Shown piece after piece: positions 1-64,000 of a DNA stretch of 64,000 nucleotides. Below the pieces are notes generated by a model. That model ran no database searches. It saw nothing but the letters and a program-made list of their open reading frames with translations, and had not been told where the DNA came from. The DNA is from Bacteroidota bacterium (GTDB taxonomy: Bacteria > Bacteroidota > Bacteroidia > 2-12-FULL-35-15). The position numbers were made by a program, and so were the translations under genes. Positions within the stretch are counted from its first letter, which is position 1; the number at the start of each line of letters is the position of its first letter. The stretch lies in contig JAJTCJ010000002.1 in NCBI GenBank assembly GCA_021323165.1, forward strand, positions 1 to 64,000, given 5' to 3'.

Positions 1-2139
1 ACCTGCAGTTCCTCCTCCACTGAAAGTTGGCGAAGGATTAGCTTCATTCTTACAATACGGAGTTCCTGTATAACTGAATGTTGCTGCAGGCGGTGTAGTC
101 ACTGTTATTGTTGACACTGCAGTTCCTGAACAACTTCCTGTCGTACCTGTAACAGTATAAGTAGAAGTTGATGAAGGGCTTACTGTGGCGGTGGTAACTC
201 CTGTTGAAGTTGCTCCTGCAGACCACGTATAAGTTGTAGCGCCTGAAGCAGTAAGCGTGGTAGTTACTGTGCCGCATACAGCTGCAGAGTTAACTGATAC
301 GTTTGGTCCCGGATTAACTGTTACTACCACCGGTGTTCTATAAGTTCCCGGGCATGTTCCTACATAAAATGTTGTTGTACCTGACAAAACCGGGGTTGTA
401 AAAGGAGATCCGGATCCAATAGGTGTTCCGCCTGTTTGAGCGGTATACCAATGGATCGTTGTTCCTGCAGGAACAGTACCGGTTAATGAAGCAGTAATTG
501 ATGCAGTGTTGCCGGAACAGATTGTAGCACCTGCAGCAGTAATTGTAAAGTTTGTGATGGTTTGAGAAGTTAAACCTGCACCGCCCATTGTAGCCCCATT
601 AGGAAGAAATTCGGTAAGATGCGGAGACTGAGTAATACCATTTGCCCCACCATTTGCCAATTGAACGGGCGATCCATTAGAAACAGCAATGTATCCCCCT
701 CCTCCTCCCCCACCAGGACCTTCGGCTTCAGTAAGAGGAAAAAAACCTGATGTATTTTGAAGCTGATGACCACCAATGCCACCATTTGCTCTAATTGCAA
801 CACCGGAAATAGTTCCTGTTGAATTTAAAATAATAGTACCACCGGCTCCAGCTCCTCCTCCGGCATCTTTACCAGAATTGCTTCCTGAAATAACAGTGCT
901 TCCACCTACTGCACCATCAGATATAATTGAATCATTTCCTGAGCCAGTAATATTTCCGTATGTGACAAAATAAATAATCCCCCCCCCTTTTCCACCGGCC
1001 CCAGCTTGATTATTATCCTGTTCTCCAGCTCCTCCTCCCCCCCCGAGATAAATCCTGCCTGTTGAATAATCAAGTGGCCTTCCTCCTAAACCGCCTAGAT
1101 TATATCTGTATGTTCCTCCCCATGCATTAGTAAATCCTGGTGTTCCCGGTCCCAATGTTATAGCGTTTTGGTTGGAGCTTGAAAAAGAATATCCTCCTCT
1201 TCCCCCACCTGAAGATGTTGATGAAGCAAACCCAGCAGATTCCAAGTTCCATGCAGTATTCCAGTTAGTTCCGGAATTGTTAGGATTTCCTTGTCCAGTC
1301 CAGGCCGAAGTATTTCCTGCATTTCCACCACCACCACCACCACAGTTCCATACATTTCCACCGCCACCTGCATTGGCGGCAGCTGCACGACAATATTTAC
1401 CACCATAAGAATTATAATCAGTATCATAACCTGCAATACCTTCTCCTTTGTTGGTACCAACATCAAGACTTATAGATGAATACAAAGTTGTAGTGGTTCG
1501 GCCAGTAGTGGTGAAAACCACCCCACCACGAAATCCTGTTCCTGTAGTATTGATCTTCCCGCCTGTGGTGAATGTCGTATTCCCAAACACTTCAACAGCA
1601 AGAATTCCCCCGGTTGTTCCATTCCAAATCTGGCAGCTTAATATTCCTCCTGCAGAAATAGTAAGAGTATTATACCGAGGCACCCGAACTATCTGAACTT
1701 TGCCCGAAGAAGTGTAATCATTTGTAAGGGCACAGTCTAGATTAATGCTTGTAGAGTTGGGTACGGAGAAAACCTGTGCGTATTCATATTTTCCGCAATT
1801 ATTATAGTTTGTTACATCTCCCCAACTAGCATTATTGGGATTACCAATAGTTGGTGTAAATGCATCCGGCTGTCCAAGTATAGTTGCACCTTGCATCTGA
1901 ATGATCATGATAAGATCACCTGCAGCAAGTCCTGATGAAAATCGCGAGTTAGCATTCAAAGAACTGGCTGCAACAGTAATGGTAGTTGCACCGGCAGTCG
2001 CATTAGCAGTCAGCGTAGTATATTCATTAACTATGCGACCGGCTGTATTAACAGTAACATTACCTTCTTTACCTCTTTGTGCAACAGCAAAAGAAGACAA
2101 TAGTAAAAGGCCTGCAAAAAGGCATTTAGAGATATTCAT
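1..2139 (-). CDS. Partial (3' end off window) secreted glycine-rich surface protein/adhesin with Ig-like repeats
   Basis: Absent from the ORF track because it is open at the window edge. The minus strand reads without stop from ATG at 2139: MNISKCLFAGLLLLSSFAVAQRGKEGNVTVNT... (signal peptide), then Gly-rich segments (GGGGNVWNCGGGGGGNAGN, AEGPGGGGGGY) and Ig-like repeats (ATICSGNTASITASLTGTVPAGTTIHWYT, VCGTVTTTLTASGATTYTWSAGATSTG). Confidence 0.85.
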   Translation of the reverse strand, partial: MNISKCLFAGLLLLSSFAVAQRGKEGNVTVNTAGRIVNEYTTLTANATAGATTITVAASSLNANSRFSSGLAAGDLIMIIQMQGATILGQPDAFTPTIGNPNNASWGDVTNYNNCGKYEYAQVFSVPNSTSINLDCALTNDYTSSGKVQIVRVPRYNTLTISAGGILSCQIWNGTTGGILAVEVFGNTTFTTGGKINTTGTGFRGGVVFTTTGRTTTTLYSSISLDVGTNKGEGIAGYDTDYNSYGGKYCRAAAANAGGGGNVWNCGGGGGGNAGNTSAWTGQGNPNNSGTNWNTAWNLESAGFASSTSSGGGRGGYSFSSSNQNAITLGPGTPGFTNAWGGTYRYNLGGLGGRPLDYSTGRIYLGGGGGAGEQDNNQAGAGGKGGGIIYFVTYGNITGSGNDSIISDGAVGGSTVISGSNSGKDAGGGAGAGGTIILNSTGTISGVAIRANGGIGGHQLQNTSGFFPLTEAEGPGGGGGGGYIAVSNGSPVQLANGGANGITQSPHLTEFLPNGATMGGAGLTSQTITNFTITAAGATICSGNTASITASLTGTVPAGTTIHWYTAQTGGTPIGSGSPFTTPVLSGTTTFYVGTCPGTYRTPVVVTVNPGPNVSVNSAAVCGTVTTTLTASGATTYTWSAGATSTGVTTATVSPSSTSTYTVTGTTGSCSGTAVSTITVTTPPAATFSYTGTPYCKNEANPSPTFSGGGTAG

Positions 2140-2221
2140 TCAAAAGAAATTAAACGATTAAAAAACGATTGCCAAAGTAACTGTTAAAATTGGTTTTTCC
2201 AACACAGTTACATGCTCAATA

Positions 2222-3472
2222 TCAGACGCTTATTTCCTTGAAAGGGTTGCGTGGGACCCATTCGCTAGGCTTCAGATAATCCACGAAAGGTTTTATAATA
2301 CGATTGGAAAGGGAATTACGATGACGAATATAACATGTAAGCTGATAAGCTTCTGCACCCACTGTACTCTTTATTTCGGATGCTGTACGTCCAAGAAATA
2401 CCTGCTGCTTTTTATTATCAATTGCTTCCTGGATATAATCATACAATATATTCTGATAAAGTTCCATTTCTTTATTCACCTTATAATCTAAGCCTATAAA
2501 ATGAGCTTCTACTGCGTTTTTCAGCATAAATGTAGAACGAAAACCAATGAGCTCATTCGAATGGTAATAAGCAATGAAATTAAACTTATCACCCATTGTC
2601 CTTTTTAATTCTGCGAAATAACCAGGGGTAAGGGAAGCCAATCTGAACTTTGCTTTAAGATGAACATTATTAAAAAGCTGAAGGATCTTTTTTGAGTTCT
2701 TATCAATATCAACAGCATCAAATACCTTTCTTTCTATTGCAAGTCCTTTCTTCATAATGGTCTTCGCACGATTCCTGTACTTTTTGCTCATTGCATTGAG
2801 ATATTCCTCAAATGTCGACCATTGAATATCAACTATCATATTGGGCTCAACAAGAAAATCATGGTACTTATATTCTTCAAGTTCCGCTGCATGTGCGAGG
2901 GAGTCTGCGTAAAAATCTTTTATTAAGACAGCGGAAATATTTCCTCTTAATTTTTCTGCTCTTCCTATGAGATAGATGACATCAGCCAAAGCATCAACTA
3001 CGTCTGTTTTATTGATCTCCGGCAAACATGTGAATCCATGTTCACCGCTTACATAAGCATTTCCGCAGATAAGTAAACGCATGTTAATTTTATCAGCACT
3101 TCTTTTAAGATGATTGGTGAGATATTTTTTGAGATAATCCGTTATAACACATGTGAATTCTTTATTCTCTTCATCTTTCAAACTACCAAAGCTTTCTGAA
3201 GAAAAATCGATAACCTGAAAATAGGTTATGGCTACAGGTTTATCCGACCTGTAAATGATAGCATAATGAAAATGCATGTTCTCGGGAGATTCTTTTTCCA
3301 GAACATTAAGAAAAGACAATTCCAGAAATTCGCTTCCACAGGCAACGATTGAATTCCAGTGTTCAGCATTGATCTTGAAGATGGAATCAACTAAAGCAAA
3401 AGAAAAGTCCGAATTTTTTTTAAGTATAGCAGACTTCTTCTTATTCGGTATCTTATTACAGGAAATGAGCAT
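2222..3472 (-). CDS. GNAT/FemAB-like (BioF2-like) acyltransferase family protein
   Basis: 416-aa ORF. The C-terminal half has the GNAT-like fold pattern (MSKKYRNRAKTIMKKG...FNFIAYYHSNELIGFRSTFMLKNAVEAHFIGLDY...YQNILYDYIQEAIDN). Confidence 0.65.
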   Translation of the reverse strand: MLISCNKIPNKKKSAILKKNSDFSFALVDSIFKINAEHWNSIVACGSEFLELSFLNVLEKESPENMHFHYAIIYRSDKPVAITYFQVIDFSSESFGSLKDEENKEFTCVITDYLKKYLTNHLKRSADKINMRLLICGNAYVSGEHGFTCLPEINKTDVVDALADVIYLIGRAEKLRGNISAVLIKDFYADSLAHAAELEEYKYHDFLVEPNMIVDIQWSTFEEYLNAMSKKYRNRAKTIMKKGLAIERKVFDAVDIDKNSKKILQLFNNVHLKAKFRLASLTPGYFAELKRTMGDKFNFIAYYHSNELIGFRSTFMLKNAVEAHFIGLDYKVNKEMELYQNILYDYIQEAIDNKKQQVFLGRTASEIKSTVGAEAYQLTCYIRHRNSLSNRIIKPFVDYLKPSEWVPRNPFKEISV

Positions 3473-3486
3473 AATTTGTGATCCTA

Positions 3487-5268
3487 TTATTTCTTGTTCA
3501 TTTCAGCAAGCATCAACTCTCTTATATATTTAACCGGAGCACTTCCGTAGCTTAAGAACTTTTCGTGAAATTTCTTAAGATTAAACTCATTGCCCATTTT
3601 TTTCTTCAGCTCCTCACGAAAATCATATATTTCAGTGTATCCTGTAAAATAACAGCATAATTGTACCTGAGTAACAGATACACGCCTCCATTTGTTCTCA
3701 GCTTCTGTCTTTTGCTGAAATGCCTGATCTATCAAAAGCTTCATGGCTTCCTCTTTACTCATATCTTTTGTATGAACGCTATAATCGAGAATTGTGTTGC
3801 AGGTGCTTCTTAAATTCCATTTATAATACATTAGCCACATTTCATCTGATGCTTCTTCAGAACCTGTATTATTTCCATAACCATTTTCAAGCATCATTCT
3901 TTCTGTGTAAACAGCCCATCCTTCAATCATAGTGCTGTTACCAAACAGTGATTTGATAAGGCTTGGAGATTGATTGCTGTAAACCAGCTGAGTATAATGT
4001 CCAGGAATAGCTTCATGAATATTAAGGATCTGAAGTATATAATGATTGTACTCCCTTAAGTAGCTTTCAGCAGTTGCTTTATCCCATCCGGACAAACTTC
4101 CAACATTATAGTAAGTGTTGCCATTCTTGTCATAGGGACCAGGTGCAGAAATTGATGCTCCGGCCACCCCGGCCATATAATCAGGTTCCTTGCGCACAAC
4201 AAGAGGCTTGGAGGGATCTATATAGATCAGATCCTTCTTCTTAATAAAATCAACCAACATCGGAATTTGCTGTGAAATAGCAGATTGGAATGAATCCGCG
4301 GCAACATGCTTTTCTGATAACTTGTCTATCATCTGTCGGATCAAAAGAAGAGTATCTGTGGGCTTGCTTTTTTCAGGCAAATATTTTTTCCATAACTTAT
4401 CAGCAAGAACAAACATTTTTTGATGAAGATCCTTTTTATGCTCCAGTGCTTTAGTATAGATCTGATCAGCAGAGTAGCCTGATTGTATATCAAATTCAAA
4501 CTTTTTCGAATAAAGTTCTTTACCTAACCTGAAACTACGCGGAGATTTATTATCAAGCTTTTTCAACCAATCAGTATAATCTTTGATAGCAGTAACGGCC
4601 ATTTTAGCAGTAGCTTCCATTGATTGCTTTTCATGTTCCCCGAATCTTGTTTTATTAAGAGCATCATGAAAATCTTTTTCAAAAACCGATATCCCGCCAA
4701 GGTTCTGATCGATAGCAAGCTGAGTATGTTCTAATGTAGGATTTTTAATGTTCTTTTTTGCAGCTTCATAAAAGGCAGGAATATTTGCCATTTTAAGATA
4801 AAAGTTACGGAGACGAACATCAAGTGAATCATAATTACCATTTAACATTTCTGCGAAAGCACCTGAAACATTATACTCTGAAGGATTCCATTCGTAGGAC
4901 CGAAATTCTGTCGTATTCCATATTATTGACTCCAGCTGATTCTTGATCATATGATGATCTGTTTTATTATTATCAGATAAAGCAGAAAGTTCGTAATTCT
5001 TTAATGAATCAAGGTTAGCTTTTGCGAAAGCAATTTCCTTTGTCCTTGAGGATTCATCAGGAATTATAAGTACGCTATCATAGTTGTGATAACCCTGTGA
5101 ACTGGCCCAACCCGGATAGATCTTCCATAATTGTTCAACAAAATTATTTTTATAATTATCGAATTGTCCGTCCCGCTGCGTGGAGGAATTCTTATTTTCT
5201 GAGTTAACCTTTGGGTCTCCGCATGAAGCGAGGACCATAATAAAAAGTGGTAAAATTATTTTTTTCAT
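3487..5268 (-). CDS. DUF885 family lipoprotein (predicted metallopeptidase-like)
   Basis: Lipobox signal MKKIILPLFIMVLASCGD; HEAIPGHYTQ motif and SLFGNSTMIEGWAVYTERMMLENGY, typical of DUF885. Confidence 0.9.
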   Translation of the reverse strand: MKKIILPLFIMVLASCGDPKVNSENKNSSTQRDGQFDNYKNNFVEQLWKIYPGWASSQGYHNYDSVLIIPDESSRTKEIAFAKANLDSLKNYELSALSDNNKTDHHMIKNQLESIIWNTTEFRSYEWNPSEYNVSGAFAEMLNGNYDSLDVRLRNFYLKMANIPAFYEAAKKNIKNPTLEHTQLAIDQNLGGISVFEKDFHDALNKTRFGEHEKQSMEATAKMAVTAIKDYTDWLKKLDNKSPRSFRLGKELYSKKFEFDIQSGYSADQIYTKALEHKKDLHQKMFVLADKLWKKYLPEKSKPTDTLLLIRQMIDKLSEKHVAADSFQSAISQQIPMLVDFIKKKDLIYIDPSKPLVVRKEPDYMAGVAGASISAPGPYDKNGNTYYNVGSLSGWDKATAESYLREYNHYILQILNIHEAIPGHYTQLVYSNQSPSLIKSLFGNSTMIEGWAVYTERMMLENGYGNNTGSEEASDEMWLMYYKWNLRSTCNTILDYSVHTKDMSKEEAMKLLIDQAFQQKTEAENKWRRVSVTQVQLCCYFTGYTEIYDFREELKKKMGNEFNLKKFHEKFLSYGSAPVKYIRELMLAEMNKK

Positions 5269-5513
5269 CTGGGATCTTATGGGCAGTAAAGGTAAAAAAC
5301 AATCAGTTACAAGATTCTTCTTTTATTATATAAAAACTTAAAGCTTTTTTGAAGACTCTATTGCAGTTCCGGCTCAACCTACCCTTAAACTGCCGTATTA
5401 AAACACCAGGAGGCCTTTTGCAAAAAGTCCAAAACGACAATTTTACAACACTTTAAAAAGTCGATCTATAAATCTTAATTTTTTAAGGCACTGGAATGAT
5501 TATATTTGGAAAC

Positions 5514-7337
5514 ATGAAACATACAAATCAGATTGTTCTGCTTTTATTAATAATTCTTTCCGGATTTATTCAACCTTGTTTTTCCCAATCTGAAAAGCCC
5601 GGTAATTTTTCTATTGACGGCCTTGTTTACGGTTACAGCTTCGAATCTTCAAAAAAATTATTAAGAAAAGAAAAACAGATCAAAGTTGAAGGAGTTTTAG
5701 ATAAGGTCAATATTGATCTGCTTGAAAACGGAAAGATCCTTACCAGCACTAAAACAAGCACAAACGGATTGTTTTCTCTTAAAATCAAAACAGGGAAAAT
5801 TTATACGATCGAATTTTCAAAAAAAAGCTATACGAATGTTTTGCTTATTATTGACCTTACCGGAGTTCCTTCCGGAAAAAACATTGTATTCAACGGATCG
5901 GAATTTATTCTTCATAATTCTCCGACCAAAAACACATCACAGGAAAAATACCCTTTTGGAAAATTGTATTATAACAAAGAAAAGAAACAGCTCGATTTTG
6001 AAATAGCTAAATTCTTATCAAAGAAGCAGCGGGAATCAATCGACAATTCCGTTTCGCTGATGAAACGATCTGTTCAAAAGAACTTAAATAACGTCACTAG
6101 TATTGAGGAAACATCTCCTTCTGTGGAAAAGGAGCTAAAAAAGGAAAATAAAAAAACTGAAAATAACACTGAAATAACCACCATCAATAAGTACGATACA
6201 ATTGATGAATCTTTATTTGTGTTCAGCTCAAAAATTAATAATAATGAGCTACCTATAAACGAATCTGATATAAATAACCTGGAAGATAAAATAAAAGTAG
6301 CCAGACTGCAATTAGAAAAGGACAAGCTAACGGCCACATCCAAAGAGGATTTATCAGCGATAAGAAAAAGGGAATTCATCCTTACTGCTCTGGAGTTGCA
6401 GCTCCTGGAAGCCAAAAAAGTAATTGAACTGCAGAAGAAAGAGATCTCGACTCAAAAACAATTACTTCTATTAACTATAATATGCATTGCATTACTAACA
6501 GCTTTCTTATTTATGATCTTCAGATTTAACAAACAAAAGAAGATGACTTATTTAATTCTGAAAGATAAAAACAAAAAAATCACGGATAGTATCAACTACG
6601 CTTCAAGAATCCAGGAATCTATTCTTCCGTCAAATGAGGACATTAAACAGCTTTTACCTGATTCATTTATTTTTTTCAAACCAAGAGATATAGTCAGCGG
6701 AGATTTTTACTGGCTTTCCAAGGTGAATGAAAAAACCATCATTGCTTGTATTGATTGCACAGGACATGGTGTTCCGGGAGCATTTATGTCCTTAATAGGC
6801 AATACACTCCTTAACGAGATCGTTAATGAAAAACACATTCTTGATCCGGCTCTTATCTTAAAACAATTACATGTCGAAGTAATTAAAGCATTGCACCAGG
6901 ACTCAGAAAGAACTCAGAGCAAAGATGGGATGGAAATGTCCATTTGTGTTATTGACTACTCAAAAAAAGAAGTTGAATTTGCAGGGGCTATGAATCCCTT
7001 ATTCATTATAAAAGGCGATAACATCATTGTTCTTAAACCGGATGTTAAAAGTATTGGAGGTGATTTCAAACCTGGTAAAACAACCGAGTTTACAAATCAA
7101 AAAATTACAATTGAAAAGAACATGTCTCTTTATATGTTCACTGATGGATATATGGATCAGTTCGGTGGGCCTGATAATAAAAAATATAATTTACCAAACT
7201 TTAAAAAGCTGTTATTGGAAATTCAATCCAGTGATATGGCAGCACAAAAAGAAAAAGTTGAAAAAACCATTGAGCAATGGCAGGGAAGTCAAAAACAAAT
7301 TGATGATATGCTGGTAATCGGAATACGATTTAACTGA
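5514..7337 (+). CDS. Membrane SpoIIE/PP2C-type serine phosphatase with periplasmic CarboxypepD_reg-like domain (SiaA/RsbU-like)
   Basis: Signal peptide; Ig-like KVNIDLLENGKILTSTKTSTNGLFSLKIKTGKIYTIEFSKKSY; coiled coil; TM LLLLTIICIALLTAFLFMIF; SpoIIE domain SILPSNEDIKQLLPDSFIFFKPRDIVSGDFYWLS...CTGHGVPGAFMSLIG...MFTDGYMDQFGG...DDMLVIGIRF. The track start at 5496 overlaps a TATATTTG -7 box, so ATG 5514 is preferred. Confidence 0.88.
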   Translation: MKHTNQIVLLLLIILSGFIQPCFSQSEKPGNFSIDGLVYGYSFESSKKLLRKEKQIKVEGVLDKVNIDLLENGKILTSTKTSTNGLFSLKIKTGKIYTIEFSKKSYTNVLLIIDLTGVPSGKNIVFNGSEFILHNSPTKNTSQEKYPFGKLYYNKEKKQLDFEIAKFLSKKQRESIDNSVSLMKRSVQKNLNNVTSIEETSPSVEKELKKENKKTENNTEITTINKYDTIDESLFVFSSKINNNELPINESDINNLEDKIKVARLQLEKDKLTATSKEDLSAIRKREFILTALELQLLEAKKVIELQKKEISTQKQLLLLTIICIALLTAFLFMIFRFNKQKKMTYLILKDKNKKITDSINYASRIQESILPSNEDIKQLLPDSFIFFKPRDIVSGDFYWLSKVNEKTIIACIDCTGHGVPGAFMSLIGNTLLNEIVNEKHILDPALILKQLHVEVIKALHQDSERTQSKDGMEMSICVIDYSKKEVEFAGAMNPLFIIKGDNIIVLKPDVKSIGGDFKPGKTTEFTNQKITIEKNMSLYMFTDGYMDQFGGPDNKKYNLPNFKKLLLEIQSSDMAAQKEKVEKTIEQWQGSQKQIDDMLVIGIRFN

Positions 7338-7713
7338 TCATTCTGAATTCAAAAGGTATATTTTCCACCATAGACTCAAACTCACGACCTTTAATTTCCA
7401 TCAGATCATCACCATCCGCAAAGCACCAGATTATTGACGCTTTTTTTCCAGATGCGGCAATTTCCTCAAACAACAGGATCATCTCCAGCAGCTGTTTAAC
7501 TGAACTAGAATTGAAATAATCCAGGCTGATCTTTAAATCAGAATTATTATTGGGCTGAGTTATATAATTTTTCAGCCATGCCTTTACAGGACGATAGAAT
7601 TCCAATGCATCTTCCGGAAGAGACCTTCCCGAAAGGGAAAATTCACCTGAATCTTTGTTAAAATTCACTTCAGGAGTATCTTCAGTAGCTTTTATTCTTA
7701 AACTGTTTTCCAT
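7330..7713 (-). CDS. SiaC-like DUF1987 regulatory phosphoprotein
   Basis: 127 aa with I.....TPEVNFN...GEFSLSGRSLPEDALEFYRPVKAWL and LDYFNSSSVKQLLEMI (family Ser/Thr phosphosite region). Confidence 0.85.
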   Translation of the reverse strand: MENSLRIKATEDTPEVNFNKDSGEFSLSGRSLPEDALEFYRPVKAWLKNYITQPNNNSDLKISLDYFNSSSVKQLLEMILLFEEIAASGKKASIIWCFADGDDLMEIKGREFESMVENIPFEFRMIS

Positions 7714-7715
7714 AA

Positions 7716-8813
7716 TTAAACCGTAATACTAAGGGAAAAAAATGACATTGTTTCATCAACAGGTTTAAAATGAAATATTATTTTCTCCGAACTATATTTA
7801 CATAATTCTATTAAGCCAATACCAGCGTTGCCGTTAGAGCTTTCTTCCTTTAATGTTTTTTTGTAAGCCTTCATCAATTCTTCCTGATTGAGATCAGAAA
7901 TCTCCTTTAGTTTTTCCTTGAGAGGTTCAACGCTTTTAAGATCAATATAATTTCCAGAAGTAAGAACATACTTATTATTTTTAACGGAAATAATAAAAAT
8001 CCCCTGGCGCTCACCGTTAACAACCATGGCGTGCTTACTGAGATTTTGAAGCAGTTCGATAAGCATGTAGATCATTTTCTTTTTACTGCCTTCAAAATTC
8101 TTCTGCAACTTTAAATTACCTTCAATCAATTCAATAAGAGGAAGAACAGATTCCTGTGAAAAATCCCCTTTTCTGAACATCTGAATATTTTCTGTATTCA
8201 TCAGATCGTAAAGCTCTTTTGATTCATTGATATGTACCAAACACTGTTGAGTTTCGGAAACCTCTTCTGTTTTTTTGGGTTCCAGACATATCTGAAAAAA
8301 GAAGATCGCGAAAAAATAATTTACGAATTCAAAAGAATATTCAAGCTGTGCTCCTGTTTTTCTGGCCATTTCAAGAAGTCCGAGTCCTGCGCCACCCTTT
8401 TCAGACAATTCATTATTTTCAAAAGCATCCATGTAAGCACTCTTCAACATCTCCTCAGATAAGATGTTGATGTTTTTCAATTTAATGATCAACTCTTCCT
8501 TCTTAGGATGAGTTACAAGATTGGAAGAGCTGATATAATGACGTGTTCCTACATTTCTTACAATAAAGACCTTAGGTTTATTATTCGTTCTTGTAATAAT
8601 ATCCGGTTTGTCTTCATGTCGTATTATATTCTGAAAACATTCAGCAATTAAAAACGACAATCTTTTCTTAAAGAACTGAGGTTCCTGAATGCTTGACTCA
8701 TTTGCTTTCATCACAGCATAAGTAAGATCGTCATCGAACTGACCCATATACGCGAGACTGAAACGATCAGTTTTTAGTCTGGTGAACAATCTTAAAGCAG
8801 CAGATACTTCCAT
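7716..8813 (-). CDS. SiaB-like (DUF6272) HATPase kinase, tandem-duplicated in one polypeptide
   Basis: Two homologous halves, each with an N-box and a G-box: SFLIAECFQNIIRHE/EKGGAGLGLLEMARK and IYMLIELLQNLSKHA/SNGNAGIGLIELCKY. Stop codon lies 2 bp from the DUF1987 start. Confidence 0.82.
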   Translation of the reverse strand: MEVSAALRLFTRLKTDRFSLAYMGQFDDDLTYAVMKANESSIQEPQFFKKRLSFLIAECFQNIIRHEDKPDIITRTNNKPKVFIVRNVGTRHYISSSNLVTHPKKEELIIKLKNINILSEEMLKSAYMDAFENNELSEKGGAGLGLLEMARKTGAQLEYSFEFVNYFFAIFFFQICLEPKKTEEVSETQQCLVHINESKELYDLMNTENIQMFRKGDFSQESVLPLIELIEGNLKLQKNFEGSKKKMIYMLIELLQNLSKHAMVVNGERQGIFIISVKNNKYVLTSGNYIDLKSVEPLKEKLKEISDLNQEELMKAYKKTLKEESSNGNAGIGLIELCKYSSEKIIFHFKPVDETMSFFSLSITV

Positions 8814-8975
8814 AATTCTATAGTGAAATTTACCTCGTTAAATATAGCTTTTTTTATTAAAAAAACATAACCTAAACTTGCGCAAGCCGTCCATCCCTGC
8901 CAGCAACCGCTAATAAAATTAAACATGCAGTTTCCTTAATTTTCCTACTTTAGAGCATCCAAAAATAATCCTGTT

Positions 8976-11099
8976 ATGTTAAAAACACTATGTCCATTAA
9001 TTTTAATTTCTGTTTTGGCATCCTGCTCAAACAATGAAAAAAAATCTGAAACAGCGAAAATGAATTATCCGGTAACAAGAAAAACAGATTCAGCAGATAC
9101 CTACTTCGGAACAAAGATCTCTGATCCTTACCGTTGGCTGGAAGACGATAAATCAGCAGAAACAGGCGAATGGGTTAAAGCTCAGAATAAAGTAACCTTC
9201 GATTATCTGGCAACAATTCCTTTTCGTGATGAAATAAAAGATCGTTTAACAAAGATCTGGAATTTTGAAAAAGTAAGTGCTCCTTTCAAAAAAGGTAAAC
9301 GCTATTTCTTTTATAAGAATGACGGTATTCAGAATCAAAGTGTTCTATACGTTCAGGATGGACTTAATGGAAAACCAAAACTTCTTCTTGATCCTAATAC
9401 CCTGGCAGCTGACGGTACAGCATCACTTGGCGGACTTGGTGTGAGTAAAGACGGAAAGTATCTGGCATACAGCATTAACAGAGCGGGAAGCGACTGGAGT
9501 GAAATATATACAATGGAAATTGAAAGCGGCAAAAAGCTGACTGACGAAATTAAATGGGTAAAATTTTCAGACATCGCCTGGAAAGGGAATGGCTTTTATT
9601 ACAGCGCTTATGATGCACCAAAAGGCGGAAGCGAGCTGTCCGATAAAAATGAATTTCATAAAGTCTATTACCATAAAATAGGCGAAGAACAAAGGAAGGA
9701 TCAGTTAGTATATGAGGATAAAAGCAGTCCGCTTCGGAATTTTGCTGCATCTGTGTCAGAAGATGAAAAGCTGTTGTTCCTTTATGGATCTGAATCTACC
9801 AGCGGAACTTCACTTGCTGTGAAAGAACTTGATAAACCTTCATCTGAATTTACCTGGCTGGTGAAGAATTTTGAAAACAATTACGGAGTTGTTCATAATG
9901 AAGGAAATAAGATCTATGTAGTAACCGACAAAGGTGCTCCGAAATATCAGCTTCTTGAAATTGATATTCACGGTAAACCTGATTATGAGAACTGGAAGAA
10001 GATCATTCCTGAATCTTCAGATCTTTTGGAAAGTATTTCCCTGTGCAACGGTAAATTTGTTGCGAAATATCTGAAGGATGTTACTACACGTATGTTCATA
10101 TACGATATGACAGGTAAGCAGGAAAAAGAAATCAAGTTACCAGGAATCTGTAAAGTAGATGGATTTGACAGCGATAAGGACGATAGCCTCGCATTTTTCT
10201 CTTACAATACATTTACAGCTCCTGCATCGATCTATAAATACAATATCGTGACAGATCAGATGAGCATCTGGTTCAAACCGGAGATAGATTTTAAATCGGA
10301 TGATTACGAAACAAAACAGATCTTCTATACAAGTAAGGATGGAACAAAAGTTCCGATGTTCATCACTCACAAAAAAGGGATTAAACTGGATGGAACAAAT
10401 CCTTGTTTCCTTTTTGGATATGGGGGTTTCAATTCTTATTATTCTCCTGAGTTCCGTATTGACCGTGCAGTATTCCTTGAAAATGGCGGTATTTATGCAA
10501 TTCCCGGATTACGTGGCGGTGGGGATTATGGCGAAGACTGGCATAAAGCAGGGATTATCTGCAAGAAACAAAATGTGTTTGATGACTTTATCGCAGCTGC
10601 AGAATACCTGATAAAAGAAAAATATACATCTTCAGAAAAACTTGCAATTCACGGACGTTCTAACGGAGGTTTATTGGTGGGTGCAGTTATGACACAACGC
10701 CCTGATCTCGCTAAAGTAGCCATCCCTACAGTGGGTGTTCTTGACATGCTTCGTTATCATAAATTTACTATTGGATGGGCATGGGCTACCGATTATGGTA
10801 CAAGTGAGAAAAAGGAAGAGTTTGATTGTTTGATCAAATACTCTCCTTTACACAATCTAAACGAAGCAGAATACCCGGCAACATTAGTTACCACAGGAGA
10901 TCATGATGACAGAGTTGTACCTGCCCACTCATTTAAATTTATTGCTACACTTCAGGAAAAACAAAAAGGCTCAAATCCTGTTTTAGTGCGCATTGATACA
11001 AATGCAGGTCATGGTGCCGGAAAACCTACTTCTAAACAAATTGAAGAATATGCAGACATCTGGAGTTTTGTTTTTTACAATCTTGGAATGAAATATTAA
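8976..11099 (+). CDS. Prolyl oligopeptidase family lipoprotein (S9A)
   Basis: Lipobox ISVLASCSNN; YRWLEDD; nucleophile elbow HGRSNGGLLVGAVMTQRPDL; TGDHDDRVVPAHSFKF; NAGHGAG. Confidence 0.95.
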   Translation: MLKTLCPLILISVLASCSNNEKKSETAKMNYPVTRKTDSADTYFGTKISDPYRWLEDDKSAETGEWVKAQNKVTFDYLATIPFRDEIKDRLTKIWNFEKVSAPFKKGKRYFFYKNDGIQNQSVLYVQDGLNGKPKLLLDPNTLAADGTASLGGLGVSKDGKYLAYSINRAGSDWSEIYTMEIESGKKLTDEIKWVKFSDIAWKGNGFYYSAYDAPKGGSELSDKNEFHKVYYHKIGEEQRKDQLVYEDKSSPLRNFAASVSEDEKLLFLYGSESTSGTSLAVKELDKPSSEFTWLVKNFENNYGVVHNEGNKIYVVTDKGAPKYQLLEIDIHGKPDYENWKKIIPESSDLLESISLCNGKFVAKYLKDVTTRMFIYDMTGKQEKEIKLPGICKVDGFDSDKDDSLAFFSYNTFTAPASIYKYNIVTDQMSIWFKPEIDFKSDDYETKQIFYTSKDGTKVPMFITHKKGIKLDGTNPCFLFGYGGFNSYYSPEFRIDRAVFLENGGIYAIPGLRGGGDYGEDWHKAGIICKKQNVFDDFIAAAEYLIKEKYTSSEKLAIHGRSNGGLLVGAVMTQRPDLAKVAIPTVGVLDMLRYHKFTIGWAWATDYGTSEKKEEFDCLIKYSPLHNLNEAEYPATLVTTGDHDDRVVPAHSFKFIATLQEKQKGSNPVLVRIDTNAGHGAGKPTSKQIEEYADIWSFVFYNLGMKY

Positions 11100-11114
11100 A
11101 AAAGCTAATGTCTC

Positions 11115-11152
11115 AAAGAGAGAAACCTAAAGATAAAAAGGTTTCTCTCTTT
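11115..11152 (+). terminator. Rho-independent-type hairpin
   Basis: Perfect 14-bp arms AAAGAGAGAAACCT / AGGTTTCTCTCTTT just downstream of the 11099 stop. Confidence 0.7.
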
Positions 11153-11160
11153 GCATTTAC

Positions 11161-11191
11161 ACCCACTTATTCCTGTATTCCTCCACTTATT
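11161..11191 (+). promoter_or_regulatory. Two direct repeats ACCCACTTATT / CTCCACTTATT with 20-bp period, putative regulator site
   Basis: 11161-11171 and 11181-11191; the core CCACTTATT is identical in both copies. A TTG lies at 11207 and TATATTCT at 11226 downstream. Confidence 0.55.
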
Positions 11192-11287
11192 GAAAATGCT
11201 GATGAATTGCTAATAATCCGGCATTTATATTCTACATGCAAGGAACATTCGTATTATTTTCGTGAAAATTAACAACCAATTGTTCCA

Positions 11288-14200
11288 ATGAAAAAATTAG
11301 CTCTTTTAACATTCACACTTTTATTTTTAGGTTGCTTACGATCATTTGCAAATCCAGGTGATACAGTAGTTGTGCAGACTTTTAATTTCGGATCACCACA
11401 GGATGCATGGTTTGTTTTTCCTTCAGATACAGTCCGTTTCGAAAAGATCCTGATGCAATACACTCTGAAATGTAATCCGGCACAAAATCCTGCATGTGGA
11501 GAGTGGGATTATCTTACATACACGTATTTATATAAGAACACCGGATTACTGGACAGCACGCTTGTAAACCAGCCTACATATACCGTAAATGGTGTAACAC
11601 CCGCCACGATATCATATATGAATACTCCATCGTATTCATATTCACCATCCTGGCAATACAACACGGTTCATACAGATACAACTTCACTTAGCACGCATTT
11701 AATCGGAACAGGAAGCATTCAGAATAATAACCCATTCGGTTCTTCCAATCCTGTTTCCAGGTGTCAGTATTTGTGGAAAGCTGCTGAATTGACATCGTCA
11801 GGAATGGCTGCAGGAAATATTACCGGATTACAATTTTTTCTTCAATCCTTAGGAGGGCAATTAGGTCACATGACCATTCGTTTAAAATCTACAATACTTG
11901 ATTCTCTTTCACAAAGCACCTTTAATAACACCGGTTTCATCACGGTATATTCTCAGAACACTCAATTCAGTTCAACGGGATGGAACAGCTTACAATTAAC
12001 TGCTCCGTTCAATTGGGATGGAACATCCAATGTGCTTATCGACCTCACTTATGATAACATGGTTCCATCTGTAGATAATATTGTTGCTGCAACAAACACA
12101 ACCAGCAGCTCAGGATTGATAAATGCAGGAAACGATCGCTCGGCTTCTTTTCACAACTATGGATACATTGATGTCCCCATGAATAACAAACTCACTGCAC
12201 TGGATTCATTTGTTACTGTAGCTTATTGGGCATATGGAACTACTGCTTATCAGCCGCAGGATGGGACAGCTTTTGAAGCGATCGATTCGGCAGGGAACAG
12301 AATATTAAATTCACACATGCCCTGGTCCGACAGTAAAGTATACTGGGATGCCGGATTCGGAGGCACATCTTACGACCGCTCAAGTAAAACCGCAACCACT
12401 GCTGAAATAGAGGGTAAATGGAACTACTGGGTGTTCACAAAAAATGTACAGACAGGTTTCATGAGGATATACCTGAATGGAGCTTTATGGCTCAGTAATT
12501 CAGGAAGAACAAAACGAATGTCAGGCATTCGCACCTTTCGCATAGGCAAGGGTAATTGGAATGGCTCTCAGACCTATGAAGGAAAAATTGATGAGTTCGC
12601 TGTTTTCAACGCGGAGTTAAGCCTTGCTACAATACAATCATACATGAACAAACAAATCGATACTTCCCATCCTAATTATAACAATCTTGCCTTGTATTAC
12701 CATTTTGATGACGGCAATTATACCACAGCTGTTGATGCTGCTCCTGGCGGGCATTCCCCGGCAACTTTCATTTCTGTAGATAATCCTTTGCGTGATGCTT
12801 CAGAGCTTACAACTAATTTTTCAAAAACAACATTGCGGCCGAATATTACATTTGAGCAAGGAGTATTCACATCTCATTTAGATTCTGTGTTAGTGGTTGA
12901 TTCAACAGTAAATGCGCCTATTCAGATTATTACTTACACTGACTCCATCAACAATCCCGGAGCAGCAATTGATACAATGAATGTATGGCCGGCATATTAT
13001 AACAACTATTTATATGATGCGCAAGGCAATGCAATTGATTCTGCACTCGTAACCCCGGACAGCACATTAACACTGGCGTATTATAATTGGTACAAAAAAT
13101 TTCCGGAAGTAGACCGTTATGAATTAGCAAGATATATTACTCCATACGGAAATGGCCTGAGCCTTGGAACTGGCTGGACCTGGACGTTTGATGTAAGCGA
13201 TTACCGTACACTTCTTGCTGACAGTGTTCATCTAGCAGCAGGCAACTGGCAGGAATTGTTAAACATGAAATTCTTAATGATAAAAGGAACTCCTCCCCGT
13301 GATGTTCTCGATATTCAGAATTTATGGAATGGCGGATTCAATTACGGACAACCCGCTGATCCAATTGAAAGCCATCTGCAGCCGCTTACTATCAACATTC
13401 CTTCGAATGCAGCAACAACACGTTGGAAGTCGCGCATCACCGGACATGGAATGGATACTCCGGAAAACTGCGCTGAGTTCTGTGCAAAGAATCACTATTT
13501 TAAAGTTAACGGGACGCAACGATTTTCAAAGCTTGTATGGAGAGACAACTGTGATGTAAATCCGCTTTATCCTCAGGGAGGAACATGGGTTTATGACAGA
13601 GCAAACTGGTGTCCGGGTGCGGAAGTCTGGACATACGATTTTGAGCTTACACCTTTTATAACACCGGGAAATACTGCAGTACTTGATCACGATGTTCAAC
13701 CTTACGTAAATACCGGAGGTTGGGATTACTATCAGATAGAAGATCAGTTAGTAAGTTACAGCGCTCCTAATTTTACGCTGGATGCAGCCATCGAGGATAT
13801 TTTATCACCAAGCTCCGATCAGATGTGGACACGTTATAATCCTGTTTGTACAAGCCCAATCATAAGAATAAAAAATACCGGATCTGCTAATTTAACATCC
13901 TTAACCATTACTTACGGACTGAGCGGAGGAACACAATCAGTATATAACTGGACCGGGAATTTACCTTTCATGCAAACACAAGAAGTAACACTCGGCACAT
14001 TTGCATGGACACCATCTGCAACCGACTTTACTGTAACCCTTAGTTCCCCGAATGGAGGTGCTGATCAGTATGCTAATAATAACAGCAAAACTTCACACTA
14101 TACTTATCCACCTATTATAATACCACAGTTCGTTATTGAACTGAGAACCAACAATTATCCTTACGAAAATCAATGGACTCTAAAAGACGCAGGCGGGACG

Positions 14201-14725
14201 ATCCTGAGATCAAGAGATGGTACGACCCTAAATGCAAATACAATTTACAGGGACACTGTTAGTCTTGCAGATGGCTGCTACGAATTTGAATTAACTGATT
14301 CCGGTGAAGATGGATTATCATTCTGGGCAAACTCAGCGCAAGGAAGCGGATATATACGTTTCAAAAAACTAACACCAGCTGTGATATTGAAAAACTTCGG
14401 TTCCGATTTCGGTGGAAAAGTATATTATCAATTCACTGTTAATTCAACCACGGGAATTGATGAAATTTTCGCTAAAAATAATTCCCTGAATGTATTTCCA
14501 AGTCCTGGTGATGGTCATGTTTATATTAATATTGATCTTACAGAAAAAGAAAATGGAAAAATAGAGATCAGCGATCTTATGGGGAAAAAAGTATACGATT
14601 ATACCTTTAAAAACCTTGCTGTCGAAAGCATAGAAGCTGACCTTTCATATCTTCCAAAGGGAATTTACTTTGTTAATCTGAAGACCGATAACAACCTACT
14701 AACGAGGAAATTAGTGATCCAATAA
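11288..14725 (+). CDS. Secreted PNGase F-like protein with inserted LamG/concanavalin-like domain and T9SS type A sorting domain
   Basis: Signal peptide; CGEWDYLTYTYLYK (PNGase F N-domain-like); LamG-like YWAYGTT...GKWNYWVFTKN...MRIYLNGALW...GKIDEFAVFNAEL; PNGase F C-domain-like GHGMDTPENCAEFCAKNHYFKVNG...NPLYPQGGTWVYDRANWCPGAEV; C-terminal NSLNVFPSPGDGHVYI...LPKGIYFVNLKTDNNLLTRKLVIQ. Confidence 0.85.
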   Translation: MKKLALLTFTLLFLGCLRSFANPGDTVVVQTFNFGSPQDAWFVFPSDTVRFEKILMQYTLKCNPAQNPACGEWDYLTYTYLYKNTGLLDSTLVNQPTYTVNGVTPATISYMNTPSYSYSPSWQYNTVHTDTTSLSTHLIGTGSIQNNNPFGSSNPVSRCQYLWKAAELTSSGMAAGNITGLQFFLQSLGGQLGHMTIRLKSTILDSLSQSTFNNTGFITVYSQNTQFSSTGWNSLQLTAPFNWDGTSNVLIDLTYDNMVPSVDNIVAATNTTSSSGLINAGNDRSASFHNYGYIDVPMNNKLTALDSFVTVAYWAYGTTAYQPQDGTAFEAIDSAGNRILNSHMPWSDSKVYWDAGFGGTSYDRSSKTATTAEIEGKWNYWVFTKNVQTGFMRIYLNGALWLSNSGRTKRMSGIRTFRIGKGNWNGSQTYEGKIDEFAVFNAELSLATIQSYMNKQIDTSHPNYNNLALYYHFDDGNYTTAVDAAPGGHSPATFISVDNPLRDASELTTNFSKTTLRPNITFEQGVFTSHLDSVLVVDSTVNAPIQIITYTDSINNPGAAIDTMNVWPAYYNNYLYDAQGNAIDSALVTPDSTLTLAYYNWYKKFPEVDRYELARYITPYGNGLSLGTGWTWTFDVSDYRTLLADSVHLAAGNWQELLNMKFLMIKGTPPRDVLDIQNLWNGGFNYGQPADPIESHLQPLTINIPSNAATTRWKSRITGHGMDTPENCAEFCAKNHYFKVNGTQRFSKLVWRDNCDVNPLYPQGGTWVYDRANWCPGAEVWTYDFELTPFITPGNTAVLDHDVQPYVNTGGWDYYQIEDQLVSYSAPNFTLDAAIEDILSPSSDQMWTRYNPVCTSPIIRIKNTGSANLTSLTITYGLSGGTQSVYNWTGNLPFMQTQEVTLGTFAWTPSATDFTVTLSSPNGGADQYANNNSKTSHYTYPPIIIPQFVIELRTNNYPYENQWTLKDAGGTILRSRDGTTLNANTIYRDTVSLADGCYEFELTDSGEDGLSFWANSAQGSGYIRFKKLTPAVILKNFGSDFGGKVYYQFTVNSTTGIDEIFAKNNSLNVFPSPGDGHVYINIDLTEKENGKIEISDLMGKKVYDYTFKNLAVESIEADLSYLPKGIYFVNLKTDNNLLTRKLVIQ

Positions 14726-14758
14726 ACAAATTTAGCTAACGGGATCGCTGATCACTTT

Positions 14759-14790
14759 AAAATGCCTTTTGAGAAAAAGGCATTTTTTTT
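14759..14790 (+). terminator. Rho-independent terminator
   Basis: AAAATGCCTTTT-loop-AAAAGGCATTTT followed by a T tract. Confidence 0.75.
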
Positions 14791-14849
14791 GAGAAGTTTA
14801 TGAGAATATTTTTAAAACCATATTAATATTTCATTAAAAAAACTCAATT

Positions 14850-15512
14850 ATGAAAAAGATTATATTTTGTTTTCTGTTGATCACAGCATATGCTTTCAAC
14901 AGTGCAAGTGCAAGAACCGGATTTGAACTTAAGAACAAATCCTTTCTGCAAGACAATTCGGGCGAGCATTGCTTCGATGAAAATTCAAGAGTGCTAAATA
15001 CCGGTATCGGAATGGGAAGCGGATATTACAGCGCTTACAGAGGTGCCGGATATACTTACAAAAATTCTCCTGCTTTCAGTATCAGTTATGAACATGCATT
15101 ACCCAAAAAATTAGGTCCTGGATATTTAGGCCTTGGAGCTTATTTTGGTTATCAAAGTGCTACTTCCCGCTTCGACAGAGCTTATTACAGCGGCAACTAC
15201 TACTATTACGAGCACAAATGGCGATCATATTTCATTGCTGCAAGAGGCGCTTACCATTTTGATTTCCTTAACTGGAGACGAGCTGAAGTTTATGCTGGTG
15301 TGATAGCCGGACTGCGTATACAAACCTATAATTACTCTACCAATAATCCGGATCCTAAAAACGATTCTTATAAACTAGACCAGGGACGTGCATATCCTGC
15401 TATCTCTTTATTTGCAGGTGCCCGCTGGTACTTTGTTGAAAACATTGGCGTATTTGCCGAACTTGGATATGGAATCTCTTATGGAACTGTAGGTTTCAGC
15501 TTTAAACTTTAA
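14850..15512 (+). CDS. Outer-membrane beta-barrel-like exported protein
   Basis: Signal peptide MKKIIFCFLLITAYAFNSASA; aromatic-rich alternating strands; terminal FAELGYGISYGTVGFSFKL. Confidence 0.65.
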   Translation: MKKIIFCFLLITAYAFNSASARTGFELKNKSFLQDNSGEHCFDENSRVLNTGIGMGSGYYSAYRGAGYTYKNSPAFSISYEHALPKKLGPGYLGLGAYFGYQSATSRFDRAYYSGNYYYYEHKWRSYFIAARGAYHFDFLNWRRAEVYAGVIAGLRIQTYNYSTNNPDPKNDSYKLDQGRAYPAISLFAGARWYFVENIGVFAELGYGISYGTVGFSFKL

Positions 15513-15526
15513 TTATTATTGTATAA

Positions 15527-15570
15527 AATAAAACCGGCATCTGTTATCCAGGATGCCGGTTTTATTTTTA
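15527..15570. terminator. Bidirectional terminator between convergent genes
   Basis: AATAAAACCGGCATC / GATGCCGGTTTTATT, flanked by A/T tracts. Confidence 0.8.
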
Positions 15571-15586
15571 AAAAATTCGAATTAGA

Positions 15587-16333
15587 TCATATCTTATTAA
15601 GTCGCTTAAGGAATTCTTCTTTTTTCCGTTGAGAGACATCTACAGTACTTCCGTCACTCATCAGAACATAACCTCCTCTTCCACTATAATATTGCTTGAT
15701 GAATCCCATATTAACTAAATGTGAATTATGTATCCTGATAAAATTATGCTCGCTTAAAAAATCTTCAAATTCTTTCAAATTTCTGCTTACAACTATTTTA
15801 CTTCCATTTACAAGATAACAGTTGGTGTATTTCCCATCAGCTTCACATCTTATCAGATCCTTTATTTCGATAAATACAAGTCCTGTTTGAGTAGTCAAAG
15901 CAAGCTTACCGCTATCATATTTTAAAGTATTATAATTTTTGCTTAATGCTTCTATGCTTGGATATTGATTTTCCTTTTTGTGCTTTTCCGCCTGTTTTAC
16001 AGCTCTGATCAATTCTTCCTCATCCACAGGTTTAAGAAGATAGTCGATGGCTGAAAATTTAAATGCCTTAACAGCATATTTATCATAAGCAGTAACAAAA
16101 ATCACTGAGAAATCAGGATTTTCAATTTCATTCAGAATATCAAATCCGGACCCGTTGGTTAATTCAATATCAAGAAACAGGAGGTCAGGATTTAGTTTAT
16201 TAATAAGCTCTAACGCCTGTTCTACAGAACTTGCTGTTTCGATGACGTTCACATTCGGACAATATTGTTTCAGCAATAGTTGAAGCAGTATCCTTCCATT
16301 CTTTTCATCATCAACAATTATTGCATTTATCAT
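15587..16333 (-). CDS. LytTR-family response regulator
   Basis: Receiver domain INAIIVDDEKNGRILL...LLFLDIELTNGSGFDIL...FVTAYDKYAVKAFKFSAIDYLLKPVDEEEL; LytTR domain IRCEADGKYTNCYLVNGSKIVVSRNLKEFEDFLSEHNFIRIHNSHLVNMGFIKQY. Confidence 0.96.
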   Translation of the reverse strand: MINAIIVDDEKNGRILLQLLLKQYCPNVNVIETASSVEQALELINKLNPDLLFLDIELTNGSGFDILNEIENPDFSVIFVTAYDKYAVKAFKFSAIDYLLKPVDEEELIRAVKQAEKHKKENQYPSIEALSKNYNTLKYDSGKLALTTQTGLVFIEIKDLIRCEADGKYTNCYLVNGSKIVVSRNLKEFEDFLSEHNFIRIHNSHLVNMGFIKQYYSGRGGYVLMSDGSTVDVSQRKKEEFLKRLNKI

Positions 16334-16336
16334 ATC

Positions 16337-19327
16337 CTATTTATTATCTGTTAAGGGTATTGAGATCGTAACCAAAGTTCCTTCCGACTTATTCTCCTGA
16401 TCAGTTTTATCGGTATACTTCACTTCAATGTTTGTATTCTTTAAATAATTAATGATTTTTACTCTCTCTTCTGTATTACTAATACCCATTGATACTCTTT
16501 TTTCAGAAGAATGTTTCTTCATTTCATAAGAACGGTTTCTACCAATACCATTATCTTCAACTTCGATCAACAGCATAGATGTTACTAGTTTAAATCTCAG
16601 ATCCAGGTTTCCACCTTTTTCTTTTGGCCACAAACCATGCTGAATGGCATTCTCCACAAAAGGCTGAAGTAGCATTGTCGGAATATCGATTTGATCGGTA
16701 TCAAGCTCCGGATCGATAAACATATGGAAACTAAAATTGTGATCAACTCTTAATTGCTCCAGCTCCACATAAGAGGTAATTAAATTTATTGCATCTGTTA
16801 AAGGCATAAAACTCGAGGTAGAATGTTCAAGTGAAAGCCTGATCAGTTTAGAAAACTTTCCTAGATATTTACTTGCTTCTTCTTTTTCATCAGTGGCAAT
16901 AAATAATTTTATCGAATTCAAGCAGTTGAAAATAAAATGAGGATTCATTTGTCCCTGCAGCGCTTTAAGTTCAAGGGCTGCATAATTTCTGTTGATCTCC
17001 GTTTTTTCTTCTTCTTTTTTTCTGATACTTTTAATACGATAATAATTAAAAAGAAGCAGTGCAGCAGTAAGAAATACACCTATAGCAATATAAAACGGAA
17101 GTGATTTCCAGAATGGAAACGGTATACCAAAAGATACCGTTACTTCTTTATTCATATTTACATTCACACTGCCATAAATCCTGACATGAAATTTATAACG
17201 ACCCGGAGGAAGACCAAGATAACTTGCTACTCTTAATGCAGTTGGATCACTCCATTCCTGATCCTTACCATCAAGCTTGTATTGAAAGAGAATGTTCTTG
17301 GATTCTGTAAAAAAAGGTGCTGTGAAATGAAACTCTATCTTTTTAATATTACGGGGAATTTCCAGTGAATCGGTTTTGAAATATTTTGTTTCATCAACAA
17401 TAATATTTTCAATTTTCAATTCAGGAATGTAAGAATTTTTTAAAAGTGCTGCAGGATCAACGATTGCAACACCCGCTAAGGTTGGGAACCAAATACGGCC
17501 TTTTTCATCCTTCATTCCTGCCGGATGAAACCCACCCGTACATTCTGAATTTTTCAATCCATTTTCTTTTCCGAAATGATGTGTGTTCAGGAATACAGTT
17601 TCACCATCAGCGTATCGGTTAAGATCATTTCGTTTAACTGAATAGATCCCATGATCAGTACTGATCCAAAATGTACCGTAATTATCTTCCACAATACAGG
17701 ATATAAATTCATCCATAAAATTTTTCGATGCATTGAATGCGAAGAATTTATTATCTGCGAATCTGCTTAAGCCGCCTCCATAAGTAGCTATCCACATTGT
17801 ACCTTCATCATCTTCATATATGTATCGTATATCATTATGCGAGAGGCCGTCTTCAATTGTATAGATCCGGGTATTTCCATTCTCGATCATACCAAGCCCG
17901 TTCTTTGAACAGAACCATATCCTTCCTTGTTTATCCTGAATGATCTGTTTGATCGTCCCAATTTCTTTATTACCGTAAGGATTGAACTTTCCATTTTTGT
18001 AAAGCATTAAACCGGCATCCGTCCCTGCCCATATATTTCCGTCATTACTTTGAAAAATACTGAATACAATATTAAAAGCAGGATTTGCATGCACCGGGAA
18101 ATGTTCAAATACACCGTTCTTATATCGATATAGAAAGTTGCCGTAAGTTCCTATCCACAGATAATTATCTTTGTCCTCCATGAGAGACCAGACACATCCT
18201 GTTGTTTTATCAAACTCGGAAAATTTATTATCCTTGAATTGAGTAATCCCCTGACAAAAATTAGTAATGAGAATCCGTTTGTCACTCGTCTTTAATATAG
18301 CTCCAACTACATCTGACAGCAACCCTTCAGAGGAAGAATAACTGTAAAAGGTTTTAGCTTGCATTTTACAGATACCTACATCCGATGTACCAACCCATAT
18401 ATTACCTTCAAGATCCTTATAAACAATTGAGAGATTATTCGATGACAAACCCGTTGCAGTACTGTAATGCTTGCTATTCGAGCCTTTTAGATGTGTTAAC
18501 CCTCGCTTTGTCGTGACCCAGATCTCATTTTCATTGACAGGAAAAAAATCTGTAAGAGCACTTTCTTTGAATACTGAAGAAGGAACAGCATATTGTTGAA
18601 AAACACCATTCTTTTTCAAGTAAATACCTTTATCAGTATAGATCCATACCTCCTGATCCTTACTTTTTCTTGTAAGCAAAATTTTTCCTTCAACACCGGG
18701 TATTAAACTAAAGGATCTGTTTTTATATTTATAAAGGCCTTCTGATGTTCCGATTAACAATGAGGAATCTTTCGCAGAAAATATTATCTTATTTAATGTT
18801 TTGCCCGCAGGTAATTTAAATTGATTAACGAATGTTTTATTCTTTAAATAGAATATCTCATTATCTTCAGTTCCAACCATTAAAGAACCTTCCTCATTAA
18901 GCTCAATAGTTTTAATTATTTTCTTTTCATTGTTATTTATATTTAAAGTTTCAAACGTTTCATTTTCATACTTAAAAAGTTTTCCGTTAATAGTTGAGAA
19001 CCACAAAACTCCTTTATTATCCTGCAGAATGTACTTAACACTATTATTAGCAATCCCGGGAGTGTTGGAAGTATTGTAAAGCTTAAATTCTTGTCCGTCA
19101 TATCTAAGCAAACCATTAAAAGTTGCTATCCATAAAAATCCATCTTTGGCCTGAAAGATCCGCATTATGGTATTCTGAGGAAGTCCGTTTTCGGAGTTCC
19201 AGGTTTCCACCACATAATTGGCATTAACCTGTAAACTCTTATCAGAAATAAGCGGTATTTGCCCTTTTCCACAAAGGGAGATAAAAATAAAAAAGACGAT
19301 AAATAAGTACGCTCGGTAGAAGGGCAT
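16337..19327 (-). CDS. Two-component regulator propeller (Reg_prop/Y_Y_Y) LytS-type histidine kinase
   Basis: WNSENGLPQNTIMRIFQAKDGFLWIATFNGLLRYDG repeats; Y_Y_Y domain; His_kinase motif LKALQGQMNPHFIFNCLNSIKLFI; HATPase DNGIGRN. Stop is 3 bp from the start of the response regulator gene. Confidence 0.96.
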   Translation of the reverse strand: MPFYRAYLFIVFFIFISLCGKGQIPLISDKSLQVNANYVVETWNSENGLPQNTIMRIFQAKDGFLWIATFNGLLRYDGQEFKLYNTSNTPGIANNSVKYILQDNKGVLWFSTINGKLFKYENETFETLNINNNEKKIIKTIELNEEGSLMVGTEDNEIFYLKNKTFVNQFKLPAGKTLNKIIFSAKDSSLLIGTSEGLYKYKNRSFSLIPGVEGKILLTRKSKDQEVWIYTDKGIYLKKNGVFQQYAVPSSVFKESALTDFFPVNENEIWVTTKRGLTHLKGSNSKHYSTATGLSSNNLSIVYKDLEGNIWVGTSDVGICKMQAKTFYSYSSSEGLLSDVVGAILKTSDKRILITNFCQGITQFKDNKFSEFDKTTGCVWSLMEDKDNYLWIGTYGNFLYRYKNGVFEHFPVHANPAFNIVFSIFQSNDGNIWAGTDAGLMLYKNGKFNPYGNKEIGTIKQIIQDKQGRIWFCSKNGLGMIENGNTRIYTIEDGLSHNDIRYIYEDDEGTMWIATYGGGLSRFADNKFFAFNASKNFMDEFISCIVEDNYGTFWISTDHGIYSVKRNDLNRYADGETVFLNTHHFGKENGLKNSECTGGFHPAGMKDEKGRIWFPTLAGVAIVDPAALLKNSYIPELKIENIIVDETKYFKTDSLEIPRNIKKIEFHFTAPFFTESKNILFQYKLDGKDQEWSDPTALRVASYLGLPPGRYKFHVRIYGSVNVNMNKEVTVSFGIPFPFWKSLPFYIAIGVFLTAALLLFNYYRIKSIRKKEEEKTEINRNYAALELKALQGQMNPHFIFNCLNSIKLFIATDEKEEASKYLGKFSKLIRLSLEHSTSSFMPLTDAINLITSYVELEQLRVDHNFSFHMFIDPELDTDQIDIPTMLLQPFVENAIQHGLWPKEKGGNLDLRFKLVTSMLLIEVEDNGIGRNRSYEMKKHSSEKRVSMGISNTEERVKIINYLKNTNIEVKYTDKTDQENKSEGTLVTISIPLTDNK

Positions 19328-19449
19328 TTTATAGGCAGGCGTTAAAAAATTTGCACCAAAGTAAAGAAATTAAAAAAACATATTTAGATTTTTTATTGAT
19401 TCAATCAATGAAGTTATAGGTAATGTAGGACTTTTTGCCACAACCACCC

Positions 19450-19500
19450 ACTCGCCTATTCAATAATCTACTCACTTATTCTTAAAACAACTCACTAATG
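19450..19500 (+). promoter_or_regulatory. Three direct repeats with exact 20-bp period, putative LytTR-regulator site
   Basis: ACTCGCCTATT 19450-19460, ACTCACTTATT 19470-19480, ACTCACTAATG 19490-19500. TTG at 19514 and TAACTTTA at 19532 follow. Confidence 0.55.
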
Positions 19501-19638
19501 AAATGGTGAAAATTTGACCACATTTTACGGGTAACTTTAGAAGAAATTAAACTCTGATACTTAAACAATACTACGCCAATAATCTCTAAAAAAGTGATTC
19601 TGTTGGCATATTTTTTTTCGAATTTATTAATTAAAATA

Positions 19639-22600
19639 ATGACAAATCCATACAAGTCAGTAAAACAAACCCTTACTTTATTTTTCATCCTGATTACCCT
19701 GACCTCCAGCTCGGCAGTGTTTACAGGTGTTTATCAGGTAGGAAACTCTGCGCCATTATATACCAAGCTTAGCCAGGTAGCCGACTCTCTTTTTAATTCT
19801 ACTGTAACCGGTAATGTGATATTTGAGTTACAAGCAGACTATGACGGCTCAACTGGGGAAATTTTTCCCATATCATTCCGTCAGTATAATGTTTCAGGAG
19901 GCTCATGGACAGTTACTATCAGACCTGCAGCAGGAGTCACGGGTCGCATAACCTCCGGAGACCCGGGTTCAGGCTTACCTCTTATTCAATTTAATGGAAT
20001 TGATAATCTTATTCTTGATGGACGTGCCGGTGGGATAGGAAGCTCGGAGTGGACCATAAGAAACACACGAACACTTTCAGTCGTTGGTCCTGCTATTTCG
20101 CTTATTAATGATGCAACCTTTAATACTCTTAAATATCTTTCGATAGAAGGACAAAGTCCGGCAAGTACCGGACTTATTCTTTTTTCAACAAGTACCGGAA
20201 CAACAGGTAACAGCAACAACTCAATTAATTTTAATACTATTCATGACAGAACTGATGTGGCGGCCCCCCTTGGCATTGGGATCTATTCTGCAGGTTCTGT
20301 AACGGCAAGAAATAAAAACAACACTATAGATAATAATCACATTTATAACTGGAGTAATTTTGGCATCAACATAACTCCGACCGGTAATGGTGAAGGCTGG
20401 ACCATCAGCAACAATAATTTTTATAATACATTAAGTGCAAACACCAGCTCCCAAACTTCTATTCAATTCCTTGCAGGAGCCTCATCATTTTCCAATTTTA
20501 TCACATCTAATATCATTGGAGGTCAAACTGCAGGTGCATCAGGATCACCATGGATAAATTCATCCGCTGCAGCTTTTAACGGAATAATTGTTAACACGGG
20601 AATTTCCACTTCTACTGTTATTTCTAATAACGTGGTTAAGAATATCAATTTAACCAGTACAAGTATTGCAGCTTTTACCGGAATTTCATGCACCGCGGGA
20701 TCAGTAAACATACTTGATAATACAATCGGATCTTCAACCTCCTCAGATGGTATTTCATCAAGTGGTTCATCCACTGTTACAGGTATTAATATTTCCACAG
20801 CAGGAACTGCAGTTGTTCAAAATAATTACATTGGCAATCTGCTTTCTTCGGGACTAAGCACGGGTGCACAATTAAGAGGCATAGTAAGTTCAGGTACAGG
20901 TTCTTCTACTGTAAGTTCAAATACTATCACACAACTTTCCGGATCATCATCTTCAATAAGCAATACTACAGCAGCTTTATCAGGGATATACATTAACAGT
21001 GCTGCTGCATCACAGATCTATTCATTTAATTCCGTAAGCGGTTTACGATCATTAAATGGAACTGCAAATACAAATGTGCCTGCAATAACTATCAATAATG
21101 GAAGCGGCTTATTGCTTTCTAACAGGATCTTCGATATTTCAAATTCTTCCACAGGAACCAGCGCAGCCGTAATAGGAATTTATATTGGTACCGGTAACTG
21201 GGATTTAGTAAACAATATGATCTCCATTTCCAATTCGTTTGCGAATGATGTTTCAGTAAAAGGTATCTGGGATAATAACCCTTCAGGGGGCGATAATTAT
21301 TATTACAACACTATTTATATTTCCGGATCAGGAAATACTACTAACAGTACCTATGCTTTATTAAGAAGCGGGAACACATCAGTAAATATTAAAAATAATT
21401 TTCTTTATAATTCCCGCACCGGCACAATGAATTTTGCACTCGGGAATACTGCAGCTAATCCGGCTAATGGATGGCCGGCTGATGCTTCAAACAACAATTT
21501 TTTTGTCACAGCCCAGTCTTCAGTTGTTAACAACTGGAATAATTTAAGCGTATCATTTATAAACTGGAAAACCGAATCTCAATCAGATGTGTTTTCATAT
21601 TATTCTAACTCTGCTGCAATACCTTCTTCTGTATTCATTAATCCTGCTGCCGGAAATTTAAAGATCAATCCAACATTTGCGTCTGCAGCATCAAACCTTG
21701 AATCGCGAGGCAGAATCATTGCAGGATATACTACGGATTTCGAAAACGATGTTAGACCGGGACCTGCAGGATCTGTTAACGGAGGGGCATTCGCGCCTGA
21801 TATCGGAGCAGACGAATTTGATGGTGTACCATATATAAAAGATGTTGGAATAACTGCTCTTGCAGCTCCTTCTCCATTATCATGCCCTGGCTCATCTCAG
21901 CTTGTACAATTTACCCTGACCAACTTTGGACAGGCAATAAATCTTTCAACTGATAACATTACGATCAGCTCTTCAGTGACCGGTCCGAACGCACTTACTT
22001 TTTCTCCTGTTATTCTTAATTCGGGTACCCTGGCAGGCGGAGCAAGTATGACAATTACTGTTTCAGGTTCATACAATATGTCGGCCAGCGGAACTTATAC
22101 ATTTTATGCTAACTCAGTAGTTGCGGGCGACTCTTATATCAATAATGATTCTTTACCGCCTGTCTCAATCAGCTTGACACAAATTGTTACACTTCCTACG
22201 TCCGTAAGTTTCAGCGGTTATTCCGGATTAAATCTCAATACTGTTTTTCCTGACTGGATGGAATCATCCGGATTAACTCCAACAGGCAATACTTCTTTGT
22301 GGACCTCACAGGCTAACATGAACGCAGCAGGGAATACTTCTGCAAGGATCAATCTTTATTCTACTGGAAAAAGAGAATGGATCGTAGGCCCTAAATTTCA
22401 GGCTGGTCCAACCACAAAATTAAGATTCTCTGCTGCTGTTACCGCCAAAAACTCTGTTGTTACAGGAGCAACTATGGGATCTGATGATGCTGTTCAGGTA
22501 ATGTTATCTACCGATTGCGGTCAATCGTGGTTTCCTGTTTACACTATGAATAATCTTTCAAATTTACCTCTTCAGTTAACATCGCAGGTAGTACCTCTTG

Positions 22601-25600
22601 ATATGTATTCAGGACAACGCATTCTTGTTGCCTTTTATGCTACTGATGGTACAGTTGACAATATTGAAGATTATGATTTCCATATTGATAATGTTATCAT
22701 ATCCGATAATATAAATGGATTTGACCTTGGTGTTACAGCATTACTGAATCCCTTAACAACAGGGTGTTACAGCAGCAACGATACAATAAAAGTTACGCTC
22801 AGAAACTTCGGACCGGAAACAATCAATTTCGCTTCGGATAATGCAACTATTACGGCTAACGTGAACGGCCCATTGAATCAGGTGTTTACAAAAACACTTA
22901 ACTCTGGAACTATGGCGCCATGGTCAAGTATGACAGTGGTTGTTACTTCATCACTTAACCTTTCAACTCCTGGAACATACAGTATAGCAGCATATTCAAC
23001 TATTATTCCTGATTATGACTCAACCAACAATGCTATGGTTCCGCAGATCCGTACGAATTCATTTCCGATGACATTGCCTGACTACGTTGATTTTACAGGA
23101 TTTACAGGAGCTAACCTTTCTTCGGCATTTCCAAACTGGGAAGAAGCAACAGGCACAACACCAACAGGATCGACATCTTCATGGCTTTCTCAGACAGGAT
23201 TAAATTCTCCGGGAAATATTACAGCACGCGTAAATCTTTTAGGAACAACTAAAAGAGAATGGCTTGTAAGTAAAAAATTTGTTCCCACATCATCAACTCA
23301 ATTAAAGTTTTTTGCTGCAGTAACTAACGGAGGTTCTACAACTGTTGGCGATATTATGGGCTCAGATGATGCTGTAACTGTGATGATCTCAACCAATTGC
23401 GGGGTATCATGGTTCCCATCCTTCGCATTGAATGCTTCTAGCAATCTTTCAACCACTCTTCAGCCTTTCAGCGTTAACCTGGGAATGTATGCGGGTTCAG
23501 AGATCATGGTGGCATTTCTCGCAACTGATGGTCCTGTTGATAATGCAGAAACATATGATTTCCATCTGGATAATATTGAGATCCGCGATTTTCTTCCTAT
23601 CGACCTTGGTGCAAGAGTTCTTGTTTCTCCTGTTCCAAATGCGTGTACAGATAATTCTGAAACGATAGTTATCGGTATAAAGAATTTTGGTACTGACACA
23701 ATTGATCTGAGTATTACTTCTTTAAATCTTGGTGTTACAATTTCAGGTTCAAGTTCTCAAAGCTTTAACACTGTAGTTAATTCAGGTATCATTTATCCTG
23801 ATTCAGTTTTCAACGCAATTGCTACCACTTCTGCTAATTTCACTAACAGCGGTACACATGTTATTAATGCAACTGTTTCTATTGCTGGCGATGGAAACAA
23901 TTCAAATAACTCATTCATTTCCCCTGTTAATTATATAGCAACAACAGTTTCAAATTTTCCTTATACCGAAAGTTTTGAAACAACTGTAGCCGGCTGGTCA
24001 GTATCGCAGCTGGCAGGTACCGGTCAATGGAGTTATCTCAGCGGAGGAGGAACAAATCCTACGCTTTCTCCATTCAACGGATCAAAGATGGCTTTTTTTA
24101 ATTCGAATGCAAATACATTTGCAGGGGCAGTTTCACGTCTTACAACATCTTGTCTTAATTTGTCGAACCTTAATTCACCGCGACTTGAATTTTATTTATC
24201 ACAGAATAATTCATATCAATTTAACAAAGACAGTTTATTCGTTGTTGTTTCAACAGATGCGGGACTTACATGGAGCCAGAGCCTTTTATCTGTATCCCGA
24301 TACAACTCGACTTATTCAACACCGGGCTGGAAAAAGTTCTCAGTGTGCCTTGATCAATATGCAGGAATGCCGGGAATCAAGATAGGTTTCATCGCTAAGA
24401 GCGCATTCGGATCCAACATTTTTCTTGATGCTGTAACTATTTCAGAAACGCCTCAGCCTGTTTCAGGATTCATTAGTTCATCAGCGAACCTTCTTTGTGG
24501 TGGAATGAATACATTCCTGAATCTTTATTCATATTCAGGTAATATTCAGTGGCAGCAATCTGCAGATAATATCACATTCTATAATATCGCGGGAGCAACT
24601 CTTGATACTCTTACTTCACCTGCCATATCCGATACAACCTATTTCAGAGTGATAACAAGCATTAATAGTGTTTGTGTTGCAACGGACAGCTCTGCATCTA
24701 TCCAGGTTGATGTATTACCGGCACCTCAGATCGCACTTGGTTCTGATACTGTTATATGTGCAAACAATTATTTGCTGGATGCAGGTCCGCAAAATGCAGG
24801 AACAAGCTTTCAGTGGAATGATGGAAGCAGCGCTCAAACGCTTCTTGCAACTACATCAGGACAATATTATATTGTGGGAACGTCTCAATTTTTCTGTCAG
24901 ACAAGAGACACGATCAACATAACATTTAAGACACCTGTAGTTTTGAATGCAAGTCCGGATCAGACAATTTGCGAAGGTGATAACACTATACTTTCTGCAA
25001 CAGGCGGTTTCTCATATTTATGGAATACATCAGAAACTACAAGCTCTGTAATTGTTAATCCTCTTTCAGATTCCATTTATACTGTAACGGCTTTCGGCAC
25101 AAATGGATGCACTGCTACCGATTCTATAATAGTATATGTAAATCAAAATCCCATCGTTGATCTGGGAGCTGATACAACCTTATGCGGAGGTTCTCTGGTT
25201 CTTAACGGAGGTTCAGCTTCTAACACATATAACTGGAGTAATGGTGCTACAACACCTTCAATTAATGTTAGTTCTGGCGGACAATATTTTGTTGAAGCAA
25301 CATCAATAAATGGATGTATCTCTTCAGATACTATCATAGTTTCAATTTCTCCTGCCGTGACTGTTAATCTTGGAAGTGATATCAATCAGTGCGGTGGAAA
25401 TGTAACTTTAAATGCTGGTAATCCTGGTTCTTCATATAACTGGAGCAATGGATCTGTCAGCCAGACTATCGTAGTAAATTCCTCAGGAACTTATTACACA
25501 GCAGTTACAAACTCATCAGGATGTTCCGATACAGATACTATTCAGGTAACAATAAATCCAAATCCTGTTGTTGATCTCGGAGCTGATATTCAATCGTGCT

Positions 25601-26682
25601 CATCATCTGTAAACTTAACAACATCTGCATCCGGCAACTATATCTGGAATACAGGAGCTACGACATCTGGAATAACAGTGAATACCTCAGGAACATATTC
25701 TGTTTCGGTTGATCTGAATGGCTGTGTTGTATCCGATACGATCAGTGTAATTATTTCTAATCCTCCTTTCGTTAATCTTGGAGCAGATATTCAATCATGC
25801 AGCTCATCAATAATACTCGATGCCGGAAACAGCGGATCCATGTTCTTATGGAATACAGGTGCAACAGGACAAACATTAACGGTGATAACGAGCGGAACTT
25901 ATTTTGTTAACGTAACAGCATCAGGCGGCTGTACTGTTGCCGATTCTATATTGGTTACTATCAATCCAACAGTGGCTGCCAATGCCGGCCCGGACCTTTC
26001 GGTTTGCAGCGGAAATTCTGTTCAGCTTTCAGCAAGCGGTGGAACAAATTATTTGTGGAATAACACATTATCGGGAGCGAATATAACTGTAACACCTGTT
26101 AGTGATACTATCTTCACAGTAGTTGTAACTGATATAAATGGATGTACAGGGACCGACCAGCTGAATGTTTTTGTAAATGAAGGTCCCACTTCTGTTTTTA
26201 GTGTTTTTGCAGCAGGCACATCAATTACTACGAATAATAATTCACTTAATGCAAATTCAGTTGTCTGGGATTTCGGTGACGGTTCTGCATTTAATACCTC
26301 TTTTGCTCCATCACACACTTATATGTCGAATGGAACTTATGTGATCAGTCTGATAACAAGTAATAGCTGCGGTACTGATACTGCAACTTATGTGCTCAGT
26401 GTTGTAGGCACTGAAGAAGAAGAACTGCTTTCTAATTCAGTGAAGCTATTCCCTGTTCCAACATCAGGAATATTAAATGCGGAGATCTCGGCAGGTTTAT
26501 TCTCCACGATTTCCATAAAGTTAATTACACCTGACGGCCGTCTTATCGATGAGAAAAACTTTAGCGATACTTCAGCAGTCTCTGCTTCATTCGACCTTAC
26601 AGAATTATCCTCAGGAATATATTTCATGCAGATCTCTAACGAGAGAACGATCGTTAATAAAAAGATAATACTTCAAAAATGA
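19639..26682 (+). CDS. Giant T9SS type A-sorted adhesin: beta-helix region, choice-of-anchor/jelly-roll-like domains, about 69-aa Ig-like repeats, PKD
   Basis: Start at MTNPYKSVKQTLTLFFILITLTSSSA (signal peptide); DGRAGGIGSSEWTI parallel-beta-helix-like region; VDLGAD..LC... repeats; PKD-like VVWDFGDGSAFNTSFAPSHTY; C-terminal VKLFPVPTSGILNAEIS...LSSGIYFMQISNERTIVNKKIILQK. Confidence 0.9.
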   Translation: MTNPYKSVKQTLTLFFILITLTSSSAVFTGVYQVGNSAPLYTKLSQVADSLFNSTVTGNVIFELQADYDGSTGEIFPISFRQYNVSGGSWTVTIRPAAGVTGRITSGDPGSGLPLIQFNGIDNLILDGRAGGIGSSEWTIRNTRTLSVVGPAISLINDATFNTLKYLSIEGQSPASTGLILFSTSTGTTGNSNNSINFNTIHDRTDVAAPLGIGIYSAGSVTARNKNNTIDNNHIYNWSNFGINITPTGNGEGWTISNNNFYNTLSANTSSQTSIQFLAGASSFSNFITSNIIGGQTAGASGSPWINSSAAAFNGIIVNTGISTSTVISNNVVKNINLTSTSIAAFTGISCTAGSVNILDNTIGSSTSSDGISSSGSSTVTGINISTAGTAVVQNNYIGNLLSSGLSTGAQLRGIVSSGTGSSTVSSNTITQLSGSSSSISNTTAALSGIYINSAAASQIYSFNSVSGLRSLNGTANTNVPAITINNGSGLLLSNRIFDISNSSTGTSAAVIGIYIGTGNWDLVNNMISISNSFANDVSVKGIWDNNPSGGDNYYYNTIYISGSGNTTNSTYALLRSGNTSVNIKNNFLYNSRTGTMNFALGNTAANPANGWPADASNNNFFVTAQSSVVNNWNNLSVSFINWKTESQSDVFSYYSNSAAIPSSVFINPAAGNLKINPTFASAASNLESRGRIIAGYTTDFENDVRPGPAGSVNGGAFAPDIGADEFDGVPYIKDVGITALAAPSPLSCPGSSQLVQFTLTNFGQAINLSTDNITISSSVTGPNALTFSPVILNSGTLAGGASMTITVSGSYNMSASGTYTFYANSVVAGDSYINNDSLPPVSISLTQIVTLPTSVSFSGYSGLNLNTVFPDWMESSGLTPTGNTSLWTSQANMNAAGNTSARINLYSTGKREWIVGPKFQAGPTTKLRFSAAVTAKNSVVTGATMGSDDAVQVMLSTDCGQSWFPVYTMNNLSNLPLQLTSQVVPLDMYSGQRILVAFYATDGTVDNIEDYDFHIDNVIISDNINGFDLGVTALLNPLTTGCYSSNDTIKVTLRNFGPETINFASDNATITANVNGPLNQVFTKTLNSGTMAPWSSMTVVVTSSLNLSTPGTYSIAAYSTIIPDYDSTNNAMVPQIRTNSFPMTLPDYVDFTGFTGANLSSAFPNWEEATGTTPTGSTSSWLSQTGLNSPGNITARVNLLGTTKREWLVSKKFVPTSSTQLKFFAAVTNGGSTTVGDIMGSDDAVTVMISTNCGVSWFPSFALNASSNLSTTLQPFSVNLGMYAGSEIMVAFLATDGPVDNAETYDFHLDNIEIRDFLPIDLGARVLVSPVPNACTDNSETIVIGIKNFGTDTIDLSITSLNLGVTISGSSSQSFNTVVNSGIIYPDSVFNAIATTSANFTNSGTHVINATVSIAGDGNNSNNSFISPVNYIATTVSNFPYTESFETTVAGWSVSQLAGTGQWSYLSGGGTNPTLSPFNGSKMAFFNSNANTFAGAVSRLTTSCLNLSNLNSPRLEFYLSQNNSYQFNKDSLFVVVSTDAGLTWSQSLLSVSRYNSTYSTPGWKKFSVCLDQYAGMPGIKIGFIAKSAFGSNIFLDAVTISETPQPVSGFISSSANLLCGGMNTFLNLYSYSGNIQWQQSADNITFYNIAGATLDTLTSPAISDTTYFRVITSINSVCVATDSSASIQVDVLPAPQIALGSDTVICANNYLLDAGPQNAGTSFQWNDGSSAQTLLATTSGQYYIVGTSQFFCQTRDTINITFKTPVVLNASPDQTICEGDNTILSATGGFSYLWNTSETTSSVIVNPLSDSIYTVTAFGTNGCTATDSIIVYVNQNPIVDLGADTTLCGGSLVLNGGSASNTYNWSNGATTPSINVSSGGQYFVEATSINGCISSDTIIVSISPAVTVNLGSDINQCGGNVTLNAGNPGSSYNWSNGSVSQTIVVNSSGTYYTAVTNSSGCSDTDTIQVTINPNPVVDLGADIQSCSSSVNLTTSASGNYIWNTGATTSGITVNTSGTYSVSVDLNGCVVSDTISVIISNPPFVNLGADIQSCSSSIILDAGNSGSMFLWNTGATGQTLTVITSGTYFVNVTASGGCTVADSILVTINPTVAANAGPDLSVCSGNSVQLSASGGTNYLWNNTLSGANITVTPVSDTIFTVVVTDINGCTGTDQLNVFVNEGPTSVFSVFAAGTSITTNNNSLNANSVVWDFGDGSAFNTSFAPSHTYMSNGTYVISLITSNSCGTDTATYVLSVVGTEEEELLSNSVKLFPVPTSGILNAEISAGLFSTISIKLITPDGRLIDEKNFSDTSAVSASFDLTELSSGIYFMQISNERTIVNKKIILQK

Positions 26683-27080
26683 AAAATTTAAAAGCTGTAA
26701 TTAAGTGTGCGTTAGTTATTGCAGCCATGGCATTTTCATCAGAAAAAGCCCAAGCACAAAAACTTATTCTTGATCCACCTACCATGGAAAGAACTGTTTA
26801 TGAGAACCAGCAAAAACGACTTCGTCCGTTTGATGGCATCCTTGAAAAACATGTTTACAAGATTAACAAGATCAGTGGTAAAAGCCGTGAAAACCTTTTT
26901 GCTGAGATCAAAAAAAACAATCACGTTTCAACAGTAAATTCTGAAGATGATGCTATTATTATTTGGGTAAATAAAAGTGAGATGAAAGACGCTTCATACA
27001 TTCTGGGTCCCGCATTCGATGCTCATAAGGTCCCAATCATCAGTCATTATGTATTATTTTATTTAAAGGACAATCAATAG
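26679..27080 (+). CDS. Small exported protein of unknown function, translationally coupled within the adhesin operon
   Basis: ATGA overlap with the upstream gene; signal peptide MKNLKAVIKCALVIAAMAFSSEKAQAQ; no T9SS C-terminal domain; no family recognised. Confidence 0.8.
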   Translation: MKNLKAVIKCALVIAAMAFSSEKAQAQKLILDPPTMERTVYENQQKRLRPFDGILEKHVYKINKISGKSRENLFAEIKKNNHVSTVNSEDDAIIIWVNKSEMKDASYILGPAFDAHKVPIISHYVLFYLKDNQ

Positions 27081-27097
27081 TGAACCAAAAAATAAAA

Positions 27098-30000
27098 ATG
27101 AAGAAATTTATATCTATACTTTCTTTAACAGCAATACTGTTTTTTCACAAGTCATTGGTGACGTATGGCCAGTGCGGATCTACTCCTGCATCAGACCTTT
27201 GTATTAATGCTCCTTATATTTGTGATCTTAATGGATATTGCGGAACAACTTCTGGATATACTGCTGGCGCACCTACCACTCTCTGCAGTTTTAATATAGA
27301 AAATAATTCATTTATATCATTCATTGCAATTCAGTCAACTGTTTCTTTTACAGCAACAGTTGGGACTTGCAGTAACAACAATGGTATTCAAATGGTTGTG
27401 CTACAAACAACAGATTGCAATACATTCAATATTGTTTCGAACTGCGCAAATTCAGTTGCGACCAGCGCAGTTATAACAGCTTCAGGTTTAACACCTGGGC
27501 AACAATACTATTTAATGATTGATGGATATGCCGGTGATATTTGTACATACACAATTAATTCTGCTATTGGTGTTGGCACTTGCTGCCCTGTTGTTCCTAA
27601 CGCTGGTGCTGATGTTGAAATCTGTGCGGGTGACAGCACAACTCTTACAGCAAGCGGAGGAATTTCCTATTTGTGGACTCCGGGTAACTTTACCACTCAA
27701 TCGATCACTGTAAGTCCATCTTCAACTACTAAATATATTGTTGACGTTGCAAATGATACCTGCTCGAAAAAAGACAGTGTAATGGTCTTTGTGAATGCTT
27801 TGCCAAGTGTAGATGCAGGAGCTTCTGCTTCTATTTGTGCTGGTGATTCCGCAAATTTATCAGCTGTAACATTATCCAATTTAACTTACAATATACCCTT
27901 GAGTTTTGATAATCCGATCAGGTATCCGATCAATAATATAGATACTACGTATTCACCTTTGGTGATATCAGGAATTTCAGGTCCGGTGAGTGCCGGATCA
28001 ATTGTTTCAGTATGTATCAATTTAACTCATCCAAGTGATGCAGATCTTGATATCTTTTTGATATGTCCAAATGGAACAGCCCTTGAATTAAGCACTGATA
28101 ATGGTGGTACAGGGGATAATTATATATCCACATGCTTCACATCAACTGCTTCACAGCAGATCACAGGAATGTCGGCTCCGTTCACCGGAAATTTTCAGCC
28201 AGAAAGTAATGCAGGATTTACTGCATTGACAGGATGTTCTGCTAATGGAACCTGGCAGTTAGCTGTTTATGATGACGCTTCCAGCAACATAGGATCAATA
28301 GAAAGCTGGAGTATGACTATCAATAATCCGGTTAACGATACAGCAATGAATAATATCTGGACTCCTTCATCAGGACTTTCAGCAACAAACATTAATAATC
28401 CAATTGCATTTCCATCAGCCACTACAACTTATTATTTAACAGGTACCAATTCAAAAGGGTGCAGCAAAACCGATTCAGTACTTGTTACTGTAAATCCTTT
28501 ACCGGTGATCAACGCTGGAGCAGACGATACTATTTGTGCAGGAAGCAATGTTACATTGAATGGCTCAGGCGGAGTTAACTACAGTTGGTCCCCTTCTCTT
28601 GGTCTAAATGATTCGACTCTTTCGAATCCTGTTGCGAGTCCTTCTTCAACTACAACATATTATTTAAAAGGAACAAGTGCAGCGGGCTGTGTTAATTATG
28701 ATTCTGTAACAATCATGGTAAATACATATCCTGTTTTGAATGCAGGAACAGATAAGAATATATGTGCTGGAGATTCTATTCAGCTTATTGCCACAGGAGG
28801 AGTGACATATAACTGGTTACCTGTGACCGGCCTGAGTAGCAGCTCTATTGCTAATCCAAAAGCTTCACCAGCAACATCAATGACTTATACTGTAACAAGT
28901 AATAATTCAGGCTGCGTAAGTACAGACAGTATATTAGTAAATGTTAATTTTGTTTCAGCCTATGCAGGAAATGATACAATCATATGTGCAGGAAGTGTTG
29001 CCTCATTAAACGCATCAGGCGGAACATATTATAGCTGGCTGCCTGTCACGGGCTTATCCTCGGATACAGTGTCCGATCCCGATGCTTCACCTTCTACTAC
29101 CACAACTTATACCGTAACTGCAGTGGCTGGACAATGTTCTGCTGTGGATTCAATTGTTATTACAGTGAATCAGTTGCCGGTAATTATTGCAGGAATTGAT
29201 GCAACTATATGTTTTGGCGACAGCGTTGTGTTATCAGCATCAGGTGCATCTTCATATAGCTGGATACCTTCAGCGGGATTAAATAATTCCTCAATATCAA
29301 ATCCGATCGCTTCACCAGTTAATACAATGGCTTATACTGTTACCGGAACTGATGTCAATGGATGTTCTGCTTCGGATGCAGTAACGATAAATATTAACCC
29401 GCTTCCGATAATAAATGCCGGTAATGATGTTTCCATTTGTCAGGGAACTTCGGTTACATTGAACGCAACAGGATCCCCTACTCTTGTGTGGTTTCCTGCT
29501 GCAGGATTATCATCTACCACAATTCCTTCCCCGGTTGCAAATCCGCTGATAACTACTAACTACATAGTAACCGCAACTTCTGCAAATGGATGTACAGATA
29601 AAGATACTGTGGTAGTCACAGTATATAATTCAACCTTAAATACAACTTCAAACATTGTGAATTCAAGCTGTTTTGGCAGCGACAATGGAAGTGCATCATT
29701 AACAGTTGCAGGAGGAAGCGGAACGTATGATTATTCATGGTTTCCCGGAGGATATAACGCAGCAAACGTGAATAACCTTGGTGCAGGAACGTATACTATC
29801 AGCATCGTGGATGTTATTACTTCCTGCAAAGATACATCAGTTGTAACGATCAATCAACCACCCGATTTTGCTCCTCATACAGGAGCAGTGAATGCAACCT
29901 GCGGTGATGCTAATGGTGTTGCAATTGCTAATGTAACAGGACCTTCTACTTATACGTATTCATGGAATACAATGCCTGTTCAGAATACACAATCAGCAGT

Positions 30001-30589
30001 AAATCTTCTGCCGGGAGTCTATGTAGTTACAGTAAGCGATGCATTTAATTGTACAAAAACTGACACAGTGGTTATTTACAGTATTGATAACCTGAGTGCA
30101 TCTTTTTCTCCATCAGTTACCGAAGGTATTTCGCCACTGAATGTCTTCTTTACCAACAATTCAAATGGAGCAAATAATTATAGCTGGTCATTCGGGGATT
30201 CACAAACTTCTTCCGCATTTGAACCTTCACATGTTTTTACAGGCTCAGGATCTTATACTGTTGTCCTGATCGCTTCGAATGCTACTTGTCTTGATACAGC
30301 TGAATATACAATAGTTGTTGAGGAGGAACTTGAATATATTCTTCCGAATGTTTTTACTCCTAATGGTGACCAAAAAAATGACATTTTCACATTGAACGGA
30401 GGAGGAATGAAAAATTTTAACGGAGCCATCTTTAATCGTTGGGGTAAAAAAATATATGAATGGAATGATCCTAAAGGTGGATGGAACGGAGAAAATCAAC
30501 CTGACGGAGTTTACTATTATACAATTGAATTCAAAGTTGATTCAGGCGAATTAAAAACACTTACAGGATACGTGAATCTTCTCAGATAA
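27098..30589 (+). CDS. Giant adhesin with Ig-like repeats, P-domain, SprB-like and PKD domains; gliding-motility-type (type B) C-terminal domain
   Basis: MKKFISILSLTAILFFHKSLVTYGQ signal peptide; C-terminal LPNVFTPNGDQKNDIFTLNGGGMKNFNGAIFNRWGKKIYEWNDPKGGWNGENQPDGVYYYTIEFK. Confidence 0.92.
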   Translation: MKKFISILSLTAILFFHKSLVTYGQCGSTPASDLCINAPYICDLNGYCGTTSGYTAGAPTTLCSFNIENNSFISFIAIQSTVSFTATVGTCSNNNGIQMVVLQTTDCNTFNIVSNCANSVATSAVITASGLTPGQQYYLMIDGYAGDICTYTINSAIGVGTCCPVVPNAGADVEICAGDSTTLTASGGISYLWTPGNFTTQSITVSPSSTTKYIVDVANDTCSKKDSVMVFVNALPSVDAGASASICAGDSANLSAVTLSNLTYNIPLSFDNPIRYPINNIDTTYSPLVISGISGPVSAGSIVSVCINLTHPSDADLDIFLICPNGTALELSTDNGGTGDNYISTCFTSTASQQITGMSAPFTGNFQPESNAGFTALTGCSANGTWQLAVYDDASSNIGSIESWSMTINNPVNDTAMNNIWTPSSGLSATNINNPIAFPSATTTYYLTGTNSKGCSKTDSVLVTVNPLPVINAGADDTICAGSNVTLNGSGGVNYSWSPSLGLNDSTLSNPVASPSSTTTYYLKGTSAAGCVNYDSVTIMVNTYPVLNAGTDKNICAGDSIQLIATGGVTYNWLPVTGLSSSSIANPKASPATSMTYTVTSNNSGCVSTDSILVNVNFVSAYAGNDTIICAGSVASLNASGGTYYSWLPVTGLSSDTVSDPDASPSTTTTYTVTAVAGQCSAVDSIVITVNQLPVIIAGIDATICFGDSVVLSASGASSYSWIPSAGLNNSSISNPIASPVNTMAYTVTGTDVNGCSASDAVTININPLPIINAGNDVSICQGTSVTLNATGSPTLVWFPAAGLSSTTIPSPVANPLITTNYIVTATSANGCTDKDTVVVTVYNSTLNTTSNIVNSSCFGSDNGSASLTVAGGSGTYDYSWFPGGYNAANVNNLGAGTYTISIVDVITSCKDTSVVTINQPPDFAPHTGAVNATCGDANGVAIANVTGPSTYTYSWNTMPVQNTQSAVNLLPGVYVVTVSDAFNCTKTDTVVIYSIDNLSASFSPSVTEGISPLNVFFTNNSNGANNYSWSFGDSQTSSAFEPSHVFTGSGSYTVVLIASNATCLDTAEYTIVVEEELEYILPNVFTPNGDQKNDIFTLNGGGMKNFNGAIFNRWGKKIYEWNDPKGGWNGENQPDGVYYYTIEFKVDSGELKTLTGYVNLLR
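27881..28326 (+). other. Proprotein-convertase P-domain (subdomain of the 27098-30589 protein)
   Basis: VSVCINLTHPSDADLDIFLICPNGTALELSTDNGGTGDNY...GTWQLAVYDDASSNIGSIESWSMTI. Confidence 0.7.
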
Positions 30590-33500
30590 TGTTTAGAATT
30601 TATAAAATATCATTTCTTGTATTATTGGCAACGATGGCTTTTTTCAATAAAGCCGAGGCTTGCCATGGAACTGATCTTGTAAATATCAACGGAGTGCTTT
30701 CAGGCGGTAATCTTATTATTAATGCAGAATCTGATGCAGCTACGTGTGGATGTGATCCATACAGTTTTGAAATTGAATTAACATGTATAAGCTCTGCTTT
30801 TACAGGTTCAGCAACTCATTTTTCTGCTTCAATGGTTAAGTCAGGCTGTAACCAGGAACCTTATCCGACATTGATAATTCCTGTAGGCTCTTTATGTCCA
30901 GGCACAACATATAAATGGAGAGCCCGTGAACATGTTATGGGAGTTACCCCTGATGATCCTTACGGACCATGGTCTGTAATTTTCACTTTCACAACACCCG
31001 GTATCATAACACCTATAACTTTAAGTGCAACTGCCAGCCCGGCTGCTATTTGCATACCTAACTCATCAACATTAACGGCAAATGCCTCTGGCGGTTGCGG
31101 AAGCGGATATGTTTATTCCTGGGACAGCGGACTAGGTTCTGGAAGCTCTGTAACTGTTTCACCAACTGTAACCACAACATACAATGTAACAGTTACAGAT
31201 CAATGTTCCGGGTTTTCTCAAACAGTACCTGTTACTGTAACAGTGGGCCAGGCTCCGAATGGCGGTATGGCTGTAGCATCGCCTTCATCAGTCTGCGCAG
31301 GGGGCAGCACAACAATTACACTATCTTCATATAATGGTAATATCCAATGGCAAACGGCTCCCGGCCCTGTAGGTCCATGGACCAATGCCCCCGGAGCTAA
31401 TACACCAACATTCACACTTGGTCCTTTAAGTGCTACAACATTTGTAAGGGTACTTGTTACAGGAACTTGCGGAGGATCTGTATTCTCAAACACATTGGTT
31501 GTTCAGGTAATACCTAAACCAACAGTTACTGTAAATAATGCATCTGTTTGTGAAGGCCAGACTGCAACAATAACCGCAACTCCTTCTGCAGGTAGTGGAT
31601 CTTATGCATGGTCTAATTCAGCGACAACGCAAAGCATCTTAGTAACACCTTCTGTCACCACCAATTATTCGGTAATTTATACACTAAACGGATGTGCAAG
31701 TGATCCGGCAACTTCAACTGTAACGGTGAAGCCTAAGCCAATAGTTTCAATTCCTCCGGCTACTATCTGTGCAGGAGAAACCACAGTATTGCAATCTACA
31801 TCTAATCCTGCTGGAGGAAATACTGTCTGGTCTACAGGACAGGCAGGTACCTCAATAAGTGTTAGTCCTGTTTCAAATACAACTTACTACGCTTTAAATA
31901 CTTTAAATGGTTGCACCAGCGATACATCATTTGTTGCTGTAGCCGTTAAACCAATTCCTGTAATTTCAATTTCTGACACATCAATTTGTACTGGAAATAC
32001 AATTACATTAAATAGCAGTGTGTCGATACCCGGAGGGAACTACTCCTGGACTCCATCCGGTTCATCATCCTCTTCGTTAACTGTTTCCCCGCTTACAACT
32101 ACAACATATACACTTTCTTATTCCGTTAATGGCTGCAACGCTATTCCTGAAGATGTAACTGTAACTGTTAATGATTATCCGGTGATCACAATTGCAGACC
32201 AAACTATTTGTGAAGGACAATCAGCAACTCTTACTGCAGTTCCCGATATTTCCGGAGGTACATTTTTGTGGAACAATTTATCAACTGCAAATAGTATAAT
32301 TGTCAGTCCGAGCCTTACAACAACTTACTCTGCAACCTACACAGTTAACGGATGTACGAGTTCAACAGAAACAGCATTGGTGACAGTAAATGCTATTCCT
32401 CAGGTTACTGTAAACAATGCGACTATATGTCTTGGTCAATCTGTAACACTTACTGCAAATCCTGACATTTCAGGAGGGTCATTTTTATGGCAGCCGGGAA
32501 ATGAAACTACATCAACCATTAATGTTTCTCCTTTAACTACCTCAACATATAGCGTTACTTATACTTTAAATGGTTGTCCAACGACTACAACAGCTACAGT
32601 TACTGTAAACTTTTTATCCGGTGTTTCTGCAGGAAACGATGTATCAATTTGTCCCGGAGATTCCGTTCTCCTCAGTGCCACAGGAGCAAATAATTATGTG
32701 TGGTCAAATGGCTCAACAAACTCTTCAATCTCGGTTAGCCCTTTAGTTACCACTCCTTATTACTTAACCGGATCATCAGGTGCTTGTTCTGGTTTGGATA
32801 CAGTTGTTGTGAATGTTATTCCGGCAATAATTCTTTCAAGTTCTGAAACTCACATCCTGTGTAAAGGCTTTTGCACTGGCGAAATTAATGTGAGTGCTTC
32901 CGGGGGAATCGGACAACTTAATTACTTCTGGACTAATAATGTTTCGAGCACATCATCGGCATTTAATCTTTGTTCAGGAGTATATGACGTTATCGTGACT
33001 GACTCACTAGGCTGCGTTGATTCTCTATCAGTGACTATCAATGAACCATCAGAACTTAATCACAGTTTTACGGTCGACTCAACAAGTTGTTTTGGTGCAT
33101 GTGATGGAAGTGCAAATGTTATAGTAAACGGAGGCACGCCCCCTTATAATTATTTATGGCAAAATGGTGATACAGGAACTTTAGCAGATCATCTTTGCAG
33201 CGGAAATGTTACTTTAACAATAACAGATGACAATAATTGCGCAGTCAATACGGATACAGTTATCTATCAGCCAACTCAGCTAAATGCGTTTGTTTCACCA
33301 TCAGATACATTAATGTGTATTGGATCATCAACGACACTTAATTCAAGTGCTTCAGGAGGAATCGCTCCATATACCTATCAATGGTCTAACGGTTCAACCT
33401 TATCTTCTACTAATGTTTCGCCTGTAATTAATACGCAATATTCCCTGAATATTTCTGATGCTAATGGATGTACTTCTGCTTTAGTTTTTGCTGATGTAAA

Positions 33501-34527
33501 CGTAAGAGATTCGATAAAAGTTTTTGAAAATCATCCGATAGAAATTTGTTCTGGTTCCTCAGCCGTATTAAGTGCAAATGCTATCGGAGGAGATGGTCAA
33601 TATAACTTTTCCTGGCAGCCGGGTTCTTATACCGGTTCTCAAATTACGGTAACTCCATCACTCAGCACAACATATACTTTAACAGTTACAGATGGATGCG
33701 CAACTCCTTCGGTTAGTCACATTTTCACATTGTACGTTGTACCTGCGCCAACAGTAAATTTCACTACTGATACAGCTTTTGTATGTGCTAATGAATGTAT
33801 AATTTTTACAGATGCATCGGTAGTTCAGCCAGGATCTGTAAATACTTATAACTGGACTTTTAGTGATGGATCTTCAGATACAGGGACACAGATCCAGAAA
33901 TGTTTTCCTGAAGCAGGAACTTTTGATGTTAGCCTGAATGTTACATCAAACAATGGATGCAGCTCTACGCTTACAATTAATAATGCTGTTACATCAGGAG
34001 CGGTACCTGAAGTAAATTTCACTTACACACCTGAAAACCCAACAGATATTGAACCAATAGTGACTTTTCAAAACACTTCGCTTTATTCTGATACATGGAC
34101 CTGGAACTTCGGTGATGGAAGTATTTTGTCTTCTGATCAAAATCCTATACATACATACTCTGACACAGGTATTTATTGCGTTACCCTGCATGCTTCAAAC
34201 ATGCAGGGTTGTAATGACTCATCTTACAAATGTCTGAGAGTAGAGCCGGAAATGACTGTTTATATTCCTAACTCATTTACACCGGATGGAGATTCGCACA
34301 ATGAAATATTCAAAGTTATTATGTCAGGTGCGGAAATAGAATATTTTGAAATGAGAATATTTAACCGCTGGGGTAATCAGCTTTATTTTTCCAATGACCC
34401 TTTGGCAGGTTGGGATGGTAAAGGAGAAGAGGGTAATGGGATCGACACATTTGTTTATCGGGTGATAATCAAAGATATTAAGGGATATGAACGTGAGTAT
34501 TTAGGTCACGTTAATATTATAAGGTAA
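30589..34527 (+). CDS. Giant adhesin with tandem Ig-like repeats, SprB-like repeats and PKD domains; type B (gliding motility-associated) C-terminal domain
   Basis: TAATG 1-bp overlap with upstream gene; signal peptide; SprB-like ITLSSSETHILCKGFCTGEINVSASGGIGQLNYFW...; PKD TWTWNFGDGSILSSDQNPIHTYSDTG; YIPNSFTPDGDSHNEIFKV...FNRWGNQLYFSNDPLAGWDGKGEEGN. Confidence 0.92.
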   Translation: MFRIYKISFLVLLATMAFFNKAEACHGTDLVNINGVLSGGNLIINAESDAATCGCDPYSFEIELTCISSAFTGSATHFSASMVKSGCNQEPYPTLIIPVGSLCPGTTYKWRAREHVMGVTPDDPYGPWSVIFTFTTPGIITPITLSATASPAAICIPNSSTLTANASGGCGSGYVYSWDSGLGSGSSVTVSPTVTTTYNVTVTDQCSGFSQTVPVTVTVGQAPNGGMAVASPSSVCAGGSTTITLSSYNGNIQWQTAPGPVGPWTNAPGANTPTFTLGPLSATTFVRVLVTGTCGGSVFSNTLVVQVIPKPTVTVNNASVCEGQTATITATPSAGSGSYAWSNSATTQSILVTPSVTTNYSVIYTLNGCASDPATSTVTVKPKPIVSIPPATICAGETTVLQSTSNPAGGNTVWSTGQAGTSISVSPVSNTTYYALNTLNGCTSDTSFVAVAVKPIPVISISDTSICTGNTITLNSSVSIPGGNYSWTPSGSSSSSLTVSPLTTTTYTLSYSVNGCNAIPEDVTVTVNDYPVITIADQTICEGQSATLTAVPDISGGTFLWNNLSTANSIIVSPSLTTTYSATYTVNGCTSSTETALVTVNAIPQVTVNNATICLGQSVTLTANPDISGGSFLWQPGNETTSTINVSPLTTSTYSVTYTLNGCPTTTTATVTVNFLSGVSAGNDVSICPGDSVLLSATGANNYVWSNGSTNSSISVSPLVTTPYYLTGSSGACSGLDTVVVNVIPAIILSSSETHILCKGFCTGEINVSASGGIGQLNYFWTNNVSSTSSAFNLCSGVYDVIVTDSLGCVDSLSVTINEPSELNHSFTVDSTSCFGACDGSANVIVNGGTPPYNYLWQNGDTGTLADHLCSGNVTLTITDDNNCAVNTDTVIYQPTQLNAFVSPSDTLMCIGSSTTLNSSASGGIAPYTYQWSNGSTLSSTNVSPVINTQYSLNISDANGCTSALVFADVNVRDSIKVFENHPIEICSGSSAVLSANAIGGDGQYNFSWQPGSYTGSQITVTPSLSTTYTLTVTDGCATPSVSHIFTLYVVPAPTVNFTTDTAFVCANECIIFTDASVVQPGSVNTYNWTFSDGSSDTGTQIQKCFPEAGTFDVSLNVTSNNGCSSTLTINNAVTSGAVPEVNFTYTPENPTDIEPIVTFQNTSLYSDTWTWNFGDGSILSSDQNPIHTYSDTGIYCVTLHASNMQGCNDSSYKCLRVEPEMTVYIPNSFTPDGDSHNEIFKVIMSGAEIEYFEMRIFNRWGNQLYFSNDPLAGWDGKGEEGNGIDTFVYRVIIKDIKGYEREYLGHVNIIR

Positions 34528-34571
34528 AACGAAAAATAAAATCCAAGAATAATTAATTTAAATAAACCAAA

Positions 34572-37500
34572 ATGAAATCAAACTACAAGCCACTGAAATT
34601 TAATTTCAGATTTCCATTGCTAATGTTGATTTTAACAATGAATGCTTTTATTGTTAAAGCCCAAAACATTACTAATTATTCATTTGTTCCATCGACCGGG
34701 ACATATACTGCTATTTCAGGCGGAACGGTGGTTCCTCTTTCCGGTGGAACGATTGACGATGGTTATTATAACACACTTCCGATCGGGTTTAATTTCACTT
34801 ACATGGGAGTTACTTATAATAACTTTTCTGCCAGCACAAACGGATGGATGACTTTGGGTCAACCGATCACAGCTCCAGCGAATGCAAATGCACTAGCTAC
34901 TGGCGGCACACGACCTGTTATAGCACCGTTATGGGATGACCATGAGATCCCATCAGGAACTCTTACTTATCAAACATCTGGAACAGCCGGAAGTCAGGTC
35001 TTAACTATTGAATGGCTGGATGTTAAATGGAGATTTTCTGCTACAGCCCCTGTAATTTCCTTCCAGGTGAAATTATACGAAGCTACCGGAGCTGTTCAAT
35101 TTATTTACAGACAGGAAGCCGGTACGATTACTACCGGAACTGCTTCAATCGGTATTACCGGCCCAGGAACCGGGGCAGGGAATTACCTTTCTCTCAATAA
35201 TTCCGGAGCAACGCCTACTGTTAGCTCGACAGCAGAAACAACAGGTATAAGTACAAAGCCGGCTACGGGACAGAGGTATACTTTTACTCCTCCGGCAGCA
35301 CCTGCAGCACCAACAATATTTTCTGCAAATGCAATTACCATCACTTCGATGAATATTTCATGGACAGACAATTCTTCAACAGAGAGCGGATTCTTGGTTT
35401 ACCGTTCTACCGACAATGTTAATTTTTCTTTGGCAGGTACAGTTGCAAGCACTTCAGTTGCTACAACAGGTACAATTTATTCTTTGAATCAAACAGGTTT
35501 AATAGCCAACACAACCTATTATTATAATATCGTTGCATTTAACGAAGGATGGGTCTCTCCAATGATCAATGGAAGTGCCACTACCCTTCCTGCAACTTTT
35601 TGCGCAAACAGAACAGTAGGGCCTACAGGTGATTACTTATCACTTACGAATGCATTCGCAGATATTGCTTTGAACGGACTTTCCTGTTCAAGTATTCTTG
35701 AGCTGCAAACTGCTTATGTAAGTACAGTTGAAACCTTCCCGCTGAATGTTCCAAGTCTTGGAAATAATCCTTCAGTTACATTAACTGTTAGGCCTGAAGC
35801 AGGAGCAACAAATCTTTCCATAATCAGCAGCGCTGCACAAACATTAAACATGAATGGTGTTAAAGGAGTGATCTTCGATGGCCGTGCTGGTGGAGCTGGT
35901 GCTTCTCAATTAACTATTGAGAATACTTCAACGACAGGTTCAGCTATTTCTTTTATTAATGATGCGTCATATAATTCTTTTCACGATCTTACTATTAAAG
36001 GGATTAACAGTTCTGCAACAAGCGGAGTTATAACTTTCCTTGGATCGACAAGCTTATCTGGGAACAGTTTCAATACTATTCAAAACAATAATATCTCTGA
36101 TGGTGCAGGCACTCCTAATAATCTGATCTACTCTTCAGGATCTGCTTCAGCACTTAATACTGGTAATACTGTTACAAACAACAATCTATTCAATTTCTTT
36201 AATGCCGCGTCATCAAGTGCAGCAGTTTATCTTGCTGCGAATAATAGTCAATGGTCTGTTTCTAATAACAAGATCTATCAGGAAACCACCAGAACTTACA
36301 CTACCGGTGCACAGCATTATGGTATAAGGATAGTTGCTGCTAATGGCAATAACTTTACTATTAATAATAATATAATCGGTTACACTTCAAGTCTTTCATC
36401 AGGAGTATATACAATGACGGGAACTGTTACAACACGTTTCAGTGCAATTGCATTAACAACCGGAATAGTAACTGCCAGCAACATCCAGGGTAACCTGATC
36501 AGAAACTTCTCTTTAACTACAGCAAGCACTACTTCAACAGGAGAAGGAGTATTTGCAGGGATCGCTGTATTAGGCGGATCAGTTAACATTGGAACAACTG
36601 CTCCCAACATTATTGGTTCAGTAACGGAGAATGATGTTATTTCGATCACATCCACTGCATCAGCAGGAGCGGTTGTTGGTATTTATAGCACTTCAGCAGG
36701 AACAATGAATATTGTAAACAACAAAATTGGTGGGCTTTCTGCATCAGGTACTGCAGCAATGGCTAATACCGTAAGAGGTATTAACACAGCAGGATCGGGA
36801 GATTATACAATTTCTATGAATGAGATAGGTAGTGCAGTAATGGCAGATAATATCCGTGCTGGTATCTTAGGAACCACAACAGCTTCAACGGATGTCACCG
36901 GAATTGAGAATGCCGCTTCAGGAACACATACAATTTCAAACAACACCGTAACTAATATTTCTTCGTATGGATCGGGAACAACCGGCCAGGTGAGAGGTTT
37001 ATCAACTACTTCCGGAACTTCTGTTATTTCCAATAACACTATAAGTTATCTAACATCAGCAGCAAGCGGAACTGGTACAACCACAACTGCAAGTGTTATC
37101 GGTCTTCAAAAATCAGGAACTGCGGTTGACCAATCAGTAACAAATAATACAATTTTCAATTTATTGAACCTGGCTCCTACAGCTGCAGTTTCAGTGAACG
37201 GTATTTATTATTCCGGTGCTACAACAGGTACAAACCTGGTGAATGCAAATTCAATTAGAAATTTAAATGCAGCTACTTCAGGACTTGGAGTGATCAATGG
37301 AATAAATATTGGTGGAGGATCTTCAATCTTCTCTAATAATATGATCGCACTTGGGCTTGATGCAGCAGGTGCAAGCATCACTTCAGGATCTCTATCCTTC
37401 AACGGGATCCGCCTTGGAACTACTGCCGCAAATAATATCTATTTCAACTCGGTAAATATAACGGGATCTGGTGTGACCACCGGCACCGCAAATACACAGG

Positions 37501-40500
37501 CTTTTATACGTACTTCGACCGGTGTTACCGATATAAAGAATAACATCTTTGTGAATTCAAGAACTAATTCAACCGGTTCCGGTAAACATTATGCTATAAA
37601 CCTGAATGTAACTACAACTGTTACAGCAGCAAACAATAACTATTATTATCCATCAGCAATAATGGGTATAGTAGGAACAACAGAATATCTGCTGTTGAGC
37701 GACTGGAAAGTAGGGACAGGAATTGATATCAGTTCAAGAAATGTAAATCCAATGTTTATTTCTGCTACAAATCTTCATATCGATAACAGCAGCCCATCTT
37801 CTCTTGAATCATCAGCATCTGCTGTTGGGATCACTACCGATTTCGATGGTGATGTAAGGCCGGGACCTGTTAGTTCCGTAAATGGCGGAGGAACAAGTCC
37901 TGATATCGGAGCTGATGAATTTGACGGTATTCCGGTTTCTCTTGACATGGGTGCTACAGTAATTGTAAGCCCTGCTGCAAGCGGTTGTTACGGAGCAAAC
38001 GAAACCATCAAAGTGAGAATTAAAAACTACGGTGGTGCGACAATTGATTTCAGCTCCAACCCTATCACAGTGAATGTGCAGGCTAGCGGACCGAATCCGT
38101 TTACCTTCACTCCTGTTGATATTTACAGCGGGACTTTAGCAGCCGGTGCAACACTTGATACTACTATCACAGTTAATTACAACATGACGGCTGCCGGCAT
38201 TTACAATTTCAGTGCAGCAACTATCCTTTCCGGAGATGCTAACATTGCTAATGATTCAGCATTCTCTTCCGTAAATATAACTGCAGGAAATGCAAGCGCT
38301 TCTTTAACCAGCATCTGTACCGGTGGATCAACTATCCTTTCTTTGAGTGGCCAGAATGGTACTCTTCAATGGCAAAGTTCTCCTGACGGTTTAGTTTGGA
38401 CAAATGAGACAGGAACCGGAAATAGTGGAACAGGTTATATTGTTTCTCCAACAACTAACATGCAATACCGTGCTTTGGTTTGCGGATTGCACCCTTCAGA
38501 TACAGTATCCGTAACGGTTATTATTCCGGTAGCTCCAGCAACTGTTGATACTATCAGATGTGGTCCGGGACAGGTTAACCTTCACGCATCAGGTACAGGT
38601 ACTTTATTATGGTACGATGCAGCTACAGCAGGTAATATGGTGAATGTAGGTAACGATTACAGTCCGGTTATTTCTTCTACTACCTCTTACTATGTAAGTA
38701 ATATATCAGGAGGAGTTACAGAACGCGTTGGAAAAACTAACCAGGGTACTTCGAGTTTCCTAAGTGCATTAAAATACGGAGTGATCTTCACTGTAACAAG
38801 CCCTGTAATGATCGATACTGTTCATGTTTATCCTACCGGCACAGGAACCATCTCTATCGAGATCCTTGATCCTGTGACTCAGGCTGTATTATATTCTACT
38901 GCGCCATATAACATTAGTGGTACAGGTACACAAAAAATTGCAGTGCCGGTTGGAATAGCTTTAGCTCCCGGAAATTACAAGATGAGTAAAACTTCTACAG
39001 GTATTACTAATCTTATAAGAACTACTACTGGTGGGCCGTTCCCATATACATCACCTTCAGGTGCAGTATCGATCACTTCAGGTGCTACCGGAACTGCAAC
39101 AAGCACTTCTTATTATTGGTTCTACGACTGGGTTATCACAACTGGTTGCGAAAGCCCAAGAACAGCAGTAACTGCAACCGTTACTACTCCACCTGCTATG
39201 TCAGTTTCAGCAGCTTCAAACTCGATCTGTATTGGAAACAACACTACGATCACTGCTAACAGCGCTAATCCATACACATACTCATGGTCACCTGCTGCAA
39301 CTTTAAGTGCATCTACCGGAGCGTCTGTTGTTGCAACACCAACTACAACAACACAGTATACTGTAAATGCAATAGATGCTAACGGTTGTGCAAACTCCCA
39401 GGCTATAACCATCACTGTAAATGCTATCCCAACTGTAACAATGACTGCTGCTCCTACAGCTTTTTGTTTAGGAAACAGTTCGCAGTTAACAGCGCGTTCA
39501 TTACATCTTCAGGGAATTGTTGCAAGTGAAAATTTCAACGTTGCTCCTTCCGGATGGACTATAACAAACACAAGTAGTCCTGCAGGTTTGCAGTGGCAAT
39601 TTGTTTCTGATTTTGAAGGAAACAGCTTAAATGGAACAGGATTCGTTTTTGTTGACAGTGATAGTCCTGGATCATCTGCAGTGGTTAACTCTGTATTAAC
39701 AAGCCCTATAATGGATCTTACCGGATACGATTCACTCGTATTAAGCTTCGATCAGTACTATCGTCACTTATCATCTACAATTGCGAAAGTTGAAGTTTAC
39801 AATGGAACAGCATGGATCCAGATCTATAACCCGACCGCAACTACAGGATCATGGACTGCACCAAACAGCAGAAGCTTCAATGTTACTCCGTATGCAAATG
39901 CTGCTTTCCAAATCAGGTTCAGCTACTTCGGAAACTTCGATTATTACTGGGCGATCGATAATCTAAAGATCTCTTCGTATGCTGATAATAATTTCAGCTG
40001 GAGCGGTGCAGGATTGTCTTCAACAACGATCAACAACCCTGTTGCGACTCCTACTGCAACAACTATGTATTATTTAACTGTTACTGATCAGACAACATCA
40101 TGTGTTAAAACTGATTCTATCCAGGTAACTGTTAATCCAAATCCTGTTGTTACACTTGGAGCAGATACAACAATCTGTTCAAATCAAAATCTTACTTTGA
40201 ATGCAGGAACATTCGCATCTTATACTTGGTCGAACTCTGCTACTACATCAACTATCACTGTTAATGCCAGCGGAAACTATGGTGTTATGGTAACTGATGC
40301 AAACGGCTGTACCGATACTGATACTGTTGCAGTAACTGTAAATACTATCCCTACAGTATCTCTGGGTTCCGATACAGATATTTGTGCAGGCCTGAATGTA
40401 ACATTGACTCCTGGGAACACTTTTTCTTCATATAACTGGTCTACAGGTGAAACAACTGCTTCTATCGTTGCTGCAACTGCAGGTAATTATTATGTATCAG

Positions 40501-41684
40501 TTACAGATACAAACAACTGCCAGAACACTGACACTGTTGCTGTAACTGTAAATCCATTACCGATTGTAAGTCTTGGATCAGATGTTACATTCTGCCAGAA
40601 TGATTCAGCATCGCTTGATGCAGGAGCTGGTTTTGTATCTTACAACTGGTCTAACAATGCTTCATCACAAACAATCAATGTTTCAACTGCAGGAAATTAT
40701 TTTGTAATTGTAACAGATAACAATGGCTGTACAAACTCTGATTCAGTTTCTGTTACAGTAAATGCTTTACCTGCTATTGATCTTGGAACAGGACTTTCAT
40801 TCTGTATGAATGACAACCTTGTACTTGATGCAGGCTCAGGCTTTACAGCTTATGTGTGGTCTGATAATTCAACTGCACAAACATTAACTGTGAATGCAGC
40901 GGGAACTTATTATGCGTCTGTAACAGATAATAACGGTTGTATGAATTCTGATACAGTATCGGTTTCAGTTAATCCTTTACCTGTGGTAAACCTTGGTACA
41001 GATTTATCTTTCTGTATGAATTCCTCAGCTGTAATTGATGCTGGAACAGGCTTCAACACATACTTATGGTCTGATAATTCATCTGATCAGACATTAACTG
41101 TAACTACTGCCGGAACATACTCGGTTCAGGTAACCGATAATAACGGTTGTGAAGACACTGATACAGTTAGTGTAATTGTAAACTCTTTACCTTTAATTGA
41201 TCTTGGTGCAGATGTTCTTATCTGCGAAAACGAAACTGCTACATTAGACGCAGGAGCAGGTTTTACAGGTTATTTATGGAATAACAATGAAACAACCCAG
41301 ACTTTATTTGTGGATGGTAGCTTGTTAACTGCAGGAAACTATTCATACTCAGTGATAGTGTCTGATGGAAATGGCTGTGAGGCAGCTGATACTGTGATGG
41401 TGACTGTGGATTTATGTACAGGTGTTAATGAAAGTGCACAATCTGTAACATTCAGCATATACCCAAATCCTTCTCAGGGCCAGTTTACCATATTATCGAA
41501 CAGTGTTCTGTCTGAAAATGTTTCACTGGAATTGACAGATATTGAAGGACGTGTTGTTTACAAAGAAAATGTTACCAACTTCAGTTCAAGATCTATTCAA
41601 TTAGATAATCCTTCACCTGGAATGTACTTCTTAAGAATCCTTGTTGATGGAAAAATGACAATCCAAAAAATAAATATCAATTAA
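34572..41684 (+). CDS. Giant T9SS type A-sorted adhesin: fibronectin III, beta-helix region, 70-aa Ig-like repeats
   Basis: Signal peptide; Fn3-like PTIFSANAITITSMNISWTDNSSTESGFLVYRSTD; GVIFDGRAGGAGASQLTIENTS; C-terminal VTFSIYPNPSQGQFTIL...PGMYFLRILVDGKMTIQKININ. Confidence 0.92.
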   Translation: MKSNYKPLKFNFRFPLLMLILTMNAFIVKAQNITNYSFVPSTGTYTAISGGTVVPLSGGTIDDGYYNTLPIGFNFTYMGVTYNNFSASTNGWMTLGQPITAPANANALATGGTRPVIAPLWDDHEIPSGTLTYQTSGTAGSQVLTIEWLDVKWRFSATAPVISFQVKLYEATGAVQFIYRQEAGTITTGTASIGITGPGTGAGNYLSLNNSGATPTVSSTAETTGISTKPATGQRYTFTPPAAPAAPTIFSANAITITSMNISWTDNSSTESGFLVYRSTDNVNFSLAGTVASTSVATTGTIYSLNQTGLIANTTYYYNIVAFNEGWVSPMINGSATTLPATFCANRTVGPTGDYLSLTNAFADIALNGLSCSSILELQTAYVSTVETFPLNVPSLGNNPSVTLTVRPEAGATNLSIISSAAQTLNMNGVKGVIFDGRAGGAGASQLTIENTSTTGSAISFINDASYNSFHDLTIKGINSSATSGVITFLGSTSLSGNSFNTIQNNNISDGAGTPNNLIYSSGSASALNTGNTVTNNNLFNFFNAASSSAAVYLAANNSQWSVSNNKIYQETTRTYTTGAQHYGIRIVAANGNNFTINNNIIGYTSSLSSGVYTMTGTVTTRFSAIALTTGIVTASNIQGNLIRNFSLTTASTTSTGEGVFAGIAVLGGSVNIGTTAPNIIGSVTENDVISITSTASAGAVVGIYSTSAGTMNIVNNKIGGLSASGTAAMANTVRGINTAGSGDYTISMNEIGSAVMADNIRAGILGTTTASTDVTGIENAASGTHTISNNTVTNISSYGSGTTGQVRGLSTTSGTSVISNNTISYLTSAASGTGTTTTASVIGLQKSGTAVDQSVTNNTIFNLLNLAPTAAVSVNGIYYSGATTGTNLVNANSIRNLNAATSGLGVINGINIGGGSSIFSNNMIALGLDAAGASITSGSLSFNGIRLGTTAANNIYFNSVNITGSGVTTGTANTQAFIRTSTGVTDIKNNIFVNSRTNSTGSGKHYAINLNVTTTVTAANNNYYYPSAIMGIVGTTEYLLLSDWKVGTGIDISSRNVNPMFISATNLHIDNSSPSSLESSASAVGITTDFDGDVRPGPVSSVNGGGTSPDIGADEFDGIPVSLDMGATVIVSPAASGCYGANETIKVRIKNYGGATIDFSSNPITVNVQASGPNPFTFTPVDIYSGTLAAGATLDTTITVNYNMTAAGIYNFSAATILSGDANIANDSAFSSVNITAGNASASLTSICTGGSTILSLSGQNGTLQWQSSPDGLVWTNETGTGNSGTGYIVSPTTNMQYRALVCGLHPSDTVSVTVIIPVAPATVDTIRCGPGQVNLHASGTGTLLWYDAATAGNMVNVGNDYSPVISSTTSYYVSNISGGVTERVGKTNQGTSSFLSALKYGVIFTVTSPVMIDTVHVYPTGTGTISIEILDPVTQAVLYSTAPYNISGTGTQKIAVPVGIALAPGNYKMSKTSTGITNLIRTTTGGPFPYTSPSGAVSITSGATGTATSTSYYWFYDWVITTGCESPRTAVTATVTTPPAMSVSAASNSICIGNNTTITANSANPYTYSWSPAATLSASTGASVVATPTTTTQYTVNAIDANGCANSQAITITVNAIPTVTMTAAPTAFCLGNSSQLTARSLHLQGIVASENFNVAPSGWTITNTSSPAGLQWQFVSDFEGNSLNGTGFVFVDSDSPGSSAVVNSVLTSPIMDLTGYDSLVLSFDQYYRHLSSTIAKVEVYNGTAWIQIYNPTATTGSWTAPNSRSFNVTPYANAAFQIRFSYFGNFDYYWAIDNLKISSYADNNFSWSGAGLSSTTINNPVATPTATTMYYLTVTDQTTSCVKTDSIQVTVNPNPVVTLGADTTICSNQNLTLNAGTFASYTWSNSATTSTITVNASGNYGVMVTDANGCTDTDTVAVTVNTIPTVSLGSDTDICAGLNVTLTPGNTFSSYNWSTGETTASIVAATAGNYYVSVTDTNNCQNTDTVAVTVNPLPIVSLGSDVTFCQNDSASLDAGAGFVSYNWSNNASSQTINVSTAGNYFVIVTDNNGCTNSDSVSVTVNALPAIDLGTGLSFCMNDNLVLDAGSGFTAYVWSDNSTAQTLTVNAAGTYYASVTDNNGCMNSDTVSVSVNPLPVVNLGTDLSFCMNSSAVIDAGTGFNTYLWSDNSSDQTLTVTTAGTYSVQVTDNNGCEDTDTVSVIVNSLPLIDLGADVLICENETATLDAGAGFTGYLWNNNETTQTLFVDGSLLTAGNYSYSVIVSDGNGCEAADTVMVTVDLCTGVNESAQSVTFSIYPNPSQGQFTILSNSVLSENVSLELTDIEGRVVYKENVTNFSSRSIQLDNPSPGMYFLRILVDGKMTIQKININ
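40356..41405 (+). repeat. Tandem Ig-like repeats with exact 210-bp (70-aa) period
   Basis: The V/I-x-LG codon recurs at 40356, 40566, 40776, 40986 and 41196. Each unit carries two Cys (xxC...NGC). Confidence 0.85.
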
Positions 41685-41689
41685 TAATT

Positions 41690-41720
41690 AAAGCCCGGTT
41701 AAATTAACCGGGCTTTTTTA
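41690..41720 (+). terminator. Rho-independent terminator of the adhesin operon
   Basis: AAAGCCCGGTTAA / TTAACCGGGCTTT plus T tract. Confidence 0.85.
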
Positions 41721-41807
41721 GTTAGTACACTTTAACACTCTTATTAATTATTTATAATTGAACCATTAGATTAAAATATTAAAGACCTGATCTTAATTAA
41801 TGTCAAT

Positions 41808-41850
41808 AAAAAAAGCGGGCATCCTGATATTGAGGATGGCCGCTTTTTTT
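41808..41850 (-). terminator. Terminator for the minus-strand gene
   Basis: AAAAAAAGCGGGCATCCT / AGGATGGCCGCTTTTTTT. Confidence 0.8.
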
Positions 41851-41858
41851 AGAATAAC

Positions 41859-42704
41859 TTACAGAAGAGTTACAATAAACAAATGTCCGTTAATTGTTAC
41901 ATGCGCTTCATTATCACAAGTCCCTGTTCCAAAGTCGAAATAACGCGTTGATCTACCGGATGGTGTAAGTTCAAATTTACCGCTTGTAAAATGCCTGCAT
42001 CCAACTTCTTTTCTCAATGGTGTAGTAATATTCAGAGTAAATGTTGTAGTTGAGGATCCCGAAGCAGTGCTCGATCCGTTTGCTGTTCCAGAAATAAGAT
42101 AAACATCATCTATCCATGACAAAGTACTGTCACCGGCAATCCATTCTCTTGTCCTATTAGATGTCCAGCTTATACTGCTTCCATTTGTTTTATTTATCTG
42201 CCCGTTAACAGTAATATTGTAAGTAGGATTTCCTGCAGAATTAAGCCCGTTATTAACAACAGTTTTTGTTCCATCGATCATGTTATCATCAACATGATAA
42301 TTTGAAAATGTAAACGAATGAACCGAAGCAGAATCACGATATCCGCCCGTATATGATACACGTATAATTCCTCTCCGATACCTTCCATCACTGCATAAGC
42401 AATTTGTTGTTCCGAAATTAATAGCAAGCAATCGCGGATTAGATAATGTATCATGAGCTATCGAAGCACATGCACTCAACATGGATCTTATCTGAGAATT
42501 TAATGGAGCAAGATAAGTAGATAGTGCACCCTGAGCAGCCTGATCTGCAATCATTGCAACATCATTATAGGAATTTTCTGCCAAGGCGTTATCGCGTGCA
42601 GTTATTGTTTCTTTGTCATCAGGATCTCTTTCCTTTTTACATGAATTGGAAATAGTACAGATCACAACAGCTAAAAAAAGCACAGGTATTATTCTAGTTT
42701 TCAT
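41859..42704 (-). CDS. Hypothetical lipoprotein
   Basis: Lipobox MKTRIIPVLFLAVVICTISNSCKKERD; full-length ORF; no family recognised. Confidence 0.75.
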   Translation of the reverse strand: MKTRIIPVLFLAVVICTISNSCKKERDPDDKETITARDNALAENSYNDVAMIADQAAQGALSTYLAPLNSQIRSMLSACASIAHDTLSNPRLLAINFGTTNCLCSDGRYRRGIIRVSYTGGYRDSASVHSFTFSNYHVDDNMIDGTKTVVNNGLNSAGNPTYNITVNGQINKTNGSSISWTSNRTREWIAGDSTLSWIDDVYLISGTANGSSTASGSSTTTFTLNITTPLRKEVGCRHFTSGKFELTPSGRSTRYFDFGTGTCDNEAHVTINGHLFIVTLL

Positions 42705-42781
42705 TATGAGTTAATTATATTTTTGAAATATATACAACATCTAATTTAGAAAAAATTCAGTTCAACAGACGAATACTGATT

Positions 42782-43381
42782 TCACTTTGATTTCCGCACA
42801 GGAAACATTGAGCGTATCGAAGCCATATTTTGCGGTGGAACCGGAGTAAATACTCCCTGATTGGACTTTTTTATATCCTCAATTGAATAGAACGCTGTTG
42901 GATTGTTTTCTGCGATCAGCTTTTCTACAGATCTTACATTCTTTCTTTTGATGATGGTGAAGATCATTTTCACAGGCCCAACTCCACCTTGCGCATCAAG
43001 AATAGTAACACCATGATTCTTTTCTTTAAGTGCTTTTATAAGCTTATCAGAATTCTGATTAGTTATGATCCGGATTACCTGAAGGCCCAAAGCTAGTCTT
43101 TCTTCTATTCTTAATCCCACATAAGTACCGGTTGCAAAACCTCCTGCCCAGGCCAGATAACAAGCAATATTATTAAGGTTCTTCATCACCTGAGCCACCA
43201 CAACTATCCAGATAAGCACTTCAAAAAAGCCCAAAACAGGAACGATCTGTCTGTAGCCCTTTGAAATAAATACATGTCGCAATGTTCCAAGACTCACATC
43301 GCAAACACGTGAAAAAAATATGATCAACGGAAGTAAGATCCAGCTGTAATAATCAAAGTTGCCAAAGAAAGAGAGTAACAT
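42782..43381 (-). CDS. UPF0316/DUF2179-DUF5698 membrane protein
   Basis: FFSRVCDVSLGTLRHVFISKGYR; GFFEVLIWIVVVAQVM; RIEERLALGLQVIRIITN; KNRKNVRSVEKLI-type C-terminus. Start moved to M26 of the track ORF. Confidence 0.85.
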   Translation of the reverse strand: MLLSFFGNFDYYSWILLPLIIFFSRVCDVSLGTLRHVFISKGYRQIVPVLGFFEVLIWIVVVAQVMKNLNNIACYLAWAGGFATGTYVGLRIEERLALGLQVIRIITNQNSDKLIKALKEKNHGVTILDAQGGVGPVKMIFTIIKRKNVRSVEKLIAENNPTAFYSIEDIKKSNQGVFTPVPPQNMASIRSMFPVRKSK

Positions 43382-43464
43382 AATTGTATTCAGATTTACA
43401 CAAAAATACATGCAAAAAAAATCCTCCTGATGAGAGGAGGATCTTTTAACTAACAATGTGTTGT

Positions 43465-46257
43465 TTATTTAACGATGAGCATCCTGTTTGTTTTCCGCTT
43501 ATTATCTGCAACCAGCGAATAATAATAAATTCCAGTAGGCAACTTTCCGGGTGAATAATTTACAGTATGTTCACCTGGCTGCATAGTCCCACTAATAAGG
43601 GTTTCAACTAACCTGCCGCACTCATCCCAGATCTGCAATTGAACTTTCGAAAGCTTCTTAGTAGTAAACTCTATAGTAGTTGATGTTGAAACAGGATTAG
43701 GATAATTTTTAAGAACTATTTCTGAATTAGCTGCAAGTATACTTTGCCCGGTTGTAATGTCATTCACACTTGTAACAGTTGCGGAATAAATCCCGCTTGC
43801 ATGAGTTGCGATCACAACCAATCCATCAGATTCACGCACATCGATCATATCACAAACGCTGTTGCCGATGGTTGATGAGCCTTGCTGAACCCATACAGTC
43901 GATAATCCGTTCAATGTATCTGTGGCATATAAACCTGTGCTTGTTGCAACAAGATAAACCGTTCCATCGCTTACATGCATGATACTTGCCCAACGCAATG
44001 AAGGACCTGATCCGCTTCCTGTGGATGAAGACTCCAGATTTCCTGCAGCTTTCGCCCAGGTAGTCCCTCCATCCGCTGAATAATATAAACTATAAACGGA
44101 GTAGTTAGAAAATACCACAAGGATCTTATCGCTGTCTAGTGGATCAGTGGTGATACAGCTTACATATCCGTTTGCAGGAAAAAGAACTCCTGAAACCGGT
44201 GTGATATCAACAGGAGTCGGAGTTCCTACATTTGCGTTATCAATCCGGTATACTTTCTTTTTGTCTGTCCCGTAATAAACCCTGTTAGCTGTTGCTTTAG
44301 CCGCATGAACTGCAGTTATACGTGAGTTCGCCAGCGGAACCGAATCAGCCCACTGTGTCCAATTAGTGCTTATTGAATCCCAGTTTCCTACCATTGGAAT
44401 TCCTGCCAGATCATGATTTCTCCATAAATATTTTCCACCATTCATATACATGATGTTGTTATTATTAGGATCAAGTGTAAACGGATTAATAAACTGAGGA
44501 TCCTTTAATCCGATCGGATCAATGCGGGCAAAAGAGGTTATGTTCGCATTTGCATCCAGCGTTGCTTTCATCATTTTGGCGTTCTGAATGGAAAAGTAAT
44601 AATCGGTTTGATTATCTGCAATTGCACAATATGAACCATCCCCGCTGCGTGGCTGCACCCAGGGATCAGTAGGGTTTGCTGAATTGGTGTACCAGGTACC
44701 ATTATCCTGGGCACCGGCTATAATTATATTATTACCAGGAGTTGCATGATCAATTGCAACAGTATAAAACATGGTGGTAAGATATCCGTTATTAAGCGAT
44801 TGCCAGGTTACAGATGCATCTGTATTATTCAATGTTTTGAATACACCACCATCATTAGCACTCAGCATTTTGTTTGGATCTGAGTTAAAGAATTCTATAC
44901 AGTGCTGATCAGGATGATGATTAGGATAAGAATTAATTACAGGAAGAGCTGAAAACTGCTCATATCCTCCAATAAAGGTTGTATTTGTTGAATCCTGAAA
45001 AGCGCTTGTAGATCTGTAAAGATTAGTTCCACCAATAAAAACAGTATTCGGATCATTCGGTTTTACTTTAACAACCATATCATAGGAACCCTGCACCTGC
45101 CAGCGGTCGAACTGACCTCCTGTGTTAGGAAGATTCATTGAAAGATCCTGCCAGACACCATTGGCTCCTGATCCATCACCTGTCAGGTAAGTGTATTTCC
45201 ATAGACTGTTCCATTCCGGATCACCTAAATAGTTATAAGTCACTTTTCCGAAGCCCGGTGTATTTGCTAAAAAATAAACTTCATTTTCATTGCTGGGATT
45301 TATTCCGGAAATAATTCTGTTATAAGCTGTACCGAAGGCTGCAGGCATAATATTCACATAAGTGAATCCGTCTGTCGATCTCCAGATTCCTTTTTGTGTT
45401 CCATCATCACTCATTGTTGCATACACAACTCCGGTTGAAGAAACATTTACATCAGTATAATATGAACCACCGCTTCTAACGGTAGTCCAGTTAGTACCCC
45501 CATTCAAACTTCTGTAAACAGCTCCGTATGTTGCCGCATATACTTCATTAATTGTATCGTTCGCAGAATTGTCTATTGCCATATTCCAAATCAACTGCCA
45601 GTTAGTTGAAAATGTTTGCGGACTGCCTCCTGCGGTAAGAGTCAAAGGTGACCATGTTACACCACCGTCTATGGATTTAAAGATCCCATCTCCCATATAG
45701 TATCCACCGGTACCATGACTTGCCGAAGCACCATATGCTTCACCACTTCCATAATACCATACGTTTGTATGGCCCGGACGTTTGTCCTGTGTAAGACAAG
45801 TTGCATTCTTTAATTGAGAGGCCGTGTTTGTCTGTCCCCAGGTTTCTCCGCCATCGGTACTCAGCCACATTCCTCCTGAAGGTGTTCCTGCTAATATTCT
45901 GTTCTCATTGCTTACATCTATTCCTAAAGCTCTGGTCCTTCCGCCTACATTCCAGGGTCCGCGACTTACCAGATTTAATAGAGAAGCTCTACCTGGATCA
46001 ACTTGCGCATCAGATGGTAGCGTTGCCGCAAAAGCCAATTCTTTTTGACGGATGTTATCAGGAATTTTCCCGGTTGCAGGATCAGCGAGTCTGCTGAGTT
46101 CCCATAGCATACGCTTACTTGCACCATGAACCATTCCTTCTTCGACTGCCTGATTATTTTTTATTAAGGATGATCCTTGTGAATCTGTTGATCCTATAAA
46201 TGTAACTGCTGCCGCAGAAAATAGCGCAGCCAAGGAATAAAGATAAAATTGCTTCAT
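43465..46257 (-). CDS. VPS10/BNR-type beta-propeller exo-protein with T9SS type A sorting domain
   Basis: Signal MKQFYLYSLAALFSAAAVTF; STDGGETWGQTN, SIDGGVTWSPLT, SLNGGTNWTTV, SADGGTTWAKA repeats; VLKNYPNPVSTSTTIEF...LPTGIYYYSLVADNKRKTNRMLIVK. Confidence 0.92.
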   Translation of the reverse strand: MKQFYLYSLAALFSAAAVTFIGSTDSQGSSLIKNNQAVEEGMVHGASKRMLWELSRLADPATGKIPDNIRQKELAFAATLPSDAQVDPGRASLLNLVSRGPWNVGGRTRALGIDVSNENRILAGTPSGGMWLSTDGGETWGQTNTASQLKNATCLTQDKRPGHTNVWYYGSGEAYGASASHGTGGYYMGDGIFKSIDGGVTWSPLTLTAGGSPQTFSTNWQLIWNMAIDNSANDTINEVYAATYGAVYRSLNGGTNWTTVRSGGSYYTDVNVSSTGVVYATMSDDGTQKGIWRSTDGFTYVNIMPAAFGTAYNRIISGINPSNENEVYFLANTPGFGKVTYNYLGDPEWNSLWKYTYLTGDGSGANGVWQDLSMNLPNTGGQFDRWQVQGSYDMVVKVKPNDPNTVFIGGTNLYRSTSAFQDSTNTTFIGGYEQFSALPVINSYPNHHPDQHCIEFFNSDPNKMLSANDGGVFKTLNNTDASVTWQSLNNGYLTTMFYTVAIDHATPGNNIIIAGAQDNGTWYTNSANPTDPWVQPRSGDGSYCAIADNQTDYYFSIQNAKMMKATLDANANITSFARIDPIGLKDPQFINPFTLDPNNNNIMYMNGGKYLWRNHDLAGIPMVGNWDSISTNWTQWADSVPLANSRITAVHAAKATANRVYYGTDKKKVYRIDNANVGTPTPVDITPVSGVLFPANGYVSCITTDPLDSDKILVVFSNYSVYSLYYSADGGTTWAKAAGNLESSSTGSGSGPSLRWASIMHVSDGTVYLVATSTGLYATDTLNGLSTVWVQQGSSTIGNSVCDMIDVRESDGLVVIATHASGIYSATVTSVNDITTGQSILAANSEIVLKNYPNPVSTSTTIEFTTKKLSKVQLQIWDECGRLVETLISGTMQPGEHTVNYSPGKLPTGIYYYSLVADNKRKTNRMLIVK

Positions 46258-46351
46258 TGAAAGGGAAATTTGTTCAATCAAATATAATGATTTTTTAGAC
46301 ATTCTAAAGTCGGGAAGCTTTGAAGAATATATAAAAGAAAGGCTTTTAAGA

Positions 46352-46975
46352 TTACGGGGCTTTATCTTCTTTAATGAATTTAGGGAGACTTAAATTCATT
46401 TTAACCGCAACTATACGAACGGCAATAACTAACAAGGCTGAAAGTATAAAATTAAAATTACGCTCTATATTTAAATAATCAAGTATAAGATATGTCATTG
46501 CACCTGAAAGACAAGCAGTGGCATAGATCTCTTTTTTGAATATGATCGGTATTTCATTGGTTAGCACATCACGGATCACACCGCCCATAATAGCTGAAAA
46601 CATACCCATGATAGCTGCAATAACCGGATGAACACCCAGACTTAATGCCTTTTCCGTACCAACAATTGTAAACATCGCGATCCCTACAGTATCGAATAAA
46701 AAGAATGTTTTCCTCAACCGTATCAAAACCTTAAAAAATATACTGGCCAGGATCACACCGATAATTATAGCGTACATGAAATTTATATCATTTATCCAGA
46801 CCAGAGGATAGCTTCCAAGTAAAATGTCCCGGAGGCTTCCGCCACCTATCGCAGTAATAAAACCAATAAAGCCCGCTCCGAACCAGTCCGGCTGAGCTTT
46901 ATCATTAGCCGCCAAAGCCCCTGAGATTGCGAAAAAGCCTGTACCTACAACTTCGAGAATGTATTGAATTTGCAT
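46352..46975 (-). CDS. TRIC-family (UPF0126) cation channel protein
   Basis: VVGTGFFAISGALAANDK...DWFGAGFIGFITAIGGGSLRDILLG...AIMGGVIRDVLTNEIP. Confidence 0.93.
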   Translation of the reverse strand: MQIQYILEVVGTGFFAISGALAANDKAQPDWFGAGFIGFITAIGGGSLRDILLGSYPLVWINDINFMYAIIIGVILASIFFKVLIRLRKTFFLFDTVGIAMFTIVGTEKALSLGVHPVIAAIMGMFSAIMGGVIRDVLTNEIPIIFKKEIYATACLSGAMTYLILDYLNIERNFNFILSALLVIAVRIVAVKMNLSLPKFIKEDKAP

Positions 46976-47026
46976 AATTTATCGGGGATAAAGTTACTGT
47001 ATTAACGGCTAATAGAAAATATAAAT

Positions 47027-47034
47027 TACTTTTG
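47027..47034 (+). promoter_or_regulatory. Bacteroidota -7 box (TACTTTTG)
   Basis: Exact TAnnTTTG, 18 nt before ATG 47053. Confidence 0.5.
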
Positions 47035-47052
47035 TATTATAAAAATTGAATC

Positions 47053-47709
47053 ATGATAAGCCTGATCATTGCTGATGACCATCCCCTTTACCTTGAAGGT
47101 TTAGAAATGCTTCTGAACAAAACCAGACGTATTAAAATTGAGGCTAAATGCAGCAGAGGATCCGAAGCAATTAGCGTCCTTAAAAACAAGGATTGTGATG
47201 TATTGCTCCTGGATCTTCATATGCCCGACATGAGTGGATTGGAAGCAGTGGAGGAGATTCGAAAATTCAAACCTGAACAGAAGATAATCATGCTTACTCA
47301 TCAGAAAGGCAGCCGTTATCTTTCAAAACTTGAAAAACTTGGAATCAACGGTTATGTTTTGAAAAATGTCAATAAAGAAGAATTGCTTGAAGCTATTGAA
47401 ACAGTTAATGAAGGTAAATCATACTTTACAGAAGGCATACACAACATTTCAAAAGAAGATGATTTTTATATAAAATCTTCAATTATTGTGAATGAGAATG
47501 AACCGAATGTACTCCTAACTCCGAGAGAGCAGGAAATACTGATCAGAGTCTGCAATGAAATGAGTAGCTCAGAGATAGCCAAAGAACTATTTATAAGCAT
47601 AGGCACAGTAGATACACACAGGAAGAACATACTTCAAAAACTTGGAATTTCAAATACGGTGGGATTGGTAAAATTCGCTCTTAAACATAATCTTATCAAG
47701 CCTGATTGA
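47053..47709 (+). CDS. NarL/LuxR-type response regulator
   Basis: SLIIADDHPLYLEGL...DVLLLDLHMPDMSGLEAVEEI...; HTH LTPREQEILIRVCNEMSSSEIAKELFISIGTVDTHRKNILQKLGISNTVGLVKFA. Confidence 0.96.
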   Translation: MISLIIADDHPLYLEGLEMLLNKTRRIKIEAKCSRGSEAISVLKNKDCDVLLLDLHMPDMSGLEAVEEIRKFKPEQKIIMLTHQKGSRYLSKLEKLGINGYVLKNVNKEELLEAIETVNEGKSYFTEGIHNISKEDDFYIKSSIIVNENEPNVLLTPREQEILIRVCNEMSSSEIAKELFISIGTVDTHRKNILQKLGISNTVGLVKFALKHNLIKPD

Positions 47710-49600
47710 TTATCAGGGAAACTCCAGCTCCACCTGTTGACCTGTTATAAAACTTCAGACTTCCATTCAATAAACGTATGAATTTCTTACTTACAGCTAA
47801 ACCAATTCCACTTCCTTCTGTAGGAACAGAAGTTATAGAAGTAGAGTCAAGACTATTAAGATGGTTTAGCATCTCTTCTGAAAAGCCTTTTCCTTCATCA
47901 AGAACGCTAATTTGTATTGAGTTATTCAATTGTTCTATTTCGACCGCGATTTTTTTATGAGGCGGAGAAAACTTCACGGCATTATTAATAATATTTCTAA
48001 GTATAAAAGATATCATCAGTCGGTCTGAATGCACATTATGTATAATATCATGTTTTAGATCAATGGCTATATTATTAAATGATGCAGTTGGCTGATAAAC
48101 AGTAACTATTTCTTTTAGGATAGCGATGACGTCTATCTCTTCACGTTTGGGTTGAATGCTATTCTTTTGAATTCTGGCCCACTGTAATATATTATCTAAA
48201 AGATCTTTTAATGGAAGAACTGCATTACCTGTCATTTCAAGCGAACGTAAAAGATCATCCCTGCTTAATTCTATACTTTTATCAATGATCCCTGAAGTAT
48301 AATTGATTACAGAAGTTACAGGATTATAAAGATCATGAGAGATCATGCTTATCAACTCACCCTTTGTATTGTTAGCTTCTCTAAGTTCATCTTCTGATTT
48401 TATCAGTTCAACATTCAACTGTCGTAGTGTGCTATTCTGATTATTAACTTTTGCATTAATCTGTTCAAGCTGCTTATTGAGCTTTTGTTTGTTCCTGTAT
48501 TGAATTAAAACAAGTAAAGCAGCGCAAAACACAATAACAAAAAGTGCAGCGAAAAACAACTTCATTATTCTCTCCTGGCGAATTTTAGTGAGCTGAAGTT
48601 CATTATCTTTTTTTAATACGATATTCTCCGATTCTTTTTTATCTGAATCATATTTTACTTTCATATCAGCAAGATCCTTATTGAATTTTTCTGAGATAAT
48701 AGAATCCTTAAGTAAAGAATACAATTTATAATTCTCCAGGGTCTTTTGAAGATTCCCTTGTTTTTCATAAGCTTTTGAAAGATCAAGATGAATATCCTTC
48801 TGACGCCCTACCGCCTTTTGTTCTTTAGCCAGCTTCAGAGCCATTTCATAATATTTAAAAGCTTGCTGAGGGTTATTTGTAGCAACATACACATCTGCTA
48901 TATTGGAGTATGTCAATACCAATCCGAATAGATCTTTCAATTTTGTCTTCAGATCAAGCGCAACAAAAAAATGCTCAAGAGCCTTATCATATTTCTTAAG
49001 ATCTTTATAAATATTTCCAATATTGTTCTCAACTCTGGAAAGATTCCTTTCATTTTTATCACGTATGTAAAAGTCTCTAACCTTAAGATAAGAATCTAAT
49101 GCTTCTTCAAAACGGTTAGTGTTGCGATAAATCATTCCAAGGTTGGAATTTACCATGGCCTCTCCTGCTTCATCATTTATTTGAATATAAGTTTTTTTTG
49201 CACGATCCATATACGAAAACGATTCAGCCGCTTTACCCTGATGATAAAAATTCAGCCCAATAAAAAGCAGATCCATACCTATTCCATCATGGTTGGATAA
49301 TTTCTCATCTTCCTTTAAAGCTTTAAGCAAAAACTCCATGGATTTAACGTATTCACTTCGTTCACTATAAAACAAACCCTTCTGTCGAAGAACAGAACTG
49401 ACACCTTTAAGATAGTTAATTTCCCTGGCTAGTCGTTCCGCAGAGTCAAGGATACGAAGAGCTGAATCAGGATCATTATAAGTAAGATTGTAATATGTTT
49501 CTATTAACGCATCTGTTCTTTTGATCATTAATGAGTCTACCTGCCCAAAAAGAAAGCTGATGTTTAAAATAGAAATTATTACTAGCCGAAAGAATCTCAT
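47696..49600 (-). CDS. TPR-containing sensor histidine kinase
   Basis: Signal/TM start MRFFRLVIISILNISFLFG; TPR repeats; TM; HisKA NNTKGELISMISHDLYNPVTSVINY; HATPase NIINNAVKFSPPHKK, DEGKGF, GSGIGLAVSKKFI. ATG 49621 is an alternative start. Confidence 0.94.
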   Translation of the reverse strand: MRFFRLVIISILNISFLFGQVDSLMIKRTDALIETYYNLTYNDPDSALRILDSAERLAREINYLKGVSSVLRQKGLFYSERSEYVKSMEFLLKALKEDEKLSNHDGIGMDLLFIGLNFYHQGKAAESFSYMDRAKKTYIQINDEAGEAMVNSNLGMIYRNTNRFEEALDSYLKVRDFYIRDKNERNLSRVENNIGNIYKDLKKYDKALEHFFVALDLKTKLKDLFGLVLTYSNIADVYVATNNPQQAFKYYEMALKLAKEQKAVGRQKDIHLDLSKAYEKQGNLQKTLENYKLYSLLKDSIISEKFNKDLADMKVKYDSDKKESENIVLKKDNELQLTKIRQERIMKLFFAALFVIVFCAALLVLIQYRNKQKLNKQLEQINAKVNNQNSTLRQLNVELIKSEDELREANNTKGELISMISHDLYNPVTSVINYTSGIIDKSIELSRDDLLRSLEMTGNAVLPLKDLLDNILQWARIQKNSIQPKREEIDVIAILKEIVTVYQPTASFNNIAIDLKHDIIHNVHSDRLMISFILRNIINNAVKFSPPHKKIAVEIEQLNNSIQISVLDEGKGFSEEMLNHLNSLDSTSITSVPTEGSGIGLAVSKKFIRLLNGSLKFYNRSTGGAGVSLIINQA

Positions 49601-49784
49601 AAGGATATCTCTTTGTGTCATTATATAATGTCTAAAATAAGCAGTTTTTTTGAAGTCAGTAAAAGAATTACTATCAGATCCTTTCTTCCCATACTTTTTC
49701 AATATACCCATTCACAGTATTGTGCAATAATTCCTGATGATCGAATTTTGTTTTAAAGTTGATCTAAAAATTAAACTAAATAAT

Positions 49785-50270
49785 ATGAAACACAAAAAAA
49801 CGAAATCAATCACCCTTCTGCTTGGCCTTGGGCTTACCGGCCTGCAGGCACAGAATGCCAGTACGGCATCAGGTGGAGAAACTTCCGGGAGCGGAGGAAC
49901 ACTGAGTTATTCAATCGGACAGGTTGCTTACACGACAGTTTTCGGCAGCACAGGTTCAGTAGCACAAGGAGTACAACAGCCTTATGAGATCTCAGTGATC
50001 ACTGAAATAGGAAGTGCAAAAGAAATAGATCTTCAGTTAAGCACTTATCCCAATCCTACCACTGATCTCCTAAACCTTTATATTGGAAATCTAAAAGCTT
50101 CCAGCCTATCCTATCAATTATTTGATATTAACGGTAAGCTTTTGATGTCAAGCCGGATAAGCGATGTTGAAACAAAAATTTCAATGGCCCATTTACAAGA
50201 TGCAATCTATTTTTTTAAAATAATTGAGAATACTACAGAAATCAAATCATTTAAAATCATTAAAAACTAA
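49785..50270 (+). CDS. Small T9SS type A-sorted secreted protein
   Basis: GETSGSGGTLSYSIGQVAYTTVFGSTGSVAQGVQQPYEI; LQLSTYPNPTTDLLNLYIGNL...IYFFKIIENTTEIKSFKIIKN. Confidence 0.88.
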   Translation: MKHKKTKSITLLLGLGLTGLQAQNASTASGGETSGSGGTLSYSIGQVAYTTVFGSTGSVAQGVQQPYEISVITEIGSAKEIDLQLSTYPNPTTDLLNLYIGNLKASSLSYQLFDINGKLLMSSRISDVETKISMAHLQDAIYFFKIIENTTEIKSFKIIKN

Positions 50271-50273
50271 CAT

Positions 50274-51860
50274 ATGAAAAAGATAGTTACGATAGTCGCT
50301 GCACTTTTATTTACAGCAAATGTATGGGCGCAGAGCCCGCAAAAAATGAGTTACCAGGCAGTGGTAAGAGATGCAAGCAGCCAGCTTTTAACCAACTCTT
50401 CTGTGGGAATGCAGATTAGCATTTTACAAGGTTCTTCTTCCGGCACCCCTGTATATGTTGAAACTCATTCATCAACTTCAAATGCAAATGGATTAGTATC
50501 ATTGGAGTTAGGAAATGGTACAATAGTTTCCGGAACTTTTGCTGGCATTAACTGGGCAAACGGACCATACTTTATTAAAACTGAAACAGATCCTGCCGGT
50601 GGTACGAACTATACTATCACGGGGACAAGCGAGCTGATGAGTGTTCCTTATGCATTGTATTCCTTAAACGGGCCAGTTGGAGCACAAGGTCCTCAAGGAC
50701 CACAAGGACCTGCAGGTGCAGATGGAATTAACGGAACTGATGGCGTTAATGGTGTTGACGGTGTTGATGGTGTTGATGGAGCAACCGGTGCAACCGGACC
50801 TCAGGGAGCTATGGGACCAATGGGTCCAATGGGACCTATGGGAATGCCAGGCACAAATGGTACTAACGGAGCAACTGGTGCGACAGGGGCAACCGGAGTA
50901 GCTGGAGCAACTGGTTCTACAGGAACCCAAGGGATTCAAGGTATACAGGGGACTCAGGGACTTCAGGGACCACAAGGGCCTCAGGGACTTCAGGGGAATG
51001 TTGGCGCGACCGGTGCAATCGGAGCAACTGGTGCACAAGGACCTCAGGGAATAGCAGGTGTAACCGGAGCAACAGGGGCAACGGGTGCCACAGGAGCAGT
51101 TGGTGCTACTGGAGCAACCGGTGCAACTGGATTCTTGCAAAGTGGTTCAGCAGCTGGAAATACACCATTCTGGAATGGCACTGCATGGGTTACAAACAGC
51201 AACAACTTATTTAACAATGGAGGTAACATCGGTATCGGAGCAACTTCACCGACCAGAATGCTTCACATAAACAGCGCAGATGCAAACACTGAAACAAGTG
51301 TTCTATTCTCCCGCGAATCTTCTGCACAAATGCTTTTTATGGGTGTTGCTGCTGATAATGATGTAACGACCGGAGGAGGCACCCTTCTTGGAGGAAAAGC
51401 CTATATAAATTCAGGAAATACATCATTACAAATTGCAGCTTTAGGTTCAAATAATCTGGAATTTGCCACTAACGGAGTGAATAGAATGTATATTAACAGC
51501 GATGGGAATGTTGGGGTTGGAACTGCGGCTCCAACAACCAAATTGGATGTAAACGGTTACACAAAACTTGGGTTCTTTTCACCGAAAGTACAAATGGTGA
51601 AGCTTACCGGAACTACTGCGGCAACCCAGGGAGCCTTGTCTGGTATTAGTTACCCATTTGATCCGACAAAAATTATTTCCTTCACTGTTCTGATTGAAAC
51701 CATTCCAGGAGTTGAATATATTTCAATCAACTCCAGCTATTCCGGATATGAAGTTGATGCTTATATCAGCGGCAGCAATATAGTATTGGAGAACAGAGCA
51801 GGAAACAGTGCAGCAGTATTAAACAAAACGGCTAAAATATTAGTGACGTACGAACAATAA
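50274..51860 (+). CDS. Exported collagen-like (G-X-Y) repeat protein with tail-fibre-like C-terminal region
   Basis: Signal peptide; [29 protein letters not shown]-domain; uninterrupted G-X-Y tract; [15 protein letters not shown] / [15 protein letters not shown] motifs. Confidence 0.92.
50670..51128 (+). repeat. Collagen-like repeat, 51 uninterrupted G-X-Y triplets
   Basis: [12 protein letters not shown]...[11 protein letters not shown] counted directly from the translation; many GAT triplets. Confidence 0.95.
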
Positions 51861-51877
51861 CGTATAAGAATTATAAT

Positions 51878-51916
51878 AAAAACGCCTCCGGAACTTATTC
51901 CAGAGGCGTTTTTTTT
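51878..51916 (+). terminator. Rho-independent terminator
   Basis: AAAAACGCCTCCGGA / TCCAGAGGCGTTTTT. Confidence 0.85.
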
Positions 51917-51976
51917 ATTTATTAAACCTGATAATTTAAAGTACTTATTATGCTTGCATAGTAATAATAATTATTA

Positions 51977-51984
51977 TATATTTG
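51977..51984 (+). promoter_or_regulatory. Bacteroidota -7 box TATATTTG upstream of the marR-like gene
   Basis: Exact TAnnTTTG ending 7 bp before ATG 51992. Confidence 0.5.
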
Positions 51985-51991
51985 TTACCCC

Positions 51992-52453
51992 ATGGCAAAA
52001 AAGCATACCGAAACAATTGATTCAAAGATCAAATCATCCTGGCAGATCATAAGCAGGATGTATAATTCTCAAGCCGCTCAGTATGGAGGAAGTATTGCGA
52101 TAGGACATTTTCTTTTAAATATTGATAGTGAAGACGGAGCTTATGCCTCAGAGATAGCGCCCATGCTGGGAATGGAAAGCACCTCTCTTTCTCGGATCAT
52201 TAAAACTCTTGAAAAAGAAAAAATGATCATCCGCAAAAGTGATAAGACTGATAAGCGAAGAGTGAAAATAATCCTCACACAAAAAGGTAAAGAAAATAAA
52301 GAGCTCGCTAAGAATATTGTGCGTAATTTTAATTCTGAATTAGAAAATAAAATTGGCCGGGCAAAGCTTGAGGATTTCATGAAGACTTTAAACGAGATCA
52401 TTCATTTTGCCGAAGAAAAACATAAAATATTAAAACAGGGACTAGCTCTGTAA
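51992..52453 (+). CDS. MarR-family transcriptional regulator
   Basis: ASEIAPMLGMESTSLSRIIKTLEKEKMIIRKSDKTDKRRVKIILTQKGKE winged-helix signature. Confidence 0.95.
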   Translation: MAKKHTETIDSKIKSSWQIISRMYNSQAAQYGGSIAIGHFLLNIDSEDGAYASEIAPMLGMESTSLSRIIKTLEKEKMIIRKSDKTDKRRVKIILTQKGKENKELAKNIVRNFNSELENKIGRAKLEDFMKTLNEIIHFAEEKHKILKQGLAL

Positions 52454-52477
52454 TAAATTAAATTCATATTTATAATT

Positions 52478-54853
52478 ATGAACAGATCAATTAAAAAAGT
52501 TGCAGTACTTGGTTCGGGTGTTATGGGAAGCCGTATCGCCTGTCATTTTGCAAACATCGGAGTAGAAGTACTTTTATTGGACATTGTTCCAAAGGATGCT
52601 GCCGCAGATAAAAAATCACGTAACAAAATAGTGGATGATGCTTTGGCATTTGCCCTGAAATCTAACCCTTCCCCGATTTACAGGAAATCTTTCGCTAAAA
52701 GGATAGTGACAGGAAATTTCGATGACAACATGAAGGATATCGCAAACTGTGACTGGATCATAGAAGTTGTTATTGAACGCCTCGACATAAAAAAACAGGT
52801 TTTTGAAAACGTTGAAAAGTACCGTAAACTCGGAACTCTGATTACATCCAACACTTCCGGGATTCCCATCAACCTGATGAATGAAGGACGCAGTGAAGAT
52901 TTCCAGAAACATTTCTGCGGATCACATTTCTTTAATCCCCCAAGATATTTACGTTTACTCGAAATCATTCCGACTCCTAAAACTTCACCGGAGGTTATTA
53001 ATTTCTTAATGCATTATGGTGAATTATATTTAGGAAAAACCACAGTTCTCTGCAAAGATACTCCTGCCTTTATCGCCAACAGAATTGGTGTTTACGGGAT
53101 CATGAGTCTTTTCCATACTGTTGAGAAGATGGGATTGACAATTGATGAAGTTGATAAATTGACCGGACCTGTTCTCGGTCGGCCTAAATCTGCAACTTTC
53201 AGAACTTGTGATGTTGTGGGATTAGATACTCTCGTTCACGTTGCGAATGGTGTTGCTGCAAGCTGTCCGAAAGACGAAGCAATTGATGTATTCAAAATCC
53301 CAGGATACGTTTCTAAGATGGTTGAGAATAAATGGCTGGGAAGTAAAACAGAACAAGGCTTTTTCAAAAAAGTAAAAGGTGCTAACGGAAAATCCGAGAT
53401 CCATTCATTGGATCTGAAAACACTTGAATACAAGCCTTCAGTAAAAGCTAAATTTGCGACACTCGAACAAACAAAATCAATTGACAACTTACGTGAGCGC
53501 ATGAAAGTGTTGCTTGCAGGAAAAGATAAAGCAGGTGAATTTTACCGCACTTCATTTTATGGTTTATTCGCTTATGTAAGTAATCGCATCCCTGAGATAA
53601 CAGATGAAGCTTACAAGATAGATGCTGCTATGAATGCAGGATTTGCTTGGGAACTGGGCCCTTTCGAAGCATGGGATGCCCTCGGTGTTGCAGAAACAGT
53701 TAAAGCTATGGAAGCTGCAGGAAATAAACCTGCACCATGGATTTACGATATGCTTGCAAGCGGTGCTACCACATTTTATAAAGTAGAAAATAGCACAAAA
53801 AAATATTATGATATTCCTACAAAGTCTTACAAAGTAATTCCGGGAACTGAATCATTCATCATTCTTGATAACATCCGTGCAAATAAAACTGTATGGAAGA
53901 ATTCCGGAGCTACGCTAACCGATATTGGTGATGGAATTGTAAATCTTGAATGGAACACGAAAATGAATTCAATTGGTGCTGAAGTTATTGAAGGTATCAA
54001 TAAGTCGATCGAGATCGCAGAAAAAGATTTTAGAGGTTTAGTGATCTCAAATGAAGGAGCTAACTTCTCTGCTGGAGCAAATGTCGGTATGATCTTCATG
54101 ATGGCGGTTGAACAGGAATACGATGAACTTAATTTCGCTATTAAAACTTTCCAGAATACAATGATGCGTGTGCGTTATTCTTCCATTCCGGTTGTTGTTG
54201 CTCCACATAATCTTGCTTTAGGCGGGGCATGCGAAATGAGTTTACACTCCGACCGTGTTGTTGCACATGCTGAAACCTATATGGGACTTGTAGAATTCGG
54301 AGTAGGACTTATCCCGGGCGGTGGCGGAACAAAAGAATTCGCAGTTCGATTATCTGATGAATTACAGGAAGGCGATATTGAATTGAATAATTTCCGTGAC
54401 CGTTTCTTAACGATCGGACAAGCTAAAGTCGGGACATCAGCATACGAAGCATTTGACCTGGGATATTTAAGAAAAGGAAAAGATGTTGTGGTTATTTCTC
54501 GCAACAGATTATTAGCTGAAGCAAAATTGAATTGTATTGAATTAGCCGAAGCAGGTTATACAAGACCTGTTGAACGTAAGGATATTCGTGTCCTTGGAAA
54601 ACAAGCATTGGGACTAGCTTATCTGGGTGCTAACTCAATGCAGGTTGGACATTATATAAGTGAGCACGATACAAAGATCTCTCAGAAATTAGCATGGGTT
54701 TTATGTGGTGGCGATCTTTCACAGCCAACTCTTGTAAGTGAAAAATATTTACTTGATCTTGAGAGAGAAGCTTTCCTGAGTTTATGCGGTGAAAGAAAAA
54801 CGCTTGAACGTTTACAAAGTATAATTACTGGTGGTAAGATTCTAAGAAATTAA
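52478..54853 (+). CDS. Bifunctional 3-hydroxyacyl-CoA dehydrogenase/enoyl-CoA hydratase
   Basis: VAVLGSGVMGSRIACHFANIGVEVLLLD; NTSGIPI; GSHFFNPPRYLRLLEIIP; crotonase part NFSAGANVGMIF..., ALGGACEMSLHSD, GLIPGGGGTKEF. Confidence 0.96.
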   Translation: MNRSIKKVAVLGSGVMGSRIACHFANIGVEVLLLDIVPKDAAADKKSRNKIVDDALAFALKSNPSPIYRKSFAKRIVTGNFDDNMKDIANCDWIIEVVIERLDIKKQVFENVEKYRKLGTLITSNTSGIPINLMNEGRSEDFQKHFCGSHFFNPPRYLRLLEIIPTPKTSPEVINFLMHYGELYLGKTTVLCKDTPAFIANRIGVYGIMSLFHTVEKMGLTIDEVDKLTGPVLGRPKSATFRTCDVVGLDTLVHVANGVAASCPKDEAIDVFKIPGYVSKMVENKWLGSKTEQGFFKKVKGANGKSEIHSLDLKTLEYKPSVKAKFATLEQTKSIDNLRERMKVLLAGKDKAGEFYRTSFYGLFAYVSNRIPEITDEAYKIDAAMNAGFAWELGPFEAWDALGVAETVKAMEAAGNKPAPWIYDMLASGATTFYKVENSTKKYYDIPTKSYKVIPGTESFIILDNIRANKTVWKNSGATLTDIGDGIVNLEWNTKMNSIGAEVIEGINKSIEIAEKDFRGLVISNEGANFSAGANVGMIFMMAVEQEYDELNFAIKTFQNTMMRVRYSSIPVVVAPHNLALGGACEMSLHSDRVVAHAETYMGLVEFGVGLIPGGGGTKEFAVRLSDELQEGDIELNNFRDRFLTIGQAKVGTSAYEAFDLGYLRKGKDVVVISRNRLLAEAKLNCIELAEAGYTRPVERKDIRVLGKQALGLAYLGANSMQVGHYISEHDTKISQKLAWVLCGGDLSQPTLVSEKYLLDLEREAFLSLCGERKTLERLQSIITGGKILRN

Positions 54854-54859
54854 AAATTG

Positions 54860-54933
54860 AACACAGAGGAACAGAGAAAAAAAAGAACCACGGAGTTCTC
54901 TGTGCAACTCTGATATCTCTGCTCCTCTGTGTT
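54860..54933. repeat. REP-like intergenic palindrome between fatty-acid oxidation genes
   Basis: AACACAGAGGAACAGAGA / TCTCTGCTCCTCTGTGTT (17 of 18 paired) with inner CACGGAG-TT-CTCTGTG. Confidence 0.75.
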
Positions 54934-54948
54934 AAAAAACTCATAAAT

Positions 54949-56127
54949 ATGAACGCATATATAGTAGCAGGTTTCAGATCCGCAGTAGGCAAAGCCAACA
55001 GAGGCGGATTTCGTTTTACTCGTCCGGATGATCTTGCATCGGATGTTATAAAACATTTAATGGCAAGTGTACCAAACGTTGCACACGACCAGGTTGATGA
55101 TCTCATCGTAGGAAACGCTATGCCTGAAGCAGAACAAGGTTTGAACATGGCCAGATTGATATCACTAATGGCATTCAATACTGATAAAGTATCCGGAATG
55201 ACTGTTAATCGTTATTGCGCTTCAGGGTTGGAAACCATCGCTATCGCGGCAGCTAAGATCCATGCTGGTATGGCTGACTGTATTGTTGCAGGCGGTGCTG
55301 AAAGCATGAGCTTAATTCCGATGGGCGGCTGGAGAATTGTCCCTCATGCAGGAGTCGCACTGGCTCACCCTGATCACTACTGGGGAATGGGTTTGACAGC
55401 AGAGGCTGTTGCAAATGAATATAAAGTGAGCCGTGAAGACCAGGATGCTTTTGCATTCAATTCTCACATGAAGGCCATGAAAGCTATAAAAGAAGGTAAA
55501 TTCAAGAATGAGATCGTTCCTGTAAAAGTGACTGAGACTTATCTTGATGAGAATGAAAAAAAGAAAACGCGTGATTTTATTGTTGACACAGATGAAGGCC
55601 CTCGCGCTGATACAACACTCGAAGCACTTGCTAAACTAAAGCCTGTATTTGATGCAAAAGGAAGTGTTACTGCCGGGAATTCTTCCCAGACTAGTGACGG
55701 AGCTGCTTTTGTAATGATCGTAAGCGAAAAATTCCTTAAAGAAAATAATCTGAAACCTATAGCAAGAATGGTAAGCTTTGCTGCTGCCGGTGTTCCTCCA
55801 CGTATCATGGGAATTGGGCCTGTTGCAGCAATTCCAAAAGCATTAAAACTTGCCGGACTGAATCTCAATCAGATCGATATGATCGAATTGAATGAAGCAT
55901 TTGCATCACAATCTCTAGCTGTCTGCCGTGAATTGAACATCAACCAGGACATTGTAAATGTGAATGGTGGTGCTATTTCTCTCGGACATCCCCTGGGTTG
56001 TTCTGGTGCAAAACTGTCGGTTCAGCTTTTCAATGAAATGAAACGCCAGAATAAAAAATATGGTATTGTAAGTATGTGCGTGGGAACCGGACAAGGTGCT
56101 GCTGGAGTATTCGAAATGCTGAATTAA
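54949..56127 (+). CDS. Acetyl-CoA C-acyltransferase (thiolase)
   Basis: [18 protein letters not shown] active-site Cys; [44 protein letters not shown]. Confidence 0.97.
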
Positions 56128-56205
56128 CAGCAGATTGAGGTTGGCGCATTTTTTTAATCAGACAAGAACGACAATTTAAAAAAAATTAATAAATATTCAG
56201 AAACA

Positions 56206-58014
56206 ATGGAAAACGTCAAAAACCCAACATCAACCATGTCAGCAGCAATAAAAGGAGGAGAATTCCTCATCAAAGAAACCCAAGCAAAAGACGTTTTTAT
56301 TCCTGAAGAGTGGAACGAAGAACAGCAAATGATCGCGCAGACATGCACAGATTTCCTGGCGCAGCACGTGTGGCCAAACCTTGATCGCATTGATGCACAG
56401 GAAGAAGGTCTGATGGTTGACCTTTTAAATAAAGCCGGTGAACTGGGTTTACTGGGAATTTCTATACCCGAAGAATTTGGAGGTTTTGGGAAAGACTTTA
56501 CAACTTCTATGCTTGCAACAGAGATCATGGGTGCCGGACATTCATTCGCAGTAGCTATTTCGGCTCATACAGGAATCGGTACTTTACCAATTTTGTATTA
56601 TGGAAATGCAGAACAAAAAGCTAAGTATATTCCGAAACTTTCAACGGGAGAATGGAAAGCAGCATATTGTTTAACTGAACCAAGTGCAGGTTCGGATGCA
56701 AATTCAGGAAAAACACGCGCTGTGCTTTCTGAAGATGGCAAACATTATATTCTTAACGGACAAAAGATGTGGATCACTAACGGTGGTTTCGCTGATATCT
56801 ATACTGTTTTCGCTAAAATCGACAACGATGATAATTTAAGTGCTTTCATCGTAGAAAAATCCTTTGGGGGAATTTCTTTAAATCCTGAAGAACACAAAAT
56901 GGGAATTAAAGGAAGTTCTACTCGCCAGGTTTTCTTTAATGATTGCAAAGTTCCGGTAGAGAATTTACTTTCTGAACGTCAGAATGGATTTAAGATCGCG
57001 GTAAATATTTTGAACCTGGGCCGTGTAAAGCTTGCGGGAGCAGCAATTGGCGGAAGCAAACAAACGATCACAAAATCTGTACAATATGCAAATGAGCGTC
57101 AGCAGTTTGGACGTTCTATTTCTAAATACGGTGCGATCCGTTATAAACTTGCTGAACAGGCAATCCGCGTTTATGCTTCTGAATCTGCGATCTATAGAGC
57201 AAGTCAGAACATTGAAGATGCGATCAAATCATTGATCACAGGGGGAATGGATGAAGCAAAAGCAAAGTTAAAAGGAGTTGAGCAATTCGCTGTTGAAGCT
57301 GCAATATTAAAAGTTCATGGTTCTGAAGTATTGGATTATGTTGTTGATGAAGGAGTTCAGATCTACGGAGGAATGGGTTACAGTGCTGAAGCTCCTATGG
57401 ACAGAGCCTACCGTGATGCGCGTATCAACCGCATCTTTGAAGGAACTAACGAGATCAACAGAATGCTTACAGTTGATATGATGTTAAAACGCGCAATGAA
57501 AGGCGAGCTTGATCTGATGGGTCCTGCTCAAAAAGTGGCAGCTGAATTAATGAGCATACCTGATATGAATTCCGATAACAGCGGTATGTTCTCTAACGAG
57601 AAAAAAGCTGTAGCAGGTTTCAAAAAAGCAGTCTTGATGGTTGCAGGAGCAGCAGTTCAGAAATTAATGACACAGCTTGCAAAAGAACAGGAAGTATTAA
57701 TGAACGTAGCTGATATGATCATTGAAACATACGTTTGCGAATCCGTTCTTTTACGTGTGGAGAAATTGATTGAAATGAAAGGTGAAGCTTCATGCAAGGA
57801 ACAGATCGATATGATGAAAGTTTATATTAATGATGCTGCCGACAGAATTCATAAATCAGGTAAGGAAGCGATCAACAGCTTCTCAGATGGAGATGAGCAA
57901 CGCGGAATGCTAATGGGCATGAAACGTTTCACTAAAACTGATCCGATCAACACAACTGAATTACGTAGAAATGTTGCTGCAAAATTGATAGCTGAGAATA
58001 AATATTGTTTTTAG
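56206..58014 (+). CDS. Acyl-CoA dehydrogenase
   Basis: YCLTEPSAGSDANSGKTRAVLSEDGKHYILNGQKMWITNGGFAD; QIYGGMGYSAEAPMDRAYRDARINRIFEGTNEINR. Confidence 0.97.
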   Translation: MENVKNPTSTMSAAIKGGEFLIKETQAKDVFIPEEWNEEQQMIAQTCTDFLAQHVWPNLDRIDAQEEGLMVDLLNKAGELGLLGISIPEEFGGFGKDFTTSMLATEIMGAGHSFAVAISAHTGIGTLPILYYGNAEQKAKYIPKLSTGEWKAAYCLTEPSAGSDANSGKTRAVLSEDGKHYILNGQKMWITNGGFADIYTVFAKIDNDDNLSAFIVEKSFGGISLNPEEHKMGIKGSSTRQVFFNDCKVPVENLLSERQNGFKIAVNILNLGRVKLAGAAIGGSKQTITKSVQYANERQQFGRSISKYGAIRYKLAEQAIRVYASESAIYRASQNIEDAIKSLITGGMDEAKAKLKGVEQFAVEAAILKVHGSEVLDYVVDEGVQIYGGMGYSAEAPMDRAYRDARINRIFEGTNEINRMLTVDMMLKRAMKGELDLMGPAQKVAAELMSIPDMNSDNSGMFSNEKKAVAGFKKAVLMVAGAAVQKLMTQLAKEQEVLMNVADMIIETYVCESVLLRVEKLIEMKGEASCKEQIDMMKVYINDAADRIHKSGKEAINSFSDGDEQRGMLMGMKRFTKTDPINTTELRRNVAAKLIAENKYCF

Positions 58015-58036
58015 TCTTCAGTACGAATACACAAAG

Positions 58037-58072
58037 AAAAGGCACGCAAGGTTATACTTCGCGTGCTTTTTT
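58037..58072 (+). terminator. Terminator-like hairpin
   Basis: AAAAGGCACGCAAG / CTTCGCGTGCTTTTTT (bulged). Confidence 0.6.
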
Positions 58073-58093
58073 ACGCTTATTAATTTTTAATCA

Positions 58094-59443
58094 ATGAAAC
58101 ATATAATTCATTTATTAATTCTTTTGTTTTTCAATCAGGCACAGGCTCAAAGAAAAGCTGCCTTCGTTAAATTTTTTGACCAAAGGCTTTGGTATGTGAT
58201 TGACGAAAAAGGACAACTTTTATATGATAAGGGATTTGATTTTATTGACGTTTCAGACAATGAAGAACTGAATATCGATAATGCAAAAAAGGTAGTTATT
58301 GCTTATCCTTCTGAAGGCATTTTTAGATTTAAGAAATTCAATACATATGGATATTATAATAATCAGTTCAGCGAAATTATTGAACCGCAATTTGAGGTTG
58401 CATTTGATTTTTCAGATAGTATTGCTGTTGTAGGAATTGAGAATGAGAGAAGATACATTGACCATAAAGGCAAGTATATTTCTGATAAAACGTTCTCAGT
58501 GGCAGAACAGTTTTCTAACGGTTATGGACTCGTTAATTACAAAGGACGCTGGCATTTTATAAATAAAAAAGGAATATTTCTGAATGAAAATGGTTTTGAT
58601 GACGCTTATGCATTTAAAAACGGCTATGCTGTTATTAAGAAAGATCGCAAATGGGGAATAATAAATTTAAAAGGTGAAATGGTTATTCCTGCTATGTATG
58701 ATGAATTAAAAAAACAGGGAGATGGTTTTATCGCATTTAAGCAAAATGGCAAATGGGGAATAATAAATTTAAAAGGTGAATTGGTCATTCCTGCTATATA
58801 TGATGAATTAAAAAAACAGGGAGGGGGTTTTATCGCATTTAAGCAAAATGGTAAATGGGGATTTATCAATTGGTCAAACAAAATAATCATAGAAGCGAAA
58901 TATAAAAATGTTGGGACGTTTAATGACGGGATAGCTGCTGTACAACCTGATAAATGGGGCTATATAGATAGTACAGGAAAAGCTGTGTCGGAGTTCATAT
59001 ACTCAGAGGCAGAAGACTGCAACGAAGGTGTAGCAGTAGCTTTAAAATATGGTCTGTGGGGAGCTTTAGATAAAACCGGCAAAAAAATTCTTGGTTTTAA
59101 CTATAATAAGATAATCAAATCTGAAAATGGTATTATTAGGTATAAAACAGGGAAAGGCTGGGGACTTGCTGATAACAATGGAAAAATTATCAAAGAACCT
59201 CAGTTTGCAAGAATAGGTGATTTCGAATATGATCTGGCCCTGGTTGAAATGGATGGAAGAATAGGATTCATTGATAAAGCAGGAGAATTAAAGGTACCAG
59301 CTATCTTTGTGAATGCTTTTGAATTCGAAAATGGTTATGGCAGGGTAAGAACAGATACTGACTGGCATTACATTGACAGATCAGGAAACTACCTATTTAA
59401 AACAAACCTGCGAATGGCCACAAGATATTTTTCAATAGAGTAA
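58094..59443 (+). CDS. Exported WG-repeat (KWG) protein
   Basis: Repeats such as KDRKWGIINLKGEMVIPAMYDEL, QNGKWGFINWSNKIIIEAKYKNV, GRIGFIDKAGELKVPAIF; signal peptide. Confidence 0.93.
   Translation: MKHIIHLLILLFFNQAQAQRKAAFVKFFDQRLWYVIDEKGQLLYDKGFDFIDVSDNEELNIDNAKKVVIAYPSEGIFRFKKFNTYGYYNNQFSEIIEPQFEVAFDFSDSIAVVGIENERRYIDHKGKYISDKTFSVAEQFSNGYGLVNYKGRWHFINKKGIFLNENGFDDAYAFKNGYAVIKKDRKWGIINLKGEMVIPAMYDELKKQGDGFIAFKQNGKWGIINLKGELVIPAIYDELKKQGGGFIAFKQNGKWGFINWSNKIIIEAKYKNVGTFNDGIAAVQPDKWGYIDSTGKAVSEFIYSEAEDCNEGVAVALKYGLWGALDKTGKKILGFNYNKIIKSENGIIRYKTGKGWGLADNNGKIIKEPQFARIGDFEYDLALVEMDGRIGFIDKAGELKVPAIFVNAFEFENGYGRVRTDTDWHYIDRSGNYLFKTNLRMATRYFSIE
58649..58852 (+). repeat. Near-identical 102-bp (34-aa) tandem duplication of a WG repeat
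   Basis: Units 58649-58750 and 58751-58852 differ at only a handful of positions. Confidence 0.95.
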
Positions 59444-59594
59444 ATATTTTTTAAGATCACGCTTTGGAGCTCACTCAAGACGCAAAGCACGTAAAGAAAA
59501 ACCGATAGTCAAACTATGGGTTTTCTTTTTAACTCTTCCTTTGCGAACTTTGAGCCTTTGCGAGAAATTTATCCAACATTGAACAAAAATGAAA

Positions 59595-59602
59595 TATCTT
59601 TG
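59595..59602 (+). promoter_or_regulatory. Bacteroidota -7 box TATCTTTG upstream of the ogt-like gene
   Basis: Exact TAnnTTTG ending 5 bp before ATG 59608. Confidence 0.5.
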
Positions 59603-59607
59603 TACCA

Positions 59608-60102
59608 ATGGAACTCTACTTCGCATACTACTCCTCTCCCATCGGCCTGATTGAAATCAGCGGAAATGAAGATGGTATCGCGACTCTCTATTTTGTTGAT
59701 GAAAAGAAGAACGCTTCATCCAAAGTTCATCCATCACTCAAAGAATGTCTTCTACAATTAGAAGAATATTTCAAAGGACTCCGGAAAGAATTTGGCTTGA
59801 AACTCAATCCCAAAGGAACAGATTTCCAAAAAAGAGTTTGGGAAAAGTTGTATGCACTTCCTTACGGAAAAACAGTTTCTTATCTTGATATTTCCAGAAT
59901 GCTTGGTGATGCCAATGCTACACGTGCTGTAGGAAATGCGAATGGCAGTAATCCAATTTCAATTATTGTCCCTTGCCACCGCGTGATCGGAGTAAATGGG
60001 AAGCTTGTAGGTTATGGCGGAGGATTATGGCGTAAAGAATGGCTGCTTAATCACGAAATGGGCGCTGTGGTAGGTACCCAAACTAAAATGTTCCAGATCT
60101 AG
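59608..60102 (+). CDS. ogt: Methylated-DNA--protein-cysteine methyltransferase
   Basis: Active-site NPISIIVPCHRVIGVNGKLVGYGGGLWRKEWLLNHE. Confidence 0.96.
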   Translation: MELYFAYYSSPIGLIEISGNEDGIATLYFVDEKKNASSKVHPSLKECLLQLEEYFKGLRKEFGLKLNPKGTDFQKRVWEKLYALPYGKTVSYLDISRMLGDANATRAVGNANGSNPISIIVPCHRVIGVNGKLVGYGGGLWRKEWLLNHEMGAVVGTQTKMFQI

Positions 60103-60575
60103 GGAGCATCTATCTTTTCGAGTTCTTCGAAAGAATCAATTTTCAGTTGTTTTTGTTTTTTCTTAACAGTATAATAAATGATAACTCCACCTTCAATATT
60201 TGTTGTGTCAACCTTTGTATTTTGAGGAGCACCAGGTCTGCCGCTGCCTCTTTGTTTCGTAATCCCAAATGTGACCAGGTAATTTCCTTTTCCAAGATCA
60301 TTGAATGAATCAAGCTTTTTATAATTAGGCGAAACCGCATTCGGATCATCCACTTTCACCATATTAAATTTTATAACCTGATTAGAGGAAGTACTTATCA
60401 GGGAATCTAACTTCCATTTTCCTTTTTTGCAATTGCTGAGAAGTATGGAATATGTTGTTGTTGAAGTCGGTGAAGCGCCATGATTAACTGTCTGCCTTGT
60501 TGCCTTTTTTAATTTAAGATCCTGGGCAGAAACAGTAGAGCTGATGATCAAAAATAAAAACAATAATTTCTTCAT
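60099..60575 (-). CDS. Hypothetical exported protein
   Basis: Signal MKKLLFLFLIISSTVSAQ; start moved to M16 of the track ORF. Confidence 0.75.
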   Translation of the reverse strand: MKKLLFLFLIISSTVSAQDLKLKKATRQTVNHGASPTSTTTYSILLSNCKKGKWKLDSLISTSSNQVIKFNMVKVDDPNAVSPNYKKLDSFNDLGKGNYLVTFGITKQRGSGRPGAPQNTKVDTTNIEGGVIIYYTVKKKQKQLKIDSFEELEKIDAP

Positions 60576-60612
60576 AATTCGTATTTTAGCTAAAGTTACT
60601 AATAAATCCAGC

Positions 60613-61221
60613 ATGTACATTCCACCATATTACCGTGAAGAAGACACATCAAAACTCATAGAATTTATGCAGGCGCATAATTTTGCAAATGTAATAAGTT
60701 CAGATAATAACAAACTTACAGCAACACATCTTCCTTTTGTTATTGAAGAACGTGAAAATAAAGTATTCCTTGTTTCACACATGGCAAAAGCGAATCCTCA
60801 ATGGCAAAGCTTTAATGAAAATGAACTGCTTGTTATATTCCAGGGGCCGCATGCTTATATTTCTCCTTCCAATTATGAAAAACAGCAGAATGTTCCTACC
60901 TGGAATTATATCGCAGTTCATGCTTACGGAAAAGCAAAGATAATTGATGATCCAAAAGAAGTATGGGATCTAATGGAAAGAACGATCCATGAATTTGAAG
61001 AGAAGTTCTTTGAACAATGGAAGAGCCTTTCACCCGAATATGTGAACGGAATGTTAAAAGCGATCGTAGCGTTCGAAATTGAAGTAACAAGAATGGATGG
61101 TAAGTTTAAGCTGAGCCAGAATAAAACAAAGAACGAGCAGCAGAATATTATTAAATCATTTGAAAAGAGTGATGATAGCACACAGAGGGAGATTGCGGAG
61201 GAGATGAAGAAGAAACAATAA
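60613..61221 (+). CDS. PaiB-like FMN-binding protein
   Basis: MYIPPYYREEDTSKLIEFMQAHNFANVIS; THLPFVIEE; HMAKANPQW; FQGPHAYISPSNYEKQQNVPTWNYIAVHAYGKAKII. Confidence 0.94.
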   Translation: MYIPPYYREEDTSKLIEFMQAHNFANVISSDNNKLTATHLPFVIEERENKVFLVSHMAKANPQWQSFNENELLVIFQGPHAYISPSNYEKQQNVPTWNYIAVHAYGKAKIIDDPKEVWDLMERTIHEFEEKFFEQWKSLSPEYVNGMLKAIVAFEIEVTRMDGKFKLSQNKTKNEQQNIIKSFEKSDDSTQREIAEEMKKKQ

Positions 61222-61259
61222 GCAGTTAACCAGTAGGCAATTTGCAGTTGGCAATAATT
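61221..61259. repeat. GCAGTT(A/G)-type short interspersed tandem sequence
   Basis: AGCAGTTAACCAGTAGGCAATTTGCAGTTGGCAATAATT contains two degenerate CAGTTnnC...GGCAAT units. Confidence 0.45.
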
Positions 61260-61280
61260 GGAGTTCCAAAATTATAATAA

Positions 61281-61366
61281 CGGAGCGTCATTGCGATGAG
61301 GTACGAAGAAGCAATCTCACTCTATTATAAATGAGATTGCTTCGCTCCGCTCGCAATGACGCTCCG
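61281..61366. repeat. REP-like palindrome of the GTCATTGCGA...GCAATCTC family
   Basis: Left arm 61281-61319 CGGAGCGTCATTGCGATGAGGTACGAAGAAGCAATCTCA; right arm 61332-61366 is its reverse complement except in the central segment. Confidence 0.85.
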
Positions 61367-61383
61367 AAATAAAAATTTGACAA

Positions 61384-62265
61384 ATGAATAACACTCTTTT
61401 TATTTTTATGATTTTCATCGCAAAATCACTTTCCGCCCAGCTCCCCAGCACCGACATCTGGCTGCTCGACATTAAAACAGAAAAGGATTCGATCATATTA
61501 TCAAATCCAGTTAATGTAACGAATCGTCCTGGCTACGATAATCAACCGGGATTTTCTCCTGATGGGAAATATCTTTTATACACTTCAATAAGAGATGAAA
61601 AACAATCCGACATTTATAAATACGACCTGAAGACTAAAAAGATAAGTCAGTTTACAAATACTCCCACAACCAGCGAATATTCCCCTACTTTTATGCCTGA
61701 CGGAAAGAATATTTCTGTCGTGATGGTGGAACCTGATAGCACACAAAGACTTTGGAAGTTTCCGATAAAAGGTGGAGCGCCTTCCTTAATTATGGACAAG
61801 GTTGATTCGATTGGATATCATTGCTGGCTCGATAGTAATAATGTTGCTCTTTTTCTTATAACCAATCCCTTTCAATTAGTATTCACGAATATCCGAACTC
61901 AAAATTCGACATATGTTGTCCGTGATACTATTGCCAGAGGTATGAACCTGATCACAAACAATAAAAAAAGAGAATTCTTTTATTCTTATAAAGGAATTAT
62001 TTATTCCATCGGAGTTGATGAAAAAAACAAAAGCAATGGTGGCTGGTTTAAAAAATATGATGGAGAAGATTTCACTTTCTTAAATAACCAAACAATTACA
62101 ATGGCCGACAAATCAAGGATCTATATTAATAAATTCAGAACTTCTGAAAAACTTAAAGGTAACGCATGGCGGGAAGTAAAGGATCTGTCATTGATAGGCA
62201 TTAAAAAGATTACACGAATAGCTGTAAGTAAAGACGGAACAAAAATGGCCATCGTAGCCGAATAA
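61384..62265 (+). CDS. TolB/PD40 beta-propeller exported protein
   Basis: NRPGYDNQPGFSPDGKYLLYTSIRDEKQSDIYKYDLKTKKISQFTNTPTTSEYSPTFMPDGKNISVV. Confidence 0.88.
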   Translation: MNNTLFIFMIFIAKSLSAQLPSTDIWLLDIKTEKDSIILSNPVNVTNRPGYDNQPGFSPDGKYLLYTSIRDEKQSDIYKYDLKTKKISQFTNTPTTSEYSPTFMPDGKNISVVMVEPDSTQRLWKFPIKGGAPSLIMDKVDSIGYHCWLDSNNVALFLITNPFQLVFTNIRTQNSTYVVRDTIARGMNLITNNKKREFFYSYKGIIYSIGVDEKNKSNGGWFKKYDGEDFTFLNNQTITMADKSRIYINKFRTSEKLKGNAWREVKDLSLIGIKKITRIAVSKDGTKMAIVAE

Positions 62266-62276
62266 AAAAATAAAAA

Positions 62277-62382
62277 CCGCTGAGAGAAAAGGAGAAAAAA
62301 AGAGAACCGCAGAGAAATCTCAAAGCTGCTCATCGAAAAACTCCGCGGCCCTCTGCGATAACTCAGTGTCCTCTGCGGTAAA
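62277..62382. repeat. CCGCAGAGG-type inverted repeat
   Basis: ACCGCTGAGAGAAAAGGAG...ACCGCAGAGA on the left; CTCCGCGGCCCTCTGCGATAACTCAGTGTCCTCTGCGGT on the right. Confidence 0.65.
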
Positions 62383-62449
62383 ATAATCCAGAACCTTCCC
62401 ACATACTTCGACAAGCTCAGCATGACAACACACACATCACTGTATAAAA

Positions 62450-62902
62450 ATGAAACCCAAAACACCCTCACAAAACAATTATTTCATCAGTACAGAAAAA
62501 GAAAAACTGGATATTGATTTTATACATTCTTATCTCACCCGTTCCTATTGGGCAGAGCAAATTCCCAAAGAAGTTGTTCTGAAAGGAATAAGCAATTCAC
62601 TATGTTTTGGTGTGTACAATAATGATCTGCAGGTTGGTTTCGCACGAATCATCTCAGATTATTCAACATTCGCTTATCTTGCTGATGTATTCATTATAGA
62701 AGAAGAACGCGGTAAGGGCTTGTCAAAATGGTTAGTGGAATGTATTCTAAAACATGAACAACTTCAGGGATTAAGAAATTTTTGTTTACTGACTAAAGAT
62801 GCTCATAAATTGTATGAACGTTTCGGCTTTAAAAATCTGGAGAAGCCACAGAACTTTATGGCGATTAAGAAAGATAATTTTTATAAAAAAGAAAAGAATT
62901 AA
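62450..62902 (+). CDS. GNAT family N-acetyltransferase
   Basis: VGFARIISDYSTFAYLADVFIIEEERGKGLSKWLVECIL...NFCLLTKDAHKLYERFGFKNL. Confidence 0.95.
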   Translation: MKPKTPSQNNYFISTEKEKLDIDFIHSYLTRSYWAEQIPKEVVLKGISNSLCFGVYNNDLQVGFARIISDYSTFAYLADVFIIEEERGKGLSKWLVECILKHEQLQGLRNFCLLTKDAHKLYERFGFKNLEKPQNFMAIKKDNFYKKEKN

Positions 62903-62929
62903 CCACAAAGGCGCAAAGGCGCAAAGAAA

Positions 62930-63418
62930 TTAAGCCGGAAACTTCTTTTTCATTTCTTCCACTATTCCATATACAGCCGGACAAACTGCCGTATTCTTCA
63001 AAGTGAGATCCAGGATCTGGTGAAAACGCTTCCTGTTCGTATGAGGATATTCGCGGCAAGCGGTAGGACGGTCTTCATAAACAAGGCAATAATTTTCTGA
63101 ATCAAGGAAAGGACAGGGAGCAACATTCAAAACATAATCTTTGTCCTCATCGATATGAAGATACTTCGCAATAAAGTCCGAAGGCCGCATCTTCAAACGT
63201 TTTGAGATCCGGTCAATATCGCGTTCATAAAAGATCGGGCTGGTAGTCTTGCAGCAATTTGCGCATTTCAGGCAATCAGTCTTTTCAAAAGCTTCATCAT
63301 GCAAGCGATGCACAACATCATCGAGAGTATGAGGTTTCTTGCGCTTTAATTTATCAAACAGTTTTTTTGTTGAAGGCTCTGCTTTCTTTGCCTGGTGCTT
63401 CAATTGATCCAATTGCAT
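62930..63418 (-). CDS. YkgJ-type CxxCxxCC cysteine-cluster protein
   Basis: DCLKCANCCKTTSPIFYERDIDRISKRL...CPFLDSENYCLVYEDRPTACREYPHT. Confidence 0.93.
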   Translation of the reverse strand: MQLDQLKHQAKKAEPSTKKLFDKLKRKKPHTLDDVVHRLHDEAFEKTDCLKCANCCKTTSPIFYERDIDRISKRLKMRPSDFIAKYLHIDEDKDYVLNVAPCPFLDSENYCLVYEDRPTACREYPHTNRKRFHQILDLTLKNTAVCPAVYGIVEEMKKKFPA

Positions 63419-63492
63419 TATGCAAAAATACGGAAATTCCTTAGAAATCAGATACAATACTTACTTAAGACTATCAGAGGTGGCTTTGAGTA

Positions 63493-64000
63493 TTATGTTT
63501 TTTGCCAGGCGGCAACTTTGTTTTTTAATGTGGCAATTGTACCCGATAACGTTTTTAAATTTTTCGCGATAGCTGCTGAGGATAAGTTGCTGCCATTCGT
63601 AAGGACCATTTTAACCCGTTCATCAATCAGATCCACCATTGCCAGGGTCTTTTGCCATCTCTCCTCCTGAACTTGTTTTATTTCATTAACCAATTTATTG
63701 AGTAAGAGCTCATGAACTTTTCTCTCAGTTACATCATAAATTGAAATAGATGCGGCAACCATTTTTAATTTATGAAATAGAGGTACATATTCAGTTTCAA
63801 ACCAATGGCTTTTATCGCCAAAGCACACTTCTGCTTCCACTCTAAAAGTCTCGCCTTTAAATGTTCTTACAAGAGCATCTTTAAGTGTGATATGTACATT
63901 ATTAGAGGTGTCGTTTGCATACTCAAATAAACTATCACCTTTATGAAGCTTTCGATTATGAAACTGAATACCATTTTCATATGCTTTTCTGTTGAAATAC
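63493..64000 (-). CDS. Partial (5' end off window) PAS-domain-containing protein
   Basis: The open frame extends past the track's GTG start to the window end: ...HNRKLHKGDSLFEYANDTSNNVHITLKDALVRTFKGETFRVEAEVCFGDKSHWFETEYVPLFHKLKMVAASISIYDVTERK, a PAS/PAC-like segment. Confidence 0.7.
   Translation of the reverse strand, partial: YFNRKAYENGIQFHNRKLHKGDSLFEYANDTSNNVHITLKDALVRTFKGETFRVEAEVCFGDKSHWFETEYVPLFHKLKMVAASISIYDVTERKVHELLLNKLVNEIKQVQEERWQKTLAMVDLIDERVKMVLTNGSNLSSAAIAKNLKTLSGTIATLKNKVAAWQKT

Follow-up and report, generated by a model that had tools for sequence, protein, structure and literature searches.

Two short direct repeats lie upstream of a gene encoding a PNGase F-like secreted protein in a 64,000-nucleotide stretch of Bacteroidota DNA (the whole of which is called the window here), and they raise the question of which protein reads them. 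An earlier note on this DNA had proposed that these repeats, together with a similar set upstream of an adhesin operon, are bound by one LytTR regulator encoded between the two. Both sets were compared with known LytTR sites, with the promoters of congeneric genomes and with pairs of the same word across the phylum.

Two sets of repeats around a LytTR locus

The 11-mers were present as the note had described them, with a period of 20 bp and a common 9-mer, CCACTTATT. The features of this promoter are as follows.

11115..11152, + strand, terminator-like hairpin between an S9 peptidase gene and the repeats (inverted repeat AAAGAGAGAAACCT/AGGTTTCTCTCTTT)
11161..11171, + strand, distal repeat ACCCACTTATT, also present, equally far from the ATG, in 5 other congeners
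11181..11191, + strand, proximal repeat CTCCACTTATT, 20 bp further, also conserved in congeners
11207..11233, + strand, core promoter of the PNGase F-like gene, with TTG at 11207-11209 and a -7-like box TATATTCT at 11226-11233, inside a conserved ATTRCTAAGAAT-type element
11288..14725, + strand, PNGase F-like secreted protein, putative target 1 (Pfam N-glycanase_C and Laminin_G_3; T9SS sorting tail)

The hairpin has a predicted RNA fold of -21.7 kcal/mol (z -6.45), which suggests that the PNGase F-like gene is a separate transcription unit, and the tail of its product was assigned to T9SS type A by NCBIfam. The TTG at 11207 and the box at 11226 follow the repeats as claimed; the box starts at +34 after the last repeat rather than at the canonical +32, which counts against an operator reading.

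The word was confirmed to recur with a 20-bp period at 19450-19500, where three copies were found instead of the two reported. This second set lies in the region between the adhesin operon and the divergently oriented kinase and regulator genes.

15587..16333, - strand, LytTR response regulator (Pfam receiver plus LytTR domain), called a-type below, contig C55
16337..19327, - strand, cognate LytS-type histidine kinase (Pfam Reg_prop beta-propeller sensor, Y_Y_Y domain and His_kinase)
19450..19460, + strand, repeat 1 of the adhesin/kinase divergent region, ACTCGCCTATT
19470..19480, + strand, repeat 2, ACTCACTTATT, with recognisable counterparts in congeners G016 and G002
19490..19500, + strand, repeat 3, ACTCACTAATG, the copy missing from the earlier note
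19532..19539, + strand, -7 box TAACTTTA of the adhesin promoter, starting 31 bp after repeat 3 in canonical geometry, as judged by offset statistics
19639..26682, + strand, large secreted T9SS adhesin-like protein encoded by the first operon gene and putative target 2 (Pfam PKD and Por_Secre_tail)

The better -7 box of the second promoter is the one listed. Elsewhere in the window, a Sia-like module occupies 5496-8813, comprising genes for a SpoIIE-type phosphatase (5496-7337, + strand), a SiaC family protein (7330-7713, - strand) and a DUF6272 protein (7716-8813, - strand); similar SpoIIE/DUF6272/SiaC cassettes adjoin paralogous b-type LytTR systems in G010, G016, G017, G019 and G025.

Exact 9-bp repeats at 19-22 bp numbered 6 in the window and 0-3 in its shuffles, which alone is not remarkable. 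Pairs of [CT]C[AG]C[CT][AT]ATT within 2 mismatches at 20 bp numbered exactly three, all at these two places, against 0.6 expected, and none was found on the minus strand of the window. The genome-wide scan that the note had called for (4.0 Mb) returned these three as the only MYYCRCYWATT-N9-MYYCRCYWATT pairs with 0-1 mismatch, so a large regulon in this genome was rejected; at 3 mismatches the same wide pattern fell to background level, with 28 matches versus 41 for the reversed control, and weaker matches at C90 and C17 were unsupported as regulon members. Because the pattern was derived from these sites, their own score is high by construction and the independent tests are other genomes; the absence of further pairs in the genome and the recurrence in other species are not by construction.

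Likeness to known sites and conservation among congeners

LytTR sites consist of two repeats of 9-11 nt with spacers of 11-13 nt (PMC4847170), and both sets have 9-nt repeats with an 11-nt spacer. The closest known site is that of BtsR (YehT) at the yjiY/btsT promoter of Escherichia coli, also read by a LytS/LytTR system and composed of CCRCTYA direct repeats at 20/21 bp; the oligonucleotide used there carries CCGCTCA, CCGCTTA and CCACTCA at 20 and 21 bp (PMC4847170). The PNGase set reads CCACTTA/CCACTTA at 20 bp and agrees with this consensus, and the adhesin set departs from it by a different first base (TCRCYTA) and also in repeat 3. Unlike the BtsR site, the repeats here have a period fixed at 20 bp and a half-site longer by TT.

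BtsR was also the best NCBIfam match of the regulator at 15587-16333, together with LytR, both models being under cut-off (119.5 bits against the BtsR equivalog, whose cut-off is 246); being the best model yet below its cut-off, BtsR suggests a protein that works like it without being classed as it. The targets and sensors of the two systems differ: the putative targets here are secreted T9SS proteins whereas that of BtsR is a pyruvate transporter, and the sensor here is a Reg_prop/Y_Y_Y beta-propeller kinase whereas BtsS has seven transmembrane segments, so that the description of a 7-TM sensor controlling btsT does not apply. The matches listed by a sequence search of the PDB for a template of the LytTR domain were all to receiver domains.

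AgrA of Staphylococcus aureus binds near -60 (PMC4227749) and, at agr P2/P3, resembles the present case in its two direct repeats of about 9 bp with a pair centre near -60, and in the FhRhHNS contact motif that it shares with the a-type regulator; the half-site sequence differs, the promoter here is of the Bacteroidota -7 type, and no link to quorum sensing is known here. The YpdB site at yhjX (GGCATTTCAT repeats) likewise belongs to a LytS/LytTR system, and its two direct repeats are spaced by about two turns of the helix, but its word differs from the sites here. Bacteroides hybrid two-component systems with Reg_prop/Y_Y_Y sensors are usually tied to glycan use. They have the same periplasmic beta-propeller type of sensor, but in the present system kinase and regulator are two distinct proteins, and LytTR takes the place of AraC as output domain.

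Conservation was then considered at the orthologous promoters. When 119 relatives were scanned for the pair blind to gene positions, the single match came from congener G003 and stood in front of its PNGase F-like orthologue. The promoter comparison proposed in the note located the pair in G000, G003, G010, G019, G025 and G035, always at exactly 20 bp and in all six genomes 125-130 bp before the ATG, with spacers and flanks diverged. Of the 17 other congeners whose gene is full-length, 5 thus kept the pair (6 of 18 including the window's own genome); its absence from the remaining 12 counts against the operator reading. The core element (ATTRCTAAGAAT, then an A/T-rich -7 region) was found in many PNGase orthologues with or without the repeats, and since it is independent of them, the repeats look like an extra input on a pre-existing promoter. 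In 36 congeners, nine CCACTTATT pairs with at most 1 mismatch were detected, eight of them at PNGase promoters (5) or in LytTR kinase-regulator divergent regions (3). The ninth (G000:C90:20704-20732, L131/L200) is the only congeneric 0-1 mismatch pair away from PNGase or LytTR loci, and it ends at the predicted start of an ORF for an EamA-like transporter.

Linkage to LytTR loci was also observed. Recognisable 20-bp repeats lie between the kinase and a divergent secreted-protein gene at five congeneric LytTR loci (both systems of G016, and those of G002, G003 and G017), and in G111, from another family, three copies lie between a LytTR response regulator gene and a T9SS gene, with a pair before a further T9SS gene. 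With the window's own locus included, the sites are therefore linked to LytTR regulators in the manner of LytTR operators. No site was found upstream of the kinase in the LytTR loci of G041 and G099 or in those of the C126 type of G000, G010 and G019, and this speaks against the operator reading.

Promoter geometry across the Bacteroidota

Exact pairs were searched for more widely. Among 395 genomes of the class, five were found and the reversed control gave none; among 84,980 GTDB species, exact CCACTTATT-N11-CCACTTATT occurred in 54 stretches, 41 of them in Bacteroidota in the broad sense, where 39 of the 41 were intergenic. The enrichment upstream of secreted-protein genes suggested in the note was recovered phylum-wide, a crude signal peptide being present in 29 of 37 downstream genes, whereas the remaining genes of those loci had one in 62 of 181 cases (p 9e-7). 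A TAnnTTTG box (at least 5 of 6 matches) started 31-33 bp after the repeats at 16 of 32 deduplicated Bacteroidota sites, where 1.1 were expected (p ~1e-15), the phylum-wide offset being 32; non-Bacteroidota matches had no excess of -7 boxes at that offset, and in the aligned Bacteroidota sites no position in the -33 region was as conserved as the -7 box. The TAnnTTTG box occupies -12 to -5 in Flavobacterium (PMC9723704), which places the centre of the repeat pair near -59, just upstream of the promoter, with predicted -7 boxes at +31 (adhesin) and +34 (PNGase).

The possibility that the repeats are chance occurrences or functionless tandem duplications is very remote given these data. It draws on the expectation of about one or two lone 9-mer repeats at such spacing per window and on a few non-Bacteroidota matches that are plain tandem repeats, and it is opposed by conservation with diverged spacers, by the intergenic and signal-peptide biases and by the fixed -7 offset. 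Improbable as well, though less so, is a reader from another transcription-factor family that stands near LytTR genes by coincidence. Only 7 of the 41 Bacteroidota sites have a LytTR gene within roughly 8 kb of flank, which counts against the operator reading, and most phylum sites are thus without one in the flank examined; against such a factor stand the 20-21-bp period of LytTR sites, the BtsR-like half-site, the sites in regions divergent from LytTR kinases and an exact pair in a Vibrio genome, placed 113 bp ahead of a gene of the CstA family, to which the known BtsR target belongs. Slightly more probable than this, and still improbable, is a LytTR regulator that represses: E. coli BtsR carries a dual-regulator annotation, and competition between the repeats and other factors is conceivable, whereas the centre near -59, the fixed -7 spacing and the lack of a conserved -33 box have the look of an activator-dependent promoter.

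Strong support for the LytTR-type identity that the note had put forward comes from conservation together with the link to LytTR loci, the constant promoter geometry and the likeness to the BtsR site, and the repeats are very probably landing sites of LytTR response regulators.

Several further observations were made in the wider set. Two or three exact pairs each occur in several Flavobacteriaceae genomes (F. collinsii, L158/L159; a Polaribacter MAG, L142/L165/L191; and MAG Ww290, L146/L151/L190), so multi-gene regulons are likely there. Three Treponema stretches (L175, L177 and L186) carry CCACT-type units with a period of about 10 bp, located 79-121 bp upstream of a conserved ORF (MAINTLNESNLHKKL...); their geometry is unlike that of the 20-bp sites. 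Glycan-related domains (BNR_assoc_N, GH85 and the PNGase F C-terminal domain) were found in several putative targets (L070 13161-16076, L077 5173-8250, L161, L159 and window 11288-14725), and a glycoprotein-glycan theme among the putative targets is possible.

Assignment of regulators to the two sets

LytTR domains number 1 to 23 per genome in this genus, and the window's genome carries both the a-type regulator on C55 and a paralogue at 7644-8396 of C126. Loci of a-type regulators 81-84% identical to that of the window (G016:C19 and G002:C34) have the same arrangement, the corresponding intergenic region also holding similar repeats of 20-bp period; loci of the paralogous class (52-57% identical; G003:C54, G016:C38 and G017:C74) have CCACTTATT repeats between the kinase and a divergent T9SS gene.

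That the adjacent regulator reads both sets, as a local two-target regulon, was the version of the earlier note, and half of it stood. The two sets flank the regulator locus with the same 20-bp period, their best copies share CACTTATT, and no pair elsewhere in the genome is better. On the other side, position 3 of the 11-mer is T in all 9 half-sites adjoining a-type regulators and C in PNGase and b-type half-sites, with one exception; G010 (97% complete) and G019 (64% complete) keep the PNGase site without an a-type regulator, having only the C126-type paralogue, and G016 and G002 have the a-type regulator and no PNGase gene. The similar sites beside 81-84% identical regulators make the assignment of the adhesin set to the regulator at 15587-16333 well supported, whereas its reading of the PNGase set is doubtful, and we consider it unlikely that this regulator serves both sets. 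From the position-3 class and the presence and absence of regulators, the adhesin set is assigned to C55, and the PNGase set is more likely read by the paralogous C126 system, with crosstalk possible; the PNGase-type site probably has a reader other than the neighbouring regulator. A b-type regulator was present in 5 of 6 genomes with the PNGase site and 1 of 12 without it (Fisher p 0.004), an association that is suggestive because only three pairs are phylogenetically independent. G035 has the PNGase site but neither an a-type nor a b-type regulator, G017 has a b-type regulator without the site, and both count against the operator reading.

Two other proposals were discarded. As a reader of the PNGase site, the universal c-type LytTR system (47% identical) had no matching site in the c-type loci examined, and it is present in congeners without the PNGase site too. 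The residue equivalent to S202 of AgrA, Ser in a-type and Ala in b-type regulators, is not the sole cause of the T and C classes, the G111 regulator having Ser with C-class sites.

We consider it likely that both sets are operators of LytS/LytTR systems of the BtsR kind that activate T9SS proteins, with the adjacent regulator acting at the adhesin set and C126 more likely at the PNGase set. From the sequence, its conservation, linkage and geometry, we infer binding, activation, the identity of the binder and a signal, in the following scheme. A periplasmic beta-propeller kinase would sense the signal, and the phosphorylated LytTR regulator would bind two or three direct repeats of about 9 bp (CCACTTATT/TCRCYTATT) on one helix face. 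The bound pair, centred near -59, would bring in RNA polymerase containing the principal sigma factor of Bacteroidota at a promoter whose TAnnTTTG -7 box is good but which lacks a conserved -33 box, and type IX-secreted surface proteins would be switched on. The 19450-19500 set would serve the adhesin operon and possibly also its own kinase/regulator operon; the 11161-11191 set would control the PNGase F-like gene, more likely via the C126 system and perhaps by crosstalk.

A broader reading, which we hold tentatively and regard as slightly short of an even chance, is a phylum-wide operator code, CCACTTATT-N11-CCACTTATT-N32-TAnnTTTG, that would couple LytS/LytTR systems to surface proteins, type IX-secreted and otherwise, many of which may act on glycans (for example PNGase F-like, GH85 and BNR_assoc_N proteins), with paralogues split into T and C classes so that neighbours may answer different sensors.

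The site architecture is that of known LytTR operators. No binding site for a Bacteroidota LytTR regulator was found in the open-access literature searched, absence there not being proof of absence overall; what is new, and apparently unpublished, is a defined Bacteroidota site with a fixed promoter offset, associated with secreted proteins. With such a site code, regulons could be read from sequence, and how type IX-secreted adhesins and glycan-cleaving enzymes are controlled could be put to a direct test.

Follow-up and report, generated by a model that had tools for sequence, protein, structure and literature searches.

Tandem LytTR boxes as a probable activator site for a 22-kb adhesin operon in Bacteroidota

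Pairs of a propeller/Y_Y_Y histidine kinase and a LytTR response regulator are common in Bacteroidota, and for such pairs neither a target nor an operator turned up in the open-access papers searched. LytTR operators made of direct repeats are already known; the analysis here generalises them across Bacteroidia. In Streptococcus mutans, binding and activation by HdrR have been demonstrated experimentally, and HdrR/BrsR-type sites (ACCTCTTAG-12 bp-ACCACTTAA and ACCACTTAT-12 bp-ACCGCTTAT) consist of direct repeats of the word ACC[AG]CTTAT, 11 to 12 bp apart, with the -10 box 40 to 42 bp from the last repeat by our own count from the published table (PMC6193735). The array described below, which lies in the 64,000-nucleotide stretch analysed here (the window), resembles these sites but differs in having three boxes of the diverged word ACTC[AG]CTTATT and a -7 box without a -35/-33 element. 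It also stands beside a full two-component kinase and an adhesin target of the type IX secretion system (T9SS), whereas HdrR/BrsR-type systems consist of a membrane inhibitor pair with autoregulation.

Other described systems share part of this design. AgrA of Staphylococcus aureus (P2/P3) has direct repeats centred near -60, and its DNA-contact motif FhRhH(R/N)S corresponds to FIRIHNS in the window's regulator (PMC4227749), although AgrA has another word, two boxes and a quorum-sensing system. YpdA/YpdB and BtsS/BtsR of Escherichia coli join a PF06580-type kinase to a LytTR regulator, with two phased direct repeats of 21-bp period for YpdB (PMC4847170, PMC5552118); unlike here, they have a 5TM sensor instead of a periplasmic propeller, and transporter targets. 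In Bacteroides, LRS-like operons also carry LytTR repeats before a -7 box, TATCTTTG (PMC6193735, Table 3), but these are 11-bp repeats of another word (TCCGG...), the LytTR protein is membrane-bound, the distance to the -7 box is about 3 bp longer and the operon is autoregulated. PorX/PorY-SigP of Porphyromonas gingivalis is likewise a two-component control tied to the T9SS (PMC4800418); it acts on the secretion machinery via an ECF sigma factor, whereas the control proposed here would reach exported adhesins via a sigmaA-type promoter.

The features of the locus are given below, with conservation taken from a footprint of three species: the window genome, G016 (locus L073) and G002 (locus L074).

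11162 to 11191, plus strand: copy set 1, upstream of the PNGase F-like gene at 11288; a canonical-type LytTR box pair with 20-bp phase
15587 to 16333, minus strand: LytTR response regulator with receiver D55 and LytTR motif FIRIHNS (PF00072 and PF04397)
16337 to 19327, minus strand: propeller histidine kinase (Reg_prop, Y_Y_Y, PF06580 with PHFIFN)
19450 to 19460, plus strand: predicted LytTR box 1, ACTCGCCTATT; ACTCG and the 20-bp phase are retained in L073 and L074
19470 to 19480, plus strand: predicted LytTR box 2, ACTCACTTATT, the best conserved box; 19470 to 19483 are 93% identical across the three species
19490 to 19500, plus strand: predicted LytTR box 3, promoter-proximal, ACTCACTAATG; ACTC[AG]C is retained in L073 and L074
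19532 to 19539, plus strand: predicted sigmaA -7 box, TAACTTTA, conserved in the orthologs and at a fixed offset
19639 to 26682, plus strand: first giant adhesin gene, with a T9SS tail (Por_Secre_tail)
26679 to 41684, plus strand: remaining adhesin operon genes (133, 1169, 1312 and 2370 aa), overlapping or closely spaced
41690 to 41716, plus strand: terminator-like hairpin closing the adhesin operon

The residues and domains of a two-component system (PHFIFN, D55, PF00072 and PF04397) are all present, and the operon is a nearly gapless 22-kb run of T9SS-type adhesins with CHU_C/Por_Secre_tail domains, whose five-gene order is identical in G016. Both related species retain the divergent order adhesin, kinase, regulator: the regulator orthologs (84% identical in G016, 81% in G002) adjoin the same boxes, and the first adhesin (66% and 65% identical, respectively) is divergent from the kinase. 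The mechanical open reading frame of the first adhesin begins at GTG 19594, and a signal-peptide-like stretch directly follows ATG 19639, which is most likely the start in place of the GTG. On the other side of the regulator, G016 carries (L073, 11125 to 20676) a 2861-aa SprB-repeat protein with a CHU_C tail and a PorP/SprF gene, both absent from the window's locus.

The first-pass annotation had placed three 11-mers with an exact 20-bp phase in the divergent intergenic region that separates the kinase from the first adhesin gene, followed by a TTG at 19514 and TAACTTTA at 19532, and all of these were found where it put them. The kinase starts on the minus strand at ATG 19327. The box starts (19450, 19470 and 19490) give a period of exactly 20 bp. 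Known LytTR operators have at least two direct repeats of 9 to 11 nt, 11 to 13 bp apart (a period of about 20 to 22 bp); here there are three 11-mers, with a 9-nt core and an 11-bp spacer. Compared to ACC[AG]CTTAT, box 2 (CTCACTTAT) is two letters off and boxes 1 and 3 are further off. The word of this array, copy set 2, is an ACTC[AG]CTTATT subtype whose core CRCTTATT is common to it and to the CCACTTATT boxes described below.

Within the window alone, the phased triple is only modestly unusual. Single 11-mers of the box kind number 5 against 4.1 expected, not rarer than chance, and dinucleotide shuffles of the intergenic region gave P = 0.027 for a phased triple of any period from 12 to 35 bp and P = 0.002 for a period of 20/21 bp. 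Chance repeats without function would fit the former value, and some look-alikes elsewhere do represent chance or other elements (L010, L146 and a coding repeat in G080/G119/G289), yet such an origin is extremely improbable in view of the conservation of the boxes, the spacing enrichment, the fixed -7 offset and the repeated LytTR linkage. Phylogenetic footprinting, which the first-pass annotation had proposed, recovered all three boxes in L073 and L074 with both 20-bp steps exact. The block from 19468 to 19497 shows 77% three-way identity (80% in the best 30-bp stretch, 30% outside the promoter region), and no other part of the intergenic region is as well conserved as the repeats and their phase. 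Because this block is the most conserved intergenic stretch in three species, the repeats are genuine, and the cross-species footprint in practice refutes a chance origin. The -7 box is retained as well, as TAACTTTA in the window and TAAATTTA and TAATTTTA in the orthologs. The intergenic region of L074 (6170 to 6991) exceeds the window's by about 500 bp and includes a further copy of the repeat block, now decayed (TTTAACTCAATATTCTTGAAGCAAATG), which suggests a tandem duplication.

We then used a sequence profile built from 11 sites, none of them from this genome or its adhesin orthologs. Its best match in the window was copy set 1 (E = 1.9e-5), followed by copy set 2 (E = 0.0094), whose alignment extended through the -7 box; genome-wide, set 1 again ranked first and set 2 only sixth (E = 1.45), indicating that set 2 is a diverged member. 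Profile sites also lie 11 to 50 bp past LytTR genes in G052, G118, G034 and G070, none of which contributed to the profile, and all 20 fetched matches from five genomes are intergenic. Several of these precede TonB-, ExbB- or TonB-receptor-like genes, as judged by sequence inspection and not by a Pfam scan. Matches stand, also by inspection, before ExbB/TolQ-like genes (L286 and L294) and a TonB-like gene (L279), which suggests that LytTR systems in other families may also control TonB/ExbB-type functions.

The -7 box TAACTTTA agrees with the Bacteroidota consensus TAnnTTTG, with A as its last letter. When offsets were measured from the first base of the last YCACTTATT-type 9-mer, 11 of 19 sites (9 of 15 independent ones) had TAnnTTTR 40 or 41 bp away; it stood at none of the roughly 40 further offsets examined, and 2000 shuffles gave 3 sites at most. 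At the adhesin promoter box 3 sets this 40/41-bp distance, within the 40 to 42 bp that separate the last repeat from the -10/-7 box of LytTR operators. Since Bacteroidota -7 boxes span -12 to -5 (PMC9723704), a box at 19532 predicts a transcription start near 19544; given that start, boxes 1, 2 and 3 would have their first bases at about -94, -74 and -54, with the last pair centred near -59. Two earlier readings of this promoter did not hold. As a -33 element, the TTG at 19514 is too close (15 bp before the -7 box) and is absent in L073 and L074; the promoter has no recognisable TTTG/TTG element of this kind, and in Flavobacterium the -33 motif is a weak one (PMC7366714). Nor is the spacing like that before the PNGase F-like gene, where no TAnnTTTR lies at the matching offset and the nearest candidate is TATATTCT at offset 43.

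The same geometry bears on autoregulation of the kinase-regulator pair, which the first-pass annotation had considered possible. A repressor site, or an operator with a second role in controlling the kinase and regulator genes, would suit the divergent intergenic position, and autoregulation is common in LytTR regulatory systems (PMC6193735). However, the fixed -7 distance is one-directional and points solely toward the adhesin gene, the boxes precede rather than overlap a promoter without a -33 box, and in other systems (L141, L142, L182, L275 and L287) the promoter follows the 3' end of the regulator gene and is directed away from that gene. We consider this arrangement quite unlikely.

Copy set 1 had been described as the same motif, and here the two sets part. 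Set 1 carries the canonical word ACC[AG]CTTAT, is conserved before PNGase F-like orthologs in G003, G010, G019, G026 and G036, and tracks a second regulator type, represented by C126. Among PNGase F-like orthologs in the genus, the site is present in 5 of 6 cases with that regulator (counted as present at 50% identity or more to the query) vs 1 of 13 without (P = 0.003). Two genomes depart from this pattern: G036 has the site but lacks such a regulator, and G017 has the regulator but lacks the site. The C126 regulator is 65 to 70% identical to three CCACTTATT-linked regulators and 54% identical to the window's, and the two closest relatives with a window-type regulator have no PNGase F-like gene. 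On the basis of co-occurrence, the more likely reader of set 1, a sister subtype, is the paralogous C126-type regulator, and that of set 2 is the window's own. As the genome encodes ten LytTR domains, another LytTR protein could bind set 2, and the boxes might be read mainly by a paralog such as C126, or by both, so that the adjoining pair would not be the main controller; the kinship of C126 to the CCACTTATT-linked regulators and the CRCTTATT core of set 2 speak for this. We regard it as unlikely, in that no regulator other than the window's and its two orthologs was seen next to the ACTC[AG]CTTATT subtype.

Similar arrangements recur elsewhere in Bacteroidia. At L080, L082 and L086, kinase-regulator pairs whose regulators are 51 to 57% identical to the window's are divergent from a T9SS-tailed gene, and the intervening region carries CCACTTATT boxes phased at 20/21 bp. 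A search of 119 genomes gave 8 occurrences of the exact pair CACTTATT-N12-CACTTATT, one of them set 1 of the window, vs 0 for the reversed control. Box pairs searched at 31 spacings in 396 Bacteroidia genomes gave 64 matches vs 42 for the control (manual count); once nine matches from one coding repeat were excluded, 5 had a period of 20 and 11 a period of 21, vs about 1.3 per other spacing, and 3 of these 16 fall in ORFs or a minisatellite. With the minisatellite left out, 12 of 14 phased matches are intergenic vs 5 of 20 others (P = 0.0013). Three-box arrays are common (L080, L136, L141, L142 and L143), the genes downstream of phased matches are often T9SS-exported, and LytTR genes are recurring neighbours. 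In about 20 species, members of a further LytTR orthogroup are accompanied by three phased boxes, with a conserved TAATATTG the same distance away. That the boxes belong to another transcription factor family and are linked to LytTR genes by chance is very improbable, given these neighbours and a word, phase and distance equal to those of characterised LytTR sites of other phyla.

Several candidates were set aside: the L010 repeat, which resembles an MraZ operator; the G080/G119/G289 matches, a coding repeat (HLLYGGFHL); L146, a minisatellite; and the EamA (C90) and C17 look-alikes, which have no -7 box at the right offset. A home-genome regulon from mismatched pairs was likewise abandoned, as matches with up to 3 mismatches were not above the reversed control. 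At two other LytTR loci of the closest groups (G010 and G019), the kinase's own intergenic region contained no boxes.

Direct control of the adhesin operon by the adjoining LytTR regulator, as the first-pass annotation had suggested, has good support from synteny, from the conserved footprint, from promoter geometry and from the occurrence of such boxes next to other LytTR regulators. We consider it likely that the tandem LytTR boxes, probably read by the regulator at 15587 to 16333, activate the sigmaA promoter of the adhesin operon. The repeats, their conservation and phase, the -7 distance, the LytTR linkage of such promoters and the conserved operon are observed directly; beyond them, we infer protein binding, positive regulation, phosphorylation dependence and the identity of the regulator. 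In the proposed mechanism, the propeller kinase (16337 to 19327) would phosphorylate this regulator, which would bind the boxes on one helix face, two turns apart. From the promoter-proximal pair, centred near -59, the regulator would then recruit sigmaA RNA polymerase to a promoter with its -7 box at 19532 and without a recognisable -33 box, switching on the 22-kb operon of T9SS-exported adhesins; the third box may add cooperativity.

With evenly balanced confidence, we further propose a widespread Bacteroidia class of LytTR promoter, with two or three boxes at 20/21 bp and a sigmaA -7 box at 40/41 bp, that propeller-type LytTR systems would use for T9SS-exported surface proteins and envelope functions, and in which duplicated regulators would split the box word (ACC[AG]CTTAT vs ACTC[AG]CTTATT) into insulated circuits in one genome. 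Such a rule of word, phase and -7 offset would make target genes predictable from sequence and tie propeller-LytTR systems to T9SS adhesins as well as to further envelope proteins. A genome with two box subtypes and two regulator groups would also offer a natural experiment on specificity following duplication.

At L171 (G000:C80, 1370 to 1800), immediately 3' of a different LytTR regulator, three phased ACC-type boxes and TAATATTG are followed by a hairpin RNA with an invariant 19-mer, TTGGCACATGGGGATGTTG, and a membrane ORF of about 40 aa. This box-hairpin-ORF arrangement also occurs at L173, L179, L180 and L295 to L316, in about 22 genomes of the genus. The hairpin at L171 and its relatives had no credible Rfam match, and its structure is only suggested, since covariation is weak (3 of 21 pairs); it may represent a novel leader or small RNA controlled by a LytTR regulator. 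At L318, L319 and L321 (G001:C31 and G034:C1), the loop word, differing from the 19-mer at one position, forms the tip of different, longer hairpins, and it may therefore be a shared RNA recognition motif. At L180 (7178 to 8400), the box array, hairpin and small ORF occur twice in tandem past one LytTR regulator.
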